A stretch of 64,000 bases of DNA, from NCBI RefSeq assembly GCF_014644555.1, contig NZ_BMKX01000007.1:1-64000 (forward strand), in the 5' to 3' direction. Shown piece by piece: positions 1 through 64,000 of the stretch. Each line of letters opens with the position of its first letter. Position 1 is the stretch's first letter. Made by a program: the position numbers and the translations under genes. The notes below the pieces were generated by a model. It worked only from the letters and a program-made list of their open reading frames with translations. It did no database searches and had not been told where the DNA came from. The DNA is from Glutamicibacter ardleyensis (GTDB lineage Bacteria; Actinomycetota; Actinomycetes; Actinomycetales; Micrococcaceae).

Positions 1-12
1 GTTTAACGCGCC

Positions 13-195
13 GTGATCAATGGGTTTTCAGAACCGCTTTTGAACTGCGAGAGCCATAGCCGCGTGAGCGTGAACATCACCATGAAGGGTAACAAGGCAA
101 GCGTAAGCGCTGATCACGCAAAGCTTGCCAACCCTCAGGATCTGGAGGGCTGGAAGTCATTTTGGCGACAAATATTAGCTACGATACGCAGTTGA
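13..195 (+). pseudogene. Possible C-terminal remnant of an SRPBCC (AHSA1-like) protein
   Basis: The reading frame from a GTG at 13 to the stop at 195 gives 60 residues. Its last 45 resemble the end of SRPBCC/AHSA1-type proteins: alternating strand residues, a conserved-looking H-x-K-L, then a terminal helix containing WKSFWRQIL. A TAA sits in the same frame at 4-6, so the rest of such a domain cannot be read straight through. Either an upstream frameshift or stop has broken the gene, or the fragment is chance coding. No Shine-Dalgarno site is visible before the GTG. The window edge prevents a decision, so the call is weak. Confidence 0.3.
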
Positions 196-368
196 CCGGC
201 CGTTCTAGGCATTCAAAGTGGCAGATATTAGGCAATATGACCAATGGTTACCGTCACAACTAGGTGATGCACCCTTGGTACTGCCACAATTATTAGTGGT
301 AGATATGTCGCATCTGTTCTCACAACACGATGTGCATCAACAACTTTCATCAGTTGGAGTGTGCGCCC

Positions 369-1655
369 ATGGGCCTAATAGTTCAAAAATTTGGCGGTTC
401 GTCCGTATCCGATGCCGAAGGCATCAAACGTGTCGCGCGCCGAATTATTGACACCAAGGCGCAGGGTCATGAGGTTGTTGTTGTTGTCTCGGCCATGGGA
501 GATTCCACCGACGAACTCCTTGACCTCGCCGCGCAACTCACCGATGACGCCCCGGCTCGCGAGATGGATATGCTCCTCTCGGCAGGCGAGCGCATTTCCA
601 TGTCCTTGCTCGCCATGGCCATCGACCAATTCGGCGAAAGCGCAGTATCCTTCACCGGCTCACAGGCCGGCCTAATCACTGACTCGACTCACGGCATGGC
701 GCGCATCATGGAAGTTTCGCCGCAGCGCATCCGCCGTGCCATCGACCGCGGTTTCATTGCCATCGTCGCCGGCTTCCAAGGCATGAGCAAGGAATCAAAG
801 AACATCACCACCATGGGCCGTGGTGGTTCGGACACCACCGCGGTGGCACTTGCCGCTGCGCTGGGTGCCGATGTCTGCGAAATCTACACCGATGTGGACG
901 GCATCTACACCGCCGACCCACGAGTGGTTCACGCAGCAAAGAAGATCGACACGATTTCAAGCGAGGAAATGTTGGAGATGGCAGCCAGTGGCTCCAAGAT
1001 CCTGCACCTACGCTGTGTGGAGTATGCTCGCCGCTTTGGTGTGCCACTGCATGTGCGTTCCTCATTCAGCACTAACGAGGGCACCTGGGTGCTCCCGGAC
1101 CCCAACGACAAGATCAAGATTCAAGAGGGAGAACCCTTGGAACAGCCAATCATCTCCGGTGTTGCCCACGACCATTCCGAAGCAAAGGTCACCATCATCG
1201 GTGTACCGGATATTCCGGGTAAGGCAGCACAGATTTTCGGGGTTATCGCGGCCGCGCAAGCCAATATCGACATGATCGTACAGAACATCTCGACCAAGGG
1301 CTCGGGTGCCACCGACATCTCCTTCACCTTGCCAATGACCGAGACCAAGCGCGTTCTCGCTGCGCTGGAAACCGCACGCGGTGAAATTGGATTTGAAGAC
1401 ATTGAGCATAACGACGAGGTCGGTAAGCTTTCACTGATTGGCGCCGGCATGCGTTCGAACCCGGGCGTCTCATTCACCTTCTTCGAAGCCCTGCACCAGG
1501 CCGGGATCAACGTGGACATGATCTCCACCTCGGAGATTCGCATCTCCGTGGTCACCGACGCCGACAAGCTCAATGATGCGGTTCGAGCCATCCACACCGC
1601 ATTCAATCTCGATACCGATGTGGAAGCCACCGTGTACGGCGGCACCGGACGCTAA
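369..1655 (+). CDS. lysC: Aspartate kinase
   Basis: Catalyses ATP-dependent phosphorylation of L-aspartate, the first step towards lysine, threonine, methionine and diaminopimelate. The N-terminal amino-acid kinase domain opens with KFGGSSV (residues 7-13) and contains SAMGDSTDELL; tandem ACT domains follow from about residue 265, the usual site of lysine/threonine feedback. I chose the ATG at 369 because TTGGAG lies about 10 nt upstream and the protein then begins MGLIVQKFGG like the family. An in-frame ATG at 330 would add 13 unconserved residues. Length (428 aa) is normal. No asd gene follows; a strong hairpin ends the unit directly after the stop. Actinobacterial lysC often has an internal beta-subunit start, which I could not locate here. 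Confidence 0.96.
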   Translation: MGLIVQKFGGSSVSDAEGIKRVARRIIDTKAQGHEVVVVVSAMGDSTDELLDLAAQLTDDAPAREMDMLLSAGERISMSLLAMAIDQFGESAVSFTGSQAGLITDSTHGMARIMEVSPQRIRRAIDRGFIAIVAGFQGMSKESKNITTMGRGGSDTTAVALAAALGADVCEIYTDVDGIYTADPRVVHAAKKIDTISSEEMLEMAASGSKILHLRCVEYARRFGVPLHVRSSFSTNEGTWVLPDPNDKIKIQEGEPLEQPIISGVAHDHSEAKVTIIGVPDIPGKAAQIFGVIAAAQANIDMIVQNISTKGSGATDISFTLPMTETKRVLAALETARGEIGFEDIEHNDEVGKLSLIGAGMRSNPGVSFTFFEALHQAGINVDMISTSEIRISVVTDADKLNDAVRAIHTAFNLDTDVEATVYGGTGR

Positions 1656-1666
1656 GTCTCTCAAGT

Positions 1667-1709
1667 AAAAGTAGCGGCGCAGATCTTTGGGATCTGCGCC
1701 GCTACTTTT
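1667..1709. terminator. Bidirectional terminator between lysC and phoD
   Basis: A perfect 19-bp inverted repeat (arms 1667-1685 and 1691-1709) has a 5-nt loop. A-tract and T-tract at its ends give a U-run in both directions. It sits between convergent genes. Confidence 0.9.
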
Positions 1710-1733
1710 ATGCTGTTTGCACTAGCCGTGCGG

Positions 1734-3341
1734 TTAGCGCACCGGCTCTAGGGTTTTACTGTAGACACTTTCGCCGAGGCCGTTACGCAGCGAAACTGTA
1801 AACCTTTGAGATTCGTCGAGGTCAACGTGTCCGAAGAACTGTCCTTTACCATCACGTGGTGATTGGTTACTGGTCCCGGCGAGCGCGAATTCCACCTGAG
1901 CTCCGAAGGTGCCATCCATCTTATTGGGACCAAAGGATCCTGCGTTGACCGGACCTGCTACAAACTCCCAGAACTCGTTAAAATCACTGAAGGCGGCGCG
2001 TTCCGGTGAGTAGTGGTGAGCGGCGCAGTAATGCACATCCGCGGTTAAGAAGACCACGTTTTTCACGCCACGGTCCTTGATGGCTTTCAGCAATCGAGCC
2101 AGTTCCAACTCACGGCCCAACGGTGCACCGTGGTCGGCGTTGGCAATGGATTCCTGAGCTTTACCGTCGGGAACGATAATTCCCAGCGGCAGATCGTTGA
2201 GAATGACCTTCCACGTGGCTTTCGACTTGTGCAGCCCATCGAGCAACCACTGCAGTTGTTCTTCGCCGAGGATCGCCGTCTCGTGGCTTTCCAACCCGTC
2301 GGTGTTCTCCGATTTGTGGCTCCGCATATCCAATGCGAAGAGGTCTAGTGCTGGGCCGCGAGAAATCTTGCGGTAAATTCGTGTGGGTTCAAAACCGGTT
2401 CCTCCTCGCATGGCACGAGGGTCGGCAATTGGCTGGTATTCCTGCCAGGCGCGGCGCCCCCTGACGGCCAAGGTATTGATATCTCGCACCGTGTAACGTT
2501 CATCTTCGATAGTTTCCCCGGCCCACCAGTTGTTGTGGGTTTCGTGGTCATCCCACTGGGCAATCACTGGCACTTCGGAGTACATGGCACGCACGTTGGC
2601 GTCCATGAGGTTGTAGCGATGCCGGCCACGGAACTCCGCTAAGGTTTCGGCAACCTTGGAGACTTCCTCGGTGACCAGGTTGCGCCAAATTTGGCCGTCA
2701 GATTCCACTACCTCGGCGGAGATTGGACCATCGGCGTAAATGGTGTCACCGCTGTGTACGAAGAAATCCGGTTTGGTGGCATGCATCGCGGCATAGGCAC
2801 GCATGCCACCGATTTCTTCGTTGATTCCCCAGCCTTGTCCCACGGTATCGCCAGACCAGACGAAGCTCTGCGACATCGAAGCTTCGTGATTGCGTCGGCC
2901 GGTACCTGAAGCGGCGGTGACAAAGGATCCGCTAGTCGTCTCCCCCAACGTGCCATTTTCATCTTCGAAGCCGATACTCACCGCGAAGCGGGTGCCTGCA
3001 GGAAGATTGGAGGCGGCGATTTTGGCGGTGTAGTCGGTTTGTGCGCTGGCTTGGGCTCCGCGCAGGGTTCGTGCAAAGGAACCCCGTCCGCGAATGACCT
3101 GACCTGCCTGATCGATGGCGCGCAGCTGTGCGCGTAAGCGGCCCTCCCCGGTAGTACGCGCCCAAAACACCGCGTTATTGGTGGAGACATCTCCCATGGA
3201 AAAACCGCTGGTTAACCCGAGTCTGGAACGCACCAGCCGTGGGCTGTTAGCTGCCAGCGCAGTGCCGGCCGGGGTCACCAGGCTCAGAGCGCCGACTCCG
3301 AGTGCACCGGTGAGCAGATTTCGTCGAGATATTTGTGTCAT
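1734..3341 (-). CDS. phoD: PhoD-like alkaline phosphatase/phosphodiesterase, Tat-exported
   Basis: Predicted secreted metallophosphoesterase of the PhoD family, releasing phosphate from phosphomono- or diesters outside the membrane. The N-terminus carries a twin-arginine signal (SRRNLL at residues 5-10, then a hydrophobic stretch ending near AlaLeuAla at 28-30). An N-terminal PhoD beta domain is followed by metal-ligand motifs SGDTIYAD (197-204), WDDHE (263-267) and FLTADVHY near residue 430. The length of 535 aa is typical. It is monocistronic, converging on lysC across a shared terminator. No Pho box was identified. Confidence 0.9.
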   Translation of the reverse strand: MTQISRRNLLTGALGVGALSLVTPAGTALAANSPRLVRSRLGLTSGFSMGDVSTNNAVFWARTTGEGRLRAQLRAIDQAGQVIRGRGSFARTLRGAQASAQTDYTAKIAASNLPAGTRFAVSIGFEDENGTLGETTSGSFVTAASGTGRRNHEASMSQSFVWSGDTVGQGWGINEEIGGMRAYAAMHATKPDFFVHSGDTIYADGPISAEVVESDGQIWRNLVTEEVSKVAETLAEFRGRHRYNLMDANVRAMYSEVPVIAQWDDHETHNNWWAGETIEDERYTVRDINTLAVRGRRAWQEYQPIADPRAMRGGTGFEPTRIYRKISRGPALDLFALDMRSHKSENTDGLESHETAILGEEQLQWLLDGLHKSKATWKVILNDLPLGIIVPDGKAQESIANADHGAPLGRELELARLLKAIKDRGVKNVVFLTADVHYCAAHHYSPERAAFSDFNEFWEFVAGPVNAGSFGPNKMDGTFGAQVEFALAGTSNQSPRDGKGQFFGHVDLDESQRFTVSLRNGLGESVYSKTLEPVR

Positions 3342-3430
3342 GCTCGCCAGTATTTCGTCTCAAGTTTTCCACTTGATGGCAGTCTTATGAACTGCAAACT
3401 AAACTCTGCACTAAGAATCGGGGCTTAAAC

Positions 3431-3622
3431 CTAGCTAGCTTTTGATTCCTCACGGGCCGTGCGGATTGCCAAACTCACTACGGAGATCACAAATCCGGCC
3501 ACGCTCAACAAGACCAGGTACAAACCCCAGGGGTCAGCGATGCGCGAATTCCACGCGAGGCTCATTGAAATCAGAAAGGCGATAAAAAATCCCACCGAAT
3601 ATTTAGCGTGCAACTGTCTCAT
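3431..3622 (-). CDS. Small two-helix membrane protein, unknown function
   Basis: This 63-residue protein starts at the ATG at 3622, preceded by a near-perfect AGGAGG seven bases upstream. The reading frame is open further upstream, but that part is not supported. Two hydrophobic segments (about residues 9-24 and 33-53) are joined by a short loop (WNSRIADPWG), and the C-terminus is charged. It looks like the small uncharacterised membrane proteins common in Micrococcaceae. I do not recognise a family. It lies just downstream of the citB-like regulator on the same strand. Confidence 0.6.
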   Translation of the reverse strand: MRQLHAKYSVGFFIAFLISMSLAWNSRIADPWGLYLVLLSVAGFVISVVSLAIRTAREESKAS

Positions 3623-3743
3623 TTGTCCTCCTGAGATGAGCTTGCTACCGACGCTACCGCAGTACCAGCATGCCAGGCAAAAAATCTGGAACCGCGCGGA
3701 GGACGCGTGGGCAACGCAGGTTCGGGGTGGCTCGGTTTGCTGG

Positions 3744-4418
3744 TTACCTCGCGAGGTACCGGTGTTCCGGGCGGCCTCTCGTGCCGTATCCCAGCTGCAG
3801 GTCAAGGGATTCGCTGGCTACCAGAGCGGCGAGATAGCGTTGGGCCGTCGCCCTTGCAACACCTACAGCCTCGGCAACCTCTGCCACATTCATCGGTTCA
3901 CGCGACTGGCGTACACAGGCTAAGACCGCTTGTTCGGTGGGAGCGGTGCTGGTCGTGGCCGCGGTATCCTCCGCACCCTGCACGGTGCGATATAGCCGAT
4001 CCACGCCTTGCTGATCAAAATCGGTGGCTGCCGCCAGCTGTCGGCGGTACCGGGCCCAGCCCTTAAGTTTGGCCGCCAGGGTTTTGGCACCAAACGGTTT
4101 GATAATGAAAGCCAGCGCCCCGGCTTGCAAGGCCGCCGCCACATTTTTCGGCTCGGTGGCTGCGGAGATCATGATCGCGTCCACGTGCAGCTCGCGCAGC
4201 AATTCCACGCCACTGACATGCGGCAGATAAAGGTCCAGCAGCACAAGGTCCGGTTGCAAGCTGGCGACCAGCTGCGGAACCGTCCGAGGGTCCTGCACCG
4301 GGTCCAGAGCCTGGAATCCGGGAATTTCATTAACCATGTCGGCATGCAACTGACCAACCCGAAAGTCGTCGTCTACTATCAATACCCGGTAATCTCCCGC
4401 GGCGGTGCTCTGCATCAT
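3744..4418 (-). CDS. citB: Response regulator, CitB/DcuR family
   Basis: Cytoplasmic response regulator partnered with the adjacent sensor kinase. The receiver domain spans about residues 9-125, with acidic pocket D16-D18, phosphoacceptor D62 in LLDLYLP, switch residue S85 and K107 in KPFG. A winged helix-turn-helix of the CitB/DcuR type occupies about 160-224 (VAEVAEAVGVARATAQRYL). In related actinobacteria, CitAB systems activate citrate carriers, and a CitMHS transporter lies divergently upstream of the kinase here. The family is clear. The inducing ligand is inferred from context. Confidence 0.88.
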   Translation of the reverse strand: MMQSTAAGDYRVLIVDDDFRVGQLHADMVNEIPGFQALDPVQDPRTVPQLVASLQPDLVLLDLYLPHVSGVELLRELHVDAIMISAATEPKNVAAALQAGALAFIIKPFGAKTLAAKLKGWARYRRQLAAATDFDQQGVDRLYRTVQGAEDTAATTSTAPTEQAVLACVRQSREPMNVAEVAEAVGVARATAQRYLAALVASESLDLQLGYGTRGRPEHRYLAR

Positions 4419-4441
4419 TGCTGCTCCCCTTATCGTGATTG

Positions 4442-6100
4442 CTAGTTCTTCGGTTCGGCCAAAACCGCCGGTAGCCTCGCGGCAATCACCGCGCCACCAT
4501 GTTCGCCTCCGGCATCGGCAATCCAGACCTCACCACTGCGCGAGCGCGCCAGCCGGCGGATCAAGGGTAACCCCACGCCGGATCCATGACCTCCACCTAG
4601 CGAAGATCCGGTACTCACTCCGGGAGAGAAAATATCGTCATCGGTCGCTATCCCGGCGCCCGAGTCGGCCACCGCGAGATGCAAGGTGCTTCCCTCGGAA
4701 AGCAAATCCACCTCAACCCACGGGTCGTTGCTCCCACACAGGCTGGCGGTGAAGGCATTATCCAAGAGATTCCCAAGCACCGCGGTAACATCTTGCGCGT
4801 CGGAGGCCGAGGCGACCTGTTCAAAAAGCATTGATTGTGGCGAGACGCGCAACTCGATGCCCAGCTCGTGGGCGCGTACCCCCTTAGCCGAGAGAAATGC
4901 CGACAGGTAAGCGTCCTGGACTAGTTCCAATCCGGGAACCGGGGCAATTATCGGCCCCGAATCCATAACTTCACGCAGGTATTCTTCGGCTTGATCCGTT
5001 TTGCCTAGCGTAATCAGACCGAGCACCGCGTGCATCCGGTTGGCAAATTCGTGGCGTTGGGCGCGCAAGGCATCGGCCATATCCTGGACCGCATCAAGTT
5101 TGGTGCCCAGCGCCTCGACGGTACTCACGTCGTGGAGCAAAATTACCTGGCCCAGCTCCACCCCGTCACGCACCACATCGGAGACGCGCGCAACGATGGC
5201 ATTCGAGTTGGCTTCCAGCCTGATCGGGGCACGTTCATGCTCTTTAATCGCTTTCACCAACCGCGAATCCAGTCCCGCCGACTCGTAGTGCCGGCCGATA
5301 ATATCTGCCAGTTCGGTACGGTGCGGAAGTCCCAGAAGCTGGCGGGCGGCCTTATTGCGCACGGTGATGATGCCATCGGGGCTCAAACCAATCACGCCCT
5401 CGCTAACGCCGTAGAGCACCGCCTGCTGGTCGCGGACCAACTGGGCGATTTCGGCTGGTTCCAGACCTAGGGTTTGGCGTTTGAGCGTACGCACGGTGAA
5501 TCGCCCTGCCAAGGTTGCCAACAGGGCAGCCAGCAAGGCGAAGAGCACAATCCAGCCAAAGGACGCCGCCAACGCACCGGTCAACGATTCGGTGGCTACA
5601 CCGACAGATACCTCGCCGATCACCTCGCCATTTGCGGTGCGGATCGGCACCTTGGCGCGCACCGATTCGCCCAACGTTCCGTGTTCCCGGGCCACACTTT
5701 CAACGCCGGTCAGCGCCACCGGATCGGTGGAGACCAGTTGGCCGATCTCGGCCGGGTTTGGGTGGCTCAAGCGCAGTCCGCGGTCCTCGGTGATCACCAC
5801 AAAGGCGGCCTGCCCACCGGTGCGCACCGATTCGGCCAACTGTTGCAATGGTCCGTGACGCAGTTTTTCTAGCGCAAGCTTGTCTTGCGCGGAATATACC
5901 GACACTTCCTCGATGACCTGTGGCAGTGAGGCGACCGAACGGGCGATACCCAGCGAGGTATCTTCGGCCCGGTCAAAAACCTGATTGTAGCTATTAACCA
6001 GCGTCGCCGCGGTGACCAGCACAATGAGCACGCCAAGGACCACAAACTGCAGGCGCATGATGCGCGAGGCGAAGTGGCGGGTGGCTATTGTCTGGGGCAT
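4442..6100 (-). CDS. citA: Sensor histidine kinase, CitA/DcuS family
   Basis: Membrane sensor for di/tricarboxylates. It has a first transmembrane helix at about residues 15-37 and an extracytoplasmic CitAP/sCache domain with RLSHPNPAEIG. A second helix near 180-198 leads to a cytoplasmic PAS domain, an H-box (RHEFANRMH) and a GHKL ATPase with GNLLDNA, DSGAGI and GHGSGVGLPL. The kinase is transcribed first, and the regulator begins 23 bp after it. The carboxylate-sensor motif and the divergent CitMHS gene favour citrate, but malate or another Me2+-carboxylate complex is possible. Confidence 0.9.
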   Translation of the reverse strand: MPQTIATRHFASRIMRLQFVVLGVLIVLVTAATLVNSYNQVFDRAEDTSLGIARSVASLPQVIEEVSVYSAQDKLALEKLRHGPLQQLAESVRTGGQAAFVVITEDRGLRLSHPNPAEIGQLVSTDPVALTGVESVAREHGTLGESVRAKVPIRTANGEVIGEVSVGVATESLTGALAASFGWIVLFALLAALLATLAGRFTVRTLKRQTLGLEPAEIAQLVRDQQAVLYGVSEGVIGLSPDGIITVRNKAARQLLGLPHRTELADIIGRHYESAGLDSRLVKAIKEHERAPIRLEANSNAIVARVSDVVRDGVELGQVILLHDVSTVEALGTKLDAVQDMADALRAQRHEFANRMHAVLGLITLGKTDQAEEYLREVMDSGPIIAPVPGLELVQDAYLSAFLSAKGVRAHELGIELRVSPQSMLFEQVASASDAQDVTAVLGNLLDNAFTASLCGSNDPWVEVDLLSEGSTLHLAVADSGAGIATDDDIFSPGVSTGSSLGGGHGSGVGLPLIRRLARSRSGEVWIADAGGEHGGAVIAARLPAVLAEPKN

Positions 6101-6269
6101 TTGTCCAGCATAAACCGTCAGCGATTTTAATGAGCAAAAAGATTCTAAAAACCTAAAGGGATCACAAGACTTTCAACCCGCCTAACGTGAGCACCGCCAC
6201 GTAGTTTAGTTCAGTGCCCGCACCCCCGCTGGCATCATCACATGCCACACACTTCAGGAGGTCGGCGCA
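6101..6269. promoter_or_regulatory. Divergent citA / citM control region
   Basis: This 169-bp intergenic region must contain the promoters of both the two-component operon and the transporter, and the likely binding site of the response regulator. It has an AT-rich stretch around 6130-6165. CAGGAGGTC around 6256 is the transporter ribosome-binding site. I could not define operator half-sites with confidence. Confidence 0.5.
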
Positions 6270-7694
6270 ATGTTAGTTGCTCTCGGATTCCTCATGATCA
6301 TCACCTTCATGGTGCTGATCATGACCAAAAAAATGACGCCACTGTTGGCGCTCATTCTTGTTCCCACCATTTTTGGCCTTTTCACCGGCGCAGGCTTTGG
6401 CCTGGGCGACATGATCATGGACGCGGTCAAGGACATGTCGGGCACCGCGGCTCTACTTATGTTCGCCATCATGTACTTCGGCATCATGATCGACGTGGGG
6501 CTCTTCGATCGTCTGGTCTCGGGAATCCAGAAGCTTGTGGGCAACGACCCGGCAAAGGTAGTCATCGGCACCGCCCTGCTCACTGCCGTCATCTCACTGG
6601 ACGGCGACGGCTCAACGACCTTCATCGTGGTCACCGCCGCACTGCTGCCGATCTACCAGCGTCTGGGCATGAGCCCGGTCGTATTGACCTGTGTGGCCGG
6701 CTTGACCAACGGAACCCTGAACATCGTTCCTTGGGGTGGCCCCACCGCCCGCGCTGCGGCCGCCTTGGGCGTTGACGCGGCAGACATCTTCGTACCAATG
6801 CTCCCGTCCTTGGGTATTGCCTTGATCGTGATCGCAATCTTCGCCTGGCAGCTGGGTCTGGCTGAGCGCCGCCGGTTGCAACGCGACCGCCCAGAGATCT
6901 GGGGCACCGGCTTCGGTGGCGGAAATCTGACCGGCCCCCAGGGCGGTCAGGGCGGCACCGACGCCTCGCCTTCGGGCTCGTCCGTGTCCGTGCTTGAATC
7001 GGTGGCCCGCAAGGGTGATGGCTCGGAAGCGGCCACCATGGACGGCACGGTGCTCGATCCACATCGCGATACCCTGCGCCCGAAGATGTTCTACTTCAAC
7101 CTGGCGCTCACCGTAGCGATCATGGTGTTGCTCATTGTTGACGTGTTGCCACTGTCTTACCTGTTCATGATCGGTACCGCGATCGCTTTGGTAGTGAACT
7201 TCCCGAAGGTCAATGACCAGGTGAAGATGATCGCCGCACACTCAAGCGAAATCATCGCCGTAGTTTCCATGGTGCTCGGCGCCGCGGTGCTCACCGGTGT
7301 ACTCTCCGGAACCGGCATGGTTGACGCGATGAGTCTATGGCTGGTCGATATTATCCCTGACTCGCTGGGCCAATACATGGCGGTCATCACCGGCTTGATT
7401 TCAATCCCGGCAACGTTCTTGATGAGTAACGACGCTTTCTACTTTGGTATTCTTCCGGTCCTCACCGAGGCCGGCGCGCACTTCGGAGTTCCAGCGGTGG
7501 ATATGGCTCGCGCCTCCATCACCGGACAACCGGTGCACATGCAATCTCCGCTCGTCCCGGCAATTCTCTTGCTGGTCTCGCTCTCTCGTGTGGATTTGGG
7601 CGATCACCACAAGAAGGTGCTGTGGCGTGCGGCAGTGGTAAGCCTGGTCATGCTCGCTTCGGGCGTGCTCTTCGGCGCGATCCACATGGGCTAA
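6270..7694 (+). CDS. citM: CitMHS-family citrate-metal symporter
   Basis: Polytopic membrane carrier that imports citrate complexed with a divalent metal together with protons. At least ten hydrophobic segments are visible. The conserved family stretch DGDGSTTFIV lies at 111-120, TNGTLNIVPWGGP at 146-158, and a second-half signature NDAFYFGILP near residue 390. A cytoplasmic Gly/Ser-rich loop (about 205-245) is not conserved. The ATG at 6270 has a strong AGGAGG-type site. It is transcribed away from the CitA/CitB-like sensor operon that probably controls it. Metal preference (Mg, Ca or Fe) cannot be read from sequence. Confidence 0.9.
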   Translation: MLVALGFLMIITFMVLIMTKKMTPLLALILVPTIFGLFTGAGFGLGDMIMDAVKDMSGTAALLMFAIMYFGIMIDVGLFDRLVSGIQKLVGNDPAKVVIGTALLTAVISLDGDGSTTFIVVTAALLPIYQRLGMSPVVLTCVAGLTNGTLNIVPWGGPTARAAAALGVDAADIFVPMLPSLGIALIVIAIFAWQLGLAERRRLQRDRPEIWGTGFGGGNLTGPQGGQGGTDASPSGSSVSVLESVARKGDGSEAATMDGTVLDPHRDTLRPKMFYFNLALTVAIMVLLIVDVLPLSYLFMIGTAIALVVNFPKVNDQVKMIAAHSSEIIAVVSMVLGAAVLTGVLSGTGMVDAMSLWLVDIIPDSLGQYMAVITGLISIPATFLMSNDAFYFGILPVLTEAGAHFGVPAVDMARASITGQPVHMQSPLVPAILLLVSLSRVDLGDHHKKVLWRAAVVSLVMLASGVLFGAIHMG

Positions 7695-7723
7695 AACCCA
7701 AGGACCTACTGGTCCGTCGTCAG

Positions 7724-7771
7724 CTAAGCTCCGCGTCATTGGGCAGAAATGCCCAATGACGCGGAGCTTAG
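7724..7771. terminator. Hairpin terminator with GAAA loop
   Basis: Arms 7724-7745 and 7750-7771 are a perfect 22-bp inverted repeat closed by a GAAA tetraloop, between the convergent citM and epimerase genes. TGTTT follows on the plus strand. Confidence 0.85.
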
Positions 7772-7792
7772 TGTTTAAACAGTAGAACTCAG

Positions 7793-9142
7793 CTAGTTCC
7801 CGCCAAGGCAGTGGGCCAGTTCCAGTTCAATGTGTTCATGCCGAAATTCATGTCCAGTATCCAACAGCTTCTGCGGGACTACCCGCTGGTCCGCCAAGGC
7901 CAACAACTGGGTACCTTCCGTACCGAGCAGCAGCTTCGGTGCCGCCGCGGGCACAGGAATGATGGCTGGACGGCGCACTGCTTTGGCCAGAGCCTTGGTG
8001 AATTCGATATTGTTCACCGGGTGAGGTGCCACAGCATTGACCGGACCATCAAGCTGTGTGTCCCACAAAGCCCGGTGGTAAATATCTACTAGATCGTCAA
8101 GACCGATCCACGACAGGCATTGGGTACCAGTACCTAGTCGGCCGCCGAGTCCGGCGGTGAAGATTGGCCGAAGCACCGCAAGCATGCCACCGCGGGGGCT
8201 GAGCACAATACCTGTACGGATTTGCACTCGGCGCATCGAGGATACTCCGGCACCGGCTGCTTGTTCCCAGCGCTGAACAACGTCGGCTAAAAAATCTGAG
8301 CCAACGGGTTGCGGGATCGACTTTTCATCAACCGGGGCGGGCCCGCTCTGTGCACCATATATTCCCACGGCAGAGGCGCTGACGAACGTTGACACGTTTG
8401 CTCGGGCAGCAAGTTCGGCCAGGGCCTGTGTCGGCTCAATACGACTGGATTCAATCGCCTGACGGTGTTTGTCGCTAAACCTGCCAAAGATGCTAGCTCC
8501 AGCGAGGTGAATCACCGCGTCGCACCCGTCAAGCAAGTCATCCGCCGGCGCCATCGAATCCCAACGTCGCTCATTGGCAGACTTCGGGGTGCCGCGCACT
8601 AGCTTGATGACGCGATGCCCGCCGGTGGATAAGAACGCACACAATGCTTCCCCGACCATTCCGCTTGAACCGGTCACCGCGATGGTCAATGGCTTCAGCC
8701 CTGCGGCGGCGGCTCGCTGGTGGGCGGCAAAGTCTGCGCCGAGCTGACGATGACGATAGGCAAGCATGCGCGCAGTCTGGCGGGCAGGAAGATTCGAATT
8801 GATACGGTCGATAACCGTCGTCGCATCTCCGTCGGCAGGTTCGAAGAGGTGCTCATGCTTCCAGTTCACCGCCCGTGTGGCGATGGCTCGCAAACCTTGC
8901 GGTTCTACTTCGTCGACAAATTTTCGTTCTGGAATATAACCATCTGGCTGGTGCTGGGCGAACCAACGCAGACCGCCTGGCAATCCCAGCACCGCCGTTC
9001 CGTCACGTAACGACTCGGCTTCGGCTACTACCTTCAGCGGAAGCCAGGGCGGCAGGAGTCTGCGAATTGCTCCGGGGCGGGAAAACCACGCAAAAACCTC
9101 GGCAGGGGGTGCTTGAATTTCGCTTGAACGCTGGTGTGTCAT
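7793..9142 (-). CDS. SRPBCC domain fused to TIGR01777-type NAD(P)-dependent epimerase
   Basis: A two-domain protein. Residues 1 to about 145 form an SRPBCC ligand-binding domain (PPAEVFAWFSRPGAIRRL). From about 150 there is a Rossmann-fold short-chain epimerase of the TIGR01777/YfcH group with TGSSGMVG. The C-terminus has the family DUF1731-like segment (LLLGTEGTQLLALADQRVVP). The fused form of about 450 aa is the usual architecture in Actinobacteria. The substrate is unknown; the fusion suggests that the SRPBCC part captures a hydrophobic ligand. It appears monocistronic. Confidence 0.88.
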   Translation of the reverse strand: MTHQRSSEIQAPPAEVFAWFSRPGAIRRLLPPWLPLKVVAEAESLRDGTAVLGLPGGLRWFAQHQPDGYIPERKFVDEVEPQGLRAIATRAVNWKHEHLFEPADGDATTVIDRINSNLPARQTARMLAYRHRQLGADFAAHQRAAAAGLKPLTIAVTGSSGMVGEALCAFLSTGGHRVIKLVRGTPKSANERRWDSMAPADDLLDGCDAVIHLAGASIFGRFSDKHRQAIESSRIEPTQALAELAARANVSTFVSASAVGIYGAQSGPAPVDEKSIPQPVGSDFLADVVQRWEQAAGAGVSSMRRVQIRTGIVLSPRGGMLAVLRPIFTAGLGGRLGTGTQCLSWIGLDDLVDIYHRALWDTQLDGPVNAVAPHPVNNIEFTKALAKAVRRPAIIPVPAAAPKLLLGTEGTQLLALADQRVVPQKLLDTGHEFRHEHIELELAHCLGGN

Positions 9143-9218
9143 GGGGCAATACTACGTCGGACCGGGCGCCTGTCTTGCCCCCAAATTTTCTCTATCGTGC
9201 ATTCATTGACATCTAGAT

Positions 9219-9773
9219 TCAGGCATACCAAGCCGGAAGATAGTCGAAAGGTGCATCCTCGCCGACTCGTCCGTCGATCGCCTCACGCAGTAAGTCCGCA
9301 TGTCCGGTATGCCGGCCATATTCCTCGATCAGATCACAGATCACCCGACGTACACTGGCGTGCCTGCCTTCAAACTCCAATGCCGACGGTGCATCGAGTC
9401 CCCCGGCAGCGACCACTCCGGCTTGTATTCTCCGACTTTTAGCGACCATGGTGTCGTAGCGCTGGTAAAGCGCCGAGGGGTCATCTTTTGGGTTTACCGC
9501 AAACTGGTCACGTCCTTCCGCGGTGAGTTCAAGAAGAACCTCTGGACGTTCACGAGCGATGAAGTAAGTGAACTTTTCATCCTCAACGGCCGCAAGATGT
9601 TGCAGTAATCCGCCAAGGCTCAACTCACTGCTGGGTAGTTTGAACGTCAACTGCTTAATGTCCAGTCCGTCGGCCTTATATCTGAAGGTGACTCGCAACC
9701 GGTCGAGCATGCCAAGCAGGTGCACTTGCTCGGTTCCACCCATTGGCGGTTCCCACGGGGGAAAGTTTTCCAT
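9219..9773 (-). CDS. DinB/DUF664 family protein (putative mycothiol-dependent transferase)
   Basis: Cytoplasmic four-helix protein of the DinB superfamily, DUF664 branch, whose actinobacterial members are often thiol-S-transferases using mycothiol. Metal-binding histidines are visible in LLQHLAAVE near residue 55 and in EYGRHTGHADLLRE near 155. The ATG at 9773 is chosen because AAGGAG lies seven bases upstream; the frame continues 13 codons further without a ribosome-binding site. The length of 184 aa fits. The actual substrate cannot be inferred from its neighbours. Confidence 0.82.
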   Translation of the reverse strand: MENFPPWEPPMGGTEQVHLLGMLDRLRVTFRYKADGLDIKQLTFKLPSSELSLGGLLQHLAAVEDEKFTYFIARERPEVLLELTAEGRDQFAVNPKDDPSALYQRYDTMVAKSRRIQAGVVAAGGLDAPSALEFEGRHASVRRVICDLIEEYGRHTGHADLLREAIDGRVGEDAPFDYLPAWYA

Positions 9774-9850
9774 GTTGCACTCCTTTATCCGAGATGTGAG
9801 TTGACGTACCAAACTGGTTTCGTCAGCTAATGAACTGAATAATTAGAAGT

Positions 9851-10750
9851 ATGCTCCCGACCGTAACCACTTTGGAAGCCCCGCAGTGGTTAGCACGCGC
9901 CGCCGCGCATGAAGAACGCGCGCGGACCTTTGGCGAACCATTTGTGCAACGGCGAATGACCGGAGCCAAACATCCCATCGAAGATTTTCTCTTCACCTAT
10001 TACACGCAGAAGCCGGGCCAGCTTTACCGTTGGCACCCCGGAATTGGTGTGGCCTTACTCGGCGAAGAAGCTCAAGAACGTGTCGATTGGAAGTTTTATC
10101 GCGCGGTACAAACACCTGAGGGCCCTGGCGTAGAACTTGATATACAGAAGTTCTCCGAGTCGCGAACACGTGTCACCGAATTTGCTCGCATCCTGTTGCG
10201 CAATACCGCAAAGCGGCCAGCGAACTTTTCCTGTTTTGGATTACATGAGTGGGCAATGGCCTACAAATCTGAGCTCAACGGTATCCGTCATGAATACTTG
10301 CCATTACGCTTGGGCGCCAGCGGAACCGATCAGGTGGTTGAAAACCATAAGATTCGCTGCACCCACTTTGATGCGTTCAGGTTTTACACCCCTCAAGCGG
10401 TGCCGCTCAACGAATTGCAGCCAACGCGGGACACACAGGTGGACCTTGAACAGCCCGGATGCCTTCATGGAAATATGGACCTCTATAAATGGGCCTATAA
10501 GTTGAGCCCTGCGGTACCGACCGATTTAGTCATGGACTGCTTTGAGCTTGCATGGGACATTCGTACCATGGACATGCAAGCTTCCCCCTATGATTTGGCC
10601 AAGTGGGGTCATGCTCCCATCCGGATCGAAACTCCCGAGGGCAAGGCGCAGTACGTGAGGTTGCAAAAAGAGTTTGCACAGCGTGCGGATGTGCTTCGTT
10701 CCAAACTATTGCAGGTAGCACTTAGCCTGCCAATTGCCCCAAAACACTAG
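9851..10750 (+). CDS. Conserved actinobacterial protein (homologues labelled 3-methyladenine DNA glycosylase)
   Basis: A 299-residue soluble protein with the conserved stretch KHPIEDFLFTYY near residue 45 and RWHPG near 64. It belongs to a family widespread in Actinobacteria that is commonly labelled 3-methyladenine DNA glycosylase. I see no helix-hairpin-helix-GPD motif or other known glycosylase signature, so I treat that function as unproven. No clear Shine-Dalgarno site precedes the ATG. It is followed within 35 bp by a lipoprotein gene on the same strand, so the two may share a transcript. Confidence 0.7.
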   Translation: MLPTVTTLEAPQWLARAAAHEERARTFGEPFVQRRMTGAKHPIEDFLFTYYTQKPGQLYRWHPGIGVALLGEEAQERVDWKFYRAVQTPEGPGVELDIQKFSESRTRVTEFARILLRNTAKRPANFSCFGLHEWAMAYKSELNGIRHEYLPLRLGASGTDQVVENHKIRCTHFDAFRFYTPQAVPLNELQPTRDTQVDLEQPGCLHGNMDLYKWAYKLSPAVPTDLVMDCFELAWDIRTMDMQASPYDLAKWGHAPIRIETPEGKAQYVRLQKEFAQRADVLRSKLLQVALSLPIAPKH

Positions 10751-10783
10751 CAAACTCCCATGTTGGCCGAGCACAATGAGCTT

Positions 10784-11239
10784 ATGGGACGACTCAAAGA
10801 TCAGCTCAGCACCTCTGCTTTAGCGTGTCTAACACCGCTTTTGGCCGGGCTGTTGCTCGCCGGTTGTGCGACGTCGAATCCCCAATCGGCTTCCGCTCCC
10901 GCTAGCACATCAGCGGATCTAAAGATCAGCATTAGTTTTGATGGTAAATCTGTGGACAACGAATATCATCTTCAGTGCCGTGGCGCCCGAGCGACCGAAT
11001 CCAGCACACTTCCGAACGCCAATGATGCCTGCGAATTACTGGTGAAAAATCCCGAATTACTCACCAGCAAACCCTCCGCACAACAAACTTGCACCGAAAT
11101 CTATGGTGGACCGGTCACCGCGAAAGTTAAAGGAGAAATTGGGGATCAGCCTGTCCAAGCAAACTTTGACCGACACAATGGTTGCGCCATCAGCATCTGG
11201 GATTCGCTGGCTCCGTTGCTAGGCGAAGGACTGCGGTAA
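10784..11239 (+). CDS. Lipoprotein with subtilisin-inhibitor (SSI)-like domain
   Basis: A 151-residue predicted lipoprotein. The signal ends in the lipobox LLAGC (Cys28), followed by an Ala/Ser-rich linker. The mature domain has four cysteines (CRGA, NDACELL, QQTCTEIYGGP, NGCAIS) and the stretch IYGGPVTAKVKGEI followed by NFDRHNGC. This resembles the Streptomyces subtilisin inhibitor fold (CxxxYDPV...VxG...FxNxC). Such proteins inhibit extracellular serine proteases, but the reactive-site loop is not recognisable with certainty. I chose the ATG at 10784 because the signal peptide then has a normal positively charged start; the ribosome-binding site is weak. Confidence 0.7.
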   Translation: MGRLKDQLSTSALACLTPLLAGLLLAGCATSNPQSASAPASTSADLKISISFDGKSVDNEYHLQCRGARATESSTLPNANDACELLVKNPELLTSKPSAQQTCTEIYGGPVTAKVKGEIGDQPVQANFDRHNGCAISIWDSLAPLLGEGLR

Positions 11240-11300
11240 CGAGTTATTTTTCCTCGCAAATACCTTGAGTTATAGATGCCGCGACTAGAATAGGAAGACT

Positions 11301-12884
11301 ATGGAGTTCTTCCTGCTGATCATTGCGCTGTTATTCGCCACTATATTGATTGTCGGACTGGGTGAACGCATCAAGCTGCCCTATCCGATTTTGATGTTGA
11401 TCGTGGCGACCTTGGCAGGGTTCTTGCCGTTCATCCCCGAACTGCATATAGAACCGGAATTGATCCTCCCAATTTTCCTGCCCCCATTGCTCTTCGCCAC
11501 AGCGCAACGAAGCTCTTGGTCGGTGTTCCGGCTGCGCTGGAAAGCACTGATCCGACTGGCAGTGGTGTTAATCGTGGTGACTGCCGGTGCAGTCGCGGCT
11601 ACCTCGCTCGTCTTCGCACCGTTCCTTTCTATTCCTTTAGCTATCGCTCTCGGAGCGATCGTGGCACCACCTGACCCGGTCTCCGTTGATGCCATCGCAA
11701 CCAAGGTGAAGATGCCACGCAGGCTCACCTCATTATTGGAAACTGAGGGTCTCTTTAACGACGCGATGGCTATCGTGCTCTTCCAGCTTGCGGTCACCGC
11801 AATGCTAAACGGCACCGAGGTTGGATTTAATCTTGTCCCAAGCTTCTTGATCGGTGCAGCACTTGCCATACTCGTGGGCTTCATCATGGCCTGGATCGTC
11901 GGTGCATTGAACCGCTTCGTGCCTAACCTTGCAGCACGTTGTGCCGCAACCTTGGTGGCACCCTACGCGGTGTACATGCTGGCTGAAGAAATCCATGCCT
12001 CGGGCGTGGTCGCCGTCGTAGTTTTGGCCCTAGAACTTGGGCGGCGCGACCGCCCACAGGACTCCCAGGAGCGTCTAACTCGACGCGCGTTCTGGGAAGT
12101 ACTCGAAATGTTAGCCACCGGTCTGGCCTTCGGAATGATGGGTTTGGAAATGAACTCGGTCATCCAAGAAGAAGGCAGCAACCTAATCCGTTTCATCCCC
12201 GGCGTCGCGGCGATCTGTGTGGTGGTGATTTTGGTGCGCACGCTATGGATGTTCGGGACCTATCACTTGCCAAATACCTTGCGGGGAATGAACAAAGTCT
12301 CCGCGGCAAAAGACTCCTTGGTGCTCACGTGGTGTGGCATGCGCGGTTTGGCGACGCTGGCGCTAGCCTTGGCGTTGCCGAAGGTCACCGCGGATGGCAC
12401 ACCTATCGAGGGAAGAAACTTCGTAGTCGTCGCAGCGTGCACGGTGTTGCTAGCGACCCTGGTGGTTCCCGGTTTAACGCTTCCGGTACTGATGCGCGTG
12501 CTCAAATTGCGGGACAATGACCAAGCGACCAAAAAGGCACGCCGGGCGTTGGCCCGACGTGCCGAAGATGTAGCGGTAAAGACGTTGAAGACAAATATGG
12601 ATTTGCATGATCTACCGGAAAACTACCGACATGTAGTCACCCGACGCATGCACGATCTACACAACATCCTGCTGTCGGATCCTGATACCCACGATGCGAT
12701 CACCGATGAGAAGTACACACAGTTGCGCGCGGTAATCACCAAGGCAGACGCGATTCAGTCCACCGCGCTAGCAGCAGCTCGTGATGAGCTGCTTCAGGCC
12801 AGGCGTGAACCGGGCGTCGATCCGCACATGGTTGACGAGATCATGCTGCGCATTGATAGGCGCACCGCGACCTTGGATCGCTAA
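11301..12884 (+). CDS. Na+/H+ antiporter, CPA1 (NhaP/NHE) family
   Basis: Integral membrane cation/proton antiporter. It has about 12 hydrophobic segments, the PPDPVS motif at 123-128 with D125, and the CPA1 Asn-Asp pair N153-D154 within LETEGLFND, both diagnostic for ion translocation. A cytoplasmic tail of about 130 residues with charged helices follows the last membrane segment, as in regulated CPA1 members. It likely serves pH and sodium homeostasis. It is separated by only 8 bp from the convergent rlmC stop codon, with no obvious terminator. Confidence 0.92.
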   Translation: MEFFLLIIALLFATILIVGLGERIKLPYPILMLIVATLAGFLPFIPELHIEPELILPIFLPPLLFATAQRSSWSVFRLRWKALIRLAVVLIVVTAGAVAATSLVFAPFLSIPLAIALGAIVAPPDPVSVDAIATKVKMPRRLTSLLETEGLFNDAMAIVLFQLAVTAMLNGTEVGFNLVPSFLIGAALAILVGFIMAWIVGALNRFVPNLAARCAATLVAPYAVYMLAEEIHASGVVAVVVLALELGRRDRPQDSQERLTRRAFWEVLEMLATGLAFGMMGLEMNSVIQEEGSNLIRFIPGVAAICVVVILVRTLWMFGTYHLPNTLRGMNKVSAAKDSLVLTWCGMRGLATLALALALPKVTADGTPIEGRNFVVVAACTVLLATLVVPGLTLPVLMRVLKLRDNDQATKKARRALARRAEDVAVKTLKTNMDLHDLPENYRHVVTRRMHDLHNILLSDPDTHDAITDEKYTQLRAVITKADAIQSTALAAARDELLQARREPGVDPHMVDEIMLRIDRRTATLDR

Positions 12885-12892
12885 ATCGGCGT

Positions 12893-14023
12893 CTAGCTCG
12901 CGATGCGTTCCAGACGAACAATGACCTCATAGTGATTTGTCTGTGGGAACATATCCATCACCCGCGCTTGTTTGGCGCTAAAGCCATCAAGGCGCTCCAA
13001 GTCGCGAGCCAGAGAATTAGTGTTGCAACTGGAATACACCAGATGTTGCACGCTGGAAGCATTCAGCCATTGAGCCAGCTCAGCAGAGATGCCGCGGCGC
13101 GGAGGGTTAAGTACTACGGCGTCCGGCGCTTGCTCTGCAGCTAATGCGAACTCGGTGGCGTCCATGGCTGTAAAGGTCGTATTTTCTTGACCCAGTTCTT
13201 CGGCCGCAAGATTAGCCGCCGCAACCGACTCGGTACTGGTTTCAATTCCTTGAACCCGACGATCGCCTTCGGCACAGTGCAGCGCAAAACCACCGACACC
13301 GCAATATAGATCCCAAACGCTGGCCGGGTTCGCGTCGTTAATCCACTGTCGCGCCTGACGGTACAACGCCGCGGCGATTTCGGTATTTGTTTGGAAGAAG
13401 CCCTGTGGGCGTAGGTGCATCGGCACCCCATTAAGACCGAATTCCAGGGTAGTGCGACGAGTGAGGATAATTTCTTCCTCGCCTTCCAATACGGCTTTGT
13501 GCTCGGGCAGGAAGTTCACCGAGACAACGCTATACCGTGGCAGCAGCTCCAAAAACTGCGGTAATGAATCACGCAGCGCAACAAAATGTTTTTTAGTGCG
13601 TAGTACCCAACGCACCATCACAGCACCGGTATCTGACAGCGTGAGAATGACGTGTTTGAGCTCGCCCTTACGCTTCGGCACGCTGTAAGGAATCATTTTC
13701 AGTTCCTTGATGAAGCGCTCGATCACGGGGAACAGCGCGCGCAACTCGGGGGCGCATACCCCGCAGTTACGTAGGTCAACGCCGTGTCCATCGGCGTCGA
13801 GAATACCGATGGTGGGATTGTCGGTAGTTCCGGAGATCACCATTTTCGCCTTGTTGCGGAATCCTGATTCCGAGCTGGCCTGTGGCGGCAAAAATTGTAG
13901 ATCGGGGAACTGCGCCAGCGAGGTGGCGCAGTGATCGACTTTGGCTTGGAGCTGATCAGCGTATGGCACCGTCATTTGCGTGCAGGAGTGGCAACGGTCG
14001 GCGGAGAAGTAAAGGCATTCCAT
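12893..14023 (-). CDS. rlmC: 23S rRNA (uracil-747 C5)-methyltransferase
   Basis: SAM-dependent methyltransferase of the TrmA/RlmC/RlmD family, acting on 23S rRNA. Starting at the ATG at 14023 gives 376 residues, matching RlmC length. The N-terminus MECLYFSADRCHSC supplies cysteines 3, 11 and 14, which with NCGVC form the [4Fe-4S] site. YCGVGGFAL is the SAM motif, LNPPRRG is motif IV and YSSCNTNSLARDL carries the catalytic Cys. No TRAM domain is present, consistent with RlmC rather than RlmD. An upstream extension of the open frame lacks conservation. The protein is not linked functionally to its neighbours. Confidence 0.92.
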   Translation of the reverse strand: MECLYFSADRCHSCTQMTVPYADQLQAKVDHCATSLAQFPDLQFLPPQASSESGFRNKAKMVISGTTDNPTIGILDADGHGVDLRNCGVCAPELRALFPVIERFIKELKMIPYSVPKRKGELKHVILTLSDTGAVMVRWVLRTKKHFVALRDSLPQFLELLPRYSVVSVNFLPEHKAVLEGEEEIILTRRTTLEFGLNGVPMHLRPQGFFQTNTEIAAALYRQARQWINDANPASVWDLYCGVGGFALHCAEGDRRVQGIETSTESVAAANLAAEELGQENTTFTAMDATEFALAAEQAPDAVVLNPPRRGISAELAQWLNASSVQHLVYSSCNTNSLARDLERLDGFSAKQARVMDMFPQTNHYEVIVRLERIAS

Positions 14024-14186
14024 GGTGTCTTCGATTTTACCGAAGTTCTCTGAACGTTCGGCACAAAGCAATTTCGACGGTTATTGACCGCAAATCTTCA
14101 GCTTTCCCCGATATGCTCACTAGCAGATCGATATTAGGTATGAACTACGGTGACTACCCAGAAACTTCCGATTTTCGAAAGGAAAG

Positions 14187-15170
14187 ATGGCACTTCGACA
14201 CGGGCATTCCACTCAAATGCGTGGTTATGCATTACTAGCGCTCCCCTTGGCAGCCGTAATCGGAGCATGCACGAGTTGCTCTTCCTCAGTTCCTCAAGCT
14301 GCGCCCGTCCCGTCGACTGCCTCTTCCAGCGCTCCAGCAAGCCTGCCGGTTCAAAGCCCAGCTGCAGCGCCTTCTGCCACTCAACCTAAAAAAGCCACAG
14401 CTTCTAGTGCCCCAGCCAGCGCGGCAACTAAGACTGTCACCAACAACCGGTCTAAGCCAACAACATCACCGACAACCTCCGCTACGCAGGGAGACGTGAC
14501 CCCGCTGTCCAGCGCCGCGGCCTCCGGTTCTGGTTCGGCTAGCTTCAAGCAACTTCCCGGAAGCACTCCAGCACTTTCGGCTTCTACCACTGCTCTTTAT
14601 GCGGCGGTTGCCGACCGGAATCCGAAGGCCGCACGCAAGGCCTTAAAAGCCGGCGCCGAGCTGGAAGCACAGGATTCACGGGGGAACACTCCGCTGATGC
14701 GTGCGGTACTCAATCGCGATCAGAAGGTCGCAAAGACCTTGATAAACGCTGGTGCCCTACCTGATGCAAAAAATTCTTCCCAAGATTCACCCTTCTTAAA
14801 GGCCAGTGCTTTGGGCTTAGAAGAAGTTCTGCGTTCGGCTCTGTCCCACGGAGCGAATGTGAACAGTGTGGACCGCCTCGGCAGTACCGCCCTCTTCTTA
14901 GCTAGTGAAGAAGGCCAGGTCGAGTCGGTACGGATCTTGTTACAGCATGACGTTCCATTGGACAAGGTTAATGACCTTGGCTGGAGCGCGTTGCATGTGG
15001 CTATCGCCTTGGGGCAAGGATCAAATAGTTCGCTGTCAATCGTCCGTTTGCTCTTAGCAGCCGGAGCCAATCCACACCTGAGCGACCCGTCGGGGTCCAA
15101 CGCATTTGATTTGGCAGAGAAGCGTAATCTCACCCAGATGCTGTCAACTCTTCGCACTTCAAGCAAGTAG
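14187..15170 (+). CDS. Ankyrin-repeat lipoprotein with Ser/Ala/Pro/Thr-rich linker
   Basis: A 327-residue predicted surface lipoprotein. The signal ends near IGAC (Cys28). A low-complexity Ser/Ala/Pro/Thr linker runs to about residue 130, followed by about five ankyrin repeats (DSRGNTPLMRAVLNRD, DRLGSTALFLASEEG, NDLGWSALHVAIALG and others). Ankyrin repeats bind proteins, and the linker suggests display away from the membrane. GAAAGGAAAG gives a good ribosome-binding site for the ATG at 14187. No catalytic domain is present, and the partner is unknown. Confidence 0.85.
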   Translation: MALRHGHSTQMRGYALLALPLAAVIGACTSCSSSVPQAAPVPSTASSSAPASLPVQSPAAAPSATQPKKATASSAPASAATKTVTNNRSKPTTSPTTSATQGDVTPLSSAAASGSGSASFKQLPGSTPALSASTTALYAAVADRNPKAARKALKAGAELEAQDSRGNTPLMRAVLNRDQKVAKTLINAGALPDAKNSSQDSPFLKASALGLEEVLRSALSHGANVNSVDRLGSTALFLASEEGQVESVRILLQHDVPLDKVNDLGWSALHVAIALGQGSNSSLSIVRLLLAAGANPHLSDPSGSNAFDLAEKRNLTQMLSTLRTSSK

Positions 15171-15181
15171 CCTCCAGCGCG

Positions 15182-15592
15182 TTATAGGGCATCGACGTAA
15201 AACCAAGCACCATTTTCGCGCACGAATGAGCTCACTTCACGTTGGCTAGCTTGTCCACGTCCATGGGCGTAATGCGCCTCAAAGTCCACGACCCCTCGTG
15301 TAGCGTCCGGACCTCCAGCTCGGGTTTGATGAATTTCCAAGCCCAACCAGCGCATACCGGCATCTAGTTCAAGTTCCTTAGGACGTGTGGTTTCGTGCCA
15401 GGTATCAAGTAAATACTGCGTTTTCCCCAGCACAAAGGCGCTATAGCGTGAGCGCATTAATTCTTGGGCGGTCTGTGGCAGATTTTCTCCGTTGGCACGC
15501 CCGTCATGAAAACGTTGGCAGCAGTCTAAATATCTGCGCTGTTCGGCGTCGAGCTCACGGCAGGGACAACGGGTTTCCTTGGAGTTTTGCAC
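15182..15592 (-). CDS. YchJ family protein (UPF0225, SEC-C-type N-terminus)
   Basis: A 136-residue cytoplasmic protein of the YchJ/UPF0225 family. The N-terminal cysteine cluster (CPCRELDAEQRRYLDCC) resembles a zinc-binding SEC-C segment, followed by the family signature AQELMRSRYSAFVLG and the NTF2-like fold ending in W-Y-V-D. The start codon is GTG at 15592. The biochemical role is unknown. It converges on the ankyrin lipoprotein with an 11-bp gap. Confidence 0.85.
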   Translation of the reverse strand: MQNSKETRCPCRELDAEQRRYLDCCQRFHDGRANGENLPQTAQELMRSRYSAFVLGKTQYLLDTWHETTRPKELELDAGMRWLGLEIHQTRAGGPDATRGVVDFEAHYAHGRGQASQREVSSFVRENGAWFYVDAL

Positions 15593-15811
15593 GTATTTAG
15601 TTTACTTGGGAGCTACGGTGGCCCGGCCCACGAGCCGAAGATCACATGACTTATAACGGGCTAGAACTGTGCTTATACACACCTATGCGTTTTACCTCTC
15701 GCTTACCCGGTAGACTGATTAAGCAAGCTCGCGGAGCGCCAAATCCCCCTGGTGTGAGACGGCATCTCCGTGTGGCATTTAACTTAACCTCGCCAACAGG
15801 AGATATGCCGG

Positions 15812-16063
15812 ATGCCCCGCATCGTTGTAGATGTCATGCTCAAGCCAGAAATCCTTGACCCTCAGGGCAAGGCCATCGCGGGAGCACTTCCCCGCTTAGG
15901 CTTCACCTCCTTCGAAGCTGTCCGCCAGGGCAAGCGTTTCGAACTCTTTGTCGATGGCGAGGTGACCGACGAAATTCTCGCCCAGGCGCGCGAAGCTGCA
16001 GAAACTCTGCTTTCTAACCCGGTTATCGAAGACGTTGTCAACGTCGAGGTCGTCGCAGACTAA
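15812..16063 (+). CDS. purS: Phosphoribosylformylglycinamidine synthase subunit PurS
   Basis: Small structural subunit (83 aa) of the three-part FGAM synthase of purine biosynthesis; a PurS dimer bridges PurL and PurQ. It begins [22 protein letters not shown], the standard PurS opening, and ends in the typical [22 protein letters not shown] precedes the ATG by about ten bases. Its stop codon overlaps the purQ start by one base (TAATG), so the two are translationally coupled. It is first in a purSQL operon; no purine operator could be defined in 15593-15811. Confidence 0.96.
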
Positions 16064-16815
16064 TGAGCACCGAACTTCCTTTAATTGGCGACTACTCAAC
16101 GCCAACTACGCAACTGTCTGGTGCACGCATCGGTGTGGTGACCTTCCCGGGCACCCTCGATGACCGTGACGCCGCTCGTGCGGTTCGCGCTGCCGGTGCC
16201 GAAGCGGTGTCCTTGTGGCACGCCGACACCGATTTGCAGGATGTCGACGCCGTGGTGATCCCCGGCGGATTCTCCTATGGCGATTACCTGCGCGCCGGAG
16301 CGATCTCCCGCTTCGCACCCATGATGGACAAGATTGTTGATGCCGCAAATTCGGAGGCGAAGCTTCCGGTTCTGGGTATCTGCAATGGTTTCCAGATCCT
16401 CACCGAGTCGCATCTGCTACCCGGTTCGATGATTAAAAATGATCACCTGAAGTTCCTCTGCCGTGACCAGCTGTTGCGCGTTGAGAACAATCAGACCGCC
16501 TGGACCAACGGCTACGAAGCCGGCCAGGAGATCACCATCGTGCTGAAGAACCAGGACGGCCAGTACGTGGCTGACGAGAAGACCCTGGACATGCTCGAAG
16601 CCGAAAACCGCGTGGCATTTAGCTACGTGGGCTGGAACCCTAACGGCTCGCGCCGTTCGATCGCCGGCATCAGCAACGAAGCGGGCAACGTGGTCGGCCT
16701 GATGCCGCACCCAGAGCACGCCATCGAAGCCGGTTTCGGTCCAGATCACCGTGGTACCGACGGGCTGACGTTCTTCACCAGTGTTTTGACCCACCTTGTT
16801 GGAGGCAAAAAATGA
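16063..16815 (+). CDS. purQ: Phosphoribosylformylglycinamidine synthase subunit PurQ (glutaminase)
   Basis: Class I glutamine amidotransferase subunit that supplies ammonia to PurL. The nucleophile is Cys107 in LGICNGFQ, and the His/Glu pair is in MPHPEHAIE near residue 215. There is a 20-residue N-terminal extension before the conserved [15 protein letters not shown], as in related actinobacteria. It overlaps purS by 1 bp and purL by 4 bp (ATGA), implying coupled translation and fixed stoichiometry. The length of 250 aa is normal. Confidence 0.96.
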
Positions 16816-19127
16816 GCCTAGAAGCCACCAAAGAATTTAACATCGACACCGTCGAGAACGCCGCAGCTACCCCAAAGGTGGAACTGCCTTGGGCCGAGCT
16901 TGGCCTGAAGGACAATGAGTTTGCCGAGATCGTCAAGATCTTGGGACGCCGTCCAACGGCGGCGGAACTGGCCATGTATTCGGTGATGTGGTCCGAGCAC
17001 TGCTCGTATAAGTCCACCAAGAACCACCTGCGCCAGTTTGGCCAGAAGGTCACCCCGGAGATGAAGAAGGACCTGATGGTCGGCATGGGCGAAAACGCCG
17101 GTGTCACCAACTTGGGCGATGGCTGGGCCGTCACCTTCAAGATCGAATCGCACAACTCCCCTTCGTTTGTTGAGCCGCACCAGGGTGCTGCTACCGGCAT
17201 CGGCGGTATCGTGCGCGACATCATCTCCATGGGCGCACGCCCCATTGCAGTGATGGATCCATTGCGTTTCGGCGCAATTGACCACCCGGATTCCCAGCGT
17301 GTGGTGCACGGCGTGGTTTCCGGTATCGGTAGCTACGGCAACTCACTGGGTCTGCCGAACATCGGCGGCGAAACTGTCTTCGACCCTATTTACCAGGGCA
17401 ACCCACTGGTGAACGCACTAGCCGTAGGCGCACTGCGCCACGAAGATCTACGCCTGGCTAACGCCTCCGGCGTGGGCAACAAGGTCGTGCTCTTCGGTGC
17501 ACGCACCGGTGGCGATGGCATTGGTGGCGCCTCGGTGCTGGCTTCGGAATCATTTGATGACACCAAGCCATCCAAGCGCCCAGCGGTACAGGTTGGCGAC
17601 CCGTTTGCCGAGAAGGTACTCATCGAGTGCTGCCTGGAACTGTTCAAGGCTTCGCTGGTTGAAGGTATCCAGGATCTGGGCGCCGCAGGCATCTCCTGCG
17701 CCACCAGTGAATTGGCAGCCAACGGCGACGGCGGCATGAACGTCGAACTGACCAGCGTCCTACTGCGCGATCCAACCCTGACCCCAGGCGAAATCCTGAT
17801 GTCAGAGTCCCAGGAACGCATGATGGCTGTGGTGACCCCGGATAACGTCAAGGCTTTTGAAGCCGTGATGGATAAGTACGCCGTGGAATACTCCTGGCTA
17901 GGCGAGGTCACCGACGATAACCGTCTGACCATCACCTGGAACGGTGAGGTCATCGTAGACGTTGACCCAAGCACCGTGGCAGTAGACGGTCCGGAATATG
18001 ACCGCCCCTACGCACGCCCACAGTGGCAGGACGCGCTGCAGGCCGACACCTTCAAGGCTTCGAATGCCGGCAAGAACTTGCCAGCTTCCGGGGATGAGAT
18101 CAAGGCTGCGGTGCTTGAACTCATCGCTAGCCCGAACATGTGCGACAAATCGTGGATTACCCGCCAGTATGACCGTTACGTCGGCGGTAACACCGCGTTG
18201 TCTTCCCCGGATGATGCTGGCGTTGTCCGTATCGATGAGGAAACCGGCCTAGGCGTAGCCATCGCTACCGATGCTAACGGCCGCTACACCTACCTGGACC
18301 CTTACCTAGGGGCCCAGCTGGCGTTGGCCGAGTCCTACCGTAACGTCGCTACCTCCGGTGCGATCCCGATTGCCGTCTCCGACTGCCTGAACTATGGATC
18401 CCCCGAGGATCCTGATGTGATGTGGCAGCTGGCAGAAGGTATCCGCGGACTGTCCGATGCCTGCCAGGTGCTCGGCGTTCCGGTCACCGGCGGTAACGTG
18501 TCCCTGTACAACCAGACCGGCACCACTGCGATCCACCCAACCCCGGTGGTTGCGACTCTGGGCAAGCTTGATGACGTAGCACGTCGCACCCCTTCGGGCT
18601 GGCGCGAGGATGCAGACGGACAGGCAATCTACCTTATTGGTAAGACCTTCGATGAGCTAGACGGGTCGGAATTCGCCAACCTGCGTGGGCACCTGGGCGG
18701 TCTGCCTCCGAAGGTTGACCTGGAAGTTGAGAAGGAACTCGGTGAGATCCTGATCAACGCCAGCCGCGACGGCATGATCGACGCGGCGCACGACCTGTCT
18801 GAAGGTGGCCTTGCAGCTGCCTTGTCAGAAATGGTTCTGCGCTACGGCGTCGGCGCCCGTGTGGCCTTGGATGACATCAAGAAGCGTGACGGACTGGATT
18901 CCTTCACCACCTTGTTCTCCGAGTCACAGTCACGTGCAGTGGTTGCAGTTCCACGCAGCGAAGAAGTTCGATTCAACGACATGACCAGCGCCCGCGGAGT
19001 TACCGTGGCACGTTTAGGTATCGTCGATGCGCAGTCAAAGTCTCTTGAAGTACAAGGTGAATTCACCGTGTCTGTCGAGGACCTACGCGAAGCGCACGAA
19101 GGCACCATGGTCAAGTACTTTGGCTAA
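16812..19127 (+). CDS. purL: Phosphoribosylformylglycinamidine synthase subunit PurL
   Basis: ATP-dependent synthetase subunit converting FGAR to FGAM with ammonia from PurQ. At 771 aa it is the small PurL type that needs PurS and PurQ, both encoded immediately upstream. Recognisable motifs include [14 protein letters not shown], the nucleotide/FGAR-binding [18 protein letters not shown] and [15 protein letters not shown] near the C-terminus. GGAGGC upstream of the ATG in the purQ end serves as ribosome-binding site. The operon ends at a strong hairpin directly downstream. Confidence 0.97.
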
Positions 19128-19145
19128 GCCATAGTTACTGCTCTG

Positions 19146-19184
19146 AAACGGTGGTCTTCCTCAATTTGAGGAAGACCACCGTTT
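19146..19184 (+). terminator. Rho-independent terminator of purSQL
   Basis: A near-perfect palindrome (arms 19146-19164 and 19166-19184; practical stem CGGTGGTCTTCCTC) runs into six T residues at 19182-19187. Confidence 0.92.
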
Positions 19185-19196
19185 TTTGCATACCGG

Positions 19197-19808
19197 TCAT
19201 TTGGAACTGAGCGCCTCTTCAATTTTCTCGCCCTCCACCAAGATTTCGGCTTCCCCGGTACCCGCTGCGGTCATCGCCGTGTATTTGAGCTGTTCGACAA
19301 TACGCGGATCATCACAAGTACCACTTGAACTGACGGTACCGTTTAGCTGGACCGTCACCACATCACCGTCCACCATGGACGACACGTATTCGAGGTCCGA
19401 GGCGGTCAATGCATTGCGTAGACCAGAACTTCCAAGCTCCTCGGCATCGTTCGCAAGCAGTGCCGCTACCGACGCCTCGACCTGGTTAGTGAATTCTTTC
19501 GGCCCGGTTTCGGTAGCAACTATCGAGTCACCACAGCCAATTTCGGGTCCTGATTTACCCGCGTCGCCTACCGCTACGTAAAACAGCGTCAGGCTGGCAC
19601 TCGTCGCCGACGTCGAGCTTCTCGCACCGGCTGGGGCAGAACTGACGGGAGCTGGGGAATCTTGTAACGGAGTTGAGCTCTGGGTAGCGGCTGGAGGCGC
19701 AGAGCTTTCGGTCATGCCTTCACCATCGTTTGCGCTGCAACCGGCAGCAAGGAAAAGTATTCCGAGCCCGAACGCTATGGGCAGTTGAGAAATCCGTTGA
19801 GGTCGCAT
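19197..19808 (-). CDS. Predicted lipoprotein, unknown function
   Basis: A 203-residue lipoprotein. The ATG at 19808 follows GAGGAGGAAACC, a very strong ribosome-binding site, and the signal ends in LAAGC (Cys24). A Ser/Ala/Pro/Thr linker to about residue 65 precedes a globular domain with two cysteines (GCGDS, GTCDDP) that may pair. I do not recognise the domain. The frame is open 71 codons further upstream, but that segment has no signal peptide or ribosome-binding site and was excluded. Confidence 0.75.
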   Translation of the reverse strand: MRPQRISQLPIAFGLGILFLAAGCSANDGEGMTESSAPPAATQSSTPLQDSPAPVSSAPAGARSSTSATSASLTLFYVAVGDAGKSGPEIGCGDSIVATETGPKEFTNQVEASVAALLANDAEELGSSGLRNALTASDLEYVSSMVDGDVVTVQLNGTVSSSGTCDDPRIVEQLKYTAMTAAGTGEAEILVEGEKIEEALSSK

Positions 19809-20035
19809 GGTTTCCTCCTCAGGAGCCTGCACGAACAGTGCTTCAACTGTAACGACGCGCGTTGGGGTCATACCAGCACGGCTGGATTGCAGTTTGACGC
19901 CTTTGCGGCCACCTCTTTCTAACGGGCGCGCACCTAACTGTTGTCGGAAACCACCACGACATTTGGTCTCGTAAAACAGGTCAATGGTGCTCCCCCGCGA
20001 AGACGTAGATTCCAATGACAACTAATTAATGCAAA

Positions 20036-20080
20036 ATGGTTCGGGGTGGCAGATAAATATTATCTGCCACCCCGAACCAT
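20036..20080 (-). terminator. Terminator of the DJ-1/PfpI gene
   Basis: A perfect 20-bp inverted repeat (arms 20036-20055 and 20061-20080) has an AATAT loop. The T-run (TTTTGC) follows on the minus strand, so it serves the leftward gene ending at 20136. Confidence 0.85.
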
Positions 20081-20135
20081 ATTCTAGGTTCTTCTGAAGT
20101 GAGAAGCGCGAAGCTAGTTCTCACGAAACGGGAGG

Positions 20136-20909
20136 TTAGTGTCCCTCGCGTTCCTTATGCGATGAGGATTTCTTGGCGTCATGGGCCGCGCGCAGATCCT
20201 CGGAGTCATGCTGCTCAGCGGCCTTTTCCTGATGAATGGCTTCGGCAAAAAGCTTCTCCATCTCTTTCGCCACACCACCGGCCGACGCAGGGTTTTGACC
20301 TGTGACTAGGCGCTCGTCGACAACAACTTTTTCTTCAAAGTTCTCGGCTGCCTCATGAGTCGCGCCCTGCTCAACGAGCTTGTCCTGCAAGAGGAATGGA
20401 ACGATCTTCTCTTTACCAACAGCTACTTCTTCGTCATTCGTGAATGCTGCGACGGTGCGCCCCTCGACGAGCCGCAGACCGTTCTTCAGTTCCACGTTGA
20501 CCAGTCCTGCTGGACCATGGCAAACGGCTCCAACCAGTCCACCTGAGTCGTAGATGCTGCCCACTAGCTTCTGCAGCCCCTCGTTGTCTGGGAAGTCCCA
20601 CATGGTGCCGTGCCCACCGACGAGATACACACCGTCGTACTGTTCCGGATCGACAACGTCGATTCGGGCGGTGTTATACAAACCTGCCCGCGTAGTCTCG
20701 TCCTGCGTGAAAGCCACCTGGATTGGATCATCTTTATCGACGGTATCTTGTGGCGGCTGACCTCCCTTGATGGAAGCAAAGTCAACAAAATGCCCGGAAT
20801 CTTTGAAGACTTTCCATGGGTGCGCAGCCTCGGCCACATTGTACCCGGTCTTCTCTCCGGTCTCTTCAATTTCGGAAACGCTAGTTAGAACCATGAGAAT
20901 TTTTTTCAC
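20136..20909 (-). CDS. DJ-1/PfpI superfamily protein (Hsp31/YhbO-like)
   Basis: Cytoplasmic type-1 glutamine-amidotransferase-fold protein, related to Hsp31-like glyoxalase/chaperones. The nucleophile elbow AVCHGPAGL holds Cys130-His131, an acidic residue lies in AEAAHPW near 27, and GGHGTMWDF (98-106) forms the oxyanion region. A charged C-terminal tail rich in Lys, Glu and His (from about 225) is not part of the fold. The start is GTG at 20909, with AAAGGAG eight bases upstream. It is probably part of the carbonyl or oxidative stress response; the exact activity is uncertain. Confidence 0.85.
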   Translation of the reverse strand: MKKILMVLTSVSEIEETGEKTGYNVAEAAHPWKVFKDSGHFVDFASIKGGQPPQDTVDKDDPIQVAFTQDETTRAGLYNTARIDVVDPEQYDGVYLVGGHGTMWDFPDNEGLQKLVGSIYDSGGLVGAVCHGPAGLVNVELKNGLRLVEGRTVAAFTNDEEVAVGKEKIVPFLLQDKLVEQGATHEAAENFEEKVVVDERLVTGQNPASAGGVAKEMEKLFAEAIHQEKAAEQHDSEDLRAAHDAKKSSSHKEREGH

Positions 20910-21168
20910 GGAATGCTCCTTTCGCCCTTTTTACAGCCTAGGCACGTGATCTCATTCTGGCTAGCAATCTCAGCGACCTTTCAGCCGGGACTCAGCAAAA
21001 CCATCATGCTTGTTCTACTTTTCCTAAGGTGGCCAAAGTTCAAGATTTGACGCTATCGGTTCGCATAACCGTAGACATCAAGAGCCATGGGCTTGTCAGC
21101 TTGCGTGACGTGACGGACACTCAAGGAAAGAGCATTGTCGGAAAATAAAAGCAGCGGGGGCACCGGTC

Positions 21169-22293
21169 ATGTCTAAACACCATAAACATAGTAGGTACGG
21201 TCCTCAGCTCGTCGTCGAGGCGCCAGAACATTTCACCTTGCAGGTGCTGAACCAGGCAGAAAAATCTGGTGCCAAAGCTGGGGCTAAAATTGCCAAGCGG
21301 GCGCTGAAAAATGCTCGCGGTAGCGGTGCCGAACTCAACGCCCTGCAAACCGATGAGCTACTCCTTGCCGCACAACAAGCAGGAGCCGCTGCTGCGATAG
21401 CCGCGGCACGTCGCGTTTTGGGAAAATCCCTGCGCTCAAAGGAACCGATTCCCCAAGTTATCGATATCGGCGATACATCTCTTCGGTCTGAGCGGGAAAG
21501 AACGCCGTCTACTAACAACGGATTCGGCCAGCATGTGCTCGTCGTTAAACGTGTTGAAAATCTAAGCCCAGAAATGATTCGCGTTATCGCTGGCGCCAAA
21601 CAACTTGCTGGATACCGACCGAATGGCAAAGCAGACCAGTACGTCAAGGTTTTCTTTGCCGATCCGGCACTTGCCCTCAACGCACCGTACGACCTCAAAA
21701 CCTTGCGCCGCTCACTGCCGCGCGAACAGGTTCCTTGCACCCGTTCTTATACGATCCGATGGATCGATCAGGAGGCAGAGGAACTAGCCATCGACTTCGT
21801 ATTGCACGGTGATGGTGGTCCTGGCAGCGCATGGGCCGCGACTGCTAAGCCAGGAGATCCATTGGTCATCTCTGAATCGCGCGGGAAATTTAGTCTAAGC
21901 GGCAGGGTCGATAACTACGTGTTCGCCGCAGACGAGGCCGGGATACCAGCAGTCTCTGTGGCCATGGGGATGCTCCGAAGCGATGCCAAGGGTGTTGCAC
22001 TTCTTGAAGTTGATGGTCCGGAGAGTGAATTTGATATTGACCATCCGTCGGGAATTGAGTTGCGCTGGGTACATCGTAATGGGCTCCATCCTGGAACCAG
22101 TGACGTGCTCGTTAATGCCTTCTCCTTGCTCGCGCCGCCTAACACCAGCACTAGCGTGATGGTGCATGCCGAGCGCTCCACAGCAAAGACAATTTCGCAT
22201 ATGGCCAACAGATGGGAGCTTAACAAGCGAGACGTTCATGTCTCCTCCTACTGGACCTTGCGAACTAAGCGTCCAAGAACCCAACCGCAGTAG
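21169..22293 (+). CDS. Siderophore-interacting protein (FAD-dependent ferric reductase) with N-terminal extension
   Basis: Cytoplasmic flavoprotein of the SIP/ViuB family that reduces ferric siderophores. The FAD-binding motif RSYTIRWID lies near residue 190, followed by GGPGSAWA, GDPLVISESRG and a C-terminal NAD(P)H domain ending in SSYWTL. Residues 1-120 are an unusual basic/alanine-rich extension, predicted partly helical, before the flavin domain (HVLVVKRVENLSPEMIRV). Typical SIPs are about 280 aa, so this protein is about 90 residues longer. No siderophore gene is adjacent, and no Fur-type box is obvious in the 259-bp upstream gap. Confidence 0.85.
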   Translation: MSKHHKHSRYGPQLVVEAPEHFTLQVLNQAEKSGAKAGAKIAKRALKNARGSGAELNALQTDELLLAAQQAGAAAAIAAARRVLGKSLRSKEPIPQVIDIGDTSLRSERERTPSTNNGFGQHVLVVKRVENLSPEMIRVIAGAKQLAGYRPNGKADQYVKVFFADPALALNAPYDLKTLRRSLPREQVPCTRSYTIRWIDQEAEELAIDFVLHGDGGPGSAWAATAKPGDPLVISESRGKFSLSGRVDNYVFAADEAGIPAVSVAMGMLRSDAKGVALLEVDGPESEFDIDHPSGIELRWVHRNGLHPGTSDVLVNAFSLLAPPNTSTSVMVHAERSTAKTISHMANRWELNKRDVHVSSYWTLRTKRPRTQPQ

Positions 22294-22328
22294 TTTCGGG
22301 TACGCAGCTCACCCACGAACACTGCGGG

Positions 22329-22907
22329 CTATCCGTGAAGATGGATTTCATACCGGCCTCGGACGCTTGGTTCTGGGTCGATATTTACACGTAGCGACTC
22401 AGCCGTTGTCTTTAGTTCAAAACTCTTTTTGACCGTGGATAGCGGCTGTTCGCAAAGGAGTGACGTCGTCATGAGCCGTTTGTCGTCAGCGAAAGCCGAG
22501 ATTTCAACTTGACCTTCACCCGAGCAAGCTAACAAGACCCCATAGGTTCCTGGTTTATGTTCACCCGATAATTCGAGGGCATCCCCCATGGCCCCGTATT
22601 CGGTATCGACGGTAAAATACCCTGCGTTGCTGAGGCCCATCGTGACCCCATCATTATCCAGCGACTCATCGTCAATCAGATCAACCTCCCTGACCGCGTT
22701 AAACACCTCTTCCAGAGGAACCTTCGGTTCTACATAGGTGCCTGTCTCGATTGCAACCTGCTCCTCTTCCCAGGCACTGAGCTGTTGTTCATGTCGTATC
22801 TGGAGCTCTTCTAAGCCTGCTTGCTTCTCCAGCACGGAGGCTGGAGTGCCGGTACAAGCGGTCAAGGCCATCATCGATGCAACCAATACAGATAGCATTC
22901 TTCTCAA
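22329..22907 (-). CDS. Predicted lipoprotein, unknown function
   Basis: A 192-residue lipoprotein with lipobox LTAC (Cys18). The start codon is probably TTG at 22907, because GAGGAGCG lies at the right distance from it and too far from the ATG three codons downstream. After a helical, Glu/Gln-rich segment (about 25-60), the C-terminal half is beta-rich with two cysteines (LLACSGEG and SLLCEQP). I do not recognise the fold. It is convergent with the SIP gene across 35 bp. Confidence 0.7.
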   Translation of the reverse strand: MRRMLSVLVASMMALTACTGTPASVLEKQAGLEELQIRHEQQLSAWEEEQVAIETGTYVEPKVPLEEVFNAVREVDLIDDESLDNDGVTMGLSNAGYFTVDTEYGAMGDALELSGEHKPGTYGVLLACSGEGQVEISAFADDKRLMTTSLLCEQPLSTVKKSFELKTTAESLRVNIDPEPSVRGRYEIHLHG

Positions 22908-23172
22908 CGGTATCGCTCCTCAATTAGCCACCCTGACCTCGCTCTAGAAAAGATTATTTCATCGGATGAAGTTAAACAATAGGAGTCAGAATGTTTGATT
23001 CGCATTACGACGCTCAATCTGGTGCGAAGTTTGAATTGCGCACGCGCTAACGGAGCCATCTCACAATGCCACACGCCTTCGAATGCGTCTTTTCGTCGGT
23101 TGCTCAAAATATAGTGCAAAGGGTGGGGCGTATCTCCACGAAATTTAATTTGAGCAGGAGAACCACCCGAGC

Positions 23173-23883
23173 ATGCGCTTGTTGCGTCGCACTTTATCTA
23201 TTGCACTACTTGCCAGCACCCTCGCATTGGGTGGTTGCGCTTCGCTGGGATCTATCGAATTTTCTGATTTTCAGGCCGAAAGCACTACGCCAGTTACAGC
23301 TCCCACGCTGGGCAATCCGGAAGAATTCACGAGTTCGCTCAAACAATTAGAGACCATCAGGATTAAAGGTCGCGCCCCAAAAACAGGCTACACGCGTGAC
23401 CAGTTCGGCAAGGGATGGAAGGATCCGGACCGAAACGGCTGCGACGCCCGCAATGATGTCTTGGCACGCGATCTGGTAAATGTAGTGTTCAAGCAGGCCC
23501 GGGTGAACTGCGTAGTTCTCAGTGGTGTTTTCCACGATCCTTATACCGGAGAATCAATCGATTTTCAGCGCGGTCAGACAACCAGCTCGAAGGTTCAAAT
23601 CGATCACGTAGTCGCACTATCGGACGCCTGGCAAAAGGGAGCTCAAAAATGGGATCCGCAGACTCGGCTCGAATTCGCGAATGACCCGCTGAATCTAATG
23701 GCCTCGGATGGTTCTGCCAATGCTTCCAAGGGTGACAAGGACGCGGCAACGTGGCTACCGCCGAACAAACAGTTCCGTTGCGCCTACGTTTCGCGGCAGA
23801 CGCAGGTCAAAGCAAAGTACGATGCTTGGATGACTAACGCGGAGCATGCGGCGATCAGCACGATCCTAAAATCTTGCCTCTAA
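23173..23883 (+). CDS. Secreted HNH endonuclease lipoprotein (GmrSD C-terminal/DUF1524-like)
   Basis: A 236-residue exported protein with lipobox ALGGC (Cys22) and a C-terminal nuclease domain of the DUF1524/GmrSD-C type. Visible motifs are DHVVALSDAW (the His-metal beta-alpha-metal core), NDPLNLMASDGSANASKGDKDAATWLP and a terminal helix. RNGCDARNDVLARDL precedes the core. Members of this group in Actinobacteria are secreted DNases, perhaps used for DNA scavenging. No immunity gene is adjacent, which argues against a toxin role. AGCAGGAG upstream gives a ribosome-binding site. Confidence 0.86.
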   Translation: MRLLRRTLSIALLASTLALGGCASLGSIEFSDFQAESTTPVTAPTLGNPEEFTSSLKQLETIRIKGRAPKTGYTRDQFGKGWKDPDRNGCDARNDVLARDLVNVVFKQARVNCVVLSGVFHDPYTGESIDFQRGQTTSSKVQIDHVVALSDAWQKGAQKWDPQTRLEFANDPLNLMASDGSANASKGDKDAATWLPPNKQFRCAYVSRQTQVKAKYDAWMTNAEHAAISTILKSCL

Positions 23884-24050
23884 GCCGCACTCGGAGGTAG
23901 GCATCCTACAAAAGGATGAGGGCAATAGGTCAAAGTTGCACCAAAAGTTTTATATTCAAAGCAGACAAACTGTGGCAGAATTCTATTAGTCCAGCGTTTC
24001 GCGTATGTACTTGGGCGCGACCGATGATTTTCTACAGAAACTGGTGCACC

Positions 24051-24251
24051 ATGAAGACACGACTGCTCGGCTCATCAATCTTGGCCGTCAGCGTCTGCGT
24101 CTTCCTGCTCGCTTTGAACATTGGGCAACGTGAAATTGCGACGACCTGCTGGGTAACGTCCTCATTGATGTTCATCGCTGCAGCAATGATCCTAGTGACC
24201 GGCACCCTTGACCGTTCAAACGTCACCGCCGGCGATCCACATCGCCAATAG
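24051..24251 (+). CDS. Putative small two-helix membrane protein
   Basis: From the ATG at 24051, 66 residues form two hydrophobic segments (about 5-22 and 30-50) and a short polar tail. There is no convincing ribosome-binding site. Upstream codons in the same frame are not membrane-like, so I used this start. The gene is doubtful. Confidence 0.35.
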   Translation: MKTRLLGSSILAVSVCVFLLALNIGQREIATTCWVTSSLMFIAAAMILVTGTLDRSNVTAGDPHRQ

Positions 24252-24261
24252 GTTTAACAGA

Positions 24262-24618
24262 CTAGATTTTCTTCACGATCGAAGACTTCAATTCCATTGA
24301 TCCAAAACCATCAACTTTGGCAAAAATATCGTGGTCTCCGCTACCTGGCGTGAGTCGGATATTGCGAACCTTAGTTCCAGATTTTAGTGCACTCTGCGCG
24401 CCTTTGACCTTCATGGTCTTCACGATGGTGACCGAATCGCCGTCCTGCAAAACATTACCAACGGCATCTTTAATCTCAGCGCTTGCTTCATCGCTCGATT
24501 GATCGGCTGTGGGAGCCGCATTCCATTCGTGGGCACATTCAGGGCAAACCAACAACGTGTCCATGGCGTAGGTGTATTCGCTGGCGCATTCTGGGCACGG
24601 CGGCAAAGTTTCACTCAT
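24262..24618 (-). CDS. PhnA/YjdM zinc-ribbon protein
   Basis: A 118-residue protein of the PhnA (YjdM) family. The N-terminal zinc ribbon has two CPEC knuckles (Cys8/11 and Cys25/28). The C-terminal SH3-like domain contains [16 protein letters not shown] and ends VKKI. A linker of acidic and Ser/Ala residues between the domains is longer than in E. coli. Despite the historical phosphonate name, the function is not established. There are no phosphonate genes nearby. Confidence 0.9.
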
Positions 24619-24786
24619 GGGCTGTAGTTTACCAAGGCCATCGAATCAACAGCCAACACAGCGTCCCACCGTGTGTCCGCCTAAAAATTTACCGAACGAT
24701 GGACAAATTTCATAAGAAAACATCGACAGGTTCACCTTCTTGCGATAGACATGATGCATGTCACTCGCACACTACTAGGAGGACCT

Positions 24787-27021
24787 ATGTCTGCAATCAG
24801 GCAGATAAGGAACACTGGGCTAGCATCACTAGCCACTTTGTCCCTGCTCACTACGGGCGCATTCGCCGCTCAGGCAACAACCACCGCAACACCAGCGGCG
24901 GACGAAAACGTCACCCTCAACCTGCTGGGAATCAATGATTTTCACGGCCGCATCGCGGCCGATGGCGATTCGGCAGGCGCTGCGGTACTCGCCGGCGCAG
25001 TTGATGCGCAACGAGCCGAAAACCCGAACACGCTATTTGTCTCTTCCGGCGATAATATCGGCGCTTCCACTTTCGCTTCCGCCTCGCAAGAAGACAACCC
25101 GACCATCGATGCACTCGCCGCCGGCGGATTAGATGTTTCGGTCGTTGGCAACCACGAGTTTGATCGCGGGTTCGCTGACCTCACCGAACGGGTCATCCCA
25201 CGTTTCGGCGATAAAGCTGGAGAAGACGGTGCTGACTTTGCCCTCGGAGCAAACGTCTACGAGAAGGGCACCAAGGAGCCTGCTTTACGCGAATATGCAA
25301 TCCGTGATGTAGCTGGCATCAAGGTGGGCTTCATCGGCACGGTCACCGCAGATGTTCCATCATTGGTGAGCCCAGAAGGTATCAAAAACCTAGACTTCGG
25401 CAGCGAGCTGGAAGCCGCAAACCGTGTCGCCAAGCAACTCTCTGACGAGGATCCCGCAAACGGCGAAGCAGACGTATTGGTCTTGCTGACTCACAACGGT
25501 TCAGACAGCACCGACTGCGGCGCGATCGCCGGCGAAAAAACTGATTACGGAACACTGATCCGCGACGTAGATGACAGTGTCGACGCAATTTTCTCCGGCC
25601 ACACCCACCAAGCATATAACTGCGATATTGACGGACGTCCGGTCATCCAGTCGCACCAGTACGGAACAACTCTTGGCCAGATTTCCCTCGAAATTAACCC
25701 GGCCACTTTTGAGGTCGCGAAGAGTACCAGCGCATTGATTCCACTGGCCGAAGAAGACGCCAATGGTGACTGGTCGCCGTTGTTCGAGGCCAATGCCGAG
25801 GTGCGGAGCATCGTGGATCAGGCTGTGGAAGATTCAGAGGTAGTCGGCAGTGAACCGGTCGGCCAGATTTCCGAAGACATCCTGCGTGGCGGCGAGGAGC
25901 CAGGTTCTGACCGCGGTGTCGAATCAACCCTTGGCAATACCGTGGCAGACATTCATCTATGGGCCACGTCTAATAAAGATTTTGCTGGTGAGCCAGCAGA
26001 AATTGCATTCATGAACCCTGGCGGATTGCGCGCTGACTTGCTCTATGGCGAGGACGGAACGGTGACCTACAAGGCTGCCGCGGATGTCCAGCCATTTGCA
26101 AACACACTGATCACCTTCGACATGACCGGTAAGCAGATCCGTGAAGCGCTAGAGCAGCAGTGGCAGCCAGAAGGCTCCGAGCGTGCCAAATTGCACCTGG
26201 GAATCTCCAACGGCTTGGAATACACCTACGTCGAAGATGCAGCTTTTGGTAAGCACATCAAAGACATCACCTTCAACGCAGAGCCACTCAACGAAAGCGC
26301 CACCTTCAAGGTAGCTGCTAACGCATTCTTGGCTACCGGCGGCGATAACTTCTCAGCCTTTGCCTCCGGAACCGGTCACACCGATAGTGGTCAAATTGAT
26401 CTGGATGCAACGGTCAACTACTTCAAATCACACGATCTAGTTTCGCCAGCACCATTAGGCCGCGCCTCACTGGCTGGCACCGACTGGGCCACCGTGGAAA
26501 TTGACCCAACACAGGTAGTTGTCGGCGAAAGCGCTCAGGTTTCAGTTTCCGGTTTGGAACAGGGTGCAGAGCTCAGCGCAACGGCCTTCGATGGTGCTCT
26601 TGTCGTTGAGGACATCCCAGCCGCAGACGCTGAAGGCAATACTTCCTTCGAACTTGCCGTTCCTTCCGATGCAACCCTGGGTGAAAATTCACTGGTCGTC
26701 TCGCAGATTCAGCGCGAAGGCATCTCGGTGGACTTCACCGTGATCGAAGGGGCAGTCGCTCCGACTCCAAGCGATGAACCAACCGAAGAGCCATCGCAGA
26801 GCCCATCGGCATCGGCCGAGGCGACGCAAAGCCCTTCGCAGTCGCCAAGCGTTTCCCCATCAAATGACACCAACGAGTCTCCGAGCAAACAGCCTCGGGA
26901 CAAGGATTCTTTGGCTGACACCGGTTTCTCCGCAAGCTGGATTGGAATTGCCGCTGGCGTAGTAATCGTGGCCGGGATTATCTTGTTGCTGATTCGCAGT
27001 CGCAAGAAGAACTCCCACTAA
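24787..27021 (+). CDS. Cell-wall-anchored bifunctional metallophosphatase/5'-nucleotidase
   Basis: Extracellular enzyme that dephosphorylates nucleotides (and possibly UDP-sugars) so that nucleoside and phosphate can be taken up. The ATG at 24787 follows TAGGAGGACCT; the protein is 744 aa. A Sec signal ends near residue 30. A calcineurin-like domain has INDFHGR (D51, H53), VVGNHEFDRG and GHTHQAY, then a 5'-nucleotidase C-terminal domain with MNPGGLRADLLYG. A Ser/Pro/Thr/Glu-rich wall-spanning stretch leads to the sorting signal LADTG, a hydrophobic helix and RSRKK. LAxTG is read by class E sortases, so wall anchoring is predicted. A hairpin terminator follows. Confidence 0.92.
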   Translation: MSAIRQIRNTGLASLATLSLLTTGAFAAQATTTATPAADENVTLNLLGINDFHGRIAADGDSAGAAVLAGAVDAQRAENPNTLFVSSGDNIGASTFASASQEDNPTIDALAAGGLDVSVVGNHEFDRGFADLTERVIPRFGDKAGEDGADFALGANVYEKGTKEPALREYAIRDVAGIKVGFIGTVTADVPSLVSPEGIKNLDFGSELEAANRVAKQLSDEDPANGEADVLVLLTHNGSDSTDCGAIAGEKTDYGTLIRDVDDSVDAIFSGHTHQAYNCDIDGRPVIQSHQYGTTLGQISLEINPATFEVAKSTSALIPLAEEDANGDWSPLFEANAEVRSIVDQAVEDSEVVGSEPVGQISEDILRGGEEPGSDRGVESTLGNTVADIHLWATSNKDFAGEPAEIAFMNPGGLRADLLYGEDGTVTYKAAADVQPFANTLITFDMTGKQIREALEQQWQPEGSERAKLHLGISNGLEYTYVEDAAFGKHIKDITFNAEPLNESATFKVAANAFLATGGDNFSAFASGTGHTDSGQIDLDATVNYFKSHDLVSPAPLGRASLAGTDWATVEIDPTQVVVGESAQVSVSGLEQGAELSATAFDGALVVEDIPAADAEGNTSFELAVPSDATLGENSLVVSQIQREGISVDFTVIEGAVAPTPSDEPTEEPSQSPSASAEATQSPSQSPSVSPSNDTNESPSKQPRDKDSLADTGFSASWIGIAAGVVIVAGIILLLIRSRKKNSH

Positions 27022-27033
27022 ATAACGCTAAGA

Positions 27034-27069
27034 ATTATGGCACCTCGGAATTTTCCGGGGTGCCATAAT
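27034..27069. terminator. Terminator between the 5'-nucleotidase and rclA-like genes
   Basis: Stem ATTATGGCACC (27034-27044) pairs with GGTGCCATAAT (27059-27069) and extends inward with a G-U pair. It lies between convergent genes. Confidence 0.75.
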
Positions 27070-27088
27070 CCTTTAAATCCTTTTGGAA

Positions 27089-28456
27089 CTATTTAAAGCT
27101 ACCCAAGACATCATTGAGTGCTTCAGTAGAAGAGGGATGAGTGAAGATCGAATCACGCAAAGTGCTCGCGTTGATCCCTGCACGCATGGCCATCGCAACT
27201 AGGTTGATGACCTCTTGCGAATCTACGTGCATTAACGCGGCGCCAAGAATTTGGTCGGTCTTGCGCTCCACGACAAATTTGATGATGCCCCGCGGATCAC
27301 CCACAATTTTGGGACGCGGCATCGCCGCGATATCTGCAACCTTTTTCGTCGCGACCTTGATGTCTAGTCCTTGTGCACGAGCTTGATCTTCATTCAATCC
27401 CACGCGGGCCAAGGGTGGTGTGACAAACATGGTGCTCGGTACCGCAACACGATCTTCGAGGTTTCGTTTACCTTCGCCTAAAAATTTGTCTTTGAGTATC
27501 CGGTTGTCATCCAACGAGGTGTAGGTGAATTGGGCTCCACCAATGACGTCGCCAAGTGCGTAGATCCCTTCCGCATCCGTCGCCAGGTATTTATCCACCT
27601 TGATTTCACCCTTGTCACCGAGCTGCACGGCAGTGTTCTCAAGTTTTAGTGGCGCGGTGTTTGGGGTTCGGCCCAGAGCCAGCAACACTGCATCTGCGTG
27701 CAATTGGTGCTCTTCTCCATTTCGGTCATAGGTGACCGTGGCGCTGTGTGCATCTTGGCTCAGACTGGTGACGCTGGCCGAAGTAATGATGGTGACTCCG
27801 GCGTCGTTCAACGCCGAGACTACTTCAGCAGCGATATCTTCGTCTTCTTGTTTCAGCGCTCGTTCTCCACGGTCCAAGACACTGACTTCAGATCCGAACT
27901 GAGCGAACATCGAAGCGAATTCGAGGCCCGCGTAACCGCCGCCGACCACCACGAGTTTTTTCGGAAGTTCGGCATGTTGCAGGGTAGTTGAATCATGGAT
28001 GCGCCCGCTAATTTCCGCACCCTTGATCGGTGGAATAGCCGGCACTGCACCGGTATTGACTACGATTTTTGGCGCGCTCAGCTCGACAACTTCATCGCCA
28101 CCTTCCACCTTGATGCTGTGTGCTCCGGTGAAGCTGGCCCGTCCGGTAAGCACCAAGACGGAATCCAGGTCGTCAAGCATGGAGAAGTTCTTTTGGCGCA
28201 TTTTGGCGGTGAGCTCATCGCGGCGTTCAACCGCGGTATTAAAGTAGTCGGCATCTGCGCCATTGCCGCGGTGCTGTTCGGCGTCGTGAATTAAGATCTT
28301 CGTTGGCACGCAGGCAATATTGATGCACGTTCCCCCGTACATCTTTTCCGACTGTTCCACGATAGCTACGCGCCAACCTGCACGTGCCAGCGTTCCGGCC
28401 AACGTTTTGCCGCCTTTGCCCCAGCCAATAACGATGACATCAAGTTCTCTAGCCAC
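27089..28456 (-). CDS. rclA: RclA-like pyridine nucleotide-disulfide oxidoreductase
   Basis: FAD-dependent two-Cys flavoprotein disulfide reductase. Residues GWGKGGKTLA (11-20), the redox pair Cys44/Cys49 in GGTCINIACVPTK, GGGYAGLEFASMF, QFTYTSLDDNRI and the C-terminal IFTHPSSTEALND match E. coli RclA closely; RclA protects against reactive chlorine and reduces copper. Mycothione reductase and MerA are less similar at these motifs. The start is GTG at 28456, with GAGGA seven bases upstream. No RclR-type regulator is adjacent. The function in this organism is inferred. Confidence 0.8.
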   Translation of the reverse strand: MARELDVIVIGWGKGGKTLAGTLARAGWRVAIVEQSEKMYGGTCINIACVPTKILIHDAEQHRGNGADADYFNTAVERRDELTAKMRQKNFSMLDDLDSVLVLTGRASFTGAHSIKVEGGDEVVELSAPKIVVNTGAVPAIPPIKGAEISGRIHDSTTLQHAELPKKLVVVGGGYAGLEFASMFAQFGSEVSVLDRGERALKQEDEDIAAEVVSALNDAGVTIITSASVTSLSQDAHSATVTYDRNGEEHQLHADAVLLALGRTPNTAPLKLENTAVQLGDKGEIKVDKYLATDAEGIYALGDVIGGAQFTYTSLDDNRILKDKFLGEGKRNLEDRVAVPSTMFVTPPLARVGLNEDQARAQGLDIKVATKKVADIAAMPRPKIVGDPRGIIKFVVERKTDQILGAALMHVDSQEVINLVAMAMRAGINASTLRDSIFTHPSSTEALNDVLGSFK

Positions 28457-28552
28457 AGTCGCGTCCTCACAGTTGTTTGGTTGCTTTCCTTACCGAGTCT
28501 TCACCGCGTAGTGCACTAATGCAACCTACTTTTATCAGTGCAACAACAAAAA

Positions 28553-28592
28553 CGCGGCCCGTGAGTGGAGATTTCTCCATTCACGGGCCGCG
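28553..28592 (-). terminator. Terminator of the ABM gene
   Basis: 19-bp arms (28553-28571 and 28574-28592) have one G-U pair, and a run of five T follows on the minus strand. It ends the leftward unit starting at 29358. Confidence 0.85.
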
Positions 28593-28612
28593 CCGATATT
28601 TGGTCTTGGGGA

Positions 28613-28936
28613 CTAGCCGATCTGCAGCTCGCCCATTTCTTCCCAATCTTCGCCATCAATCTTGCGAGAGATGATCTTCGGGGTCTGGACAAGCAATGGA
28701 CGCATGGATTCAAGTCCAGCAGCGAAGTGCTCAGAGTTAACGTGAGCCGAAGCAGCTTCGTCATCGCGGAATGCTTCGACTAGAACGTACTCATTTGCAT
28801 CTTCAACACTGCGTGACCAGTCAAACCACATGTTGCCTGCTTCGGCGCGGGTGGCCTCAGTGAACTGTGCAACGTGGGACATGAAGCTCTCGGAAAATTC
28901 CGGCTTTACCTGATATTTAACGACAATGAAGTACAT
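28613..28936 (-). CDS. Antibiotic biosynthesis monooxygenase (ABM/YgiN-like) domain protein
   Basis: A 107-residue ferredoxin-like ABM-fold protein. It starts MYFIVVKYQVKPEFSESF and contains the W-F-D-W-S and YVLVEAFRDDEAASAHVNSEHF blocks of putative quinol monooxygenases (YgiN group). It lies 5 bp after the MmcQ/YjbR-like gene and so is probably co-transcribed with it. Members act without metal or flavin on quinols or are uncharacterised; nothing around it fixes a substrate. Confidence 0.82.
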   Translation of the reverse strand: MYFIVVKYQVKPEFSESFMSHVAQFTEATRAEAGNMWFDWSRSVEDANEYVLVEAFRDDEAASAHVNSEHFAAGLESMRPLLVQTPKIISRKIDGEDWEEMGELQIG

Positions 28937-28941
28937 ATACG

Positions 28942-29358
28942 TCAGTCTAACGATTCACCCGAGATTTTGGTTTGAAACCGAACGAATTCTTGGTCACGCC
29001 TGGGCATGCCTTCGATCACCAGATCATATGAGTCTTCAATCAGTTCTCTCACGTGCTCGGTTTCCAGCCCAGGGAGCAGAGAATTCCAGTGCTTTTTGCT
29101 CATATGATATCCGGGGATAATCTGCTCATATTCGTTCCGCAACTGATCTGCAATCGCTGGTTCGCATTTCAAGTTCAGTAACAGCTGACCGTCGCGTTCC
29201 ATCAGCAATCCGAACATCTTGGCTTTTGCGCGATCACGACCGGCAATTTTGAACACGGCGCTGCCTTCACCGAAGGGAAAATCTTCAAAAGCTCCGGGCA
29301 ACTCCAGACAGAGAGCACGCCACCGCTCATGAAGTACTCCGAGCGAATCATCTGGCAT
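28942..29358 (-). CDS. MmcQ/YjbR family protein
   Basis: A 138-residue protein of the MmcQ/YjbR (CyaY-like fold, double-wing) family. ELPGAFEDFPFGEGSAVFKI lies near the N-terminus, followed by LLNLKCEPAIADQLR, PGYHMSKKHWNSL and IEDSYDLV. I prefer the ATG at 29358 (GAAGGA seven bases upstream) to a TTG one codon earlier. Family members are described as putative DNA-binding proteins, but the function is unknown. It forms a two-gene unit with the downstream ABM protein. Confidence 0.85.
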   Translation of the reverse strand: MPDDSLGVLHERWRALCLELPGAFEDFPFGEGSAVFKIAGRDRAKAKMFGLLMERDGQLLLNLKCEPAIADQLRNEYEQIIPGYHMSKKHWNSLLPGLETEHVRELIEDSYDLVIEGMPRRDQEFVRFQTKISGESLD

Positions 29359-29439
29359 CAAATATCCTTCAGAGGTAAGACAGAGCTGGTTCTTTTACCG
29401 TATCAATATGGTTTGACTAGCATCCGCTAGTTCAATGGT

Positions 29440-29856
29440 TCAGAGCAGCGGATACTCAATTTTTGGGCAGGTATCCATGACCACTTCAAGGCCCGCATCC
29501 TTGGCGCGCGCAGCGGCGGCCTCATCGATAACCCCCAGCTGCATCCAGATAGCTTTTGCACCGACCTCGATTGCCTGGTCCACAATATCGCCGACCTTTT
29601 GCGAATTGACGAAACAGTTCACCACTTCGATCTGCCCAGGAATCTCATCGAGTCTCGCATAGCCTTTTTCACCAAGCGCATCTTCGGCACGTAGCGAGAC
29701 AGGAATGATTTCCATGCCTAGGTCATCGCGGAGATACCTAGCAATGGAGGGCGCCACCCGATGCGGATTCGCGCTCAGTCCTACGACCGCCCACCGCGCA
29801 GGTGTCGTCAATAATCTCCGGACTATTGCCTGATCGTTGACATGTTGCTTACTCAT
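29440..29856 (-). CDS. CoA-binding domain protein (YccU type), paralogue 1
   Basis: A 138-residue single-domain Rossmann protein of the CoA_binding_2 family. It has WAVVGLSANPHRVA near the N-terminus, VNCFVNSQKVGDIVDQAI, AKAIWMQLGV and a terminal VVMDTCPKIEYPLL, in which the Cys is conserved. The ATG at 29856 is chosen over an upstream extension with no ribosome-binding site. A second copy of this family lies at 58295, co-translated with metY. The physiological role of the family is not known. It follows the first sulfur operon on the same strand after 129 bp. Confidence 0.85.
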   Translation of the reverse strand: MSKQHVNDQAIVRRLLTTPARWAVVGLSANPHRVAPSIARYLRDDLGMEIIPVSLRAEDALGEKGYARLDEIPGQIEVVNCFVNSQKVGDIVDQAIEVGAKAIWMQLGVIDEAAAARAKDAGLEVVMDTCPKIEYPLL

Positions 29857-29985
29857 GCTCGTCACCCTACCGTGCACGGCCAAACGACCAAAGCTTCGCA
29901 GAGAATTCTCGCGAGATCACCACGGGACAATAATTCGCGGTCCTCGATTTCACTGCAAATCACCGCCCAACGCTCTGCGTTCGGG

Positions 29986-31404
29986 CTAGCGGGCCCGCTG
30001 TAGATCCTTCTCCAGATGAGCGGCAGACAGCGCACCGAAAGCGTCACGATACTGAGCCGCTGGGTGGTTTTCTGGCAGTCTGTCTCCCCTACCGAAAACC
30101 TTCTGACGCAGGCTGCCCGGAGCGTATTCAGTCTGCGCCAATCCGCGACGTTGTAATTCGGGAAGTAGCCCCTCGATGAAGTTGTCATAGGATCCAGGCA
30201 AGATGTGGTTGATGACGTTCAATCCGTCGATACCTGCATCCTGCCATTCGAGCAGCTTCTCGGTTATCTGTTCTGGGGTTCCCACGATCTGCTGCGCCTT
30301 CGCCCGGTAATGTGCGAGGTCCCGCAAAGTTGGGTTACGTCCCGGGGTAGAAGCCAACGCGGCCTCCAACACGCCCTGAGCACCCTCCGTTTTAACTTCG
30401 CCGAGCGGCGTATCCAAGTCCAGTCCGCCCAGATCCACGCCAATGCCACCCCCGATATGCGCAATGATTGCGTGTGGATCAAGATACTGATCGTATTCGG
30501 CTTCCAAGGCCTTTGCCTCAGCCTCGGTAGAACCCACCACGAAGGACAGGCCCGCGAAGACTTTAAGGTCTTCACGGCTTCGACCGGCAGCCTGCAGATT
30601 CTGCGTCAGGCCGGCAACTTTCTTCGCCACATACTGTGGGTGCGGTGCAAAGAGGAAGGTGGCTTCGGCATGGGTTGCCGCGAACTGGCTTCCGCGCGGT
30701 GAAGAGCCCGCTTGGAAAAGGAACGGTGTGCGCTGAGCGCTCGGAAGCGCCTGGTGCGGACCGTCAATTGAATAGATTTCACCACGGTGATTGATCTTGT
30801 TAATGCGAGCCGGGTCGGCGTAGATCCCGGTTTTTTTATCAGCCTTCAACGCGTCGTCTTCCCAGGATCCTTCCCAGAGCTTGTAGGCGGCGTCCACATA
30901 TTCCTCGGCCCATCCATATCGGTCATCATGTGCCATGAGGCTTTTCGCACCAAAATTTCGGTGCGTATTTTCAAGAACACTGGTCACGATATTCCAGGCC
31001 ACTCGCCCTTGAGAGAGGTGGTCCAGGGTAGAAATCTGCCGCGCAAATTGGAACGGGTGGGATTGCACCACAGAACTAGTCATGGCCAGACCAATATCCT
31101 TGGTCGTAGCGGACAAAGCCGAAAGCAAAACCATCGGATCATGGCTAGGAATCTGCAGCCCCTTACGCGCCAGTGAGGCCCAACCACCTTCATGATCCCC
31201 ATAAAGCCCAGCCACGTCAGCAAAAAAGAGGTTGTCGAATTTAGCGTCTTCCAGCTTCTTGGCCAGATCTACCCAAAGCCCAAGTTCGTGGAAGCGGTCT
31301 TGTTGCGCGTCTGGATGACGCCACATTCCGCCAAGAATATGGCTGGAGGTGTTCATCAGGAACGCTGAAAGGATGAAACGAGGACGAGTGTCGAAAGTAC
31401 CCAA
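29986..31404 (-). CDS. NtaA/SnaA/DszA-family FMN-dependent monooxygenase (sulfur operon 1)
   Basis: Luciferase-like flavin monooxygenase of the NtaA/SnaA/DszA branch, needing reduced FMN from a separate reductase. Expected chemistry here is C-S or C-N bond cleavage of an organosulfur substrate. Conserved blocks are SHILGGMWRHPDA, FFADVAGLYG, SSVVQSHPFQFARQISTLDHLSQGRVAWNIVTS and FLFQAGSSPRGSQFAATHAEATF. The start is a TTG at 31404: GGGAG lies at the right distance inside the end of the upstream gene, the TAA of that gene is one base away, and the protein then begins MGTFDTRPRFILSAFLMNTSSH like the family (472 aa). It is last in the operon; no flavin reductase is encoded nearby. Confidence 0.88.
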   Translation of the reverse strand: MGTFDTRPRFILSAFLMNTSSHILGGMWRHPDAQQDRFHELGLWVDLAKKLEDAKFDNLFFADVAGLYGDHEGGWASLARKGLQIPSHDPMVLLSALSATTKDIGLAMTSSVVQSHPFQFARQISTLDHLSQGRVAWNIVTSVLENTHRNFGAKSLMAHDDRYGWAEEYVDAAYKLWEGSWEDDALKADKKTGIYADPARINKINHRGEIYSIDGPHQALPSAQRTPFLFQAGSSPRGSQFAATHAEATFLFAPHPQYVAKKVAGLTQNLQAAGRSREDLKVFAGLSFVVGSTEAEAKALEAEYDQYLDPHAIIAHIGGGIGVDLGGLDLDTPLGEVKTEGAQGVLEAALASTPGRNPTLRDLAHYRAKAQQIVGTPEQITEKLLEWQDAGIDGLNVINHILPGSYDNFIEGLLPELQRRGLAQTEYAPGSLRQKVFGRGDRLPENHPAAQYRDAFGALSAAHLEKDLQRAR

Positions 31405-31405
31405 T

Positions 31406-32629
31406 TTATTTTGCTCCCGTGGCGTCGCCAATTGAATTAAGACCTGTAGGGATGGTGCCGTTGATAAAGTAGTCGCCCACCGAGCGTGCTTTGAATGCAA
31501 CTGGGTTGTGCGTGGCAACAGTGCGTGCGTTACGCCAGAAGCGGTCCAGCGATTTGCTGGTGGAAACCGCCGAGGCTCCGGTAACATCAAAGAGTTCGCT
31601 GGTTGCATCCAATACAAGCTTGGGTGCCGCAACGTGTGCTTGCTGCACCGCAAGTTCCGCACGCAGATAGGCTGTCTCGTGATCAAGGTTCAATGATGGA
31701 TCATAGGCCGCGTCAAGTGCACGCGCGGCCGTGACCACGATGGATTCGGCGGCATAAACGTTGGCCGCGAGCCGTCCTACCAACTCTTGTATCTGTGGGT
31801 CGTTGCGGAACAGTTCACCCGATCCGGTGTTGAAAGTTCGGGTGCGTGTTGCCACGATACCTGCGGCTTCGTCACGTGCAGCTTTTCCGATGCCAACTAA
31901 GACTGCAAGCAAGCAGAGCTGAAAGAAGGCAGGCTCCAGGGTGGACGCCACCTTACGCTGCAGGATATTCGCATCCTCTACCGGAACATTGATGAAAATA
32001 CCCGTCCCGGTACCGGTTAACGGCTGGCCGAAACCGTCCCAGTCATCCAGGATCTCCACACCCTTGCTATGGCGATCAACAATTGCATATTGACGTCCTT
32101 CGACTCCGTCGGTGGAGGCCATGACCACCACCCAGTCGGCAAAAATCGAACCGGTCGTGTAATACTTTTCGCCGTTCAGCACCCAGCCTGCGGAGGTCTC
32201 CTTCAACCGCGTATTGGTAGTTCCTAGCGCGTTACCGCCACGCTCGGTGGCAGCGTTGCCGAAGATCTGACCTGCAAGTACTCGAGGGAACCAGCGATCC
32301 TGAAATTCTTGGGGCTGTAAGGCGATAGTTTCAACAAAAGAGAAGTGGCTACGCAGCAGATGGGCAACGTTCGAATCAGCGGCGGCAAGTTCAATCAACA
32401 AGCGGAAAAGTTGTTCGTGACTGACCGGATCACCACCATGGCTGTGTGGCACACGCAGCGTAGTGAAGCCTGAATCTTTGAGCCACCCAACCTGTTCAAA
32501 GGGAAGTACACGCTGCTGCTCACGTTGTGTGGCGCCCTCAGCAATACGCTCAAAAACCGGGTTAAACCGGTCAATCAGGCGTTGATAAGTAGCTTCGGGG
32601 CTTAAGGTTTCCGTGAAGTTAATACTCAT
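31406..32629 (-). CDS. SfnB/DszC-like acyl-CoA dehydrogenase-fold monooxygenase (sulfur operon 1)
   Basis: A flavin-dependent oxygenase with acyl-CoA dehydrogenase fold (407 aa), of the SfnB sulfur-acquisition/DszC type. DszC oxidises thioether sulfur to sulfone before DszA cleaves it. Visible blocks are LPFEQVGWLKDSGFTTLRVPHSHGG, AHLLRSHFSF, GNAATERGG, NGEKYYTTGSIFADW and DRFWRNARTVATHNPV near the end. The order DszC-like then DszA-like, one base apart, suggests sequential action. It follows the ABC ATPase by 47 bp. The natural substrate is unknown. Confidence 0.86.
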   Translation of the reverse strand: MSINFTETLSPEATYQRLIDRFNPVFERIAEGATQREQQRVLPFEQVGWLKDSGFTTLRVPHSHGGDPVSHEQLFRLLIELAAADSNVAHLLRSHFSFVETIALQPQEFQDRWFPRVLAGQIFGNAATERGGNALGTTNTRLKETSAGWVLNGEKYYTTGSIFADWVVVMASTDGVEGRQYAIVDRHSKGVEILDDWDGFGQPLTGTGTGIFINVPVEDANILQRKVASTLEPAFFQLCLLAVLVGIGKAARDEAAGIVATRTRTFNTGSGELFRNDPQIQELVGRLAANVYAAESIVVTAARALDAAYDPSLNLDHETAYLRAELAVQQAHVAAPKLVLDATSELFDVTGASAVSTSKSLDRFWRNARTVATHNPVAFKARSVGDYFINGTIPTGLNSIGDATGAK

Positions 32630-32676
32630 GGGCTTCTCTTCTCTAATTTTGTATCGGCGCAGCGATGTTCTGATCT

Positions 32677-34296
32677 CTAGGCGCGGCGCAGGTGTTCAAG
32701 CTCGCGCAACTTCTCTCCGGGATTTGCTGCCAGCAAGGTACGCGTGTATTCGTGGGTCGGATTGGAAAATACCTGATCAACGGTTCCTGTTTCCACCAGT
32801 TCTCCTTGGCGCATTACCCCAACGTGGTGGCTGATGCGTTCGACCACGTGTAGGTCATGAGAGATAAATAAATAGGTCAATTGTTGTTCGTGCTGGAGCC
32901 GATCAAGAAGGGTGAGGATCTGTTCTTGGGTCAGCACATCCAGCGCGCTGAGCGCTTCATCAAGCACGAGAATCTTTGCCCCGCTCGCCAGCGCACGAGC
33001 AATGGCCACACGTTGGCGTTGACCGCCCGATAGTTCCGGCGAGCGCTTTTCGGCAAGTTGTGGTGCAAGATTTACTTGCCCCAGCAACTCGTTGACACGC
33101 GCTTCGCGCCAAGGGGCATCGCCAAGCTTGTAATTGCGCATCGGCTCGTCGATGATCGCGCGGACCGTTTGGCGTGGGTCCAACGCGGAGTCGGGGTTTT
33201 GATAAACCAGCTGTGCCTGACGCCAGAGCTCGTAACGTTGTTTACCGCTGATCGATGAGACATCTTCGCCGTTTACCTCGACGCTGCCCTGGCTTGATGC
33301 GAGTAGTCCCATGATGATTTTTGCGGTAGTGGATTTGCCCGATCCAGATTCTCCTACGAGTGAGAAGGTAGTTCCGCGAGCTACTTCAAAGCTGACGTGG
33401 TTCACCGCCTTATGAGCATTTGAACCACGGCCGAATTCTTTTCCGAGGTCCTTAACCCGGATGACCACGTCGTGGTTTTCGCTGAGCTCACGGCGCTGAT
33501 TGTTTGCGTAGGCCTGGTCTAGCAGAGCCTTGGTGTAGTCATTGGTGCTAGCCGAGATCAGCTCACTTACCGACCGGTCTTCGAGCACCTTGCCGCCGTT
33601 CATCACCAGGATTCGGTCGGCAATATCTGTGGCTACCGCGAGGTCATGGGTAACAAAAAGGACGGTAGTTCCCTTCTGCCTCGCAAGGGAGACAAACACT
33701 TCAAGTACAGTGCGTTGCACCGTGACATCCAGTGCGCTGGTTGGCTCATCGGCGATGAGCAACTGCGGATTCAGGGCGAAGGCGATAGCGATCAGCACTC
33801 GTTGCTTAAGTCCCCCGGATAGTTCGTGCGGGTATTGGCCCAGTCGCTGCTCTGCCCTGTCGACTCCTACGCTTGCCAGCAATTCGATGGCCTTGTCACG
33901 CCACTGTTTTTTGGGTACCGAACGTTTCGGATGCAGGCGGAACACTTCAATCAGCTGCGATCCGATGGTCTGCACCGGGTCGAGAGAGGCCCCCGGATCC
34001 TGTGGGACCAAGCCGATGCCGGCTCCACGAATCTCACGCCACTGGCCAAGATCTAGCGTGGTGACCTCGGTTCCTCCGAAGCGGATGCTGCCTGAGGTGT
34101 TGGCGTTATCTGGAAGCAGGCCAATGAGGGCCTTGGTAAGTGTGGATTTTCCGGAACCAGATTCACCAACAATCGCGACAATTTGTCCTGCGGGAATTTC
34201 TAAGTTGATACCTTGCACCGCGTGGGTTCCCTGCGCATAGCGAACAGCTAGGTCTTCGATGCGCACTACCGGGTGAGCGTGCTGCGTGGCAGTCAT
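32677..34296 (-). CDS. Peptide-type ABC transporter, fused dual ATP-binding protein
   Basis: A 539-residue protein with two complete nucleotide-binding domains, equivalent to DppD plus DppF. Domain 1 has Walker A GESGSGKST at 44-52 and an atypical signature LSGGLKQRV. Domain 2 (from about residue 275) repeats GESGSGKST and has the canonical LSGGQRQRVAIARALA. It ends with the oligopeptide-transporter C-terminal segment (PTHEYTRTLLAANPGE). It energises import through the two permeases encoded upstream. The SAM-riboswitch context points to a sulfur-containing cargo rather than general peptides. Confidence 0.92.
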   Translation of the reverse strand: MTATQHAHPVVRIEDLAVRYAQGTHAVQGINLEIPAGQIVAIVGESGSGKSTLTKALIGLLPDNANTSGSIRFGGTEVTTLDLGQWREIRGAGIGLVPQDPGASLDPVQTIGSQLIEVFRLHPKRSVPKKQWRDKAIELLASVGVDRAEQRLGQYPHELSGGLKQRVLIAIAFALNPQLLIADEPTSALDVTVQRTVLEVFVSLARQKGTTVLFVTHDLAVATDIADRILVMNGGKVLEDRSVSELISASTNDYTKALLDQAYANNQRRELSENHDVVIRVKDLGKEFGRGSNAHKAVNHVSFEVARGTTFSLVGESGSGKSTTAKIIMGLLASSQGSVEVNGEDVSSISGKQRYELWRQAQLVYQNPDSALDPRQTVRAIIDEPMRNYKLGDAPWREARVNELLGQVNLAPQLAEKRSPELSGGQRQRVAIARALASGAKILVLDEALSALDVLTQEQILTLLDRLQHEQQLTYLFISHDLHVVERISHHVGVMRQGELVETGTVDQVFSNPTHEYTRTLLAANPGEKLRELEHLRRA

Positions 34297-34335
34297 AGTC
34301 TGCCCCCTTTACAAGTTTATGGATACCCTCACGGG

Positions 34336-35232
34336 TTAGAAGCGGAAGGTTTTGCTGATGGCCCGGCCAAGCGTTGCGGTGAGCATGACGGCAGCAACAA
34401 TAACAAGTCCTGGAAGGGTGGTCAGCCACCAGGCCACGGTAAGGTATTGGCGCCCTTCGGATATCAGCAGCCCCCATTCGGGAGTAGGCGGTGGCGAACC
34501 GAAACCCAGAAAGCCCAGCCCGGAAATCGCTAGAATCGCCGCGCCGAGGTCTACCGCCAGGAGGGCGAGGATCGGACCGATCACGTGCGGAAGGATGTGG
34601 CGGCGCAATACGCTGAAGTAGCCACCCCCGCTCATCAAGGCCGCCTGGACAAAGTCACGTGCGCGCACCCGCAGCACCTCGGTGCGTACTAGTCGTGCGA
34701 AGGCAGCGATCGAGGCAATACCCACGCCGAGACCCAACGAGAAGGGGCCGGGTTCGGTTGCGGTAACAAGAATCAGTGCAATCAAAAACGCCGGAATCGC
34801 CAGCACGACGTCGACAAAGCGCATCGCCACCGAGTCTGCAAAACGTCCGGCGGTGGCCGCCAACAGGCCAAGTAAGCTACCGACCACACTACCGATGAGA
34901 CAGGCAAGGCCGGCCGTCATCAGGGTTTGGCTGGTTCCGTGAACCACACGGGCGTAAACGTCACGTCCCAGATGATCGGTACCGAACGGGTGTGCCGTCG
35001 AGGGCGCCGAGAGTTTCTCCTGTGGAACACCGGTAATCGGGTCCGCGCCGGTGAACAGGCCAGGCAGCAACGCCCACGCCACGAGGACCGCAAGTGGAAT
35101 GAGCACCCACCAAGCGCCCAACCACGCGCGCACCTTGCTCCGGGTTGTCGGTGTTGGCTCTGGGCGTTGTGGCGCCGTGGCTGTGGAACTCACGGTCACA
35201 TCGTTGTTAGTGCGTTCGGTCAATAGACTCAT
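34336..35232 (-). CDS. Peptide-type ABC transporter permease (DppC-like)
   Basis: Inner membrane subunit (298 aa) of the binding-protein-dependent transporter. A cytoplasmic Thr/Pro-rich N-terminus precedes the OppC-type first helix (WVLIPLAVLVAWALLPGLF) and the conserved HPFGTDHLGRDVYARVVHG. Five further helices carry the EAA-type loop GGGYFSVLRRHILPHVIGP, and the protein ends FGSPPPTPEWGLLISEGRQYL. It is the third gene of the operon, 17 bp after the DppB-like permease. Cargo is inferred from context only. Confidence 0.93.
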   Translation of the reverse strand: MSLLTERTNNDVTVSSTATAPQRPEPTPTTRSKVRAWLGAWWVLIPLAVLVAWALLPGLFTGADPITGVPQEKLSAPSTAHPFGTDHLGRDVYARVVHGTSQTLMTAGLACLIGSVVGSLLGLLAATAGRFADSVAMRFVDVVLAIPAFLIALILVTATEPGPFSLGLGVGIASIAAFARLVRTEVLRVRARDFVQAALMSGGGYFSVLRRHILPHVIGPILALLAVDLGAAILAISGLGFLGFGSPPPTPEWGLLISEGRQYLTVAWWLTTLPGLVIVAAVMLTATLGRAISKTFRF

Positions 35233-35249
35233 GATCGTTTCCTCATCCC

Positions 35250-36206
35250 TTAGACAACTAGTGCGCGGGGCGAGCCCGCGTGGGCGGTAATGATGCGTGG
35301 ATCAAGCTTCGGATGAATCAGGTCAACGAGCAGGTTCACCACGGTGAATGCCGCAGCCGTGAGCAAGACCAGCCCTTGCACCAACGGAATATCTTGTACG
35401 GTGACCGCTTGCAACACCAACTGCCCCAAACCGGCACGGGCGAAGACGGTCTCGGTGATAACCGATCCAGCCAGCAGCGTGCCGACCGTAATACCCGCAA
35501 TGGATAGAGCCGAAGGTGCCGCATTTTTCAGGGTGTGGCGGTAGAAGATCCAGGATTCACTGGCTCCCTTAGCTCGCAGCACATCAACGAATGGCTGCCG
35601 GTTCACTTCCTGCACGCTTTTGATCAGCACCTGCGCTATGGGTGCGCTGAGGTGAATTGCTAAGACGATGATCGGCACCGCCAACGCGAGCAATGAGCCG
35701 TCGGGGAATAGGGACATCACACCGAGCTGAACAGCGAGGATCTGCAACAGCACCAACCCAAGCCAGAACACGGGAATCGAAATCATCAACGGTGGCAAGT
35801 TGAGCAACGCTTTGCGCACTGTGTTGTTGCGCGACAGGCTAGCTGCCGCGGTCAAGAGCACCGCGAGCACAATGGCCAATGCGAAGGCGCTACCGGCGAG
35901 GATCAACGTAGAGCCGATGACCTCACCGATGCGGGTGGATACCGCCGACCCCGAGGACAACGAATACCCCAAGTCCCCGGTGAATAGCCCGCCAAGCTGA
36001 TTGAGATACTGAACGATCAGCGGCTGGTCATATCCGTAGTAGGCCTTCATCTGTGCGATGGTGGCCGGATCGGCAGAGGAGTCTGCGGAAAGGAAGATTG
36101 TCACCGGGTCGTTCGGCAACGCCTGCACCGCCAGAAATACTGCGGTGTAGGCCAACAAAATCACCAGTAGTGCCTGCCCTATGCGTTTAGCGATGTATCC
36201 ACCCAT
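35250..36206 (-). CDS. Peptide-type ABC transporter permease (DppB-like)
   Basis: Membrane subunit with six predicted helices. I start at the ATG at 36206 (MGGYIAKRIGQALLVILL), preceded by AAGGAA; the frame is open ten codons upstream into the preceding gene. Family blocks include LPNDPVTIFL, GDLGYSLSSG, the EAA-type loop LRAKGASESWIFYRHTLKNAAPSALS and VITETVFARAGLGQL. It follows the binding-protein gene by 11 bp, so it is co-transcribed. Length (318 aa) is standard. Confidence 0.92.
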   Translation of the reverse strand: MGGYIAKRIGQALLVILLAYTAVFLAVQALPNDPVTIFLSADSSADPATIAQMKAYYGYDQPLIVQYLNQLGGLFTGDLGYSLSSGSAVSTRIGEVIGSTLILAGSAFALAIVLAVLLTAAASLSRNNTVRKALLNLPPLMISIPVFWLGLVLLQILAVQLGVMSLFPDGSLLALAVPIIVLAIHLSAPIAQVLIKSVQEVNRQPFVDVLRAKGASESWIFYRHTLKNAAPSALSIAGITVGTLLAGSVITETVFARAGLGQLVLQAVTVQDIPLVQGLVLLTAAAFTVVNLLVDLIHPKLDPRIITAHAGSPRALVV

Positions 36207-36217
36207 GATGTGTTTCC

Positions 36218-37855
36218 TTAACCGTTGCTCTTCCAAGCACCCTGGAAGATTGGTGCGGTGCCGGAAGTAAAGTCGATATGCGCGTCCTTATTGGCGCCGT
36301 ATACCTGCACTTCATCCCACAGCACGAGGGTCAGCGCCTTGTCGAGTACCAGCTCACGCTGTTCTTCTTCCACGAGTTTCAGGTGTTCTTCCTCGGTGGT
36401 CGCCGCCTGCTCACGAGTGAACAGGTCGTTCAGTTCTTTGTCTGCATTGAGGGTCTGGTTATTAGTGGCCGGTGCATAAACCGGGCCCAGGCCTCCATAG
36501 GCAAACTGCCTTGTTCCGAAGAATTCGATCTGGTCATCGACCATGGCGTTAGTGAGGAAAGAATTATCTGCAGCACGGTTCACCAGCTGAACACCGATCT
36601 GGCGCCACTGCTGCTCAATCAGTTCAAAAGCAGGCTTAATGACCACAGAGTTATTCGAGCTGGCTACTGTGATTTCAAGTTTCTTGCCGTCCTTTTCACG
36701 GATCCCATCCGTACCCACCTTCCAGCCAGCCTCCTCGAGCAACAACTTGGATTTTTCCGGGTCATAGCCAAGCTCTGCGGAAAGGTCCACAAAACCTGGA
36801 GCCTGATGGTTGAGGATCGAACCGGCGAGGACATAGCTGTCAGAAAGCACCGTGTCCTTCAACGCCTGCCGGTCGATACCTACCTGCAATGCCTGGCGCA
36901 CCTTCGGGTCATTCAGCTTGCCTGAGCCGATGCGTATCGCTGCGTGGTTAGTTGTCAGATCGACGCCCTGCGCGGCCAATACCTGGCCACCGCCAGCGCT
37001 GAGCACATCCTCGTCTACCGGTTGCAGCCCGCGGACCAGATCAACCTGGCCTGATTGCGCGGCACCAGCACGGTGGGCCACCTCGGGCAGGTATTTGATC
37101 ACCAACTTTTCCAGGTAGGCATCTGCCTGGTTTGCTGCGGTTTCTGGCGCCCAGGCGTAATCATCCCGGCTGGTAAAAACAACTTCTTCATCGGCTTTTT
37201 CGGATTCAAAGACAAACGGGCCGGAACCAACAATTTTCGCGATCGCTGTTTGTCCTGCGTTATCCAGCTTCAGGGTCTCCGGGGAGACTAGCCCGGCAGT
37301 GACCGAAGACGTCGCACGGAGGAAGTTAGCATCCGGGCGCTTCAGCGTCACCTTGACCTTGTTCTTGTCTACAACTTCGGAGCTTTTGTAAGCGGCGAAA
37401 TCTACGTTGGGCTGAATCTGTGCCGATTTAATGCCTAAGCCCAGGGCATCTAGGTTCTTTTGCACTGCTTTGGCGTCTAGGTCCGTGCCGTCCGAAAAAG
37501 TTACACCGTCGCGGATAGTAAAGGTGAATTCCGTTTGCGTCTTATTCGCGGTGAAGTCCGAGGCAATCCAGCCCACAACTTTCCCGGATTCAACGTCAAA
37601 GTAGGTCAACCGGTCCAGTACCGAGTTGAGCACATTGGCCTTCTCATAGAATCGTGCGGCCTGGGTCTGCCAGTTATTGATCGGGGTGACTTCCGCGAAG
37701 GTAAAGGTTCCGCCTTCCACCGGCGTTCCGCTACCTGCGGCCGTCGTAGGATCGGAGCTTTGACCCGTTGCGTTGCTTCCGCCGCAGGCTGTCAACGTTA
37801 ATCCAACTGCTGCCAGCAACGCCACGGTCTTAAGACCAAGGTTCTTATTGCGCAT
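36218..37855 (-). CDS. Peptide-type ABC transporter substrate-binding lipoprotein (family 5), sulfur operon 1
   Basis: Extracellular solute-binding lipoprotein (545 aa; lipobox LTAC, Cys24) of the DppA/OppA family. It contains FTIRDGVTFSDGTDLDAKAV, the conserved segment LNDPKVRQALQVGIDRQALKD and a C-terminal lobe ending IFQGAWKSNG. It is the first gene of a six-gene unit (binding protein, two permeases, ATPase, SfnB-like, DszA-like) of about 7.9 kb. A SAM riboswitch and a conserved promoter/operator region lie upstream, so expression should fall when SAM is plentiful. GAGAGGAA nine bases before the ATG is the ribosome-binding site, next to a small CTCGG/CCGAG hairpin. Confidence 0.92.
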   Translation of the reverse strand: MRNKNLGLKTVALLAAVGLTLTACGGSNATGQSSDPTTAAGSGTPVEGGTFTFAEVTPINNWQTQAARFYEKANVLNSVLDRLTYFDVESGKVVGWIASDFTANKTQTEFTFTIRDGVTFSDGTDLDAKAVQKNLDALGLGIKSAQIQPNVDFAAYKSSEVVDKNKVKVTLKRPDANFLRATSSVTAGLVSPETLKLDNAGQTAIAKIVGSGPFVFESEKADEEVVFTSRDDYAWAPETAANQADAYLEKLVIKYLPEVAHRAGAAQSGQVDLVRGLQPVDEDVLSAGGGQVLAAQGVDLTTNHAAIRIGSGKLNDPKVRQALQVGIDRQALKDTVLSDSYVLAGSILNHQAPGFVDLSAELGYDPEKSKLLLEEAGWKVGTDGIREKDGKKLEITVASSNNSVVIKPAFELIEQQWRQIGVQLVNRAADNSFLTNAMVDDQIEFFGTRQFAYGGLGPVYAPATNNQTLNADKELNDLFTREQAATTEEEHLKLVEEEQRELVLDKALTLVLWDEVQVYGANKDAHIDFTSGTAPIFQGAWKSNG

Positions 37856-37979
37856 TTTCTGGTGTTCCTCTCGGTAAGTTCCCGAGGATTACGCCTAGAT
37901 CCTGGCCCTACCGCAAGGTTGCGGGAAGGGAAAAGACAGACTTCTCCCCTGTGTGGACCGTTGCGAAATCTAGCAATCT

Positions 37980-38065
37980 CCATCGGTCCTGGCCTTAGCA
38001 CCGCTCCTGCTAAAGGACGGTTGCTGCGACGTCAACGAGCCAGGTCTCTCAGTCGCTCTGGATGG
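37980..38065 (-). promoter_or_regulatory. SAM riboswitch (SAM-I/SAM-IV clan) upstream of sulfur operon 1
   Basis: Read on the minus strand, CCATC (38065-38061) pairs with GATGG (37984-37980) to close P1. Inside are the S-box core pieces CTGAGAGACCTGG, TGACGTCGCAGCAACC and the GGTGCTAA segment. All of these are shared with four other elements in this window. The element lies 124 nt before the start codon. I cannot settle whether it is SAM-I or SAM-IV without a covariance model. Confidence 0.88.
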
Positions 38066-38070
38066 TTAGC

Positions 38071-38228
38071 ATTCGGTGTGTTTTCCGAATAATTCAAGTC
38101 TGTGCCCGGGGCTATGGTGTGACCAACCATGACGTCATATACGCGTCACGAAGCCATCTGCGAGCTGCTCGACACGGAAAAACGCGTCACATTCTTCTCA
38201 AGATCTCGTCATAAGTCACTTCGTGACG
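38071..38228 (-). promoter_or_regulatory. Promoter, 5' hairpin and TGACG operator blocks of sulfur operon 1
   Basis: On the minus strand the order is: distal inverted repeat CGTCA-N12-TGACG (38207-38228); proximal block with palindrome TGACGTCA plus CGTCA (38130-38148); -35 TTGGTC (38121-38126); 18-nt spacer; -10 CAGACT (38097-38102); then a 6-bp hairpin ATTCGG/CCGAAT (38071-38090) just before the riboswitch. The same order and spacings recur upstream of metN. A further CGTCA lies at 38185-38189. The promoter call is inference from this conservation. Confidence 0.6.
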
Positions 38229-38298
38229 CTGTTACAAATTATTCCTTGACGGTACTCCAAAACTGCGCGTTAATTTCAGCTGAAAAATCTTAAAAGTT

Positions 38299-38335
38299 AA
38301 GGTCAGTTCGAACCGAGATAGTTCGAACTGACCTT
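38299..38335 (-). terminator. Terminator of metNIQ
   Basis: A 15-bp perfect inverted repeat (38299-38313 and 38321-38335) has a 7-nt loop. T-rich sequence follows on the minus strand. It lies 27 bp after the metQ stop. Confidence 0.8.
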
Positions 38336-38361
38336 TCAGTTCGGCTTGGTTGCCAGATACG

Positions 38362-39273
38362 CTACTTCGCCGATACCGGAGTCAGTACACCGTGCACTAA
38401 GGGATCTTCCGTGCTTTCCAGATACTCCTGCAACCGCGGGTCGGAGAAGACCTCAATCAGTTTTGCAGCGTCAGGGGTCTTGGAGAATTTGGTACCAAAA
38501 ATTAGCTTTGAGGCGAAAGTCCTCGGTGGTTCAGGGAACAGGAGTCCTTTATCTCGACCCACTTTTCCGGCATCAAACTGTGAGACATAACCAATCGCGA
38601 CATCCACGTCGTCAAGCATGCGTGGCATGGTCATCAGCTCCGCTTCCTTCAGCTTGAATTCATGCGGATTGTCTACCACGTCAGCCATTTTGGCAGTGCG
38701 TGGTTCGATGTCTGGGTTCAGGCCGAGCAGACCTTCGCGTTCGAGCAGCCAGAGCGCCTGGCCCTGGTTCGCGACGTCATTGGGAAGTAGCAGTGTCGCC
38801 CCCTTGGGCAGTTCCTCGACCGAGCCATACCGGCTGGAGTACAACCCGAAGCCCCACTGATAGAGCTCTACGGTTGCGGTGAGATCAACACCGGCGGCCT
38901 CTGCAGACTGTTTCATGTACCACTCGTGTTCAAAAATGGTCGCATCGAATTGCCCCTCGGCCACGGCGCGGTTGGCCTGGATCGAATCCTGCAACCCAAC
39001 GGCTTCAATTTCAATTCCGTAGTCCGGTGCAATGTTCTCGGCGACGTATTTCAGTATCTGCTCTTCCCCGGCCATCGCTGGTTCGTAGTGGACCTTGAAC
39101 TTTGTCTTGCTTGGCTGATTGGCTGCGAGTGCGGGCGTAGATCGTTGCTGTACTAAAAGTGCGCCAAGTACGAGTGCCACGATGGTCGCGCAAGCGGCGA
39201 TGGTCCAGGGCAACTTGGCGGTGTTTTTGCGAAGGGTGAAGCCGTGAACGTGGCCATTGGGTGAAGTTGTCAT
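38362..39273 (-). CDS. metQ: Methionine ABC transporter substrate-binding protein MetQ (NlpA family)
   Basis: Extracytoplasmic methionine-binding protein. The ATG at 39273 (GAGAAG upstream) gives 303 residues. An N-terminal hydrophobic segment (about 22-40) is followed by the NlpA-type domain: VHYEPAMAGEEQILKYVAENI, FDATIFEHEWYM, LLLPNDVANQGQALWLLEREGL and AIGYVSQFDAGKVGRDKGL. The only lipobox-like Cys (IAAC) is in the middle of the hydrophobic stretch, so membrane anchoring by the uncleaved helix is as likely as lipidation. It is third in metN-metI-metQ. Confidence 0.9.
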   Translation of the reverse strand: MTTSPNGHVHGFTLRKNTAKLPWTIAACATIVALVLGALLVQQRSTPALAANQPSKTKFKVHYEPAMAGEEQILKYVAENIAPDYGIEIEAVGLQDSIQANRAVAEGQFDATIFEHEWYMKQSAEAAGVDLTATVELYQWGFGLYSSRYGSVEELPKGATLLLPNDVANQGQALWLLEREGLLGLNPDIEPRTAKMADVVDNPHEFKLKEAELMTMPRMLDDVDVAIGYVSQFDAGKVGRDKGLLFPEPPRTFASKLIFGTKFSKTPDAAKLIEVFSDPRLQEYLESTEDPLVHGVLTPVSAK

Positions 39274-39298
39274 GATCTTCTCGTTTGTTTGAGGGCGC

Positions 39299-39994
39299 TT
39301 AGGGGCGTGCCAGCGCACGGGCGATACGGTCGCCGAGGAATTGGACTATTTGCACGGTCACGATCAGTGCGAGGATGGTCGCAATCATGACGTTCATATC
39401 AAAACGCTGGTATCCGTAGGTCACCGCAAGATATCCGATACCACCGGCTCCGATAGTTCCGGCGATCGCCGAGTACTCGACCATGGAGATGGTGTTCAGT
39501 GTGATCGCTGAGGCAAGTGCTGGCAACGCCTCGCGTACTTGAGTGGAGCCAATGATTTGCAACGGGGATCCACCGGTCACCAAACCGACTGCAAGGTTTT
39601 CCATGGGCAGGTCGTTCAACGCGTTTTGTACTAAACGGGCGAAGAATGGAATACCCGCAATAGTCATGGGTACAACGGCAGCCCAGATGCCGATGGTAGT
39701 TCCCGTGATCCATTTGGTGAAAGGAATAATGGCAGCCATCAAGACTAGGAAGGGCAGCGAGCGGCCCATATTCACGATCCAGCTCAATGTGGCATGGCTC
39801 TGCGTGTGCGGGAAGAGGCCTCGCCTGTCGGTGTTGAACAGAGCCAGTCCCATGATGCCGCCAAAAATGATCACTAAGACCATCACGATTCCTACCATGG
39901 CCCAGGTCTCTGCGTAGGCAGGGAGCATCAGGGAACCCAGCTCACTCCACGGGGTATCTGTACCCACAGTGACGCTTTCGGTTGGAAGACTCAT
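39299..39994 (-). CDS. metI: Methionine ABC transporter permease MetI
   Basis: Membrane subunit (231 aa, five or six helices) of the D/L-methionine importer. It starts with the family-like WSELGSLMLPAYAETWAMVGIVMV and has RSLPFLVLMAAIIPFTKWITGTTIG, the EAA loop GGSPLQIIGSTQVREALPAL and the C-terminal TIGAGGIGYLAVTYGYQRFDMNVM. Its start overlaps the metN stop by 4 bp (ATGA), so translation is coupled. metQ follows after 25 bp. Confidence 0.94.
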   Translation of the reverse strand: MSLPTESVTVGTDTPWSELGSLMLPAYAETWAMVGIVMVLVIIFGGIMGLALFNTDRRGLFPHTQSHATLSWIVNMGRSLPFLVLMAAIIPFTKWITGTTIGIWAAVVPMTIAGIPFFARLVQNALNDLPMENLAVGLVTGGSPLQIIGSTQVREALPALASAITLNTISMVEYSAIAGTIGAGGIGYLAVTYGYQRFDMNVMIATILALIVTVQIVQFLGDRIARALARP

Positions 39995-41025
39995 ACCGTC
40001 ACCTCGATTCGTGTTTCACCATTGATCTTGTCTGTGCGCAACGCCTGCGAATGGGCGGTGGCGTGTAGTCCCCAACCGTCGAGTACCTCGATGGCTCGTG
40101 CTTCGCCGATACCAGATAGCCCTATTTCAACGCGGCCCAGCGTGCCTTCTTGGTGGGCTTCTACGGATCCGCCAAGCAGTGCCACCGTGGCACCATATTC
40201 GCTGCCTAATTTGGAAATCCATGAAGGATCAATCTGCGTCCCGCGGTAAGCGACGGTCAAGGCAAAGTCGTAACCGGCTGGCACCAGGTCTGGGTGCAAG
40301 GGCAAAAGCTTGGAACCAGTTACCGATTCCGGGTTTGCCACCAGTGCGCGCAGTTCGCCGTATTCGGCGATTCGGCCACCATCTAGCTGTGCCACGCGGT
40401 CGGCGATATGACGTACCACATCCATCTCGTGGGTAATCAAGATGATTGCCAGCCCGAGGTCGGTACGTAAGGAAGCGAGCAGTTCGAGGATCTGCGCAGT
40501 TGCTTCCGGGTCGAGGCCCGAGGTTGCCTCGTCGGAGAGCAGCAGTCGCGGGCGCAGGGCCAGAGCCCTAGCTATACCCACGCGTTGGCGCTGCCCACCG
40601 GAGAGTTCGCCCGGATAGGAATTGGCGCGGTCGGCCAACCCGACTCGTTCTAAAAGCTCGGCAACTCGATGTTCCATCTCATGATGGACTACTCCGAGGT
40701 TGCGCAGCGGCAACGCCACATTTTCGGCGACTGTCATGCGGCGCAGCAGAGCCGAATTCTGGAAGATCGTGCCAATGGCACGGCGTTCGGCACGCAAGGC
40801 CTTGCCTGAGAGGATCGAAAGGTCTTTGCCATCGACCAAGATCTGCCCACTGCTGGGCTTCTCCAAGAGGGAGATGCAGTGGGACAGCGTGGATTTCCCT
40901 GCGCCCGAGGGACCAACCACGGCGGTGATGCTGCCCGCTTGGACCTCCAGATCAATTCCTTTGAGGACCTGTACCCGACCCTGGGCCGTGTCGTAGTGCT
41001 TGTGTAGCTGACGGATCTCAATCAT
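39991..41025 (-). CDS. metN: Methionine ABC transporter ATP-binding protein MetN
   Basis: ATPase of the methionine importer (344 aa). Walker A is GPSGAGKS at 38-45, with LSGGQRQRVGIARALA and an ILITHEMDVVRHIADRVAQL block. From about residue 265 there is a C-terminal NIL/ACT-like domain that binds methionine and trans-inhibits transport in characterised MetNI. The ATG at 41025 begins MIEIRQLHKHY but has only GGGCCCTC before it, a poor ribosome-binding site. Instead, a short upstream reading frame with a good site ends over this start, suggesting coupled translation. A SAM riboswitch lies 149 nt upstream. Confidence 0.94.
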   Translation of the reverse strand: MIEIRQLHKHYDTAQGRVQVLKGIDLEVQAGSITAVVGPSGAGKSTLSHCISLLEKPSSGQILVDGKDLSILSGKALRAERRAIGTIFQNSALLRRMTVAENVALPLRNLGVVHHEMEHRVAELLERVGLADRANSYPGELSGGQRQRVGIARALALRPRLLLSDEATSGLDPEATAQILELLASLRTDLGLAIILITHEMDVVRHIADRVAQLDGGRIAEYGELRALVANPESVTGSKLLPLHPDLVPAGYDFALTVAYRGTQIDPSWISKLGSEYGATVALLGGSVEAHQEGTLGRVEIGLSGIGEARAIEVLDGWGLHATAHSQALRTDKINGETRIEVTV

Positions 41026-41053
41026 TTGAGGGCCCGAAGAAAGTTGTTTGCAT
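41018..41053 (-). CDS. Eleven-codon leader ORF overlapping metN start
   Basis: On the minus strand, ATG at 41053 follows GGGAG by five bases and opens an 11-residue frame (M-Q-T-T-F-F-G-P-S-N-D). Its TGA (41020-41018) lies immediately after the metN start codon. metN itself has no good Shine-Dalgarno site, so ribosomes finishing the leader could re-initiate at metN. The peptide has no Met or Cys run, so attenuation by codon starvation is not suggested. The call rests only on layout. Confidence 0.45.
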   Translation of the reverse strand: MQTTFFGPSND

Positions 41054-41174
41054 TTGTTCTCCCTGGTGCTGGCGCCGCGCAGAGCCCGAGTCAAGTTTGA
41101 GCTGCAGACTCGCAATGTAGCGGCGTGAGGCAGCTACGGAATCTTGCAGAACAGTGTTGTATCTACGGACCGCT

Positions 41175-41259
41175 CCATCGGTCCTGGCGGTAGCACCGGC
41201 CCCTCTCGGGGTGGTTGCTGCGACGTCTACGAGCCAGGTCTCTCAGTCGCTCTGGATGG
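41175..41259 (-). promoter_or_regulatory. SAM riboswitch upstream of metNIQ
   Basis: Minus strand. The P1 strands CCATC/GATGG lie at 41255-41259 and 41175-41179. CTGAGAGACCTGGCTCG, GACGTCGCAGCAACC and GGTGCTACCGCCAGGACC form the S-box core. The first 50 nt are almost identical to the element of sulfur operon 1, while the P3 loop region differs. Confidence 0.9.
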
Positions 41260-41265
41260 TTACCA

Positions 41266-41422
41266 TTCGATGTCTGAATCGAACAGTTTCAGTCTGTCCG
41301 CGAGCAGCTTCCATGAACAACCATGACGTTATAAATGCGTCATGTAGTCACCATCGGTGCTCAGCTAGCAGTAAAACGGGCCATAAATGCGGTACTCACT
41401 CGTCATATTTCGCTGAGTGACG
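41266..41422 (-). promoter_or_regulatory. Promoter, 5' hairpin and TGACG operator blocks of metNIQ
   Basis: On the minus strand: distal inverted repeat CGTCA-N12-TGACG (41401-41422), proximal TGACGTTA plus CGTCA (41324-41342), -35 TTGTTC (41315-41320), 18-nt spacer, -10 CAGACT (41291-41296), then a hairpin TTCGAT/ATCGAA (41266-41283) before the riboswitch. Compared with sulfur operon 1, block-to-block distance (75 bp) and promoter spacing are identical. The hairpin stem differs by compensating base pairs. Confidence 0.6.
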
Positions 41423-41531
41423 GCGCAAGGCGTACATCTTGACTTAAGAACTTAATTCAAACGCCATGATGATCCCCTTCAAGGGCGCAAGGCAAAAATC
41501 CTGAACAGCAAGGTAGAGAAAATTATGAGCC

Positions 41532-42053
41532 TTAAATCTGCTTGCGCGGCCAGACTACCTCGAAGCTTTCGCATACGATGCGTTCACCGGGGATGCTGGT
41601 GATTGCCGGTTCCCACTGCTTGGCAAAATCTGCTTGCTGCGTCCGCTTCCAGAACTTCTCGTGCTCCCGGCGCCAGCTAGCCAAGCTACGGTCGTCCTCG
41701 CCCTCGGCATAGGCGAATTCGGCATCCACCTGGTCGAATGATCTCAGCGTCACCTCGCTGGTCCGCAGGATAACTTGTGGCGTCCCGGTGCCGTCGCAAG
41801 CAATCCAGTGCGAGCCGACCTGCGGGAGGGGTTCGTTCTCGGCAAGGTACTCGTTTTCGAGGCTTGAGGTGGCATGTTTCTGCCCGTGGGTTACTTCTCG
41901 CAATAACGAGTCGGCCAGCGCAGGGCTGTCTCCGAAGTATTCCACCACGTAGTCACCCGGGTCGCTGGCGCAGCTTTGCCGGTAGTCATCCCACATCTGT
42001 GCGGCTGAGGCGAGATCTAGCGGTGGCATCTCGGCGGCGTGTTCGTTGCTCAT
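41532..42053 (-). CDS. ASCH-domain protein
   Basis: A 173-residue cytoplasmic protein with an ASCH (PUA-like, RNA- or nucleoside-binding) fold. The N-terminal half contains MWDDYRQSCASDPGDYVVEYFGDSP and GQKHATSSLENEYLAEN. The domain core has GSHWIACDGTGTPQVILRTSEV, FAYAEGEDDRSLASWRREHEKFW and VCESFEVVWP. Some ASCH proteins are amidohydrolases acting on N4-acetylcytidine, but longer forms like this one are uncharacterised. The gene is separate from the sulfur operons on both sides. About 110 bp between its stop and the metN operator blocks hold no recognisable feature. Confidence 0.82.
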   Translation of the reverse strand: MSNEHAAEMPPLDLASAAQMWDDYRQSCASDPGDYVVEYFGDSPALADSLLREVTHGQKHATSSLENEYLAENEPLPQVGSHWIACDGTGTPQVILRTSEVTLRSFDQVDAEFAYAEGEDDRSLASWRREHEKFWKRTQQADFAKQWEPAITSIPGERIVCESFEVVWPRKQI

Positions 42054-42465
42054 GCTCTTAGCCTAAGCGCAGTCCGGCCACCGCAGTTGTTGACCTCGGC
42101 GATTGTTTGAATGTTCCCGTGTTGGCGTGAGCTTGGGTAGCCAGTCTCATGGCGATCGCGGGGTGATCCGTTGGCCTCTTCGGCCATGCAAACGCAACGC
42201 GCCCTCAGCTTGGAAAGCGCAAAGCCCTCGCCGGCTACAAAGGTTTCCGATAGTGGCAGTAACCGACGAATCAGATGAACTTGATGACTACGCATTCGCG
42301 CCGAGAGCGCCCGGCCGTGTTGGCGAAACCTAAGTTAAAGTATGTCCCGACCTGCGCGAAATTGCGGACAAGCTTGCACAGTGACGCGTGTCACGGAACT
42401 CGTCTCGGGGGTTTCTCCCGTAAATTGGCGCATACTTCATCCCCACCTTTTCAGGAGATCAAAGA
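42054..42465. other. Intergenic region between the ASCH gene and ggt
   Basis: A 412-bp gap between divergent genes. AGGAGATC at about 42451-42458 is the ribosome-binding site of the gamma-glutamyltransferase gene. Short reading frames here have no ribosome-binding sites or recognisable domains. I see no riboswitch, tRNA or repeat. Confidence 0.5.
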
Positions 42466-44289
42466 ATGCCACGAGCATGTACGAGAGCTATTGCCAGCGT
42501 CGCGGCACTCGCACTGGGACTGGGTACTTTCACCGCCCTTCCGGCCAACGCCGATCCCAGGGCAACCGACAAAACTCCAACAGCCAAAGGCAGCGGCGGC
42601 GCTGTCTCATCCGTGGACCCGGAAGCGACCGCCGCCGGCATTGAAATCCTACGCAAAGGCGGCAACGCAGTTGATGCGGCTGTCGCAACCGCGGCAGCGC
42701 TGGGCGTGACCGAACCTTATAGCGCGGGTATCGGTGGCGGCGGCTATTTCATGTACTACGACTCAAAAACCGGAAAGATCAGCACCATTGACGGCCGCGA
42801 GACAGCACCGGCAGCAATACCCCAAGATGCCTTTGTCGACCCGGAAACCGGCAAACCCTACAATTTCACGCCCGAACTGGTGACTAGCGGCGTGGCGGTA
42901 GGAGTACCGGGAACTCTAGCCACCTGGCAGCGTGCATTGGATAATTGGGGTTCCCAAAGCTTGAAGAAAGTTTTGCGCCCGGCCACCCAGGTGGCCTCAC
43001 GCGGTTTTGTCGTCGATGAAACCTTCCGTGAACAGACCCTTGATAACAAGGAACGCTTCGCTGCCTTCAGCTCGACGAGCGAACTTTTCCTGCCCAACGG
43101 TGATGCACCCCAGGTTGGCAGCATCTTCAAGAACCCGGATCTTGCCCAAACCTACCGGTTACTTGCCAAGCAGGGCCCCTCAGCGTTCTACCAGGGCGAG
43201 ATGGCCGAGGAAATATCCCAGACGGTGCAAGCTCCACCCAAGGTTGAAGACACCGAGCTCCCGGTTCCAGCCGGGTATGTGAGCACCGCCGACCTGGCAG
43301 ACTACGAGGTTGCGGAGCAGCAGCCAACCAAGGTGACCTACCGTGGACTGGATGTCTTTGGCATGGCACCATCGTCCAGCGGAGGAACCACCATCGGAGA
43401 ATCGCTGAACATTCTTGGCGAATTCGACCTCACAGGCATGGAGCGGCCCTCCGCGCTTCACCACTACTTTGAAGCGACGGCCTTGGCTTATGCCGATCGT
43501 GGCAAGTTTGTGGGCGACCCGGCATTTGTGGATGTTCCCACCGCAACCCTGACCGACAAGCTGTTCGGCGTCGACCGGGCGTGCGCGATAAACCCCGAAC
43601 GGGCCGCGGTGAAGCCGGTAGCGCCGGGCGACATTGAGGGCTACGACGGAACGTGCCCGGCGGCAACCAGCGAACCGGTGATTGAGCAGGATACCGAGAA
43701 TATTTCCACCACCCATCTTTCGGTGGTGGACCGCTGGGGCAACGTGGTTTCCTACACACTAACCATTGAGCAGACCGGCGGTTCGGGAATGGTGGTGCCG
43801 GAGCGCGGCTTCCTGCTGAATAACGAGCTGACCGACTTCTCCACGGCGTATGACCCGCAAGACCCAAACCGTATCGAACCTGGCAAGCGTCCGCGCTCGT
43901 CGATGGCGCCAACGATTGTGCTGCGCGACGGCGAACCGATGCTCGCCATCGGCTCCCCTGGCGGCTCCACCATCATCACAACGGTGCTGCAGACCTTGGT
44001 GAACCGCATCGATTTGGGCATGGACCTCAGCCAGGCAATCGCGGCGCCTCGCGCCTCGCAGCGCAATACCGCGGCAGTGACGGCAGAACCCGAATTCATC
44101 GAGGCCTACGGCTCAGCGCTTGAGGCTTTCGGCCACAAGCTCACCGCCGCTGGTGATTCCTTCACTCCACAGGCCGAGATCGGCGCGGTTGAGGCGGTGG
44201 AAATCGCCGCTGATGGGTCTCTGATCGCGGCGGCCGAACCAAGCCGCCGCGGCGGTGGTTCGGCCATGGTGGTCACGCCCGCTAAATAG
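42466..44289 (+). CDS. ggt: Gamma-glutamyltransferase, secreted
   Basis: Ntn-hydrolase that removes the gamma-glutamyl group from glutathione and related conjugates outside the membrane. A Sec signal ends near LPANA (residue 29). The large-subunit substrate arginine is R111 in DGRETAP. Autocleavage should occur before Thr415 in TTHLSVVD, giving the catalytic small subunit; GSPGGST near residue 495 is the oxyanion/lid region. Length (607 aa) is normal. Its position between metNIQ and the second monooxygenase operon suggests release of Cys-Gly or S-conjugates as sulfur sources, but it has no riboswitch of its own. Confidence 0.93.
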   Translation: MPRACTRAIASVAALALGLGTFTALPANADPRATDKTPTAKGSGGAVSSVDPEATAAGIEILRKGGNAVDAAVATAAALGVTEPYSAGIGGGGYFMYYDSKTGKISTIDGRETAPAAIPQDAFVDPETGKPYNFTPELVTSGVAVGVPGTLATWQRALDNWGSQSLKKVLRPATQVASRGFVVDETFREQTLDNKERFAAFSSTSELFLPNGDAPQVGSIFKNPDLAQTYRLLAKQGPSAFYQGEMAEEISQTVQAPPKVEDTELPVPAGYVSTADLADYEVAEQQPTKVTYRGLDVFGMAPSSSGGTTIGESLNILGEFDLTGMERPSALHHYFEATALAYADRGKFVGDPAFVDVPTATLTDKLFGVDRACAINPERAAVKPVAPGDIEGYDGTCPAATSEPVIEQDTENISTTHLSVVDRWGNVVSYTLTIEQTGGSGMVVPERGFLLNNELTDFSTAYDPQDPNRIEPGKRPRSSMAPTIVLRDGEPMLAIGSPGGSTIITTVLQTLVNRIDLGMDLSQAIAAPRASQRNTAAVTAEPEFIEAYGSALEAFGHKLTAAGDSFTPQAEIGAVEAVEIAADGSLIAAAEPSRRGGGSAMVVTPAK

Positions 44290-44294
44290 CCGCT

Positions 44295-44347
44295 AAAACC
44301 AGCAAGTCCCCGCGAAATTCAACGTTTCGCGGGGACTTGCTGGTTTT
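44295..44347. terminator. Bidirectional terminator between ggt and the monooxygenase operon
   Basis: A 23-bp perfect inverted repeat (44295-44317 and 44325-44347) with a 7-nt loop, ending in AAAA and TTTT. It serves both convergent units. Confidence 0.92.
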
Positions 44348-44372
44348 GCGCCACTACTTGATTTTTAAGACC

Positions 44373-45776
44373 TTAGGCCTTGGCGACCAAGCGGTTGGAG
44401 ATCTTGTACTGTGCGGCGCGGTGGGTATCCTTCACCCGGTCGCCCTCGCCGAACAGCTTGTGGCGCAGCGAACCTTCGGTGTATTCGGTCTTGTATGCGC
44501 CGCGTGTCTGCAACTCTGGGACCACGTACTCGACGATGTCTTCAAAAGTTGCCGGAGTAACCGCGTAGGCCAGGTTGAAGCCGTCTACGTCGGTGTAGTC
44601 CACCCAGTCGATGAGCTTCTCGGCAACTTCAGCACCGGAACCGACGGTGATTGGACCGAACCCGCCAACGCCGACCCACTCGGCCAACTGGCGGATGGTC
44701 CATGGCTTGCCGGAATCGCCGCTGGCCTTCTGGAAGGTCTCCACGGTGGACTGGATGGCGTTGGACTTTACGTTCTCGCCAATGACGTCATCTGGACCGT
44801 ATTCGGAGAGGTCAATGCCCATCCAGCCAGACATCAGCACCTGAGCGCCTTCGATATCCGCGTAGGACTTGTAGTCCTGGTACTTGGCTTCCGCCAGCTC
44901 GGCGGTCTCATCGGTGATGATGGTCTGCATTGCGAAGATCTTCACGTCGTAGCGGTCACGACCGGCTGCCTGGACCGCATCGCGGATCTTGGCTACGGCA
45001 ACTTTGAGGGTCTCACGGGTTGGGCAGGTGACGAAGACCGATTCGGCGTTTCCGGCGGCAAATTTGATGCCGCGGCTAGAAGCACCGGCCTGGTAGATCA
45101 CCGGGGTACGCTGGGTGCTTGGCTCGGTGATGGCGATGCCCGGAACCTTGAAGTACTTTCCTTCATGGTTGATCGAGTGCACCTTAGCCGGGTCGGCATA
45201 AACGCCGGTTTCCTTGTTGGCCTGTACTGCGTCGTCTTCCCACGAACCTTCAAGAAGCTTGTAAACAACCTCTAGGTACTCGTCTGCGTGATTGTAACGC
45301 TCATCGTGTTCCATCTGGTCTTCCTGGCCCATGTTCCGGGCAGCGGACGGCAGATAACCGGTGACTACGTTCCAGCCCACACGGCCTTCGGTCAGGTGGT
45401 CCAGGGTGGCCAAACGGCGGGCGAAAGCATATGGGTGCTCATAGGCGGTGCCAGCGGTGACACCAAAACCGAGGTTCTCGGTGACTGCGGCCATCGCTGA
45501 AACCAGCATCATCGGATCGTTGACCGGAGCCTGCGCGCCGGTGCGTAGTGGGCTTTCGTTGGAGCCCTTGTACACGTCGTAGGTGCCCAGCACATCGGCG
45601 AGGAACAGTCCGTCGAACTTGCCCTTTTCCAGCACCTTGGCCAGGTGTGTCCAGTAACCCAGGGTCTTGTAGGTCGAGGCCTTGTCAGCCGGGTGACGCC
45701 ACAGTCCTGGTGACTGGTGAGCCACGCAGTTCATGTCGAAGGCGTTAAAAAGGATTTCGCGCTTGTTCTCGCTCAT
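44373..45776 (-). CDS. NtaA/SnaA/DszA-family FMN-dependent monooxygenase (sulfur operon 2)
   Basis: Luciferase-like monooxygenase, 467 aa from the ATG at 45776 (AGGGG upstream). It is paralogous to the protein at 29986: shared blocks include FNAFDMNCVAHQSPGLWRHP, LFLADVLGTYDVYKG, AYEHPYAFARRLATLDHLTEG, GRVGWNVVTGYLPSAARN and YQAGASSRGIKFAAGNAE. It needs FMNH2 from an unlinked reductase. It is second in an operon after an SfnB-like gene and under the same SAM riboswitch. Divergence from paralogue 1 suggests a different organosulfur substrate. Confidence 0.9.
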   Translation of the reverse strand: MSENKREILFNAFDMNCVAHQSPGLWRHPADKASTYKTLGYWTHLAKVLEKGKFDGLFLADVLGTYDVYKGSNESPLRTGAQAPVNDPMMLVSAMAAVTENLGFGVTAGTAYEHPYAFARRLATLDHLTEGRVGWNVVTGYLPSAARNMGQEDQMEHDERYNHADEYLEVVYKLLEGSWEDDAVQANKETGVYADPAKVHSINHEGKYFKVPGIAITEPSTQRTPVIYQAGASSRGIKFAAGNAESVFVTCPTRETLKVAVAKIRDAVQAAGRDRYDVKIFAMQTIITDETAELAEAKYQDYKSYADIEGAQVLMSGWMGIDLSEYGPDDVIGENVKSNAIQSTVETFQKASGDSGKPWTIRQLAEWVGVGGFGPITVGSGAEVAEKLIDWVDYTDVDGFNLAYAVTPATFEDIVEYVVPELQTRGAYKTEYTEGSLRHKLFGEGDRVKDTHRAAQYKISNRLVAKA

Positions 45777-45839
45777 TGGTGTACCCCTATCCATGGAAAT
45801 GAAATCTTGTAAATCTAACGGTGCGTTCAAAAAACTTGT

Positions 45840-47174
45840 TTAGCTTCCAGAAAATTGTGGTGTTCCAGAAACCGTTCCGGTGACCGAGAGCCGTTGGGGT
45901 TGCACCCCATTGATCTCGTAGTCCCCTACGATGCGTGCCTTATAAATTGCCGGGTTATGCGTTGCGATGGTGCGTGCGTTGCGCCAATGCCGGTCCATGT
46001 TGCAGCTGTTGCGTGTAGCCGATGCCCCGAGCCCGTCAAAGAGTTTGCTCGTCGCCCCGATCACCAAGGGCTGCACAATGGTCTGGGCGCGGTTTGCCGC
46101 CAGCTCGCACACGGCGAAGCGTTCCTCGGAGTTCAGGTTCGCATCGGCCATCGCCGATTCGACTTCCAGCACCGCCCCCATGACCACGGAGTCGGCGGCA
46201 AAAACTTCGGCGGATACCTCACCGACCAGCTGCAGTACCTGTGGTTCGCGGTGTACCGGAACCCCTGTTCCGGTACTGAAGCTGCGGGTACGTGCCTGAA
46301 CCGAAGATCGCAGGTCGTTTAGTGCGGCCCGACCAATTCCGGCTTGCACCGCCATGAGTACCAGCTGGAAGATTGCGGCCTCCGGGTCGGTGGGATCTTC
46401 GGGCATGAAGGTATCCACCGGAACATTGTGGAATTCGGTACTGCCGGTACCGGTCAGCTGCTGACCAAACCCGTCCCAGTCATCAAGGATCTTCACACCA
46501 CTGTGTTGCGTTGAAACCACGGCGATCTGGCGACCAGGGATCTCTGGGTGGGCTACCGCAACGGTGGTCCAGTCCGCAAAAATGGTACCGGTGCAATAAA
46601 ATTTGCGGCCGTTGACCAACCACCGCGAGTCTTGCTCAGTTACCTTCGTGTTCAGTACGCCCAGCGCGTTTCCGCCCTCTTCGGTATAAGCATTGCCAAC
46701 GATCTGGCCGGCGCTGATTCGCGTAGTCCACTTGCTGCGTAGCACTTGGTCTTCTAAGCGCACCACATTTTCTACGAAGGCAATATGGGCTCTCCAGAGT
46801 TGTGCCACGTGCGAATCAGCTTCGGCTAGCTCAATAAGCAACCGAAACACATCGCTTAGCCGTGCGCCATGACCACCTTCGGCAATGGATAGTCGCAACG
46901 CGCCGAAGCGTTCACGATTAAGCAGCCCGACCTGTTCGAAGGGGAGTATCCGTTGCCGGTCACGCTCACTAGACCCGGCGGCAATCTGTGCGAAGACGGG
47001 ACGGAAGATATCTGCAAGTCGTTCATACTGTTCATCTGCGCCAGAACCTGGAGTTATTTTGAGCAATTGTCGTGTGGGTAGCTCTACAGGCAGCTCATCA
47101 AGCTCCGCAGCGTTACCGGCCACAGACGGATCGCTAAGCGCATTAAAGTCGCCAGCTAAATCGCCAAATGACAT
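45840..47174 (-). CDS. SfnB/DszC-like acyl-CoA dehydrogenase-fold monooxygenase (sulfur operon 2)
   Basis: A 444-residue flavin oxygenase of the same type as the protein at 31406, with a 45-residue N-terminal extension. Conserved blocks: ERDRQRILPFEQVGLLNRERF, AQLWRAHIAF, GNAYTEEGG, NGRKFYCTGTIFADW, GTGSTEFHNVPV and DRHWRNARTIATHNPAIYKAR. The ATG at 47174 is chosen because AGAGGA is seven bases upstream and the SAM riboswitch ends 20 nt before it; an open frame continuing upstream runs into the riboswitch. Such closeness implies that the switch controls ribosome access. Confidence 0.88.
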   Translation of the reverse strand: MSFGDLAGDFNALSDPSVAGNAAELDELPVELPTRQLLKITPGSGADEQYERLADIFRPVFAQIAAGSSERDRQRILPFEQVGLLNRERFGALRLSIAEGGHGARLSDVFRLLIELAEADSHVAQLWRAHIAFVENVVRLEDQVLRSKWTTRISAGQIVGNAYTEEGGNALGVLNTKVTEQDSRWLVNGRKFYCTGTIFADWTTVAVAHPEIPGRQIAVVSTQHSGVKILDDWDGFGQQLTGTGSTEFHNVPVDTFMPEDPTDPEAAIFQLVLMAVQAGIGRAALNDLRSSVQARTRSFSTGTGVPVHREPQVLQLVGEVSAEVFAADSVVMGAVLEVESAMADANLNSEERFAVCELAANRAQTIVQPLVIGATSKLFDGLGASATRNSCNMDRHWRNARTIATHNPAIYKARIVGDYEINGVQPQRLSVTGTVSGTPQFSGS

Positions 47175-47193
47175 CAAAAGTCCTCTATTCTTT

Positions 47194-47287
47194 CCATCGG
47201 TTCTGGCTGTAGCACCGTCCCGGGCCAAAAAATGGTGGGTGGTTGCTGCGACGTCTTCGAGCCAAATCTCTCGGTCGCTCTGGATGG
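47194..47287 (-). promoter_or_regulatory. SAM riboswitch of sulfur operon 2 (translation-type layout)
   Basis: Minus strand. The P1 strands lie at 47283-47287 and 47194-47198. The core has GAGCGACCGAGAGATTTGG, GACGTCGCAGCAACC and GGTGCTACAGCCAGAACC, with a longer P3 arm. Only about 20 nt separate P1 from the start codon, and the Shine-Dalgarno AGAGGA lies directly 3' of P1. There is no room for a terminator. Confidence 0.88.
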
Positions 47288-47558
47288 TTCGTAATCATTT
47301 GTAGCCTGAGAATTACGTTGCCTTCAACCCGGCAAGTCATATTTCTTCGTGCTGGCATGACCCTTGAATTGCATCAAGGACTCCACTTATCCGGCATAGT
47401 CGAACGCCACACCCAGCGTTTCGCGATTTTTCAGCCAAATACGTTGTTGATGAAATAAAAATCGAAACATCTTGATGATGTGACGTAGTTATCGAATATT
47501 TTTCATATTACGACGGATTTGCATTGAATTCGTTCGAAAGCCTGTAATGGTCATATAA

Positions 47559-47660
47559 CCATCCCGAGCGGCCAAGAGATCTGGCTCTGTGACGCCGCAG
47601 CAACCACCACACACGATCTGTAAATAGATGTGTGGCCGGTGCTACCGCCAGGAACGATGG
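47559..47660 (+). promoter_or_regulatory. SAM riboswitch upstream of acsA
   Basis: Plus strand. CCATC (47559-47563) pairs with GATGG (47656-47660). The core has GAGCGGCCAAGAGATCTGG, TGACGCCGCAGCAACC, a P3 hairpin CACACA...TGTGTG and GGTGCTACCGCCAGGAACG. It is divergent from the switch at 47194-47287; about 270 bp of AT-rich sequence between them hold both promoters and one TGACGTAG motif at 47481. Confidence 0.86.
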
Positions 47661-47662
47661 AG

Positions 47663-47815
47663 ATGAATCATGGTTTTCATATTGCCCTGCCCCAGCTGGC
47701 TTACTCGAAGAAGTTGCTCGATGATGTGCCAGCAACTGGACACCCGCTAGCTAAACAACGCGCACGTAAGCACCGCAGGAACAGCAGCCCCAAACTTTTC
47801 AAGGAAACGCAATGA
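47663..47815 (+). CDS. Candidate 50-codon leader ORF overlapping acsA
   Basis: An open frame from the ATG at 47663, right at the 3' edge of the SAM riboswitch, encodes 50 residues with a basic C-terminal half. It ends in a TGA that overlaps the acsA ATG (ATGA, 47812-47815). GATGGAG just before it is too close to be a good ribosome-binding site, and acsA has its own AAGGAA. It resembles the metN leader in layout only. It may be chance. Confidence 0.25.
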   Translation: MNHGFHIALPQLAYSKKLLDDVPATGHPLAKQRARKHRRNSSPKLFKETQ

Positions 47816-49776
47816 CTATCACCAAGTTGCCCACTACAACCTCACCTGCTGGCACCGAGAACCGTCAGGAGTTCTGGGACGAAGCAGCAAACTTGCTCGA
47901 CTGGGACACCAAATGGCACACCACTAGCCAGATCATTGCCGCGGACCCACAAGCAAAGCGTGGACCACAGATCTCTTGGTACCTCGGTGGCAAGCTCAAC
48001 GCCGCCGTGAACTGCGCGGACCGCCACGTGGAATCCGGAAATGGCGACAAGGTCGCGCTCTACTTTGAGGGCGAGCCTGGCGATCGCATTGCGGTGACCT
48101 ACCAAAACCTGCAAGATCGCGTTAGCCAAGCGGCCAACGCGCTATTGGAACTCGGTATTACCAAGGGTGACCGCGTGGTCATCTACCTACCGGTGCTCAT
48201 CGAAACAATTGTGATCACCCTGGCCTGCGCCCGTATCGGCGCGATCCATTCACTGGTCTTCGGAGGTTTCTCCGCGGAGGCACTCAAATTTCGTGTGGAA
48301 GACACCAAAGCGAAGCTGCTGGTGACCACCGACGGTCAATTCCGTCGTGGGAGCTCGGTTCCCGTCAAAACCAATGCCGATATTGCGGTCTCCGGAGAAA
48401 ATGACATTGAAAAGGTGCTGGTTATTCAGCGCACCGGGGACGACATTCCTTGGACCGAAGGACGCGACCTGTGGTGGCACGAAACGGTAGAGAACCAGCC
48501 CACGCACCACAAAGCCGAAGCCTTCGACTCTGAGACGCCGCTGTTCATCATGTACACCTCGGGAACTACCGGACAGCCTAAGGGGCTGGTGCACACCACC
48601 GGCGGTTACCTCACTCAGGCTGCTTATAGCCACAATCTTTTGTTCGGCAATCCTGATGAGTCTCAGCGCTCCGATGACGTGCACTGGTGCACCGCGGATT
48701 TGGCTTGGGTTACCGCACATACTTATGAAATTTATGGGCCACTAGCCAACGGTGTCACCCAGGTGATCTACGAGGGTGTGCCTAACGCACCGCATCCCGG
48801 ACGCCACTTTGAAATTATCGAGCGCTACAAGGTCACCAGTTACTACACTGCACCCACACTGGTCCGCTCGCTGATGGGTTGGTTCCCCGACGGCATTCCG
48901 GACAATTACGATTTGTCCTCACTTCGTGTGGGCGGCACCGTGGGCGAAGCGGTCAATCCCGAAGCGTGGCGTTGGCTACGCGCCCAGGTGGGACGAGACA
49001 CCGAGCACGGGATCCCGATGGTTGACACCTGGTGGCAGTCCGAGTCAGGAGCTACAGTACTTTCGCCGTTGCCTACCGATGCGCACTTCAAGCCAGGCTG
49101 TGCCTCGCGCGCCCTACCGGGTGTATCGGTGGACATTGTTGATGCTGCGGGAAATACCGTGGCTGCAAACGAACAAGGAAATATCGTAATTACCCAGACC
49201 GGCCCATCGATGGCCCGGACGGTCTGGGGAAATCCGGAACGTTATTACACCAGCTACTGGGAGCAATATGTTGCTCAGGGTTGGTTCCTTGCCGGTGATG
49301 GTGCCCGCTTTGATGAGGACGGGGATATCTATATCCTGGGCCGCACCGATGACGTAATCAATATTTCCGGGCACCGGCTGTCAACCATTGAGATTGAGTC
49401 GGCTTTAGTGACCCATGCAGGTGTCGTCGAGGCCGGAGTCTGCCCCACCCCGGATGCGAAGACCGGCCACGCGGCCACCGCCTTTGTGGTTCCGCTGGAT
49501 AAGACACTGATCTCAGCAAACCCTGATGCGCAAACGCTTGCACGTCAGCAAGAGTTCATCACCATCCTGCGCGCAACGGTCACCGAGCAGATCGGCCCAA
49601 TCGCTAAACCACGCGATATCGTATTGGTCCCAGATGTTCCTAAGACCCGTTCGGGCAAGATCATGCGCCGCCTGCTGACCCAGCTCTTCGAAGGAACCAA
49701 GCTCGGCGACACCACCAGCTTGCAAAATGAGCCGTGCATCGCCGAGCTAGAGGAGATTTGCCGGGCACGGAGCTAA
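47812..49776 (+). CDS. acsA: Acetate-CoA ligase (acetyl-CoA synthetase), SAM-riboswitch controlled
   Basis: AMP-forming acyl-CoA synthetase (654 aa) making acetyl-CoA from acetate, ATP and CoA. Visible motifs: TSGTTGQPKG phosphate loop, DTWWQSESG (W407-W408 restrict the pocket to small acids such as acetate), the YILGRTDDVI hinge and the acetylation-regulated lysine K616 in TRSGKIMRR. AAGGAA precedes the ATG. Control by a SAM riboswitch is unusual for this enzyme. A plausible reason is recycling of acetate released when MetY uses O-acetylhomoserine. A terminator follows directly. Confidence 0.92.
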   Translation: MTITKLPTTTSPAGTENRQEFWDEAANLLDWDTKWHTTSQIIAADPQAKRGPQISWYLGGKLNAAVNCADRHVESGNGDKVALYFEGEPGDRIAVTYQNLQDRVSQAANALLELGITKGDRVVIYLPVLIETIVITLACARIGAIHSLVFGGFSAEALKFRVEDTKAKLLVTTDGQFRRGSSVPVKTNADIAVSGENDIEKVLVIQRTGDDIPWTEGRDLWWHETVENQPTHHKAEAFDSETPLFIMYTSGTTGQPKGLVHTTGGYLTQAAYSHNLLFGNPDESQRSDDVHWCTADLAWVTAHTYEIYGPLANGVTQVIYEGVPNAPHPGRHFEIIERYKVTSYYTAPTLVRSLMGWFPDGIPDNYDLSSLRVGGTVGEAVNPEAWRWLRAQVGRDTEHGIPMVDTWWQSESGATVLSPLPTDAHFKPGCASRALPGVSVDIVDAAGNTVAANEQGNIVITQTGPSMARTVWGNPERYYTSYWEQYVAQGWFLAGDGARFDEDGDIYILGRTDDVINISGHRLSTIEIESALVTHAGVVEAGVCPTPDAKTGHAATAFVVPLDKTLISANPDAQTLARQQEFITILRATVTEQIGPIAKPRDIVLVPDVPKTRSGKIMRRLLTQLFEGTKLGDTTSLQNEPCIAELEEICRARS

Positions 49777-49786
49777 ACAGTTTCAG

Positions 49787-49833
49787 CTACAAATCTGCCC
49801 CGCAGTTCGTTGAACTGCGGGGCAGATTTGTAG
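49787..49833. terminator. Terminator between acsA and the BCCT gene
   Basis: A perfect 22-bp inverted repeat (49787-49808 and 49812-49833) with a GTT loop, followed by CGTTTT on the plus strand. It separates convergent genes. Confidence 0.9.
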
Positions 49834-49845
49834 CGTTTTACATCA

Positions 49846-51660
49846 TTACTCGTCGATACGCTCAGGCTTGGCCGACCCAGTTGAGCCGGAGTCTTCCGTC
49901 GCGGAGGACGAATCGGCTGCCTTCGTCTTGAGCACAAATTCTTTGCCCTCTATCAACGGGATTTCCGTGGTCATCAAGCTGAACTGGCTTCCATCGTGGC
50001 GTTCTACGCCCTCGGTGACCGATTGCTCCAAGACCTGACGAGCTACCTTGTCGCTTAGCACCAGAGGGTCCTTACTCAGATCCTTCCAGATGGCCACGCA
50101 GAGCAGGAGCATCACTAGGACAAACGGCAGCGCGGAAACGATTGTAATATTCTTCAGACCGTTCAACGCTTCGGCTGGCTTGTCGCCACCGGCAAGTAGC
50201 ATCACCGCAGCTACCGCGCCTACGGCAACGCCCCAGAAGATAATGGACTTCTTTGATGGTTCCGCGGCTCCGCGTTCGCTGAGCGCACCCATCACGATGG
50301 ATGCAGAGTCAGCGCCGGTGACGAAGAAGATCGCAATCAGCAACACAGTCACGATCATGAGCAGCACCGCAATCCAACCCGGCAATGGTAGCGCTTCAAG
50401 CAGATCAAAGAGGATCAAGTCAAAGTTGAGGTCCGGGACTCCGTCCACCATGTTCACCAGGGCAGCACCGGTATCCCCAGCCTGCTCGGCACGTTCCTGC
50501 AAGCCTATGGCGCCGCCGCCAAAGATCGAGAACCAGATTAGGGTAACGCTGGAAGGTACCAACAGCACACCGGTCACAAACTGACGAATGGTGCGACCAC
50601 GCGAAATACGGGCGATAAACAAGCCAACGAATGGTGCCCATGAAACCCACCATGCCCAGTAGAACACGGTCCAGGAGGACAGCCAAGCAGACATTGCTTC
50701 GCCGCCGGAACCGGCGGTACGTGATGCCATCTGCGGAAGGTCACCAATGAAGGCGCCCACGGCATTTGGAATTACGTTAAGAATGAACAGCGTTGGTCCG
50801 CCGATGAAGACGATCAATGCAATGACGAGGGCCAAGACCATGTTGATATTTGAAAGCCACTGAATTCCGCGTTCAATGCCGGATACGGCCGAGGCGACGA
50901 ACAGCGCAGTCAAAATGGCAATGATAATAACCAAGACACCGGAGCCGACCTTGGCCATTACACCGCTGGCCTGTATGCCGCCACCGATCTGCAGTGCACC
51001 AAGACCCAAAGAACACGCGGAGCCGAACAGCGTGGCCAAAATGGCCAAGATGTTAATGGTGCGGCCACCCCAGCTATGGGTGACCCGTTCGCCGAAGATT
51101 GAGGAGAACATCGCGGAGAACAGCTGTGGGCGTCCGAGCCGGAAGCTACCGTAAGCCATTCCTAGACCAACAATTGCGTACATGGCCCATGGGAACAAGG
51201 TCCAGTGGAAGAGCGTCGTGCCCATCGCGGTGCTCAATGCAGCAGGAGTTTGCCCGTCCACGGTTCCTGGTGGAGGTGACATGTAGAAGTACAGCGGCTC
51301 GCCGACACCGTAGAACACCAACCCGATGCCCATACCGGTAGCAAACATCATGGAGATCCAAGAGACGGTGCTGAATTGTGGCTTCTCACCGTCTTTCCCG
51401 AGTGGGATGCGACCGAAATTTTTGGCAGCAACAACGAGGACAAATACGGTAAATACCGAGGCTGCGATCACAAATAGCCAGCCGGTATTCGTTACCACCC
51501 AGTTGAGTGCGGCATCAGAAGCGACGCCTAGCCCTTTGGGAGTAACGAATCCCCACACGATAAACGCCAAGGCCAAGCATCCGGGTGAAGGGTCGGTTGC
51601 CAGATCGTGGACTCGGTTGAGCATTGCTTTGAGGGCATCGTGCACTGGCTTCTTATTCAA
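49846..51660 (-). CDS. BCCT-family transporter (betaine/choline/carnitine type)
   Basis: Integral membrane transporter (about 604 aa, 12 helices) for quaternary ammonium compounds such as glycine betaine. Diagnostic segments are MMFATGMGIGLVFYGVGEPLYFY near residue 90 (written as seen over positions about 90-112) and the WAWWVSWAPFVGLFIARISRG helix-8/9 region near 340. A charged C-terminal tail of about 100 residues may sense osmotic state, as in BetP. The start is uncertain: TTG at 51660 is the first available codon after an in-frame stop, but its ribosome-binding site is poor, and an ATG at 51624 is an alternative. Confidence 0.88.
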   Translation of the reverse strand: MNKKPVHDALKAMLNRVHDLATDPSPGCLALAFIVWGFVTPKGLGVASDAALNWVVTNTGWLFVIAASVFTVFVLVVAAKNFGRIPLGKDGEKPQFSTVSWISMMFATGMGIGLVFYGVGEPLYFYMSPPPGTVDGQTPAALSTAMGTTLFHWTLFPWAMYAIVGLGMAYGSFRLGRPQLFSAMFSSIFGERVTHSWGGRTINILAILATLFGSACSLGLGALQIGGGIQASGVMAKVGSGVLVIIIAILTALFVASAVSGIERGIQWLSNINMVLALVIALIVFIGGPTLFILNVIPNAVGAFIGDLPQMASRTAGSGGEAMSAWLSSWTVFYWAWWVSWAPFVGLFIARISRGRTIRQFVTGVLLVPSSVTLIWFSIFGGGAIGLQERAEQAGDTGAALVNMVDGVPDLNFDLILFDLLEALPLPGWIAVLLMIVTVLLIAIFFVTGADSASIVMGALSERGAAEPSKKSIIFWGVAVGAVAAVMLLAGGDKPAEALNGLKNITIVSALPFVLVMLLLCVAIWKDLSKDPLVLSDKVARQVLEQSVTEGVERHDGSQFSLMTTEIPLIEGKEFVLKTKAADSSSATEDSGSTGSAKPERIDE

Positions 51661-52046
51661 CAGCGGAAGGCGCTGAAATAATAGCCCTCGGGTGCCAGCT
51701 TCTGCGGAGGTTGACTAAATCAACTCAGTAGAGCGGGGAAACATATTTGCTCCTTGACCTCTTCAAAGGCCTTATCCATCATGGTCCCACCGCGAATAAG
51801 GGTCAAACCTAGCAGGATTTGACGTGCTGTTTTAAATGCAACCTAAGGACTTACGTCCCTTGTGAGACACAGTTAACGGTGGGCTCATGTGAATTTCCTC
51901 GCCAAGCAAGATTTTCTGCATTAGTCAGCAAAACCGACCAGATCAGAGGTTCTTTTCCCAGTTCAAAAAAATTTGAGCAGAAAAATTTAGGACAAACGTC
52001 GCGCTTTATCTTGACCGATTCAAAATAAATAGGGCAAGCTAGTGTT
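51661..52046. promoter_or_regulatory. Control region between the BCCT gene and furA
   Basis: A 386-bp AT-rich gap between divergent genes. Before furA, TTGACC (52011-52016), an 18-nt spacer and CAAGCT (52035-52040) would place transcription start at the furA ATG (52047). No Shine-Dalgarno site is present, so a leaderless furA message is likely, as reported in mycobacteria. I see no other defined element in the rest. Confidence 0.45.
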
Positions 52047-52478
52047 ATGACTACATTCGGGGGAATCGAGAAGGTGCTACGCGAAGCATCCATGCGGGTC
52101 ACTCGTCCGCGCGTTGCGGTGCTTGCAGCGGTCACCGCTCACCCCCATGCGGATACCGAGACAATTATTGACGCGGTCCGCCAAGAACACCCTACGATTT
52201 CCCATCAAGCGGTGTACGACTCATTAAAACTCCTCACCACCCTGGGGCTGCTCCGTCAGATTCAACCCCACGGTCATATCGCCCGCTACGAGGCCCGCGT
52301 GGGAGATAACCATCACCACGTGGTCTGTCGTAGCTGCGGAGCATTGGCCGATGTTGACTGCGCTATTGGAGCCTCCCCGTGTCTACACGCCTCCGATGAT
52401 CACGGTTTCAGCATCGATGAGGCCGAAGTTATCTACTGGGGGCTCTGCCCAGAGTGCCAGTCAGCCAAAACAGCCTAA
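52047..52478 (+). CDS. furA: Fur-family regulator FurA
   Basis: Metal-dependent repressor (143 aa) that usually controls its own operon and katG. The winged helix covers about residues 1-80 (SHQAVYDSLKLLTTLGLL is the recognition region). The C-terminal dimer domain has HHHVVCRSCG (Cys94, Cys97) and CPEC (Cys134, Cys137) for structural zinc, plus further histidines. It lies immediately upstream of katG with a 117-bp gap. No Shine-Dalgarno site precedes it, which fits leaderless translation. It likely senses peroxide or iron. Confidence 0.92.
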   Translation: MTTFGGIEKVLREASMRVTRPRVAVLAAVTAHPHADTETIIDAVRQEHPTISHQAVYDSLKLLTTLGLLRQIQPHGHIARYEARVGDNHHHVVCRSCGALADVDCAIGASPCLHASDDHGFSIDEAEVIYWGLCPECQSAKTA

Positions 52479-52595
52479 CCAGCTAAACATTTTATTTAAA
52501 AAGAAGTACCGCAAGGAACTAACCTTCATCTTCGCGGGCCATTGCCCTGCGGACGTGAAAAATCACGCCCAATTCAGTACCAGAAGGAAAACTAT

Positions 52596-54773
52596 ATGTC
52601 AGAAACGACTGCAGGCCAGTGCCCAGTAGTAGGAGCCGGACGCGTTCACCCTACCCGGGGCAATGCGAACACCGAATGGTGGCCAAATAAGCTCAATCTG
52701 AAGGTTCTATCCAAGAACCAGGAAGCCACCAACCCGCTTGATGCCGACTTCGACTACCCAGCAGCATTCGAAGCACTGGATTTCGCAGCCGTTAAGGCCG
52801 ATATCGCCGAGCTGATGACCAAGTCCTACGACTGGTGGCCAGCAGACTTCGGTCACTACGGTCCATTCTTCATCCGCATGGCCTGGCACGCGGCAGGCAC
52901 CTACCGCTCCCACGACGGTCGCGGTGGCGCAGGCGCCGGTCAACAGCGTTTTGCACCGCTGAACTCCTGGCCAGATAACGTGAACCTGGATAAGGCACGT
53001 CGTCTGCTCTGGCCAGTAAAGAAGAAGTACGGCCAGTCGCTGTCCTGGGCCGACCTCATCATCTTGGCCGGTAACGTTTCCCTCGAAGACATGGGATTCG
53101 AAACCTTCGGTTACGGTGGCGGCCGCAAGGACGTCTGGGAAGCGGATGATGACGTGTACTGGGGCCCGGAAAAGGTCTGGCTGGAAAGCGAACGTTACAC
53201 CGGCGCACGCAACCTCGAAGCTCCGCTGGCAGCCGTCCAGATGGGCCTGATCTACGTGAACCCTGAGGGTCCAGATGGCGTTGCAGATCCTTTGGCCTCG
53301 GCCATCGACATCCGCGAAACCTTCCGCCGCATGGGCATGAACGACGAAGAAACCGTCGCACTGATCGCCGGTGGCCACACCTTCGGCAAGACCCACGGCG
53401 CCAGCGCCGAAACCCACAAGGGCGAAGACCCGGAGTCCGCTCCGCTGGAAATGCAGGGACTGGGCTGGAAGTCCGGCCACGGTACCGGCCACGGCGATGA
53501 CACCATCGGCTCAGGTCTGGAAGTGACCTGGACCTACCACCCAACCCGTTGGGACAACGAGTTCTTCCACATCCTCTTCGCGTACGAGTGGGAACTGTTC
53601 CACTCCGAGGCCGGCGCACAGCAGTGGCGTCCAAAGAACGGCGCCGGCGCCGATATGGTGCCGATGGCTCACAACCCAGCCGTGCGTCGCGAACCACGCA
53701 TGCTGACCAGTGACCTGGCCCTGCGTTTTGACCCGGTTTACGGTCCAATCTCGGAAGACTTCAAGAACAACCCAGAGAAGTTTGCGGACGCTTTCGGCCG
53801 CGCTTGGTTCAAGCTGACTCACCGCGACATGGGCCCGAAGTCCCGTTACTTCGGACCAGAAATCCCGGCAGAAGACCTAGCTTGGCAAGATCCCCTACCG
53901 GCAGCCCCTGCAGTAACCTTGGGCGCTACCGAGGTTGCGGCATTGAAGGCCCTCATCGCGCAGTCCGGCCTTTCGGTACAGCAGTTGGTTTCCACCGCAT
54001 GGAAGGCAGCTGCAAGCTTCCGTTCCTCTGATAAGCGCGGTGGCGTTAACGGTGGCCGTATCCGTTTGGAACCACAGGTCTCCTGGAGTGTGAACCAGCC
54101 AGAACAGCTCAAGGTAGTAATCGCAGTCCTTGAGCAGATCGTGGAAGAGTTTAACGCTACTTCTGCCATCAAGGCTTCCTTCGCAGACGTTGTAGTTTTG
54201 GCTGGCAACGTCGGTGTTGAGCAGGCAGCATTGGCTGCTGGCCAGCAGATTGAGGTTCCATTCACTCCGGGTCGCGTTGACGCTACCCAGGAACAGACCG
54301 ACGTGGAGCAGTTCGCTTGGTTGGAGCCAGTGTCCGACGGTTTCCGCAACTACGATTCCGAGTTCTTGAATTTGCCTCCGGAATACCTGCTCATTGACCG
54401 CGCTAACCTGTTGGGCCTCAACGCACCGGAGATGACCGTATTGCTCGGTGGTCTACGTGTATTAGGCAACAACTGGGATGGTTCGAACCACGGTGTCTTC
54501 ACCGACACCCCGGGCGCATTGACCAATGACTTCTTCGCGAACCTGATGGAACTGGGCCTTGAGTGGACCCCTGACGCCGAAGAGAAGACCTATGCAACCA
54601 CCGACGGCCGCTGGGTTGGTAGCCGCGTGGACTTGGTCTTCGGCTCAAACTCCGAGCTACGTGCATTGGCCGAGGTTTACGCCGCGGATGATGCGAAGGA
54701 GACATTTGCTACGGACTTCGCCGCAGCCTGGGCCAAGCTCATGGATGCTGACCGGTTCGACCTGCTTAAGTAA
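52596..54773 (+). CDS. katG: Catalase-peroxidase KatG
   Basis: Bifunctional haem catalase-peroxidase (725 aa) detoxifying hydrogen peroxide. The ATG at 52596 follows AGAAGGAAAAC. All key residues are present: distal R94, W97, H98; the Trp97-Tyr220-Met246 covalent adduct needed for catalase activity; proximal H261 in [10 protein letters not shown]. The C-terminal half is the normal non-catalytic duplicate. It is downstream of furA, the expected repressor. Codon use is strongly biased to C/G third positions, consistent with high expression. A terminator follows. Confidence 0.97.
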
Positions 54774-54787
54774 CTAGTTTCTTCGCT

Positions 54788-54833
54788 CATAGTTGTGGCT
54801 GTCACCCCCCATGGAGTGACAGCCACAACTATG
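54788..54833. terminator. Terminator between katG and ogt
   Basis: An 18-bp perfect inverted repeat (54788-54805 and 54816-54833) with a 10-nt loop between convergent genes. TGTTTCT follows on the plus strand. Confidence 0.82.
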
Positions 54834-54845
54834 TGTTTCTACAAC

Positions 54846-55478
54846 TTAAAACAGCACTGGGTCCGACTGCGTCTGTCGTTGCGGGTTTTCAAGTTCTAGT
54901 AGCTGCAGCTTGGTGGGTAATCCGCCAAGGTATCCGCCGAGCGCACCATCGGTGCGCAGGACTCTGTGGCATGGCAAGACAATCGGTAGTGGATTGGTCG
55001 CGCAGGCTGTGCCCACCGCGCGTACTGCTTTTGGTTTACCAATCTTCGCTGCCACCTGTGCGTAGCTCAGGGTCTGCCCGTAGCCGATCTGTCCCAGTTC
55101 TAATTGCACGGTTCGGCGAAATTCTGTAGATAGTCTTAGATCCAGCGGGAGCTGGAATTCGTGCCGTGTGCCAGCAAAGTATTCATCAAGCTGACGCGCT
55201 ACCCCATCGAGTTTCGCAGGTGCTTGAAGGATTCGTGGGCTCACCTTAGTCGCAAGACTTTCAAGGATATGGTCATAGCCTTCGCTTTCAAAAGCAACTC
55301 TGACCAGTCCGGCCTCGGTGCTCGCCAGCAGCAGTTTTCCAATCGGCGTATCAAACACACGGTAGGAAATGTCGGTCAGCTGTGACTTATCAGCTTCTGT
55401 TTCCAGACGCGAATGCAGTTGGGCCAGCATTGTTGTTTCCTCGGTGGTGGGGCCGGAATTCACCTTGTCAATATTCAT
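54846..55478 (-). CDS. ogt: Methylated-DNA-protein-cysteine methyltransferase
   Basis: Suicide DNA-repair protein removing O6-alkyl groups from guanine. The acceptor is Cys170 in PCHRV; an ISYRVFDTPIGKLLLAS N-terminal domain precedes the winged-helix DNA-binding segment (YGQTLSYAQVAAKIGKPKAVRAVG). About 35 N-terminal residues, acidic and polar, are extra compared with short Ogt proteins. Its start overlaps the stop of the ECF sigma gene by 4 bp (ATGA), so it is co-translated with that factor. This suggests alkylation or other stress control. Confidence 0.93.
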   Translation of the reverse strand: MNIDKVNSGPTTEETTMLAQLHSRLETEADKSQLTDISYRVFDTPIGKLLLASTEAGLVRVAFESEGYDHILESLATKVSPRILQAPAKLDGVARQLDEYFAGTRHEFQLPLDLRLSTEFRRTVQLELGQIGYGQTLSYAQVAAKIGKPKAVRAVGTACATNPLPIVLPCHRVLRTDGALGGYLGGLPTKLQLLELENPQRQTQSDPVLF

Positions 55479-55972
55479 CTTTTGGCTCCCGGGGTTTGTG
55501 CCTCATTCAGCTTGCTTCGTAAGTTTTTGATGCCGTCGGCCGCAGCTCTCCGGGCGGCTTCCGGCGTACCCGACAGCACCTCGGCAATTTGCGCATAACT
55601 TAATCCGCCAAGATACCTGTAGGCGATTACTAGCCGTTGTTTTTCTGGCAGCGTTTTGACCACTTGCCAAAGTTCCAGATTTTCAAGGTTCTGTGCCGGA
55701 GTTGAAGCATGGACGCCGTCGCCATTTTCGACCTCGGCTTGCACGGTTTCGGGTCGATGCTTGCGCAGTTCGTCGATTGCTTTGCGGTGGGCAATGCGTA
55801 CCAGCCAGGCCTGCACATTGGCTTCCTGGTCTAACTGCGGATAGGCCTTGAGCGCCGAGAGGAAGGTTTCGGACCAAGCATCTTGAGCGCGATGCTCATC
55901 GAGTAGCGCGCGGCACACTCGCAGGACACTGAGCCCATGGGTCTGCACGACCCGTTCGAATGGTTGCTTCAT
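55475..55972 (-). CDS. ECF-type RNA polymerase sigma factor
   Basis: A 165-residue extracytoplasmic-function sigma factor. Region 2 spans about residues 8-75 (DAWSETFLSALKAYPQL, NVQAWLVRIAHRKAIDELR) and region 4 about 108-155 (LPEKQRLVIAYRYLGGLSYAQIAEVL). A variable linker lies between. No anti-sigma or zinc-binding partner gene is adjacent; instead it is translationally coupled to ogt. Similar ECF-ogt pairs occur in other actinobacteria. The target promoter could not be read from the 101-bp upstream gap. Confidence 0.9.
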   Translation of the reverse strand: MKQPFERVVQTHGLSVLRVCRALLDEHRAQDAWSETFLSALKAYPQLDQEANVQAWLVRIAHRKAIDELRKHRPETVQAEVENGDGVHASTPAQNLENLELWQVVKTLPEKQRLVIAYRYLGGLSYAQIAEVLSGTPEAARRAAADGIKNLRSKLNEAQTPGAKR

Positions 55973-56073
55973 GTGGCTCCTCGTTGGCGGCTGTCACTAG
56001 GTAAACGTACCGTGTGGCCATTATGTGAGGTGCGTGAGCTAACTATTTCAAAAACTTTTTACGTCGTTGCATT

Positions 56074-56637
56074 TTAGTGAGCGGTGACGAGGCCTAGTTC
56101 TTCGCGCAGTTCATGCATCCGCTCAAGATCAATTTTCAGTAGCTCCCCGTTAGTCACGCCGTCGTGGATACGTACCCCGGCGAGCGCGTCACGCACAATC
56201 CGCATGGCAGCTCCATGACTAATGACCAAGATCTTTCGTCCAGGGTTTTCCTGCACTAAAACAGACAAGGCACCAAGCATGCGGTGTAAGACGGTTTCTC
56301 TGTCTTCAGTCTCAGCAGCAAGCGTCGCTGCTTCGGCTTCGCTGACTTCAGCCATAATCCGGCCTTCAAGTGGGCCAAAACCTCGCTCAATCACGTCCGC
56401 CACCGGCGCTGCATGTTCAACGTCAAGTTCTGCTGCGATCAGCAAGGCTGTTTCTTGAGCCCGCGACAGCGGAGAAGCGACAACCAGATCCCAATTCTGG
56501 CCGTTCAGTTCCCTACCAAGCTCCCGCGCTTGCGCTCGACCGGTGTCATTCAAATCGATATCGGTGCGTCCTTGCATGCGCCCGGCAAGGTTCCAATCGG
56601 TCTGCCCATGCCTGACCAAAGCTAACGCTGTATCCAT
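56074..56637 (-). CDS. Histidine phosphatase family protein
   Basis: Phosphoglycerate-mutase-like phosphatase (187 aa from the ATG at 56637). The phospho-accepting His10 lies in LVRHGQTDWN and the second catalytic His in ISHGAAMRI; SPLSRAQETA is the conserved middle motif. An in-frame extension of 18 codons upstream is unlikely because the family start pattern (ALALVRHGQT) would be displaced. No strong ribosome-binding site is present. The substrate cannot be deduced; members act on sugar phosphates, alpha-ribazole phosphate or phosphoproteins. Confidence 0.88.
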   Translation of the reverse strand: MDTALALVRHGQTDWNLAGRMQGRTDIDLNDTGRAQARELGRELNGQNWDLVVASPLSRAQETALLIAAELDVEHAAPVADVIERGFGPLEGRIMAEVSEAEAATLAAETEDRETVLHRMLGALSVLVQENPGRKILVISHGAAMRIVRDALAGVRIHDGVTNGELLKIDLERMHELREELGLVTAH

Positions 56638-56753
56638 AGCTCGAGCATAAGCTAACCCCTGAACCACGCCCGAATCGGTTTCCTCCTTCAAGAACCGAAA
56701 CTTTAGGACTCATAGTTGGGTCATTCAAGGACATATTGACAGACTGTTACTAA

Positions 56754-56842
56754 CCATCCCGAGCGGCCGAGAGATCTGGTTTGATGACGCCGCAGCAACC
56801 TGCCACAGCCGGTGGACTAGGTGCTACCGCCAGAACCGATGG
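56754..56842 (+). promoter_or_regulatory. SAM riboswitch upstream of metY
   Basis: Plus strand. CCATC (56754-56758) pairs with GATGG (56838-56842). The core has GAGCGGCCGAGAGATCTGG, TGATGACGCCGCAGCAACC, a P3 hairpin and GGTGCTACCGCCAGAACC. It lies 88 nt before the metY ATG. The intervening sequence shows no U-run terminator, pointing to translational control. Confidence 0.9.
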
Positions 56843-56930
56843 AGCTGCTTTCCACTGAATTCCAGGGGTTAAGCGACATTGATCCGGGATTCCTGCCGAA
56901 GCATCAATCGACAAGGAGTCGTACGCCACC

Positions 56931-58295
56931 ATGGCTGACCACAAGTTTGGATTTCGCACCCGCGCTCTACACGCCGGCGGCACACCCGACGCGGAGCACG
57001 GCGCACGCGCCGTGCCGATCTACCAGAGCACTTCATTTGTTTTTAAAGACACCGATGACGCGGCTAATCTCTTCGCACTGCAAAAGTACGGGAACATTTA
57101 TTCGCGCATTGGTAACCCCACGGTGGCAGCTTTCGAGGAGCGCATGGCGTCACTCGAAGGCGGCATCGGTGCGGTAGCTACCGCCTCAGGCATGGCAGCT
57201 GAGTTCGTCACCTTCGCGGCACTGGCTCAGGCCGGGGACCACATTGTTGCTTCCTCCAAACTCTATGGAGGCACCATCACCCAGCTGGACGTGTCCTTGC
57301 GCCGTTTCGGGATCGAGACTACCTTCATCGATTCTAATGACGCCGCAGATTTTGAAGCAGCAATCCAAGAGAACACCAAGGCCGTTTACACCGAGATCGT
57401 GGCAAACCCTTCGGGCGACATCGCTGACCTCAAGGGTCTGGCAGAGGTCGCCCACCGCCACAACATCCCGCTGGTGGTTGACTCGACGCTGACCCCGCCG
57501 TATCTGTTGCGCCCCATTGAACATGGCGCGGACATCGTGATCCACTCAGCCACCAAGTTCATCGGAGGGCACGGCACCACCTTGGGCGGTGTAGTCATCG
57601 AGGCTGGCACGTTCAACTGGGGCAACGGCAAGTTCCCCACCATGACTGAACCCGTACCAAGCTACGGCAACGTGTCCTGGTGGGATAACTTCGGCGAATA
57701 CGGATTCCTGACCAAATTGCGTAGCGAACAGCTACGAGACTTTGGCCCCTCCCTGCCTGCGCAGTCTGCATTCCAGTTGTTGCAGGGCTTGGAAACCCTG
57801 CCACAGCGCATGGATAACCACCTGACCAATGCGAAGCAGGTCGCCGCGTGGCTCGAAGCCGATGACCGCGTCACCTACGTCAATTACGCGGGTCTCGAAT
57901 CCCACCCACAATATGCCCGTGCCGCCGAGTTACTGCCAATGGGCGTTGGTTCGGTCTTCAGTTTCGGAGTAAAGGGTGGACGCGAGGCTGGCACCAAGTT
58001 CATCGAAGCTTTGCAACTGGCAAGCCACTTGGCCAATATCGGTGATGCTCGCACCTTGGTACTACATCCTGGGTCTACCACCCACCAGCAACTGAACGCC
58101 GAACAGATGGTTGCCGCAGGAGTTCCTGAAGATCTGATCCGCCTCTCCGTCGGTTTGGAAGATGTTGAAGATATTCTCTGGGATCTAGATCAGGCACTGA
58201 CTGCTTCCCAGAAAATCGCAGCCAAGCTGGATGAGGCTCCCACCTATGACGGCGCTGCCTGCGCCGTGCCAGCAGCTTCGAAGGGAGCAAACTAA
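56931..58295 (+). CDS. metY: O-acetylhomoserine sulfhydrylase
   Basis: PLP enzyme (454 aa) of the Cys/Met metabolism family, forming homocysteine and acetate from O-acetylhomoserine and sulfide. PLP-binding Lys209 is in HSATKFIGGHG, with D184 in VVDSTLTPP and the N-terminal FGFRTRALHAGGTPDAEHG typical of MetY. The roughly 50-residue insert after the Lys loop (WWDNFGEYGFLTKLR) separates MetY from MetB/MetZ. AAGGAG lies 12 bases before the ATG. It is under a SAM riboswitch and shares one base with the downstream CoA-binding gene. Confidence 0.94.
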   Translation: MADHKFGFRTRALHAGGTPDAEHGARAVPIYQSTSFVFKDTDDAANLFALQKYGNIYSRIGNPTVAAFEERMASLEGGIGAVATASGMAAEFVTFAALAQAGDHIVASSKLYGGTITQLDVSLRRFGIETTFIDSNDAADFEAAIQENTKAVYTEIVANPSGDIADLKGLAEVAHRHNIPLVVDSTLTPPYLLRPIEHGADIVIHSATKFIGGHGTTLGGVVIEAGTFNWGNGKFPTMTEPVPSYGNVSWWDNFGEYGFLTKLRSEQLRDFGPSLPAQSAFQLLQGLETLPQRMDNHLTNAKQVAAWLEADDRVTYVNYAGLESHPQYARAAELLPMGVGSVFSFGVKGGREAGTKFIEALQLASHLANIGDARTLVLHPGSTTHQQLNAEQMVAAGVPEDLIRLSVGLEDVEDILWDLDQALTASQKIAAKLDEAPTYDGAACAVPAASKGAN

Positions 58296-58789
58296 TGAGC
58301 ACTCAGCAACGTACTTGGCAGGGCCCTGGCGCCGCAGAACGCCTGAATATTCTGCATGAAACAAAGTCTATTGCTATCGTTGGTGCCTCAAATAAGCCAT
58401 CCCGCGCCAGCTACTTTGTTGCCACTTATCTCTTGTCTTCCTCGAAGTACAAGGTATATTTCATCAACCCCGTGCTGGACGAGATTCTCGGGCAGCCGGT
58501 CTACAAGTCATTGGCTGATCTGCCGGAGACCCCTGATCTGGTCGAGGTTTTCCGTAAACATGATGACCTTCCCACCGTGCTAGATGAAGCGCTGACCGTG
58601 GGCGCGAAAACCCTATGGTTGCAGCTTGGTTCGTGGCACGAGGAGGTTGCCGCGCGCGCCGAGGCTGCCGGGATGAATGTGGTCATGGACCGCTGCGTCA
58701 AGATTGAGCATGCCCGCTTCCATGGTGGATTGCGTCTTGCCGGGTTCAACACCGGAGTGATCTCCTCTAAGCGCCAGCTACTGGCATAA
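58295..58789 (+). CDS. CoA-binding domain protein (YccU type), paralogue 2, co-translated with metY
   Basis: A 164-residue CoA_binding_2 Rossmann protein. It has SIAIVGASNKPSRASYFVATYL, VYFINPVLDEILGQPVYKSL, AKTLWLQLGSWHEEVAARAEAAG and VVMDRCVKIEHARFHGGL. Its ATG overlaps the metY TAA by one base, so translation is coupled and it is controlled by the metY riboswitch. The homologue at 29440 lies next to sulfur operon 1. A role in supplying or sensing acetyl-CoA/CoA for the O-acetylhomoserine pathway is an attractive but untested inference. Confidence 0.88.
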   Translation: MSTQQRTWQGPGAAERLNILHETKSIAIVGASNKPSRASYFVATYLLSSSKYKVYFINPVLDEILGQPVYKSLADLPETPDLVEVFRKHDDLPTVLDEALTVGAKTLWLQLGSWHEEVAARAEAAGMNVVMDRCVKIEHARFHGGLRLAGFNTGVISSKRQLLA

Positions 58790-58811
58790 AGTTCTGCATC
58801 TTTTCATTCTC

Positions 58812-58847
58812 GCCGGAGCCTGTGGTGACCTCACCACAGGCTCCGGC
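58812..58847 (+). terminator. Hairpin after the metY operon
   Basis: A perfect 17-bp inverted repeat (58812-58828 and 58831-58847) lies 23 bp after the stop. The T-tract is weak (CATTTG), so termination efficiency is uncertain. Confidence 0.65.
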
Positions 58848-59004
58848 CATTTGAGCTGGCATCCTCACCATTCCAATCCCCCGACCTGAAACATCACATG
58901 ATGCTAGGGTGTGAAATCACGTTTTACATAACGATTCAGCCGATTTTTCCTGCCTATCGGATGGTCGAATTGATTTCAGCCGGTGAAGGCGAAATGGTAA
59001 ATAC

Positions 59005-59853
59005 ATGCCTTCCCGTTCCCGCGTCAACGCGGTTATTTCCGTACTTTGCTGTGTCCTTTTCCTCACCAGCTGCGGTTCTCCAATAACCCAACAGGCCTCC
59101 CGGGCGGGCCACGCAGTTGCAGGTTTCTTTGCCAATACATCCTCTGCCCGAAGCGAAGGCTCCATGCAGGTCGCACGGGTTGCTGATTACAGTGCAGTTC
59201 CTGCAGTCCAGGCTCCTATCACCGCGATGGTGCTCAAACCACAACCTCGCGTTAATTGCGAAAAGACCAAATGCGTAGCCTTGACCTTTGATGATGGTCC
59301 AGGGAAGTACACCGCATCATTACTGGACATGTTGGCCAGGGAAAACGTCCCCGCAACTTTCTACATGCTCGGGCAGAACGTTGCCAATTTTCATGGCGCG
59401 ATAAATCGCATGGCGTACGAGGGACACCAGCTGGGCAATCATACTTTTGACCACCGAAGTCTGACCGGTTTGTCCGCAGAAGAAATCAAGAATGAAATCT
59501 CCGCAACCGAATCGGCCATCCGCAAGGCGACCGGATTGACGCCGGATACTTTACGCCCGCCGTATGGGGCTCATAATTCTGCCGTTGACCAACTGGTGAA
59601 TACACCGATGGTGCTCTGGGATGTTGACACCTTAGATTGGCAGCATCATGATCCGAAGAAAACCGTAGATCTCGCGTTGGCGCAGGCACACCCCGGGTCG
59701 ATCATCTTGATGCACGACATCCATGACAGCTCGGTCAAAGCAGTGCCGGAACTGGTCAAGCGGCTCAAACATGAAAACTACACCTTGGTGACGGTCAATG
59801 AACTATTCGAGGGAACGAATTTTGGCGGCAAAACCGCCTACACTCGGCGCTAG
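59005..59853 (+). CDS. Polysaccharide deacetylase lipoprotein (NodB domain)
   Basis: A 282-residue lipoprotein (lipobox LTSC, Cys23) with a carbohydrate esterase family 4 domain acting on wall peptidoglycan or other N-acetylated glycans. Motif 1 is TFDDGPG with D96/D97. Motif 2 is NHTFDHRSL with metal ligands H146 and H150. Then come RPPYGAHN, DVDTLDWQHHD and ILMHDIHD. All catalytic residues are present. A variable linker of about 65 residues separates the lipid anchor from the domain. The ribosome-binding site is weak. Confidence 0.93.
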   Translation: MPSRSRVNAVISVLCCVLFLTSCGSPITQQASRAGHAVAGFFANTSSARSEGSMQVARVADYSAVPAVQAPITAMVLKPQPRVNCEKTKCVALTFDDGPGKYTASLLDMLARENVPATFYMLGQNVANFHGAINRMAYEGHQLGNHTFDHRSLTGLSAEEIKNEISATESAIRKATGLTPDTLRPPYGAHNSAVDQLVNTPMVLWDVDTLDWQHHDPKKTVDLALAQAHPGSIILMHDIHDSSVKAVPELVKRLKHENYTLVTVNELFEGTNFGGKTAYTRR

Positions 59854-59933
59854 CGTTTTACACATTCAGCGCCATCTTACGTAAAAAAACCCACTCAAAA
59901 ACAGATAAACCCAAAAGTTCTTCACAAATTCGC

Positions 59934-60014
59934 TTGACGACCCCACACAATCGGACATAAAGTCATGGAAACACAGATTCGTGTGTTGCATGTCATGACT
60001 TTATGGAGGCGTAG
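59934..60014 (+). promoter_or_regulatory. fru operon promoter and FruR operator candidate
   Basis: TTGACG (59934-59939), 18 nt, TAAAGT (59958-59963) form a good promoter. A perfect 12-bp inverted repeat, CATAAAGTCATG (59956-59967) and CATGACTTTATG (59994-60005), brackets an inner dyad AACACA/TGTGTT (59970-59975 and 59982-59987). The left arm covers the -10 box and the right arm touches the ribosome-binding site TGGAGG. Confidence 0.7.
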
Positions 60015-60791
60015 ATGTTTGCCGAGGAAAGACATCGGCTAATCACCGATCAGCTTGCCGCCGAGGGGAAAGTAACCGTCGCGCAACTGGCTGAACGCTT
60101 TGAGATTACCGCGGAGACCGTTCGCCGTGATCTAGCCCAGCTGGAGTCTGAAAATCTCTTGCGTCGTGTACATGGTGGAGCGGTCTCCATCAGTGAGGCA
60201 AGCACCCGCGAAGAAAGCTATATGGCACGCACCGCCATCCATGCCGAAGCCAAGGCGCGTATCGCGCAACGTGCACTCAGCCTGCTACCGGTCTCCGACG
60301 CTTCGGTCATCTTAGATGCCGGAACCACCACAGAATTCCTCGCCGAACGCATGGTCAAAACCAATGCAGGGTCCGGACTCGTGGTGATCACCCACGCACT
60401 GCCCATCGCCACGGCACTGGTGCAAAGCCCAGAGATTGCCTTGGAACTGATTGGCGGACGAGTTCGCGGAATTACCGGTGCCACCAGCGGTGCACGCACT
60501 GCGCAGGAATACTCCAACTATCGCGCCGACATTGCTTTTATCGGAACCAATGCCCTGCATGCCGATTTTGCCTTGAGCACGCCTGACCCCTTGGAAGCCG
60601 CCGTTAAAACCGCCTTGATCGCGAGCGCACGCCGTGTTGTGCTCCTCGCCGACAGCTCAAAATTTGACCAAGAAACCCTGGTTCGCTTCGCCCGCCTGGA
60701 TGCCATAGACACCCTAGTGACCGACAGTGCACCGCAAGGCGATCTCGCTGCTGCCTTGGAACTGGCCGAAGTGGAGGTAGTTGTCGCATGA
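60015..60791 (+). CDS. fruR: DeoR-family transcriptional regulator of the fructose operon
   Basis: Cytoplasmic repressor (258 aa). An N-terminal DeoR helix-turn-helix (residues about 5-57: VTVAQLAERFEITAETVRRDL) precedes a DeoRC sugar-phosphate sensor domain (ILDAGTTTEFLAERM, ALELIGGRVRG, ADIAFIGTNALHADFALSTPD). TGGAGGCGTAG provides the ribosome-binding site. It is the first gene of fruR-fruK-fruA with 4-bp overlap to fruK. The expected inducer is fructose-1-phosphate or fructose-1,6-bisphosphate. The inverted repeat over its own promoter suggests autoregulation. Confidence 0.92.
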   Translation: MFAEERHRLITDQLAAEGKVTVAQLAERFEITAETVRRDLAQLESENLLRRVHGGAVSISEASTREESYMARTAIHAEAKARIAQRALSLLPVSDASVILDAGTTTEFLAERMVKTNAGSGLVVITHALPIATALVQSPEIALELIGGRVRGITGATSGARTAQEYSNYRADIAFIGTNALHADFALSTPDPLEAAVKTALIASARRVVLLADSSKFDQETLVRFARLDAIDTLVTDSAPQGDLAAALELAEVEVVVA

Positions 60792-61765
60792 TCATCACAC
60801 TGACCTGCAACCCGGCCTTGGATAAGACCATTGAATTACAAGAGCCTCTGGCTCACGGAGCTGTCCAACGCGCCGCAACCAGTCATACTCAGGCCGCCGG
60901 CAAAGGAGTAAACGTGAGCCGGGCGCTTTCCGTGGCTGGAGCCAAGACTCACGCGCTGCTACCCGGCGGAACTAATGATCCGCTCATCGCCGCGCTACGT
61001 GGTGACGGACTGAATTTCACTTCACTGCCCATCGATGAATCGTTGCGCACCAACATTACCTTGACCGACCCGGATGGCACCACCACCAAAATCAACGAGT
61101 TAGGCCCGACGTTGAGCGCCGAGGCAGTGTCTGCATTGAGTGCGTTAGTACTTGAGGCAAGCGCCGAAGCCACTTGGCTGGTGATGGCCGGATCCCTGCC
61201 CCCAGGAGTACCTGCAGACTTCTATGCGCAGCTCACCGCCACGCTTCGCGATTCGCTGGGCACCAAATGTCCGAAGATCGCAGTGGACACCTCCGGAGAA
61301 CCGTTGCGCCAGCTTTACGCCCACACCGCACACCACATCCCAGACCTCATCAAGCCAAACGCCGAGGAGTTGGCAGATCTTGTCGGTGCCAGACTCAGTG
61401 AAAAACAGCTTGAAACTTCCGCGCAGCTGACCGCAGAGACCTGCCAAGCTTTGCTTGAGCGCGGGACCGGTGCCGTGTTGGCAACGCTCGGAGCCCACGG
61501 TGCGGTGCTGGCCACCAGCCAAGGGGCATGGCATGGCTGGCATGAACCCATCGCCGCCCGGAGCACCGTGGGAGCTGGAGATTCTTCGCTGGCAGGATTC
61601 CTGTTGGCAGCCATTTCTCAGGGCTCATCAGAACAATGTCTTAAGTCAGCCATCGCCTACGGGGCGGCGGCAACTTCGCTCCCCGGTTCGACTATCCCCT
61701 CACCATCTGACCTCACCGCGGACGCCGTCACCGTCGTCTCACTCAACCCAAGGCAAGGATCATAG
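60788..61765 (+). CDS. fruK: 1-phosphofructokinase
   Basis: PfkB-family kinase (325 aa) converting fructose-1-phosphate, made by FruA, to fructose-1,6-bisphosphate. It has ITLTCNPALDKTIEL at the start, GKGVNVSRAL and STVGAGDSSLAGFL with the catalytic Asp near residue 262. The start overlaps the fruR stop by 4 bp (ATGA), and fruA follows within 2 bp. These overlaps imply coordinated translation. Confidence 0.95.
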   Translation: MIITLTCNPALDKTIELQEPLAHGAVQRAATSHTQAAGKGVNVSRALSVAGAKTHALLPGGTNDPLIAALRGDGLNFTSLPIDESLRTNITLTDPDGTTTKINELGPTLSAEAVSALSALVLEASAEATWLVMAGSLPPGVPADFYAQLTATLRDSLGTKCPKIAVDTSGEPLRQLYAHTAHHIPDLIKPNAEELADLVGARLSEKQLETSAQLTAETCQALLERGTGAVLATLGAHGAVLATSQGAWHGWHEPIAARSTVGAGDSSLAGFLLAAISQGSSEQCLKSAIAYGAAATSLPGSTIPSPSDLTADAVTVVSLNPRQGS

Positions 61766-61767
61766 CA

Positions 61768-63780
61768 ATGAGCGACCTGATCACCACCCAGCTCGTCACC
61801 CTCGACGCACACTTGGGCACCTCAACCACCGAGGTGATCAATCACCTGGCGAACCTGGTGGCCAAGGCCTCCCGCGCTACCGATGCATCGGCCCTCGCCG
61901 AACACGCATTGGCCCGTGAAGCAAAAACCGCCACGGGAGTACCCGGCGGCATCGCGATTCCGCACTGTCGCTCGGCCGCCGTCACCACCCCCACCCTGGC
62001 CATGGCACGACTGGCTACCCCGGTAGATTTCGGGGCCAAAGATGGTCCAGCAGATCTGATCTTCTTTATCGCTGCCCCAGAGGGCGCCGATAAAGAGCAT
62101 TTGAAGCTGCTCTCCAAATTGGCTCGCGCGTTGGTGAAGAAGACCTTCACCGCAGCACTTCGCGAGGCAACCAGCGCCAGTGAAATCGTCGCGTTAGTCT
62201 CCGCGGTTATCTCCGATAATCCAACGGTTCCTGCCGCCGCCACGGTAGCCGCGCCGGCACCAACCACCGACCCCTCACGCGCAAGGGTCTCCAAGATCGT
62301 GGCGGTCACCGCCTGCCCCACCGGCATTGCCCACACCTATATGGCAGCCGACTCGTTGGCACAAACCGCCGAAGAGCTTGGCATTGATTTTGCGGTGGAA
62401 ACTCAGGGCTCTTCCGGTTCCACCGCGTTGGATCCTGCAATTATTGAAGCTGCCGACGCGGTGATCTTCGCCGTCGACGTTGATGTGCGTGACCGTGCAC
62501 GTTTTGCCGGCAAGCCGTTGATTCAGGTTCCGGTTAAACGCGGTATCGACGAGCCTGAGAAGCTTCTCAAGGATGCCATCGCGGCAGCGAGTGATCCGCA
62601 AGCGCGCCGGGTGCCTTCCGCTACGGCCTCGGCCGAATCGGAACAGACCAGTGACAAGCAAGGCTTCGGCGCACAGCTCAAGCGCGCGCTGCTGACCGGC
62701 GTTTCCTACATGATTCCGTTCGTGGCCGGCGGCGGCTTGCTGATTGCATTGGGCTTCCTGCTCGGCGGTTACGCGATCACCGACGTGGCAGACAAGTATT
62801 TGACCGATAACACGCTGTTCAACCTGCCAGATGCAGGACTCATGGCCTACCTTGGAGCCGTCGCATATAAGATCGGTGGCCTCTCCATGGGCTTCCTGGT
62901 TCCCGCTCTGGCCGGTTACATCGCTTATGCGTACGCAGACCGCCCAGGTATTGCCCCGGGCTTCACCGCAGGTGCGGTGGCGGGCTTCATGGGTGCCGGG
63001 TTCCTTGGCGGTATCGTCGGTGGTTTGATTGCCGGTTTGGCCGCTCGCTGGGTCAGCTCCTGGAAGGTTCCACGCTGGTTGCGTGGTCTGATGCCAGTGG
63101 TGATCGTGCCGCTGCTCGCGTCCATCATCGCCTCGGGTCTGATGATCCTCTTCTTGGGCGGACCGATTGCGAAACTCACCGAAGCACTCAATTCATGGCT
63201 CTCGGGTATGTCGGGTACCGCTGCTGCGATTCTTGGTTTGATCCTTGGACTCATGATGGCCATCGACTTGGGCGGTCCGGTTAATAAGGTCGCCTACGCC
63301 TTCGCGGTGGCAGGACTGGGCGCTGGTTCACTGACGGAAAATCCTGCCCCACTGATGATCATGGCAGCTGTCATGGCCGCGGGCATGGTGCCACCATTGG
63401 CTATGGCCTTGGCTACGACGGTTTCCCCGAAGCTATTCACCGGAGCCGAACGCGAAAACGGCAAGGCTGCCTGGTTGCTCGGTGCCGCGTTCATCTCCGA
63501 AGGTGCTATCCCCTTCGCCGCGGCGGACCCACTGCGTGTCATCCCTGCCTCGATGGTGGGCGCCGGAGTGACCGGTTCGTTGATTATGACCTTTGATGTG
63601 GTCAGTCAGGCACCGCACGGCGGAGCTTTTGTCTTCTTCGCGATGAATAACACCTGGCCAATGTTCTTGTTAGCCACCGTCATTGGTACGCTCATCTCCG
63701 CTGCACTGGTGATTATTCTGAAGAAGTTTGTTCGTAAGGCTGCAGCGCCAAATGTTGAAAGCGTCAAGGTTGCAGCATGA
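61768..63780 (+). CDS. fruA: PTS fructose transporter subunit IIABC
   Basis: Single-chain fructose permease (670 aa) that imports and phosphorylates fructose at C1. The EIIA domain (about 1-150) has phospho-His66 in GIAIPHCRS. EIIB (about 173-270) has phospho-Cys183 in VTACPTGIAHTYMAAD. EIIC (about 300-655) has around ten helices with SYMIPFVAGGGLLIALGF and SEGAIPFAAADP. An Ala/Pro linker joins IIA to IIB. It overlaps the next gene by 4 bp. Confidence 0.96.
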   Translation: MSDLITTQLVTLDAHLGTSTTEVINHLANLVAKASRATDASALAEHALAREAKTATGVPGGIAIPHCRSAAVTTPTLAMARLATPVDFGAKDGPADLIFFIAAPEGADKEHLKLLSKLARALVKKTFTAALREATSASEIVALVSAVISDNPTVPAAATVAAPAPTTDPSRARVSKIVAVTACPTGIAHTYMAADSLAQTAEELGIDFAVETQGSSGSTALDPAIIEAADAVIFAVDVDVRDRARFAGKPLIQVPVKRGIDEPEKLLKDAIAAASDPQARRVPSATASAESEQTSDKQGFGAQLKRALLTGVSYMIPFVAGGGLLIALGFLLGGYAITDVADKYLTDNTLFNLPDAGLMAYLGAVAYKIGGLSMGFLVPALAGYIAYAYADRPGIAPGFTAGAVAGFMGAGFLGGIVGGLIAGLAARWVSSWKVPRWLRGLMPVVIVPLLASIIASGLMILFLGGPIAKLTEALNSWLSGMSGTAAAILGLILGLMMAIDLGGPVNKVAYAFAVAGLGAGSLTENPAPLMIMAAVMAAGMVPPLAMALATTVSPKLFTGAERENGKAAWLLGAAFISEGAIPFAAADPLRVIPASMVGAGVTGSLIMTFDVVSQAPHGGAFVFFAMNNTWPMFLLATVIGTLISAALVIILKKFVRKAAAPNVESVKVAA

Positions 63781-64000
63781 GTACGCACAAGGTAGAAAAG
63801 TTTTCCGGGGTAGGCGTCAGTGCAGGCCGGGTCATCGGTACCGTACGTCGCATGCCCGATGCGATCCAAGCCCCCGCCGACGGTGCGCCGCTTCCTGCCG
63901 GTGCCACTATCGACAGTGAAACCGCCCGTTTGGCCGAGGCCACCCAAGCGGTTGCCGCGCAGCTCAAGGCACGCGCCGCACTGGCTACCGGAGACGCGCA
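63777..64000 (+). CDS. ptsI: PTS enzyme I (PEP-protein phosphotransferase), N-terminal part
   Basis: The start of a gene cut by the window edge (74 codons visible). The ATG overlaps the fruA TGA (ATGA). The opening FSGVGVSAGRVIGTVRRM matches enzyme I, followed by ETARLAEATQAVAAQL, the beginning of the HPr-binding helical region. Placing general PTS enzyme I in the fructose operon means it will be induced with fruA. The catalytic His is beyond the window. Confidence 0.88.
   Translation, partial: MSTHKVEKFSGVGVSAGRVIGTVRRMPDAIQAPADGAPLPAGATIDSETARLAEATQAVAAQLKARAALATGDA

Follow-up and report, generated by a model that had tools for sequence, protein, structure and literature searches.

This locus raises the question of whether two neighboring operons of Glutamicibacter ardleyensis possess, above their SAM riboswitches, a second layer of control that is read by a protein. 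The oppA-type operon and metNIQ lie 3 kb apart on the same strand of the window (the whole stretch of 64,000 nucleotides that was analyzed), and the original prediction placed the same TGACG-containing blocks upstream of both.

The blocks were present as described (Table 1), and the two minus-strand promoters upstream of the SAM-I riboswitches carry them in identical register. Counted from the riboswitch, the distal block is at -160, the proximal block at -80 and the putative -35/-10 elements at -58/-34. The predicted block spacing of 75 bp proved only approximate, because 58 bp separate the blocks and their starts are 80 bp apart (-160 to -80); the values are equal in both promoters. The predicted -35 sequence TTG(G/T)TC and the CAGACT element were recovered with a spacer of 18 nt in both promoters, and this pattern, drawn up after viewing the orthologous promoters, occurs in 7/9 of them. 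When the two promoters were compared with each other, 26/31 positions were identical in the proximal block and 17/24 in the distal block versus 23/56 (background level) between the blocks, in agreement with the claim that the intervening sequence had drifted. Both aptamers exceed the Rfam gathering threshold over their full length (RF00162 model positions 1-108), confirming that SAM riboswitches precede both operons; the window contains 5 SAM-I (RF00162) riboswitches and the genome 6. The gene calls for the OppA/Nik-type ABC operon, including its SfnB-like and luciferase-like enzymes, and for MetNIQ agree with the best family matches, most of which are below curated cut-offs.

Table 1. Promoter elements, riboswitches and genes of the two operons, with related sites in the window. 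Registers are counted from the riboswitch.
Feature	Position	Strand	Remark
Distal block CGTCA-N12-TGACG, oppA-type operon	38207-38228	-	-160
Distal block CGTCA-N12-TGACG, metNIQ	41401-41422	-	-160
Proximal block TGACG-N9-CGTCA, oppA-type operon	38130-38148	-	-80; minus-strand 19-mer TGACGCGTATATGACGTCA
Proximal block TGACG-N9-CGTCA, metNIQ	41324-41342	-	-80; 19-mer TGACGCATTTATAACGTCA
Extra half-site ATGTGACG between oppA-operon blocks	38185-38192	-	
10-bp direct repeat TGACCAACCATGAC	38120-38133	+	across -35 box of oppA-operon promoter
Degenerate 10-bp direct repeat TGAACAACCATGAC	41314-41327	+	across metNIQ -35 box; one half-site TGAA
Putative -35 TTGGTC, oppA-type operon	38121-38126	-	
Putative -10 CAGACT, oppA-type operon	38097-38102	-	
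Putative -35 TTGTTC, metNIQ	41315-41320	-	
Putative -10 CAGACT, metNIQ	41291-41296	-	
Short leader hairpin 5' of aptamer, oppA-type operon	38070-38091	-	single-sequence folds
Short leader hairpin 5' of aptamer, metNIQ	41263-41286	-	single-sequence folds
SAM-I riboswitch aptamer, oppA-type operon	37977-38068	-	RF00162, 62.3 bits
SAM-I riboswitch aptamer, metNIQ	41172-41262	-	RF00162, 54.3 bits
Peptide/nickel-type ABC solute-binding protein	36218-37855	-	TIGR04028-like, below cut-off
ABC permeases, oppA-type operon	35250-36236, 34336-35232	-	
Fused ATPase, oppA-type operon	32677-34296	-	
SfnB-like flavin enzyme, oppA-type operon	31406-32629	-	
Luciferase-like monooxygenase, oppA-type operon	29986-31686	-	
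metN	39991-41115 (ORF)	-	true start probably further in; best match below curated cut-off
metI	39299-39994	-	best match below curated cut-off
metQ	38362-39318	-	best match below curated cut-off
Related site GAAATATGAC upstream of third SAM riboswitch (47191-47290)	47336-47345	-	
Related site ATGTGACG upstream of fourth SAM riboswitch (47556-47663)	47478-47485	+	

We consider it likely, judging from the sequence, that the blocks are operators of one sequence-specific DNA-binding activator of sulfur-scavenging operons, acting at initiation above the riboswitch. The candidate regulator would read the TGAC(G) half-site as a unit. Its commonest arrangement outside the genus appears to be two same-strand half-sites 10 bp apart, and in Glutamicibacter it may use further half-sites up to ~160 bp upstream of the riboswitch. 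As in activator-dependent promoters, the promoter-closest site overlaps or abuts the putative -35 box and the -10 element is poor; we infer that a protein binds here, that it activates rather than represses, and that it switches the operons on most likely when sulfur is short. The transcript would then meet the SAM riboswitch and could be shut off at high SAM. The operons would have two layers of control, a protein signal at initiation and a SAM signal in the leader, and would represent a natural system where the start of transcription is up to a protein and its continuation up to RNA. A repressor blocking initiation at the same sites when sulfur is abundant would be consistent with the 10-bp repeat overlapping the -35 box of the oppA promoter. 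However, the poor -10 boxes and the several far-upstream sites suit activation better, and the riboswitch already supplies shut-off, so that repression is unlikely.

The exact patterns were compared with chance. The proximal 18-mer gave 2 matches versus 0.10 expected (1/100 shuffles reaches 2), and the distal pattern alone, with a spacer of 10-14, gave weak evidence (2 versus 0.55 expected; 8/100 shuffles reach 2). Neither the 10-bp repeat (3 matches versus 2.14 expected) nor WTRTGACG (7 versus 6.89) was enriched in the window. A looser proximal pattern (2 mismatches) had 4 matches in the organism's own genome, of which the two exact ones are these promoters, and its reversed control also had 4. 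Across the genus, the short form GVGAMWTRTGACG gave 15 matches versus 25 for the reversed form. When a 25-bp proximal pattern was searched with ≤1 mismatch in 18 genomes of the genus, 13 of the 14 matches were at SAM-riboswitch promoters and the reversed control had none; this pattern was derived from the two promoters and their orthologs, and the promoter matches are therefore partly built in, leaving the single match elsewhere as the informative part. The strict proximal pattern had no exact match in 277 sampled genomes of other genera and occurred in 27 scattered stretches of a species-level contig collection, 5 of them from this genus, and we therefore regard it as genus-specific.

To place the half-site in the genus, TGACG/CGTCA was counted from -230 to -25 of each riboswitch and compared, per downstream gene group, with 100 dinucleotide shuffles. 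We used 110/116 riboswitch matches (6 were without fetched flank), of which 5/110 fell outside the gene groups and were counted as "none". In 8/11 SAM-riboswitch gene groups of the 18 genomes, the count was above all 100 shuffles: metZ (52 versus a shuffle mean of 9.8, maximum 19), oppA (38 versus 6.4, maximum 12), SfnB (31 versus 5.3, maximum 12), E (24 versus 10.3, maximum 18), metN1 (20 versus 3.5, maximum 10), metN2 (17 versus 4.9, maximum 12), F (16 versus 6.0, maximum 13) and SBP2 (13 versus 2.0, maximum 5). The same test was clearly negative for the metY group, and the F2 (8 versus 3.6, maximum 8) and metE (4 versus 1.5, maximum 5) groups did not exceed their shuffle maxima. Further, most members of the group orthologous to the third SAM riboswitch retain GAAATRTGAC. 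These results support a TGACG half-site DNA element upstream of promoter and riboswitch. They also show that the module is not private to the two operons but is part of a genus-wide, and loosely family-wide, set of sulfur promoters. The exact 10-bp repeat was present in 6/9 oppA, 2/17 metZ and 2/9 metN2 promoters and absent from the metN1 (0/6) and E (0/17) promoters although these are TGACG-rich, and it was found in 8/13 metY promoters despite the lack of TGACG there.

The exact two-block register occurred in 6/15 orthologous promoters, from three genomes, and a seventh carried both blocks at a register of 70 bp. Thus, the exact form is clade-specific. The TGACG element is conserved in some of the orthologous promoters, so that the lack of conservation named as refuting the original prediction was not observed.

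Outside the genus, the recurring element was the direct repeat TGAC-N6-TGAC (RTGACG-N4-RTGACG). Among the matches listed, we collected 69 promoters from 27 genomes of 15 other genera, namely 27 best matches (one per genome), taken before the motif was known in other genera, and 42 from clusters picked after viewing those. TGACG/CGTCA occurred 84 times in these 69 promoters versus a shuffle mean of 40.6 (maximum 57), and 10 was the strongest half-site distance between 4 and 45 (15 versus 0.65); distances of 11, 12, 24, 32, 34 and 42 also exceeded their own shuffle maxima, with 3-5 counts each. The 27 one-per-genome promoters alone contained 7 repeats in 5 promoters (mean 0.17, maximum 3 in 500 shuffles), and the 42 later promoters 8 repeats in 6 promoters (mean 0.31, maximum 3). 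In these loci, five further slices of 215 bp contained 3, 0, 0, 1 and 0 repeats versus 15 in the promoter slice. In the final count, from which six divergent-pair partners were dropped, 13 copies lay in 10/63 promoters among the matches listed (mean 0.49, maximum 4 in 1000 shuffles), representing 7 genomes of 5 genera outside Glutamicibacter; the other 53/63 were without an exact repeat. The element common to several genera is TGAC repeated in direct orientation with a 10-bp phase, not the fixed two-block form.

A whole-genome search for RTGACG-N4-RTGACG in 10 genomes, picked for TGACG-bearing riboswitch promoters in themselves or in genus-mates, returned 34 matches versus 11 for the reversed pattern. 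Of the 30/34 loci inspected, 17 were judged not to precede sulfur-type genes (two, for example, were inside a ribosomal-protein gene). One copy preceded by 47 nt a SAM-IV riboswitch (RF00634, 88 bits) that belongs to a luciferase-like monooxygenase gene in genome G020, and a few copies precede sulfur-type genes where a riboswitch was not found. The element is present, conserved, enriched and regularly spaced, and it accompanies sulfur genes and two SAM riboswitch classes. A wider reading, which we consider possible but less likely than not, is a family-wide sulfur-starvation activator, possibly two-component, that would read RTGACG-N4-RTGACG and govern organosulfur and methionine uptake above both SAM-I and SAM-IV riboswitches as well as some riboswitch-free genes. 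Organic-sulfur scavenging is widespread among soil actinobacteria, and Arthrobacter relatives share the TGAC-type motif in riboswitch-bearing sulfur promoters.

The blocks might instead be relics of a promoter-plus-riboswitch cassette that was duplicated or gene-converted between the neighboring operons, and not operators. The operons are close together on one strand, over the initial 48 nt their riboswitches are identical at 47/48 positions, the top value among the genome's 15 pairs (range 38-47), and the exact two-block form is confined to three genomes. However, the blocks have kept their identity and the intervening 56 bp have not, the 23/56 there being no higher than the 28/56 of G001 and G007, two genomes with non-matching blocks. 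G010 and G012 show this contrast between blocks and intervening sequence as well. Further, the enrichment of TGACG and the 10-bp repeat extend to other promoters and other genera, once before a SAM-IV riboswitch. Common cassette ancestry may partly explain why the two promoters are so similar, but as a full account it is quite unlikely.

No regulator gene for the TGAC half-sites was found among the candidates tried, and the LysR and AraC candidates fit the sites poorly. In the window, 20/71 listed ORFs were scanned by Pfam, and the regulators among them were a DeoR-type gene (60015-60791) and an ECF sigma factor (55475-55972). By eye, a Fur-like gene is located near 52050-52490. The 10 OmpR-type genes of the genome have 0-1 TGACG/CGTCA upstream and the 10-bp repeat in none. 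In the 300 bp upstream of the 19 own LysR genes there were 0-2 in 18/19 and 3 in the metZ neighbor. This LysR-type gene (G000:C2:180855-181793) lies upstream of the metZ riboswitch in 17/17 metZ-group genomes, has the promoter richest in the half-site among the own LysR genes, and encodes a protein with distant CysB similarity, far below the curated cut-off. It is nevertheless highly unlikely to be the regulator: it has a match at E≤1e-40 in only 4/56 genomes of the family (three Glutamicibacter genomes and G058, where it adjoins DUF1852-like and methionine-synthase-like genes by eye with no metZ seen in 1.5 kb) and in 0/7 of the non-genus genomes with the repeat, and its intergenic region, by eye, keeps one CGTCA in 12/17 genomes and a TATC-N7-GATA-type dyad in 13/17, with no TGACG repeats.

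We also rejected an AraC-type gene in a riboswitch cluster of G018 (E≤1e-30 matches in 5/56 genomes and none in the Glutamicibacter genomes G000, G008 and G009) and a LysR gene transcribed divergently from metN2 in G038, whose best own match has 32% identity. No cluster-borne LysR of other genera was detected among ORFs ≥90 aa at E≤1e-4 in the fetched riboswitch clusters. The sole weak LysR match in the fetched clusters, in Glutamicibacter G015, resembles a sugar-diacid-type regulator by eye. We know of no OmpR/PhoB-type (response-regulator) protein tied to sulfur in actinobacteria. The literature searched, which covers few subscription papers, describes no TGACG-type sulfur regulator (including the available parts of PMC2580772 and PMC3766115) and, outside Corynebacterium, no protein regulator of organic-sulfur scavenging. 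With a candidate operator defined, the predicted activator could be found directly by DNA-affinity capture.

The proposed arrangement resembles the McbR/CysR/SsuR network of C. glutamicum, in which sulfonate genes and sulfur uptake of an actinobacterium are under protein control. The blocks themselves match neither the CysR/SsuR consensus nor the McbR site. The McbR operator is the palindrome TAGAC-N6-GTCTA; with ≤2 mismatches it had 14 matches in the window versus 11.5 expected, none of which was in either promoter. The consensus of CysR/SsuR is TGAAtnnAAt in inverted repeats, and in activated promoters 3 bp separate the -35 box from the predicted CysR site upstream of it (PMC2580772). A single-arm search with TGAATNNAAT, a form of this consensus, allowing 1 mismatch, gave no match on the blocks. 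One-mismatch matches to this arm were found in the metNIQ leader (41275-41284) and, 28 bp upstream of the distal block of metNIQ, at 41450-41459, but the number of such matches in the window was at the level of chance (40 versus 35 expected).

Operators of the OmpR/PhoB family (PhoB, CpxR, GlnR) consist of tandem half-sites one helical turn apart, located near or over the -35 box and often several per promoter. The present sites resemble this layout in part, with tandem half-sites one helical turn apart at -35 in some promoters, and the 10-bp repetition of TGAC(G) suggests a protein of this type; an OmpR/PhoB-type winged helix would be our best guess at the protein class, although a doubtful one. 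The 10-11 bp period is seen in the other-genus promoters as a set and in 6/9 oppA promoters, whereas the metNIQ repeat of the window is inexact (TGAA) and most other Glutamicibacter groups do not show the exact period. Unlike OmpR/PhoB operators, the half-site is TGAC(G) with a period of 10 bp, and inverted arrangements of it are also present. Compared with the known SAM-I (S-box, RF00162) systems, the leader element is the same, but here the aptamers sit below a predicted DNA operator module, and a comparable predicted module in G020 stands above a SAM-IV aptamer.

The genome (3.94 Mb) carries six SAM-I riboswitches, five of which lie in the window, which spans bases 1-64000 of contig C7. Upstream of those of the oppA operon and of metNIQ, all elements claimed by the original prediction were found where it had placed them. 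In both promoters CGTCA-N12-TGACG (distal block) was located at -160 and TGACG-N9-CGTCA (proximal block) at -80 relative to the riboswitch, and a TTG-type -35 box at -58 was followed after 18 nt by CAGACT. The oppA promoter also contained a 10-bp repeat, TGAC-N6-TGAC, and the metNIQ promoter a copy with one degenerate half. This pattern was not enriched over the whole window (3 matches vs 2.14 expected), and the case therefore leans on position and cross-genome comparison. Further, most leaders of the oppA, metN1 (metNIQ) and metN2 groups folded, as single sequences, into a short hairpin between the -10 box and the aptamer, the stem sequences of which differed. The hairpin position is consistent with transcript starts just past CAGACT, without proving them. 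Directly past metQ, a strong inverted repeat (GGTCAGTTCGAAC-N7-GTTCGAACTGACC, 38301-38333, minus strand) is terminator-like and separates metNIQ from the promoter of the next operon.

Features of the two promoters and new loci of the 10-bp repeat found in whole genomes
Feature	Position	Strand	Remark
SAM-I riboswitch, OppA/Nik-type ABC operon with SfnB-like and luciferase-like flavin enzymes	37977-38068		promoter upstream
SAM-I riboswitch, metNIQ	41172-41262		promoter upstream
10-bp repeat TGACCAACCATGAC, oppA promoter	38120-38133	+	outer half overlaps -35 box
Repeat TGAACAACCATGAC, metNIQ promoter	41314-41327	+	one half degenerate
Small hairpins directly 5' of SAM aptamer	38070-38091, 41263-41286	-	single-sequence folds
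New locus, SfnB-like gene			SAM-I riboswitch, 50.2 bits
New locus L241 (G020:C10), luciferase-like monooxygenase gene	1341-1453	-	position is that of the SAM-IV riboswitch, RF00634, 88 bits
New locus, solute-binding protein gene			SAM-I match 41.7 bits, just under cut-off
Four new loci: MetN-like, OsmC-like, rhodanese-like, BCCT-type transporter genes			no riboswitch at E<=0.1

Across Glutamicibacter, RF00162 gave 116 matches (E<=0.001) in 18/18 genomes, and the 110 readable with flanks were sorted by downstream gene. TGACG/CGTCA was more frequent than in any of 100 shuffles for the metZ, oppA, metN1, metN2, SBP2, SfnB, E and F groups and for five unassigned promoters. This was not so for the F2 (acyl-CoA-synthetase-like) and metE groups, and the metY group, nearly devoid of it (1 in 13 promoters), serves as an internal negative. 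The expected two-block pattern was conserved in part of the orthologous promoters: the exact register was present in six of the 15 oppA and metN1 promoters, carried by the genome under study (G000) and by G010 and G012, and absent from the rest, including metN1 of G001, G003 and G007. A seventh promoter, oppA of G009, had both blocks in a 70-bp register.

Two side observations concern other riboswitches of the window. Of the metY riboswitch promoters (own riboswitch 56751-56845), 8/13 carried near the promoter a 10-bp TGAC/GTCA repeat (GGTCAcgaacGGTCA-like), which may be a variant of the TGACG-type site. Two riboswitches of divergent operons (47191-47290, minus; 47556-47663, plus) share a 265-bp intergenic region; in 17/18 genus genomes a divergent pair likewise lies within roughly 400 bp, with an acyl-CoA-synthetase-like gene on the plus side here and in several others and an ABC ATPase gene in the remainder.

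In the distal block the oppA and metNIQ promoters were identical at 17/24 positions; the figure was 26/31 for the proximal block and 23/56 for the sequence between the blocks. Kept blocks with drifted sequence between them were also seen in G010 and G012, and the between-block identity did not exceed the 28/56 of G001 and G007, where the blocks do not match. Over their first 48 nt the two riboswitches matched at 47/48 positions, the top value among the genome's 15 riboswitch pairs (range 38-47), so that the promoter and riboswitch similarity may possibly reflect a common cassette origin. As to chance, the distal pattern alone was weak against shuffles; a 25-bp proximal pattern, composed from the promoters themselves, gave 14 matches with at most one mismatch in 18 genomes, 13 of them at riboswitch promoters (reversed pattern, 0). 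It had no exact counterpart among 277 genomes from other genera.

Beyond the genus, we used a non-random sample of 69 riboswitch promoters (27 genomes, 15 genera), part of a longer match list, comprising the single best match per genome (27) and clusters added later (42). TGACG/CGTCA occurred 84 times (40.6 expected; maximum 57 in 100 shuffles), and same-strand TGAC copies exactly 10 bp apart 15 times (0.65 expected); distances of 11, 12, 24, 32, 34 and 42 likewise exceeded the shuffle maxima, with counts of 3-5. When one partner of each of six divergent pairs was removed, 10/63 promoters held 13 copies of the 10-bp repeat (shuffle mean 0.49, maximum 4 in 1000). The initial 27 promoters alone gave seven repeats in five promoters (mean 0.17, maximum 3 in 500) and the later 42 gave eight in six (mean 0.31, maximum 3). 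Elsewhere in these loci, five 215-bp slices contained 3, 0, 0, 1 and 0 repeats vs 15 in the promoters. The consensus from 13 distinct windows (7 genomes, 5 genera) was RTGACG-N4-RTGACG, the half-sites being preceded by a purine in 12/13 and 13/13 and followed by G in 9/13 and 8/13.

When this consensus was searched over 10 whole genomes, picked for TGACG-bearing riboswitch promoters of their own or in genus-mates, 34 matches were found vs 11 reversed. Thirty of these loci were opened: 13 lay upstream of sulfur-type genes, judged by reading translations, and 17 did not. The 13 comprised six riboswitch promoters already sampled and seven new loci, among which the sulfur role of the BCCT-type transporter is only arguable. 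In G020 a SAM-IV riboswitch begins 47 nt past a GTGACG-type repeat; the same DNA repeat thus precedes a different RNA class and is not merely travelling with a SAM-I cassette. Separately, at L142 (G004:C1:115436-115448), GAGAAATATGACGTCATC precedes a gene that, judged by eye, encodes an amino-acid/cystine-type solute-binding protein; no riboswitch was found there at E<=0.1.

We infer that a protein binds the half-sites and activates transcription in response to a sulfur signal. Its contacts would aid RNA polymerase where -10 boxes are poor, and the riboswitch would act as a second check after protein-aided initiation. The first candidate, a LysR-type gene located upstream of the metZ riboswitch in 17/17 metZ-group genomes, fits poorly: at E<=1e-40 it was absent from 52/56 family genomes, including 7/7 non-genus genomes with the repeat, and in G058 it adjoins genes that by eye look DUF1852-like and methionine-synthase-like. 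An AraC-type gene of G018 was rejected, having no counterpart in the three Glutamicibacter genomes searched. In the genome under study the LysR-type gene (L159, G000:C2:180855-181793) is flanked by the metZ riboswitch and by a gene that by eye looks DUF1852-like; the intergenic region of the LysR-type gene holds a GATATCaGGTAACTCGATAT-like dyad, kept in 13/17 genomes, that is perhaps its own operator. A Fur-like regulator gene, recognized by eye at about 52050-52490 (minus strand), adjoins a peroxidase gene (52542-54773).

A one-turn direct repeat adjoining the -35 box recalls operators of the OmpR/PhoB family; the repeat was found upstream of none of the 10 genes of this family in the genome. 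The McbR palindrome does not coincide with the blocks of the window. Neither do the CysR and SsuR sites of Corynebacterium (PMC2580772). Our literature search found no described TGACG-type sulfur regulator, and we regard the TGAC-type blocks as a new putative operator.
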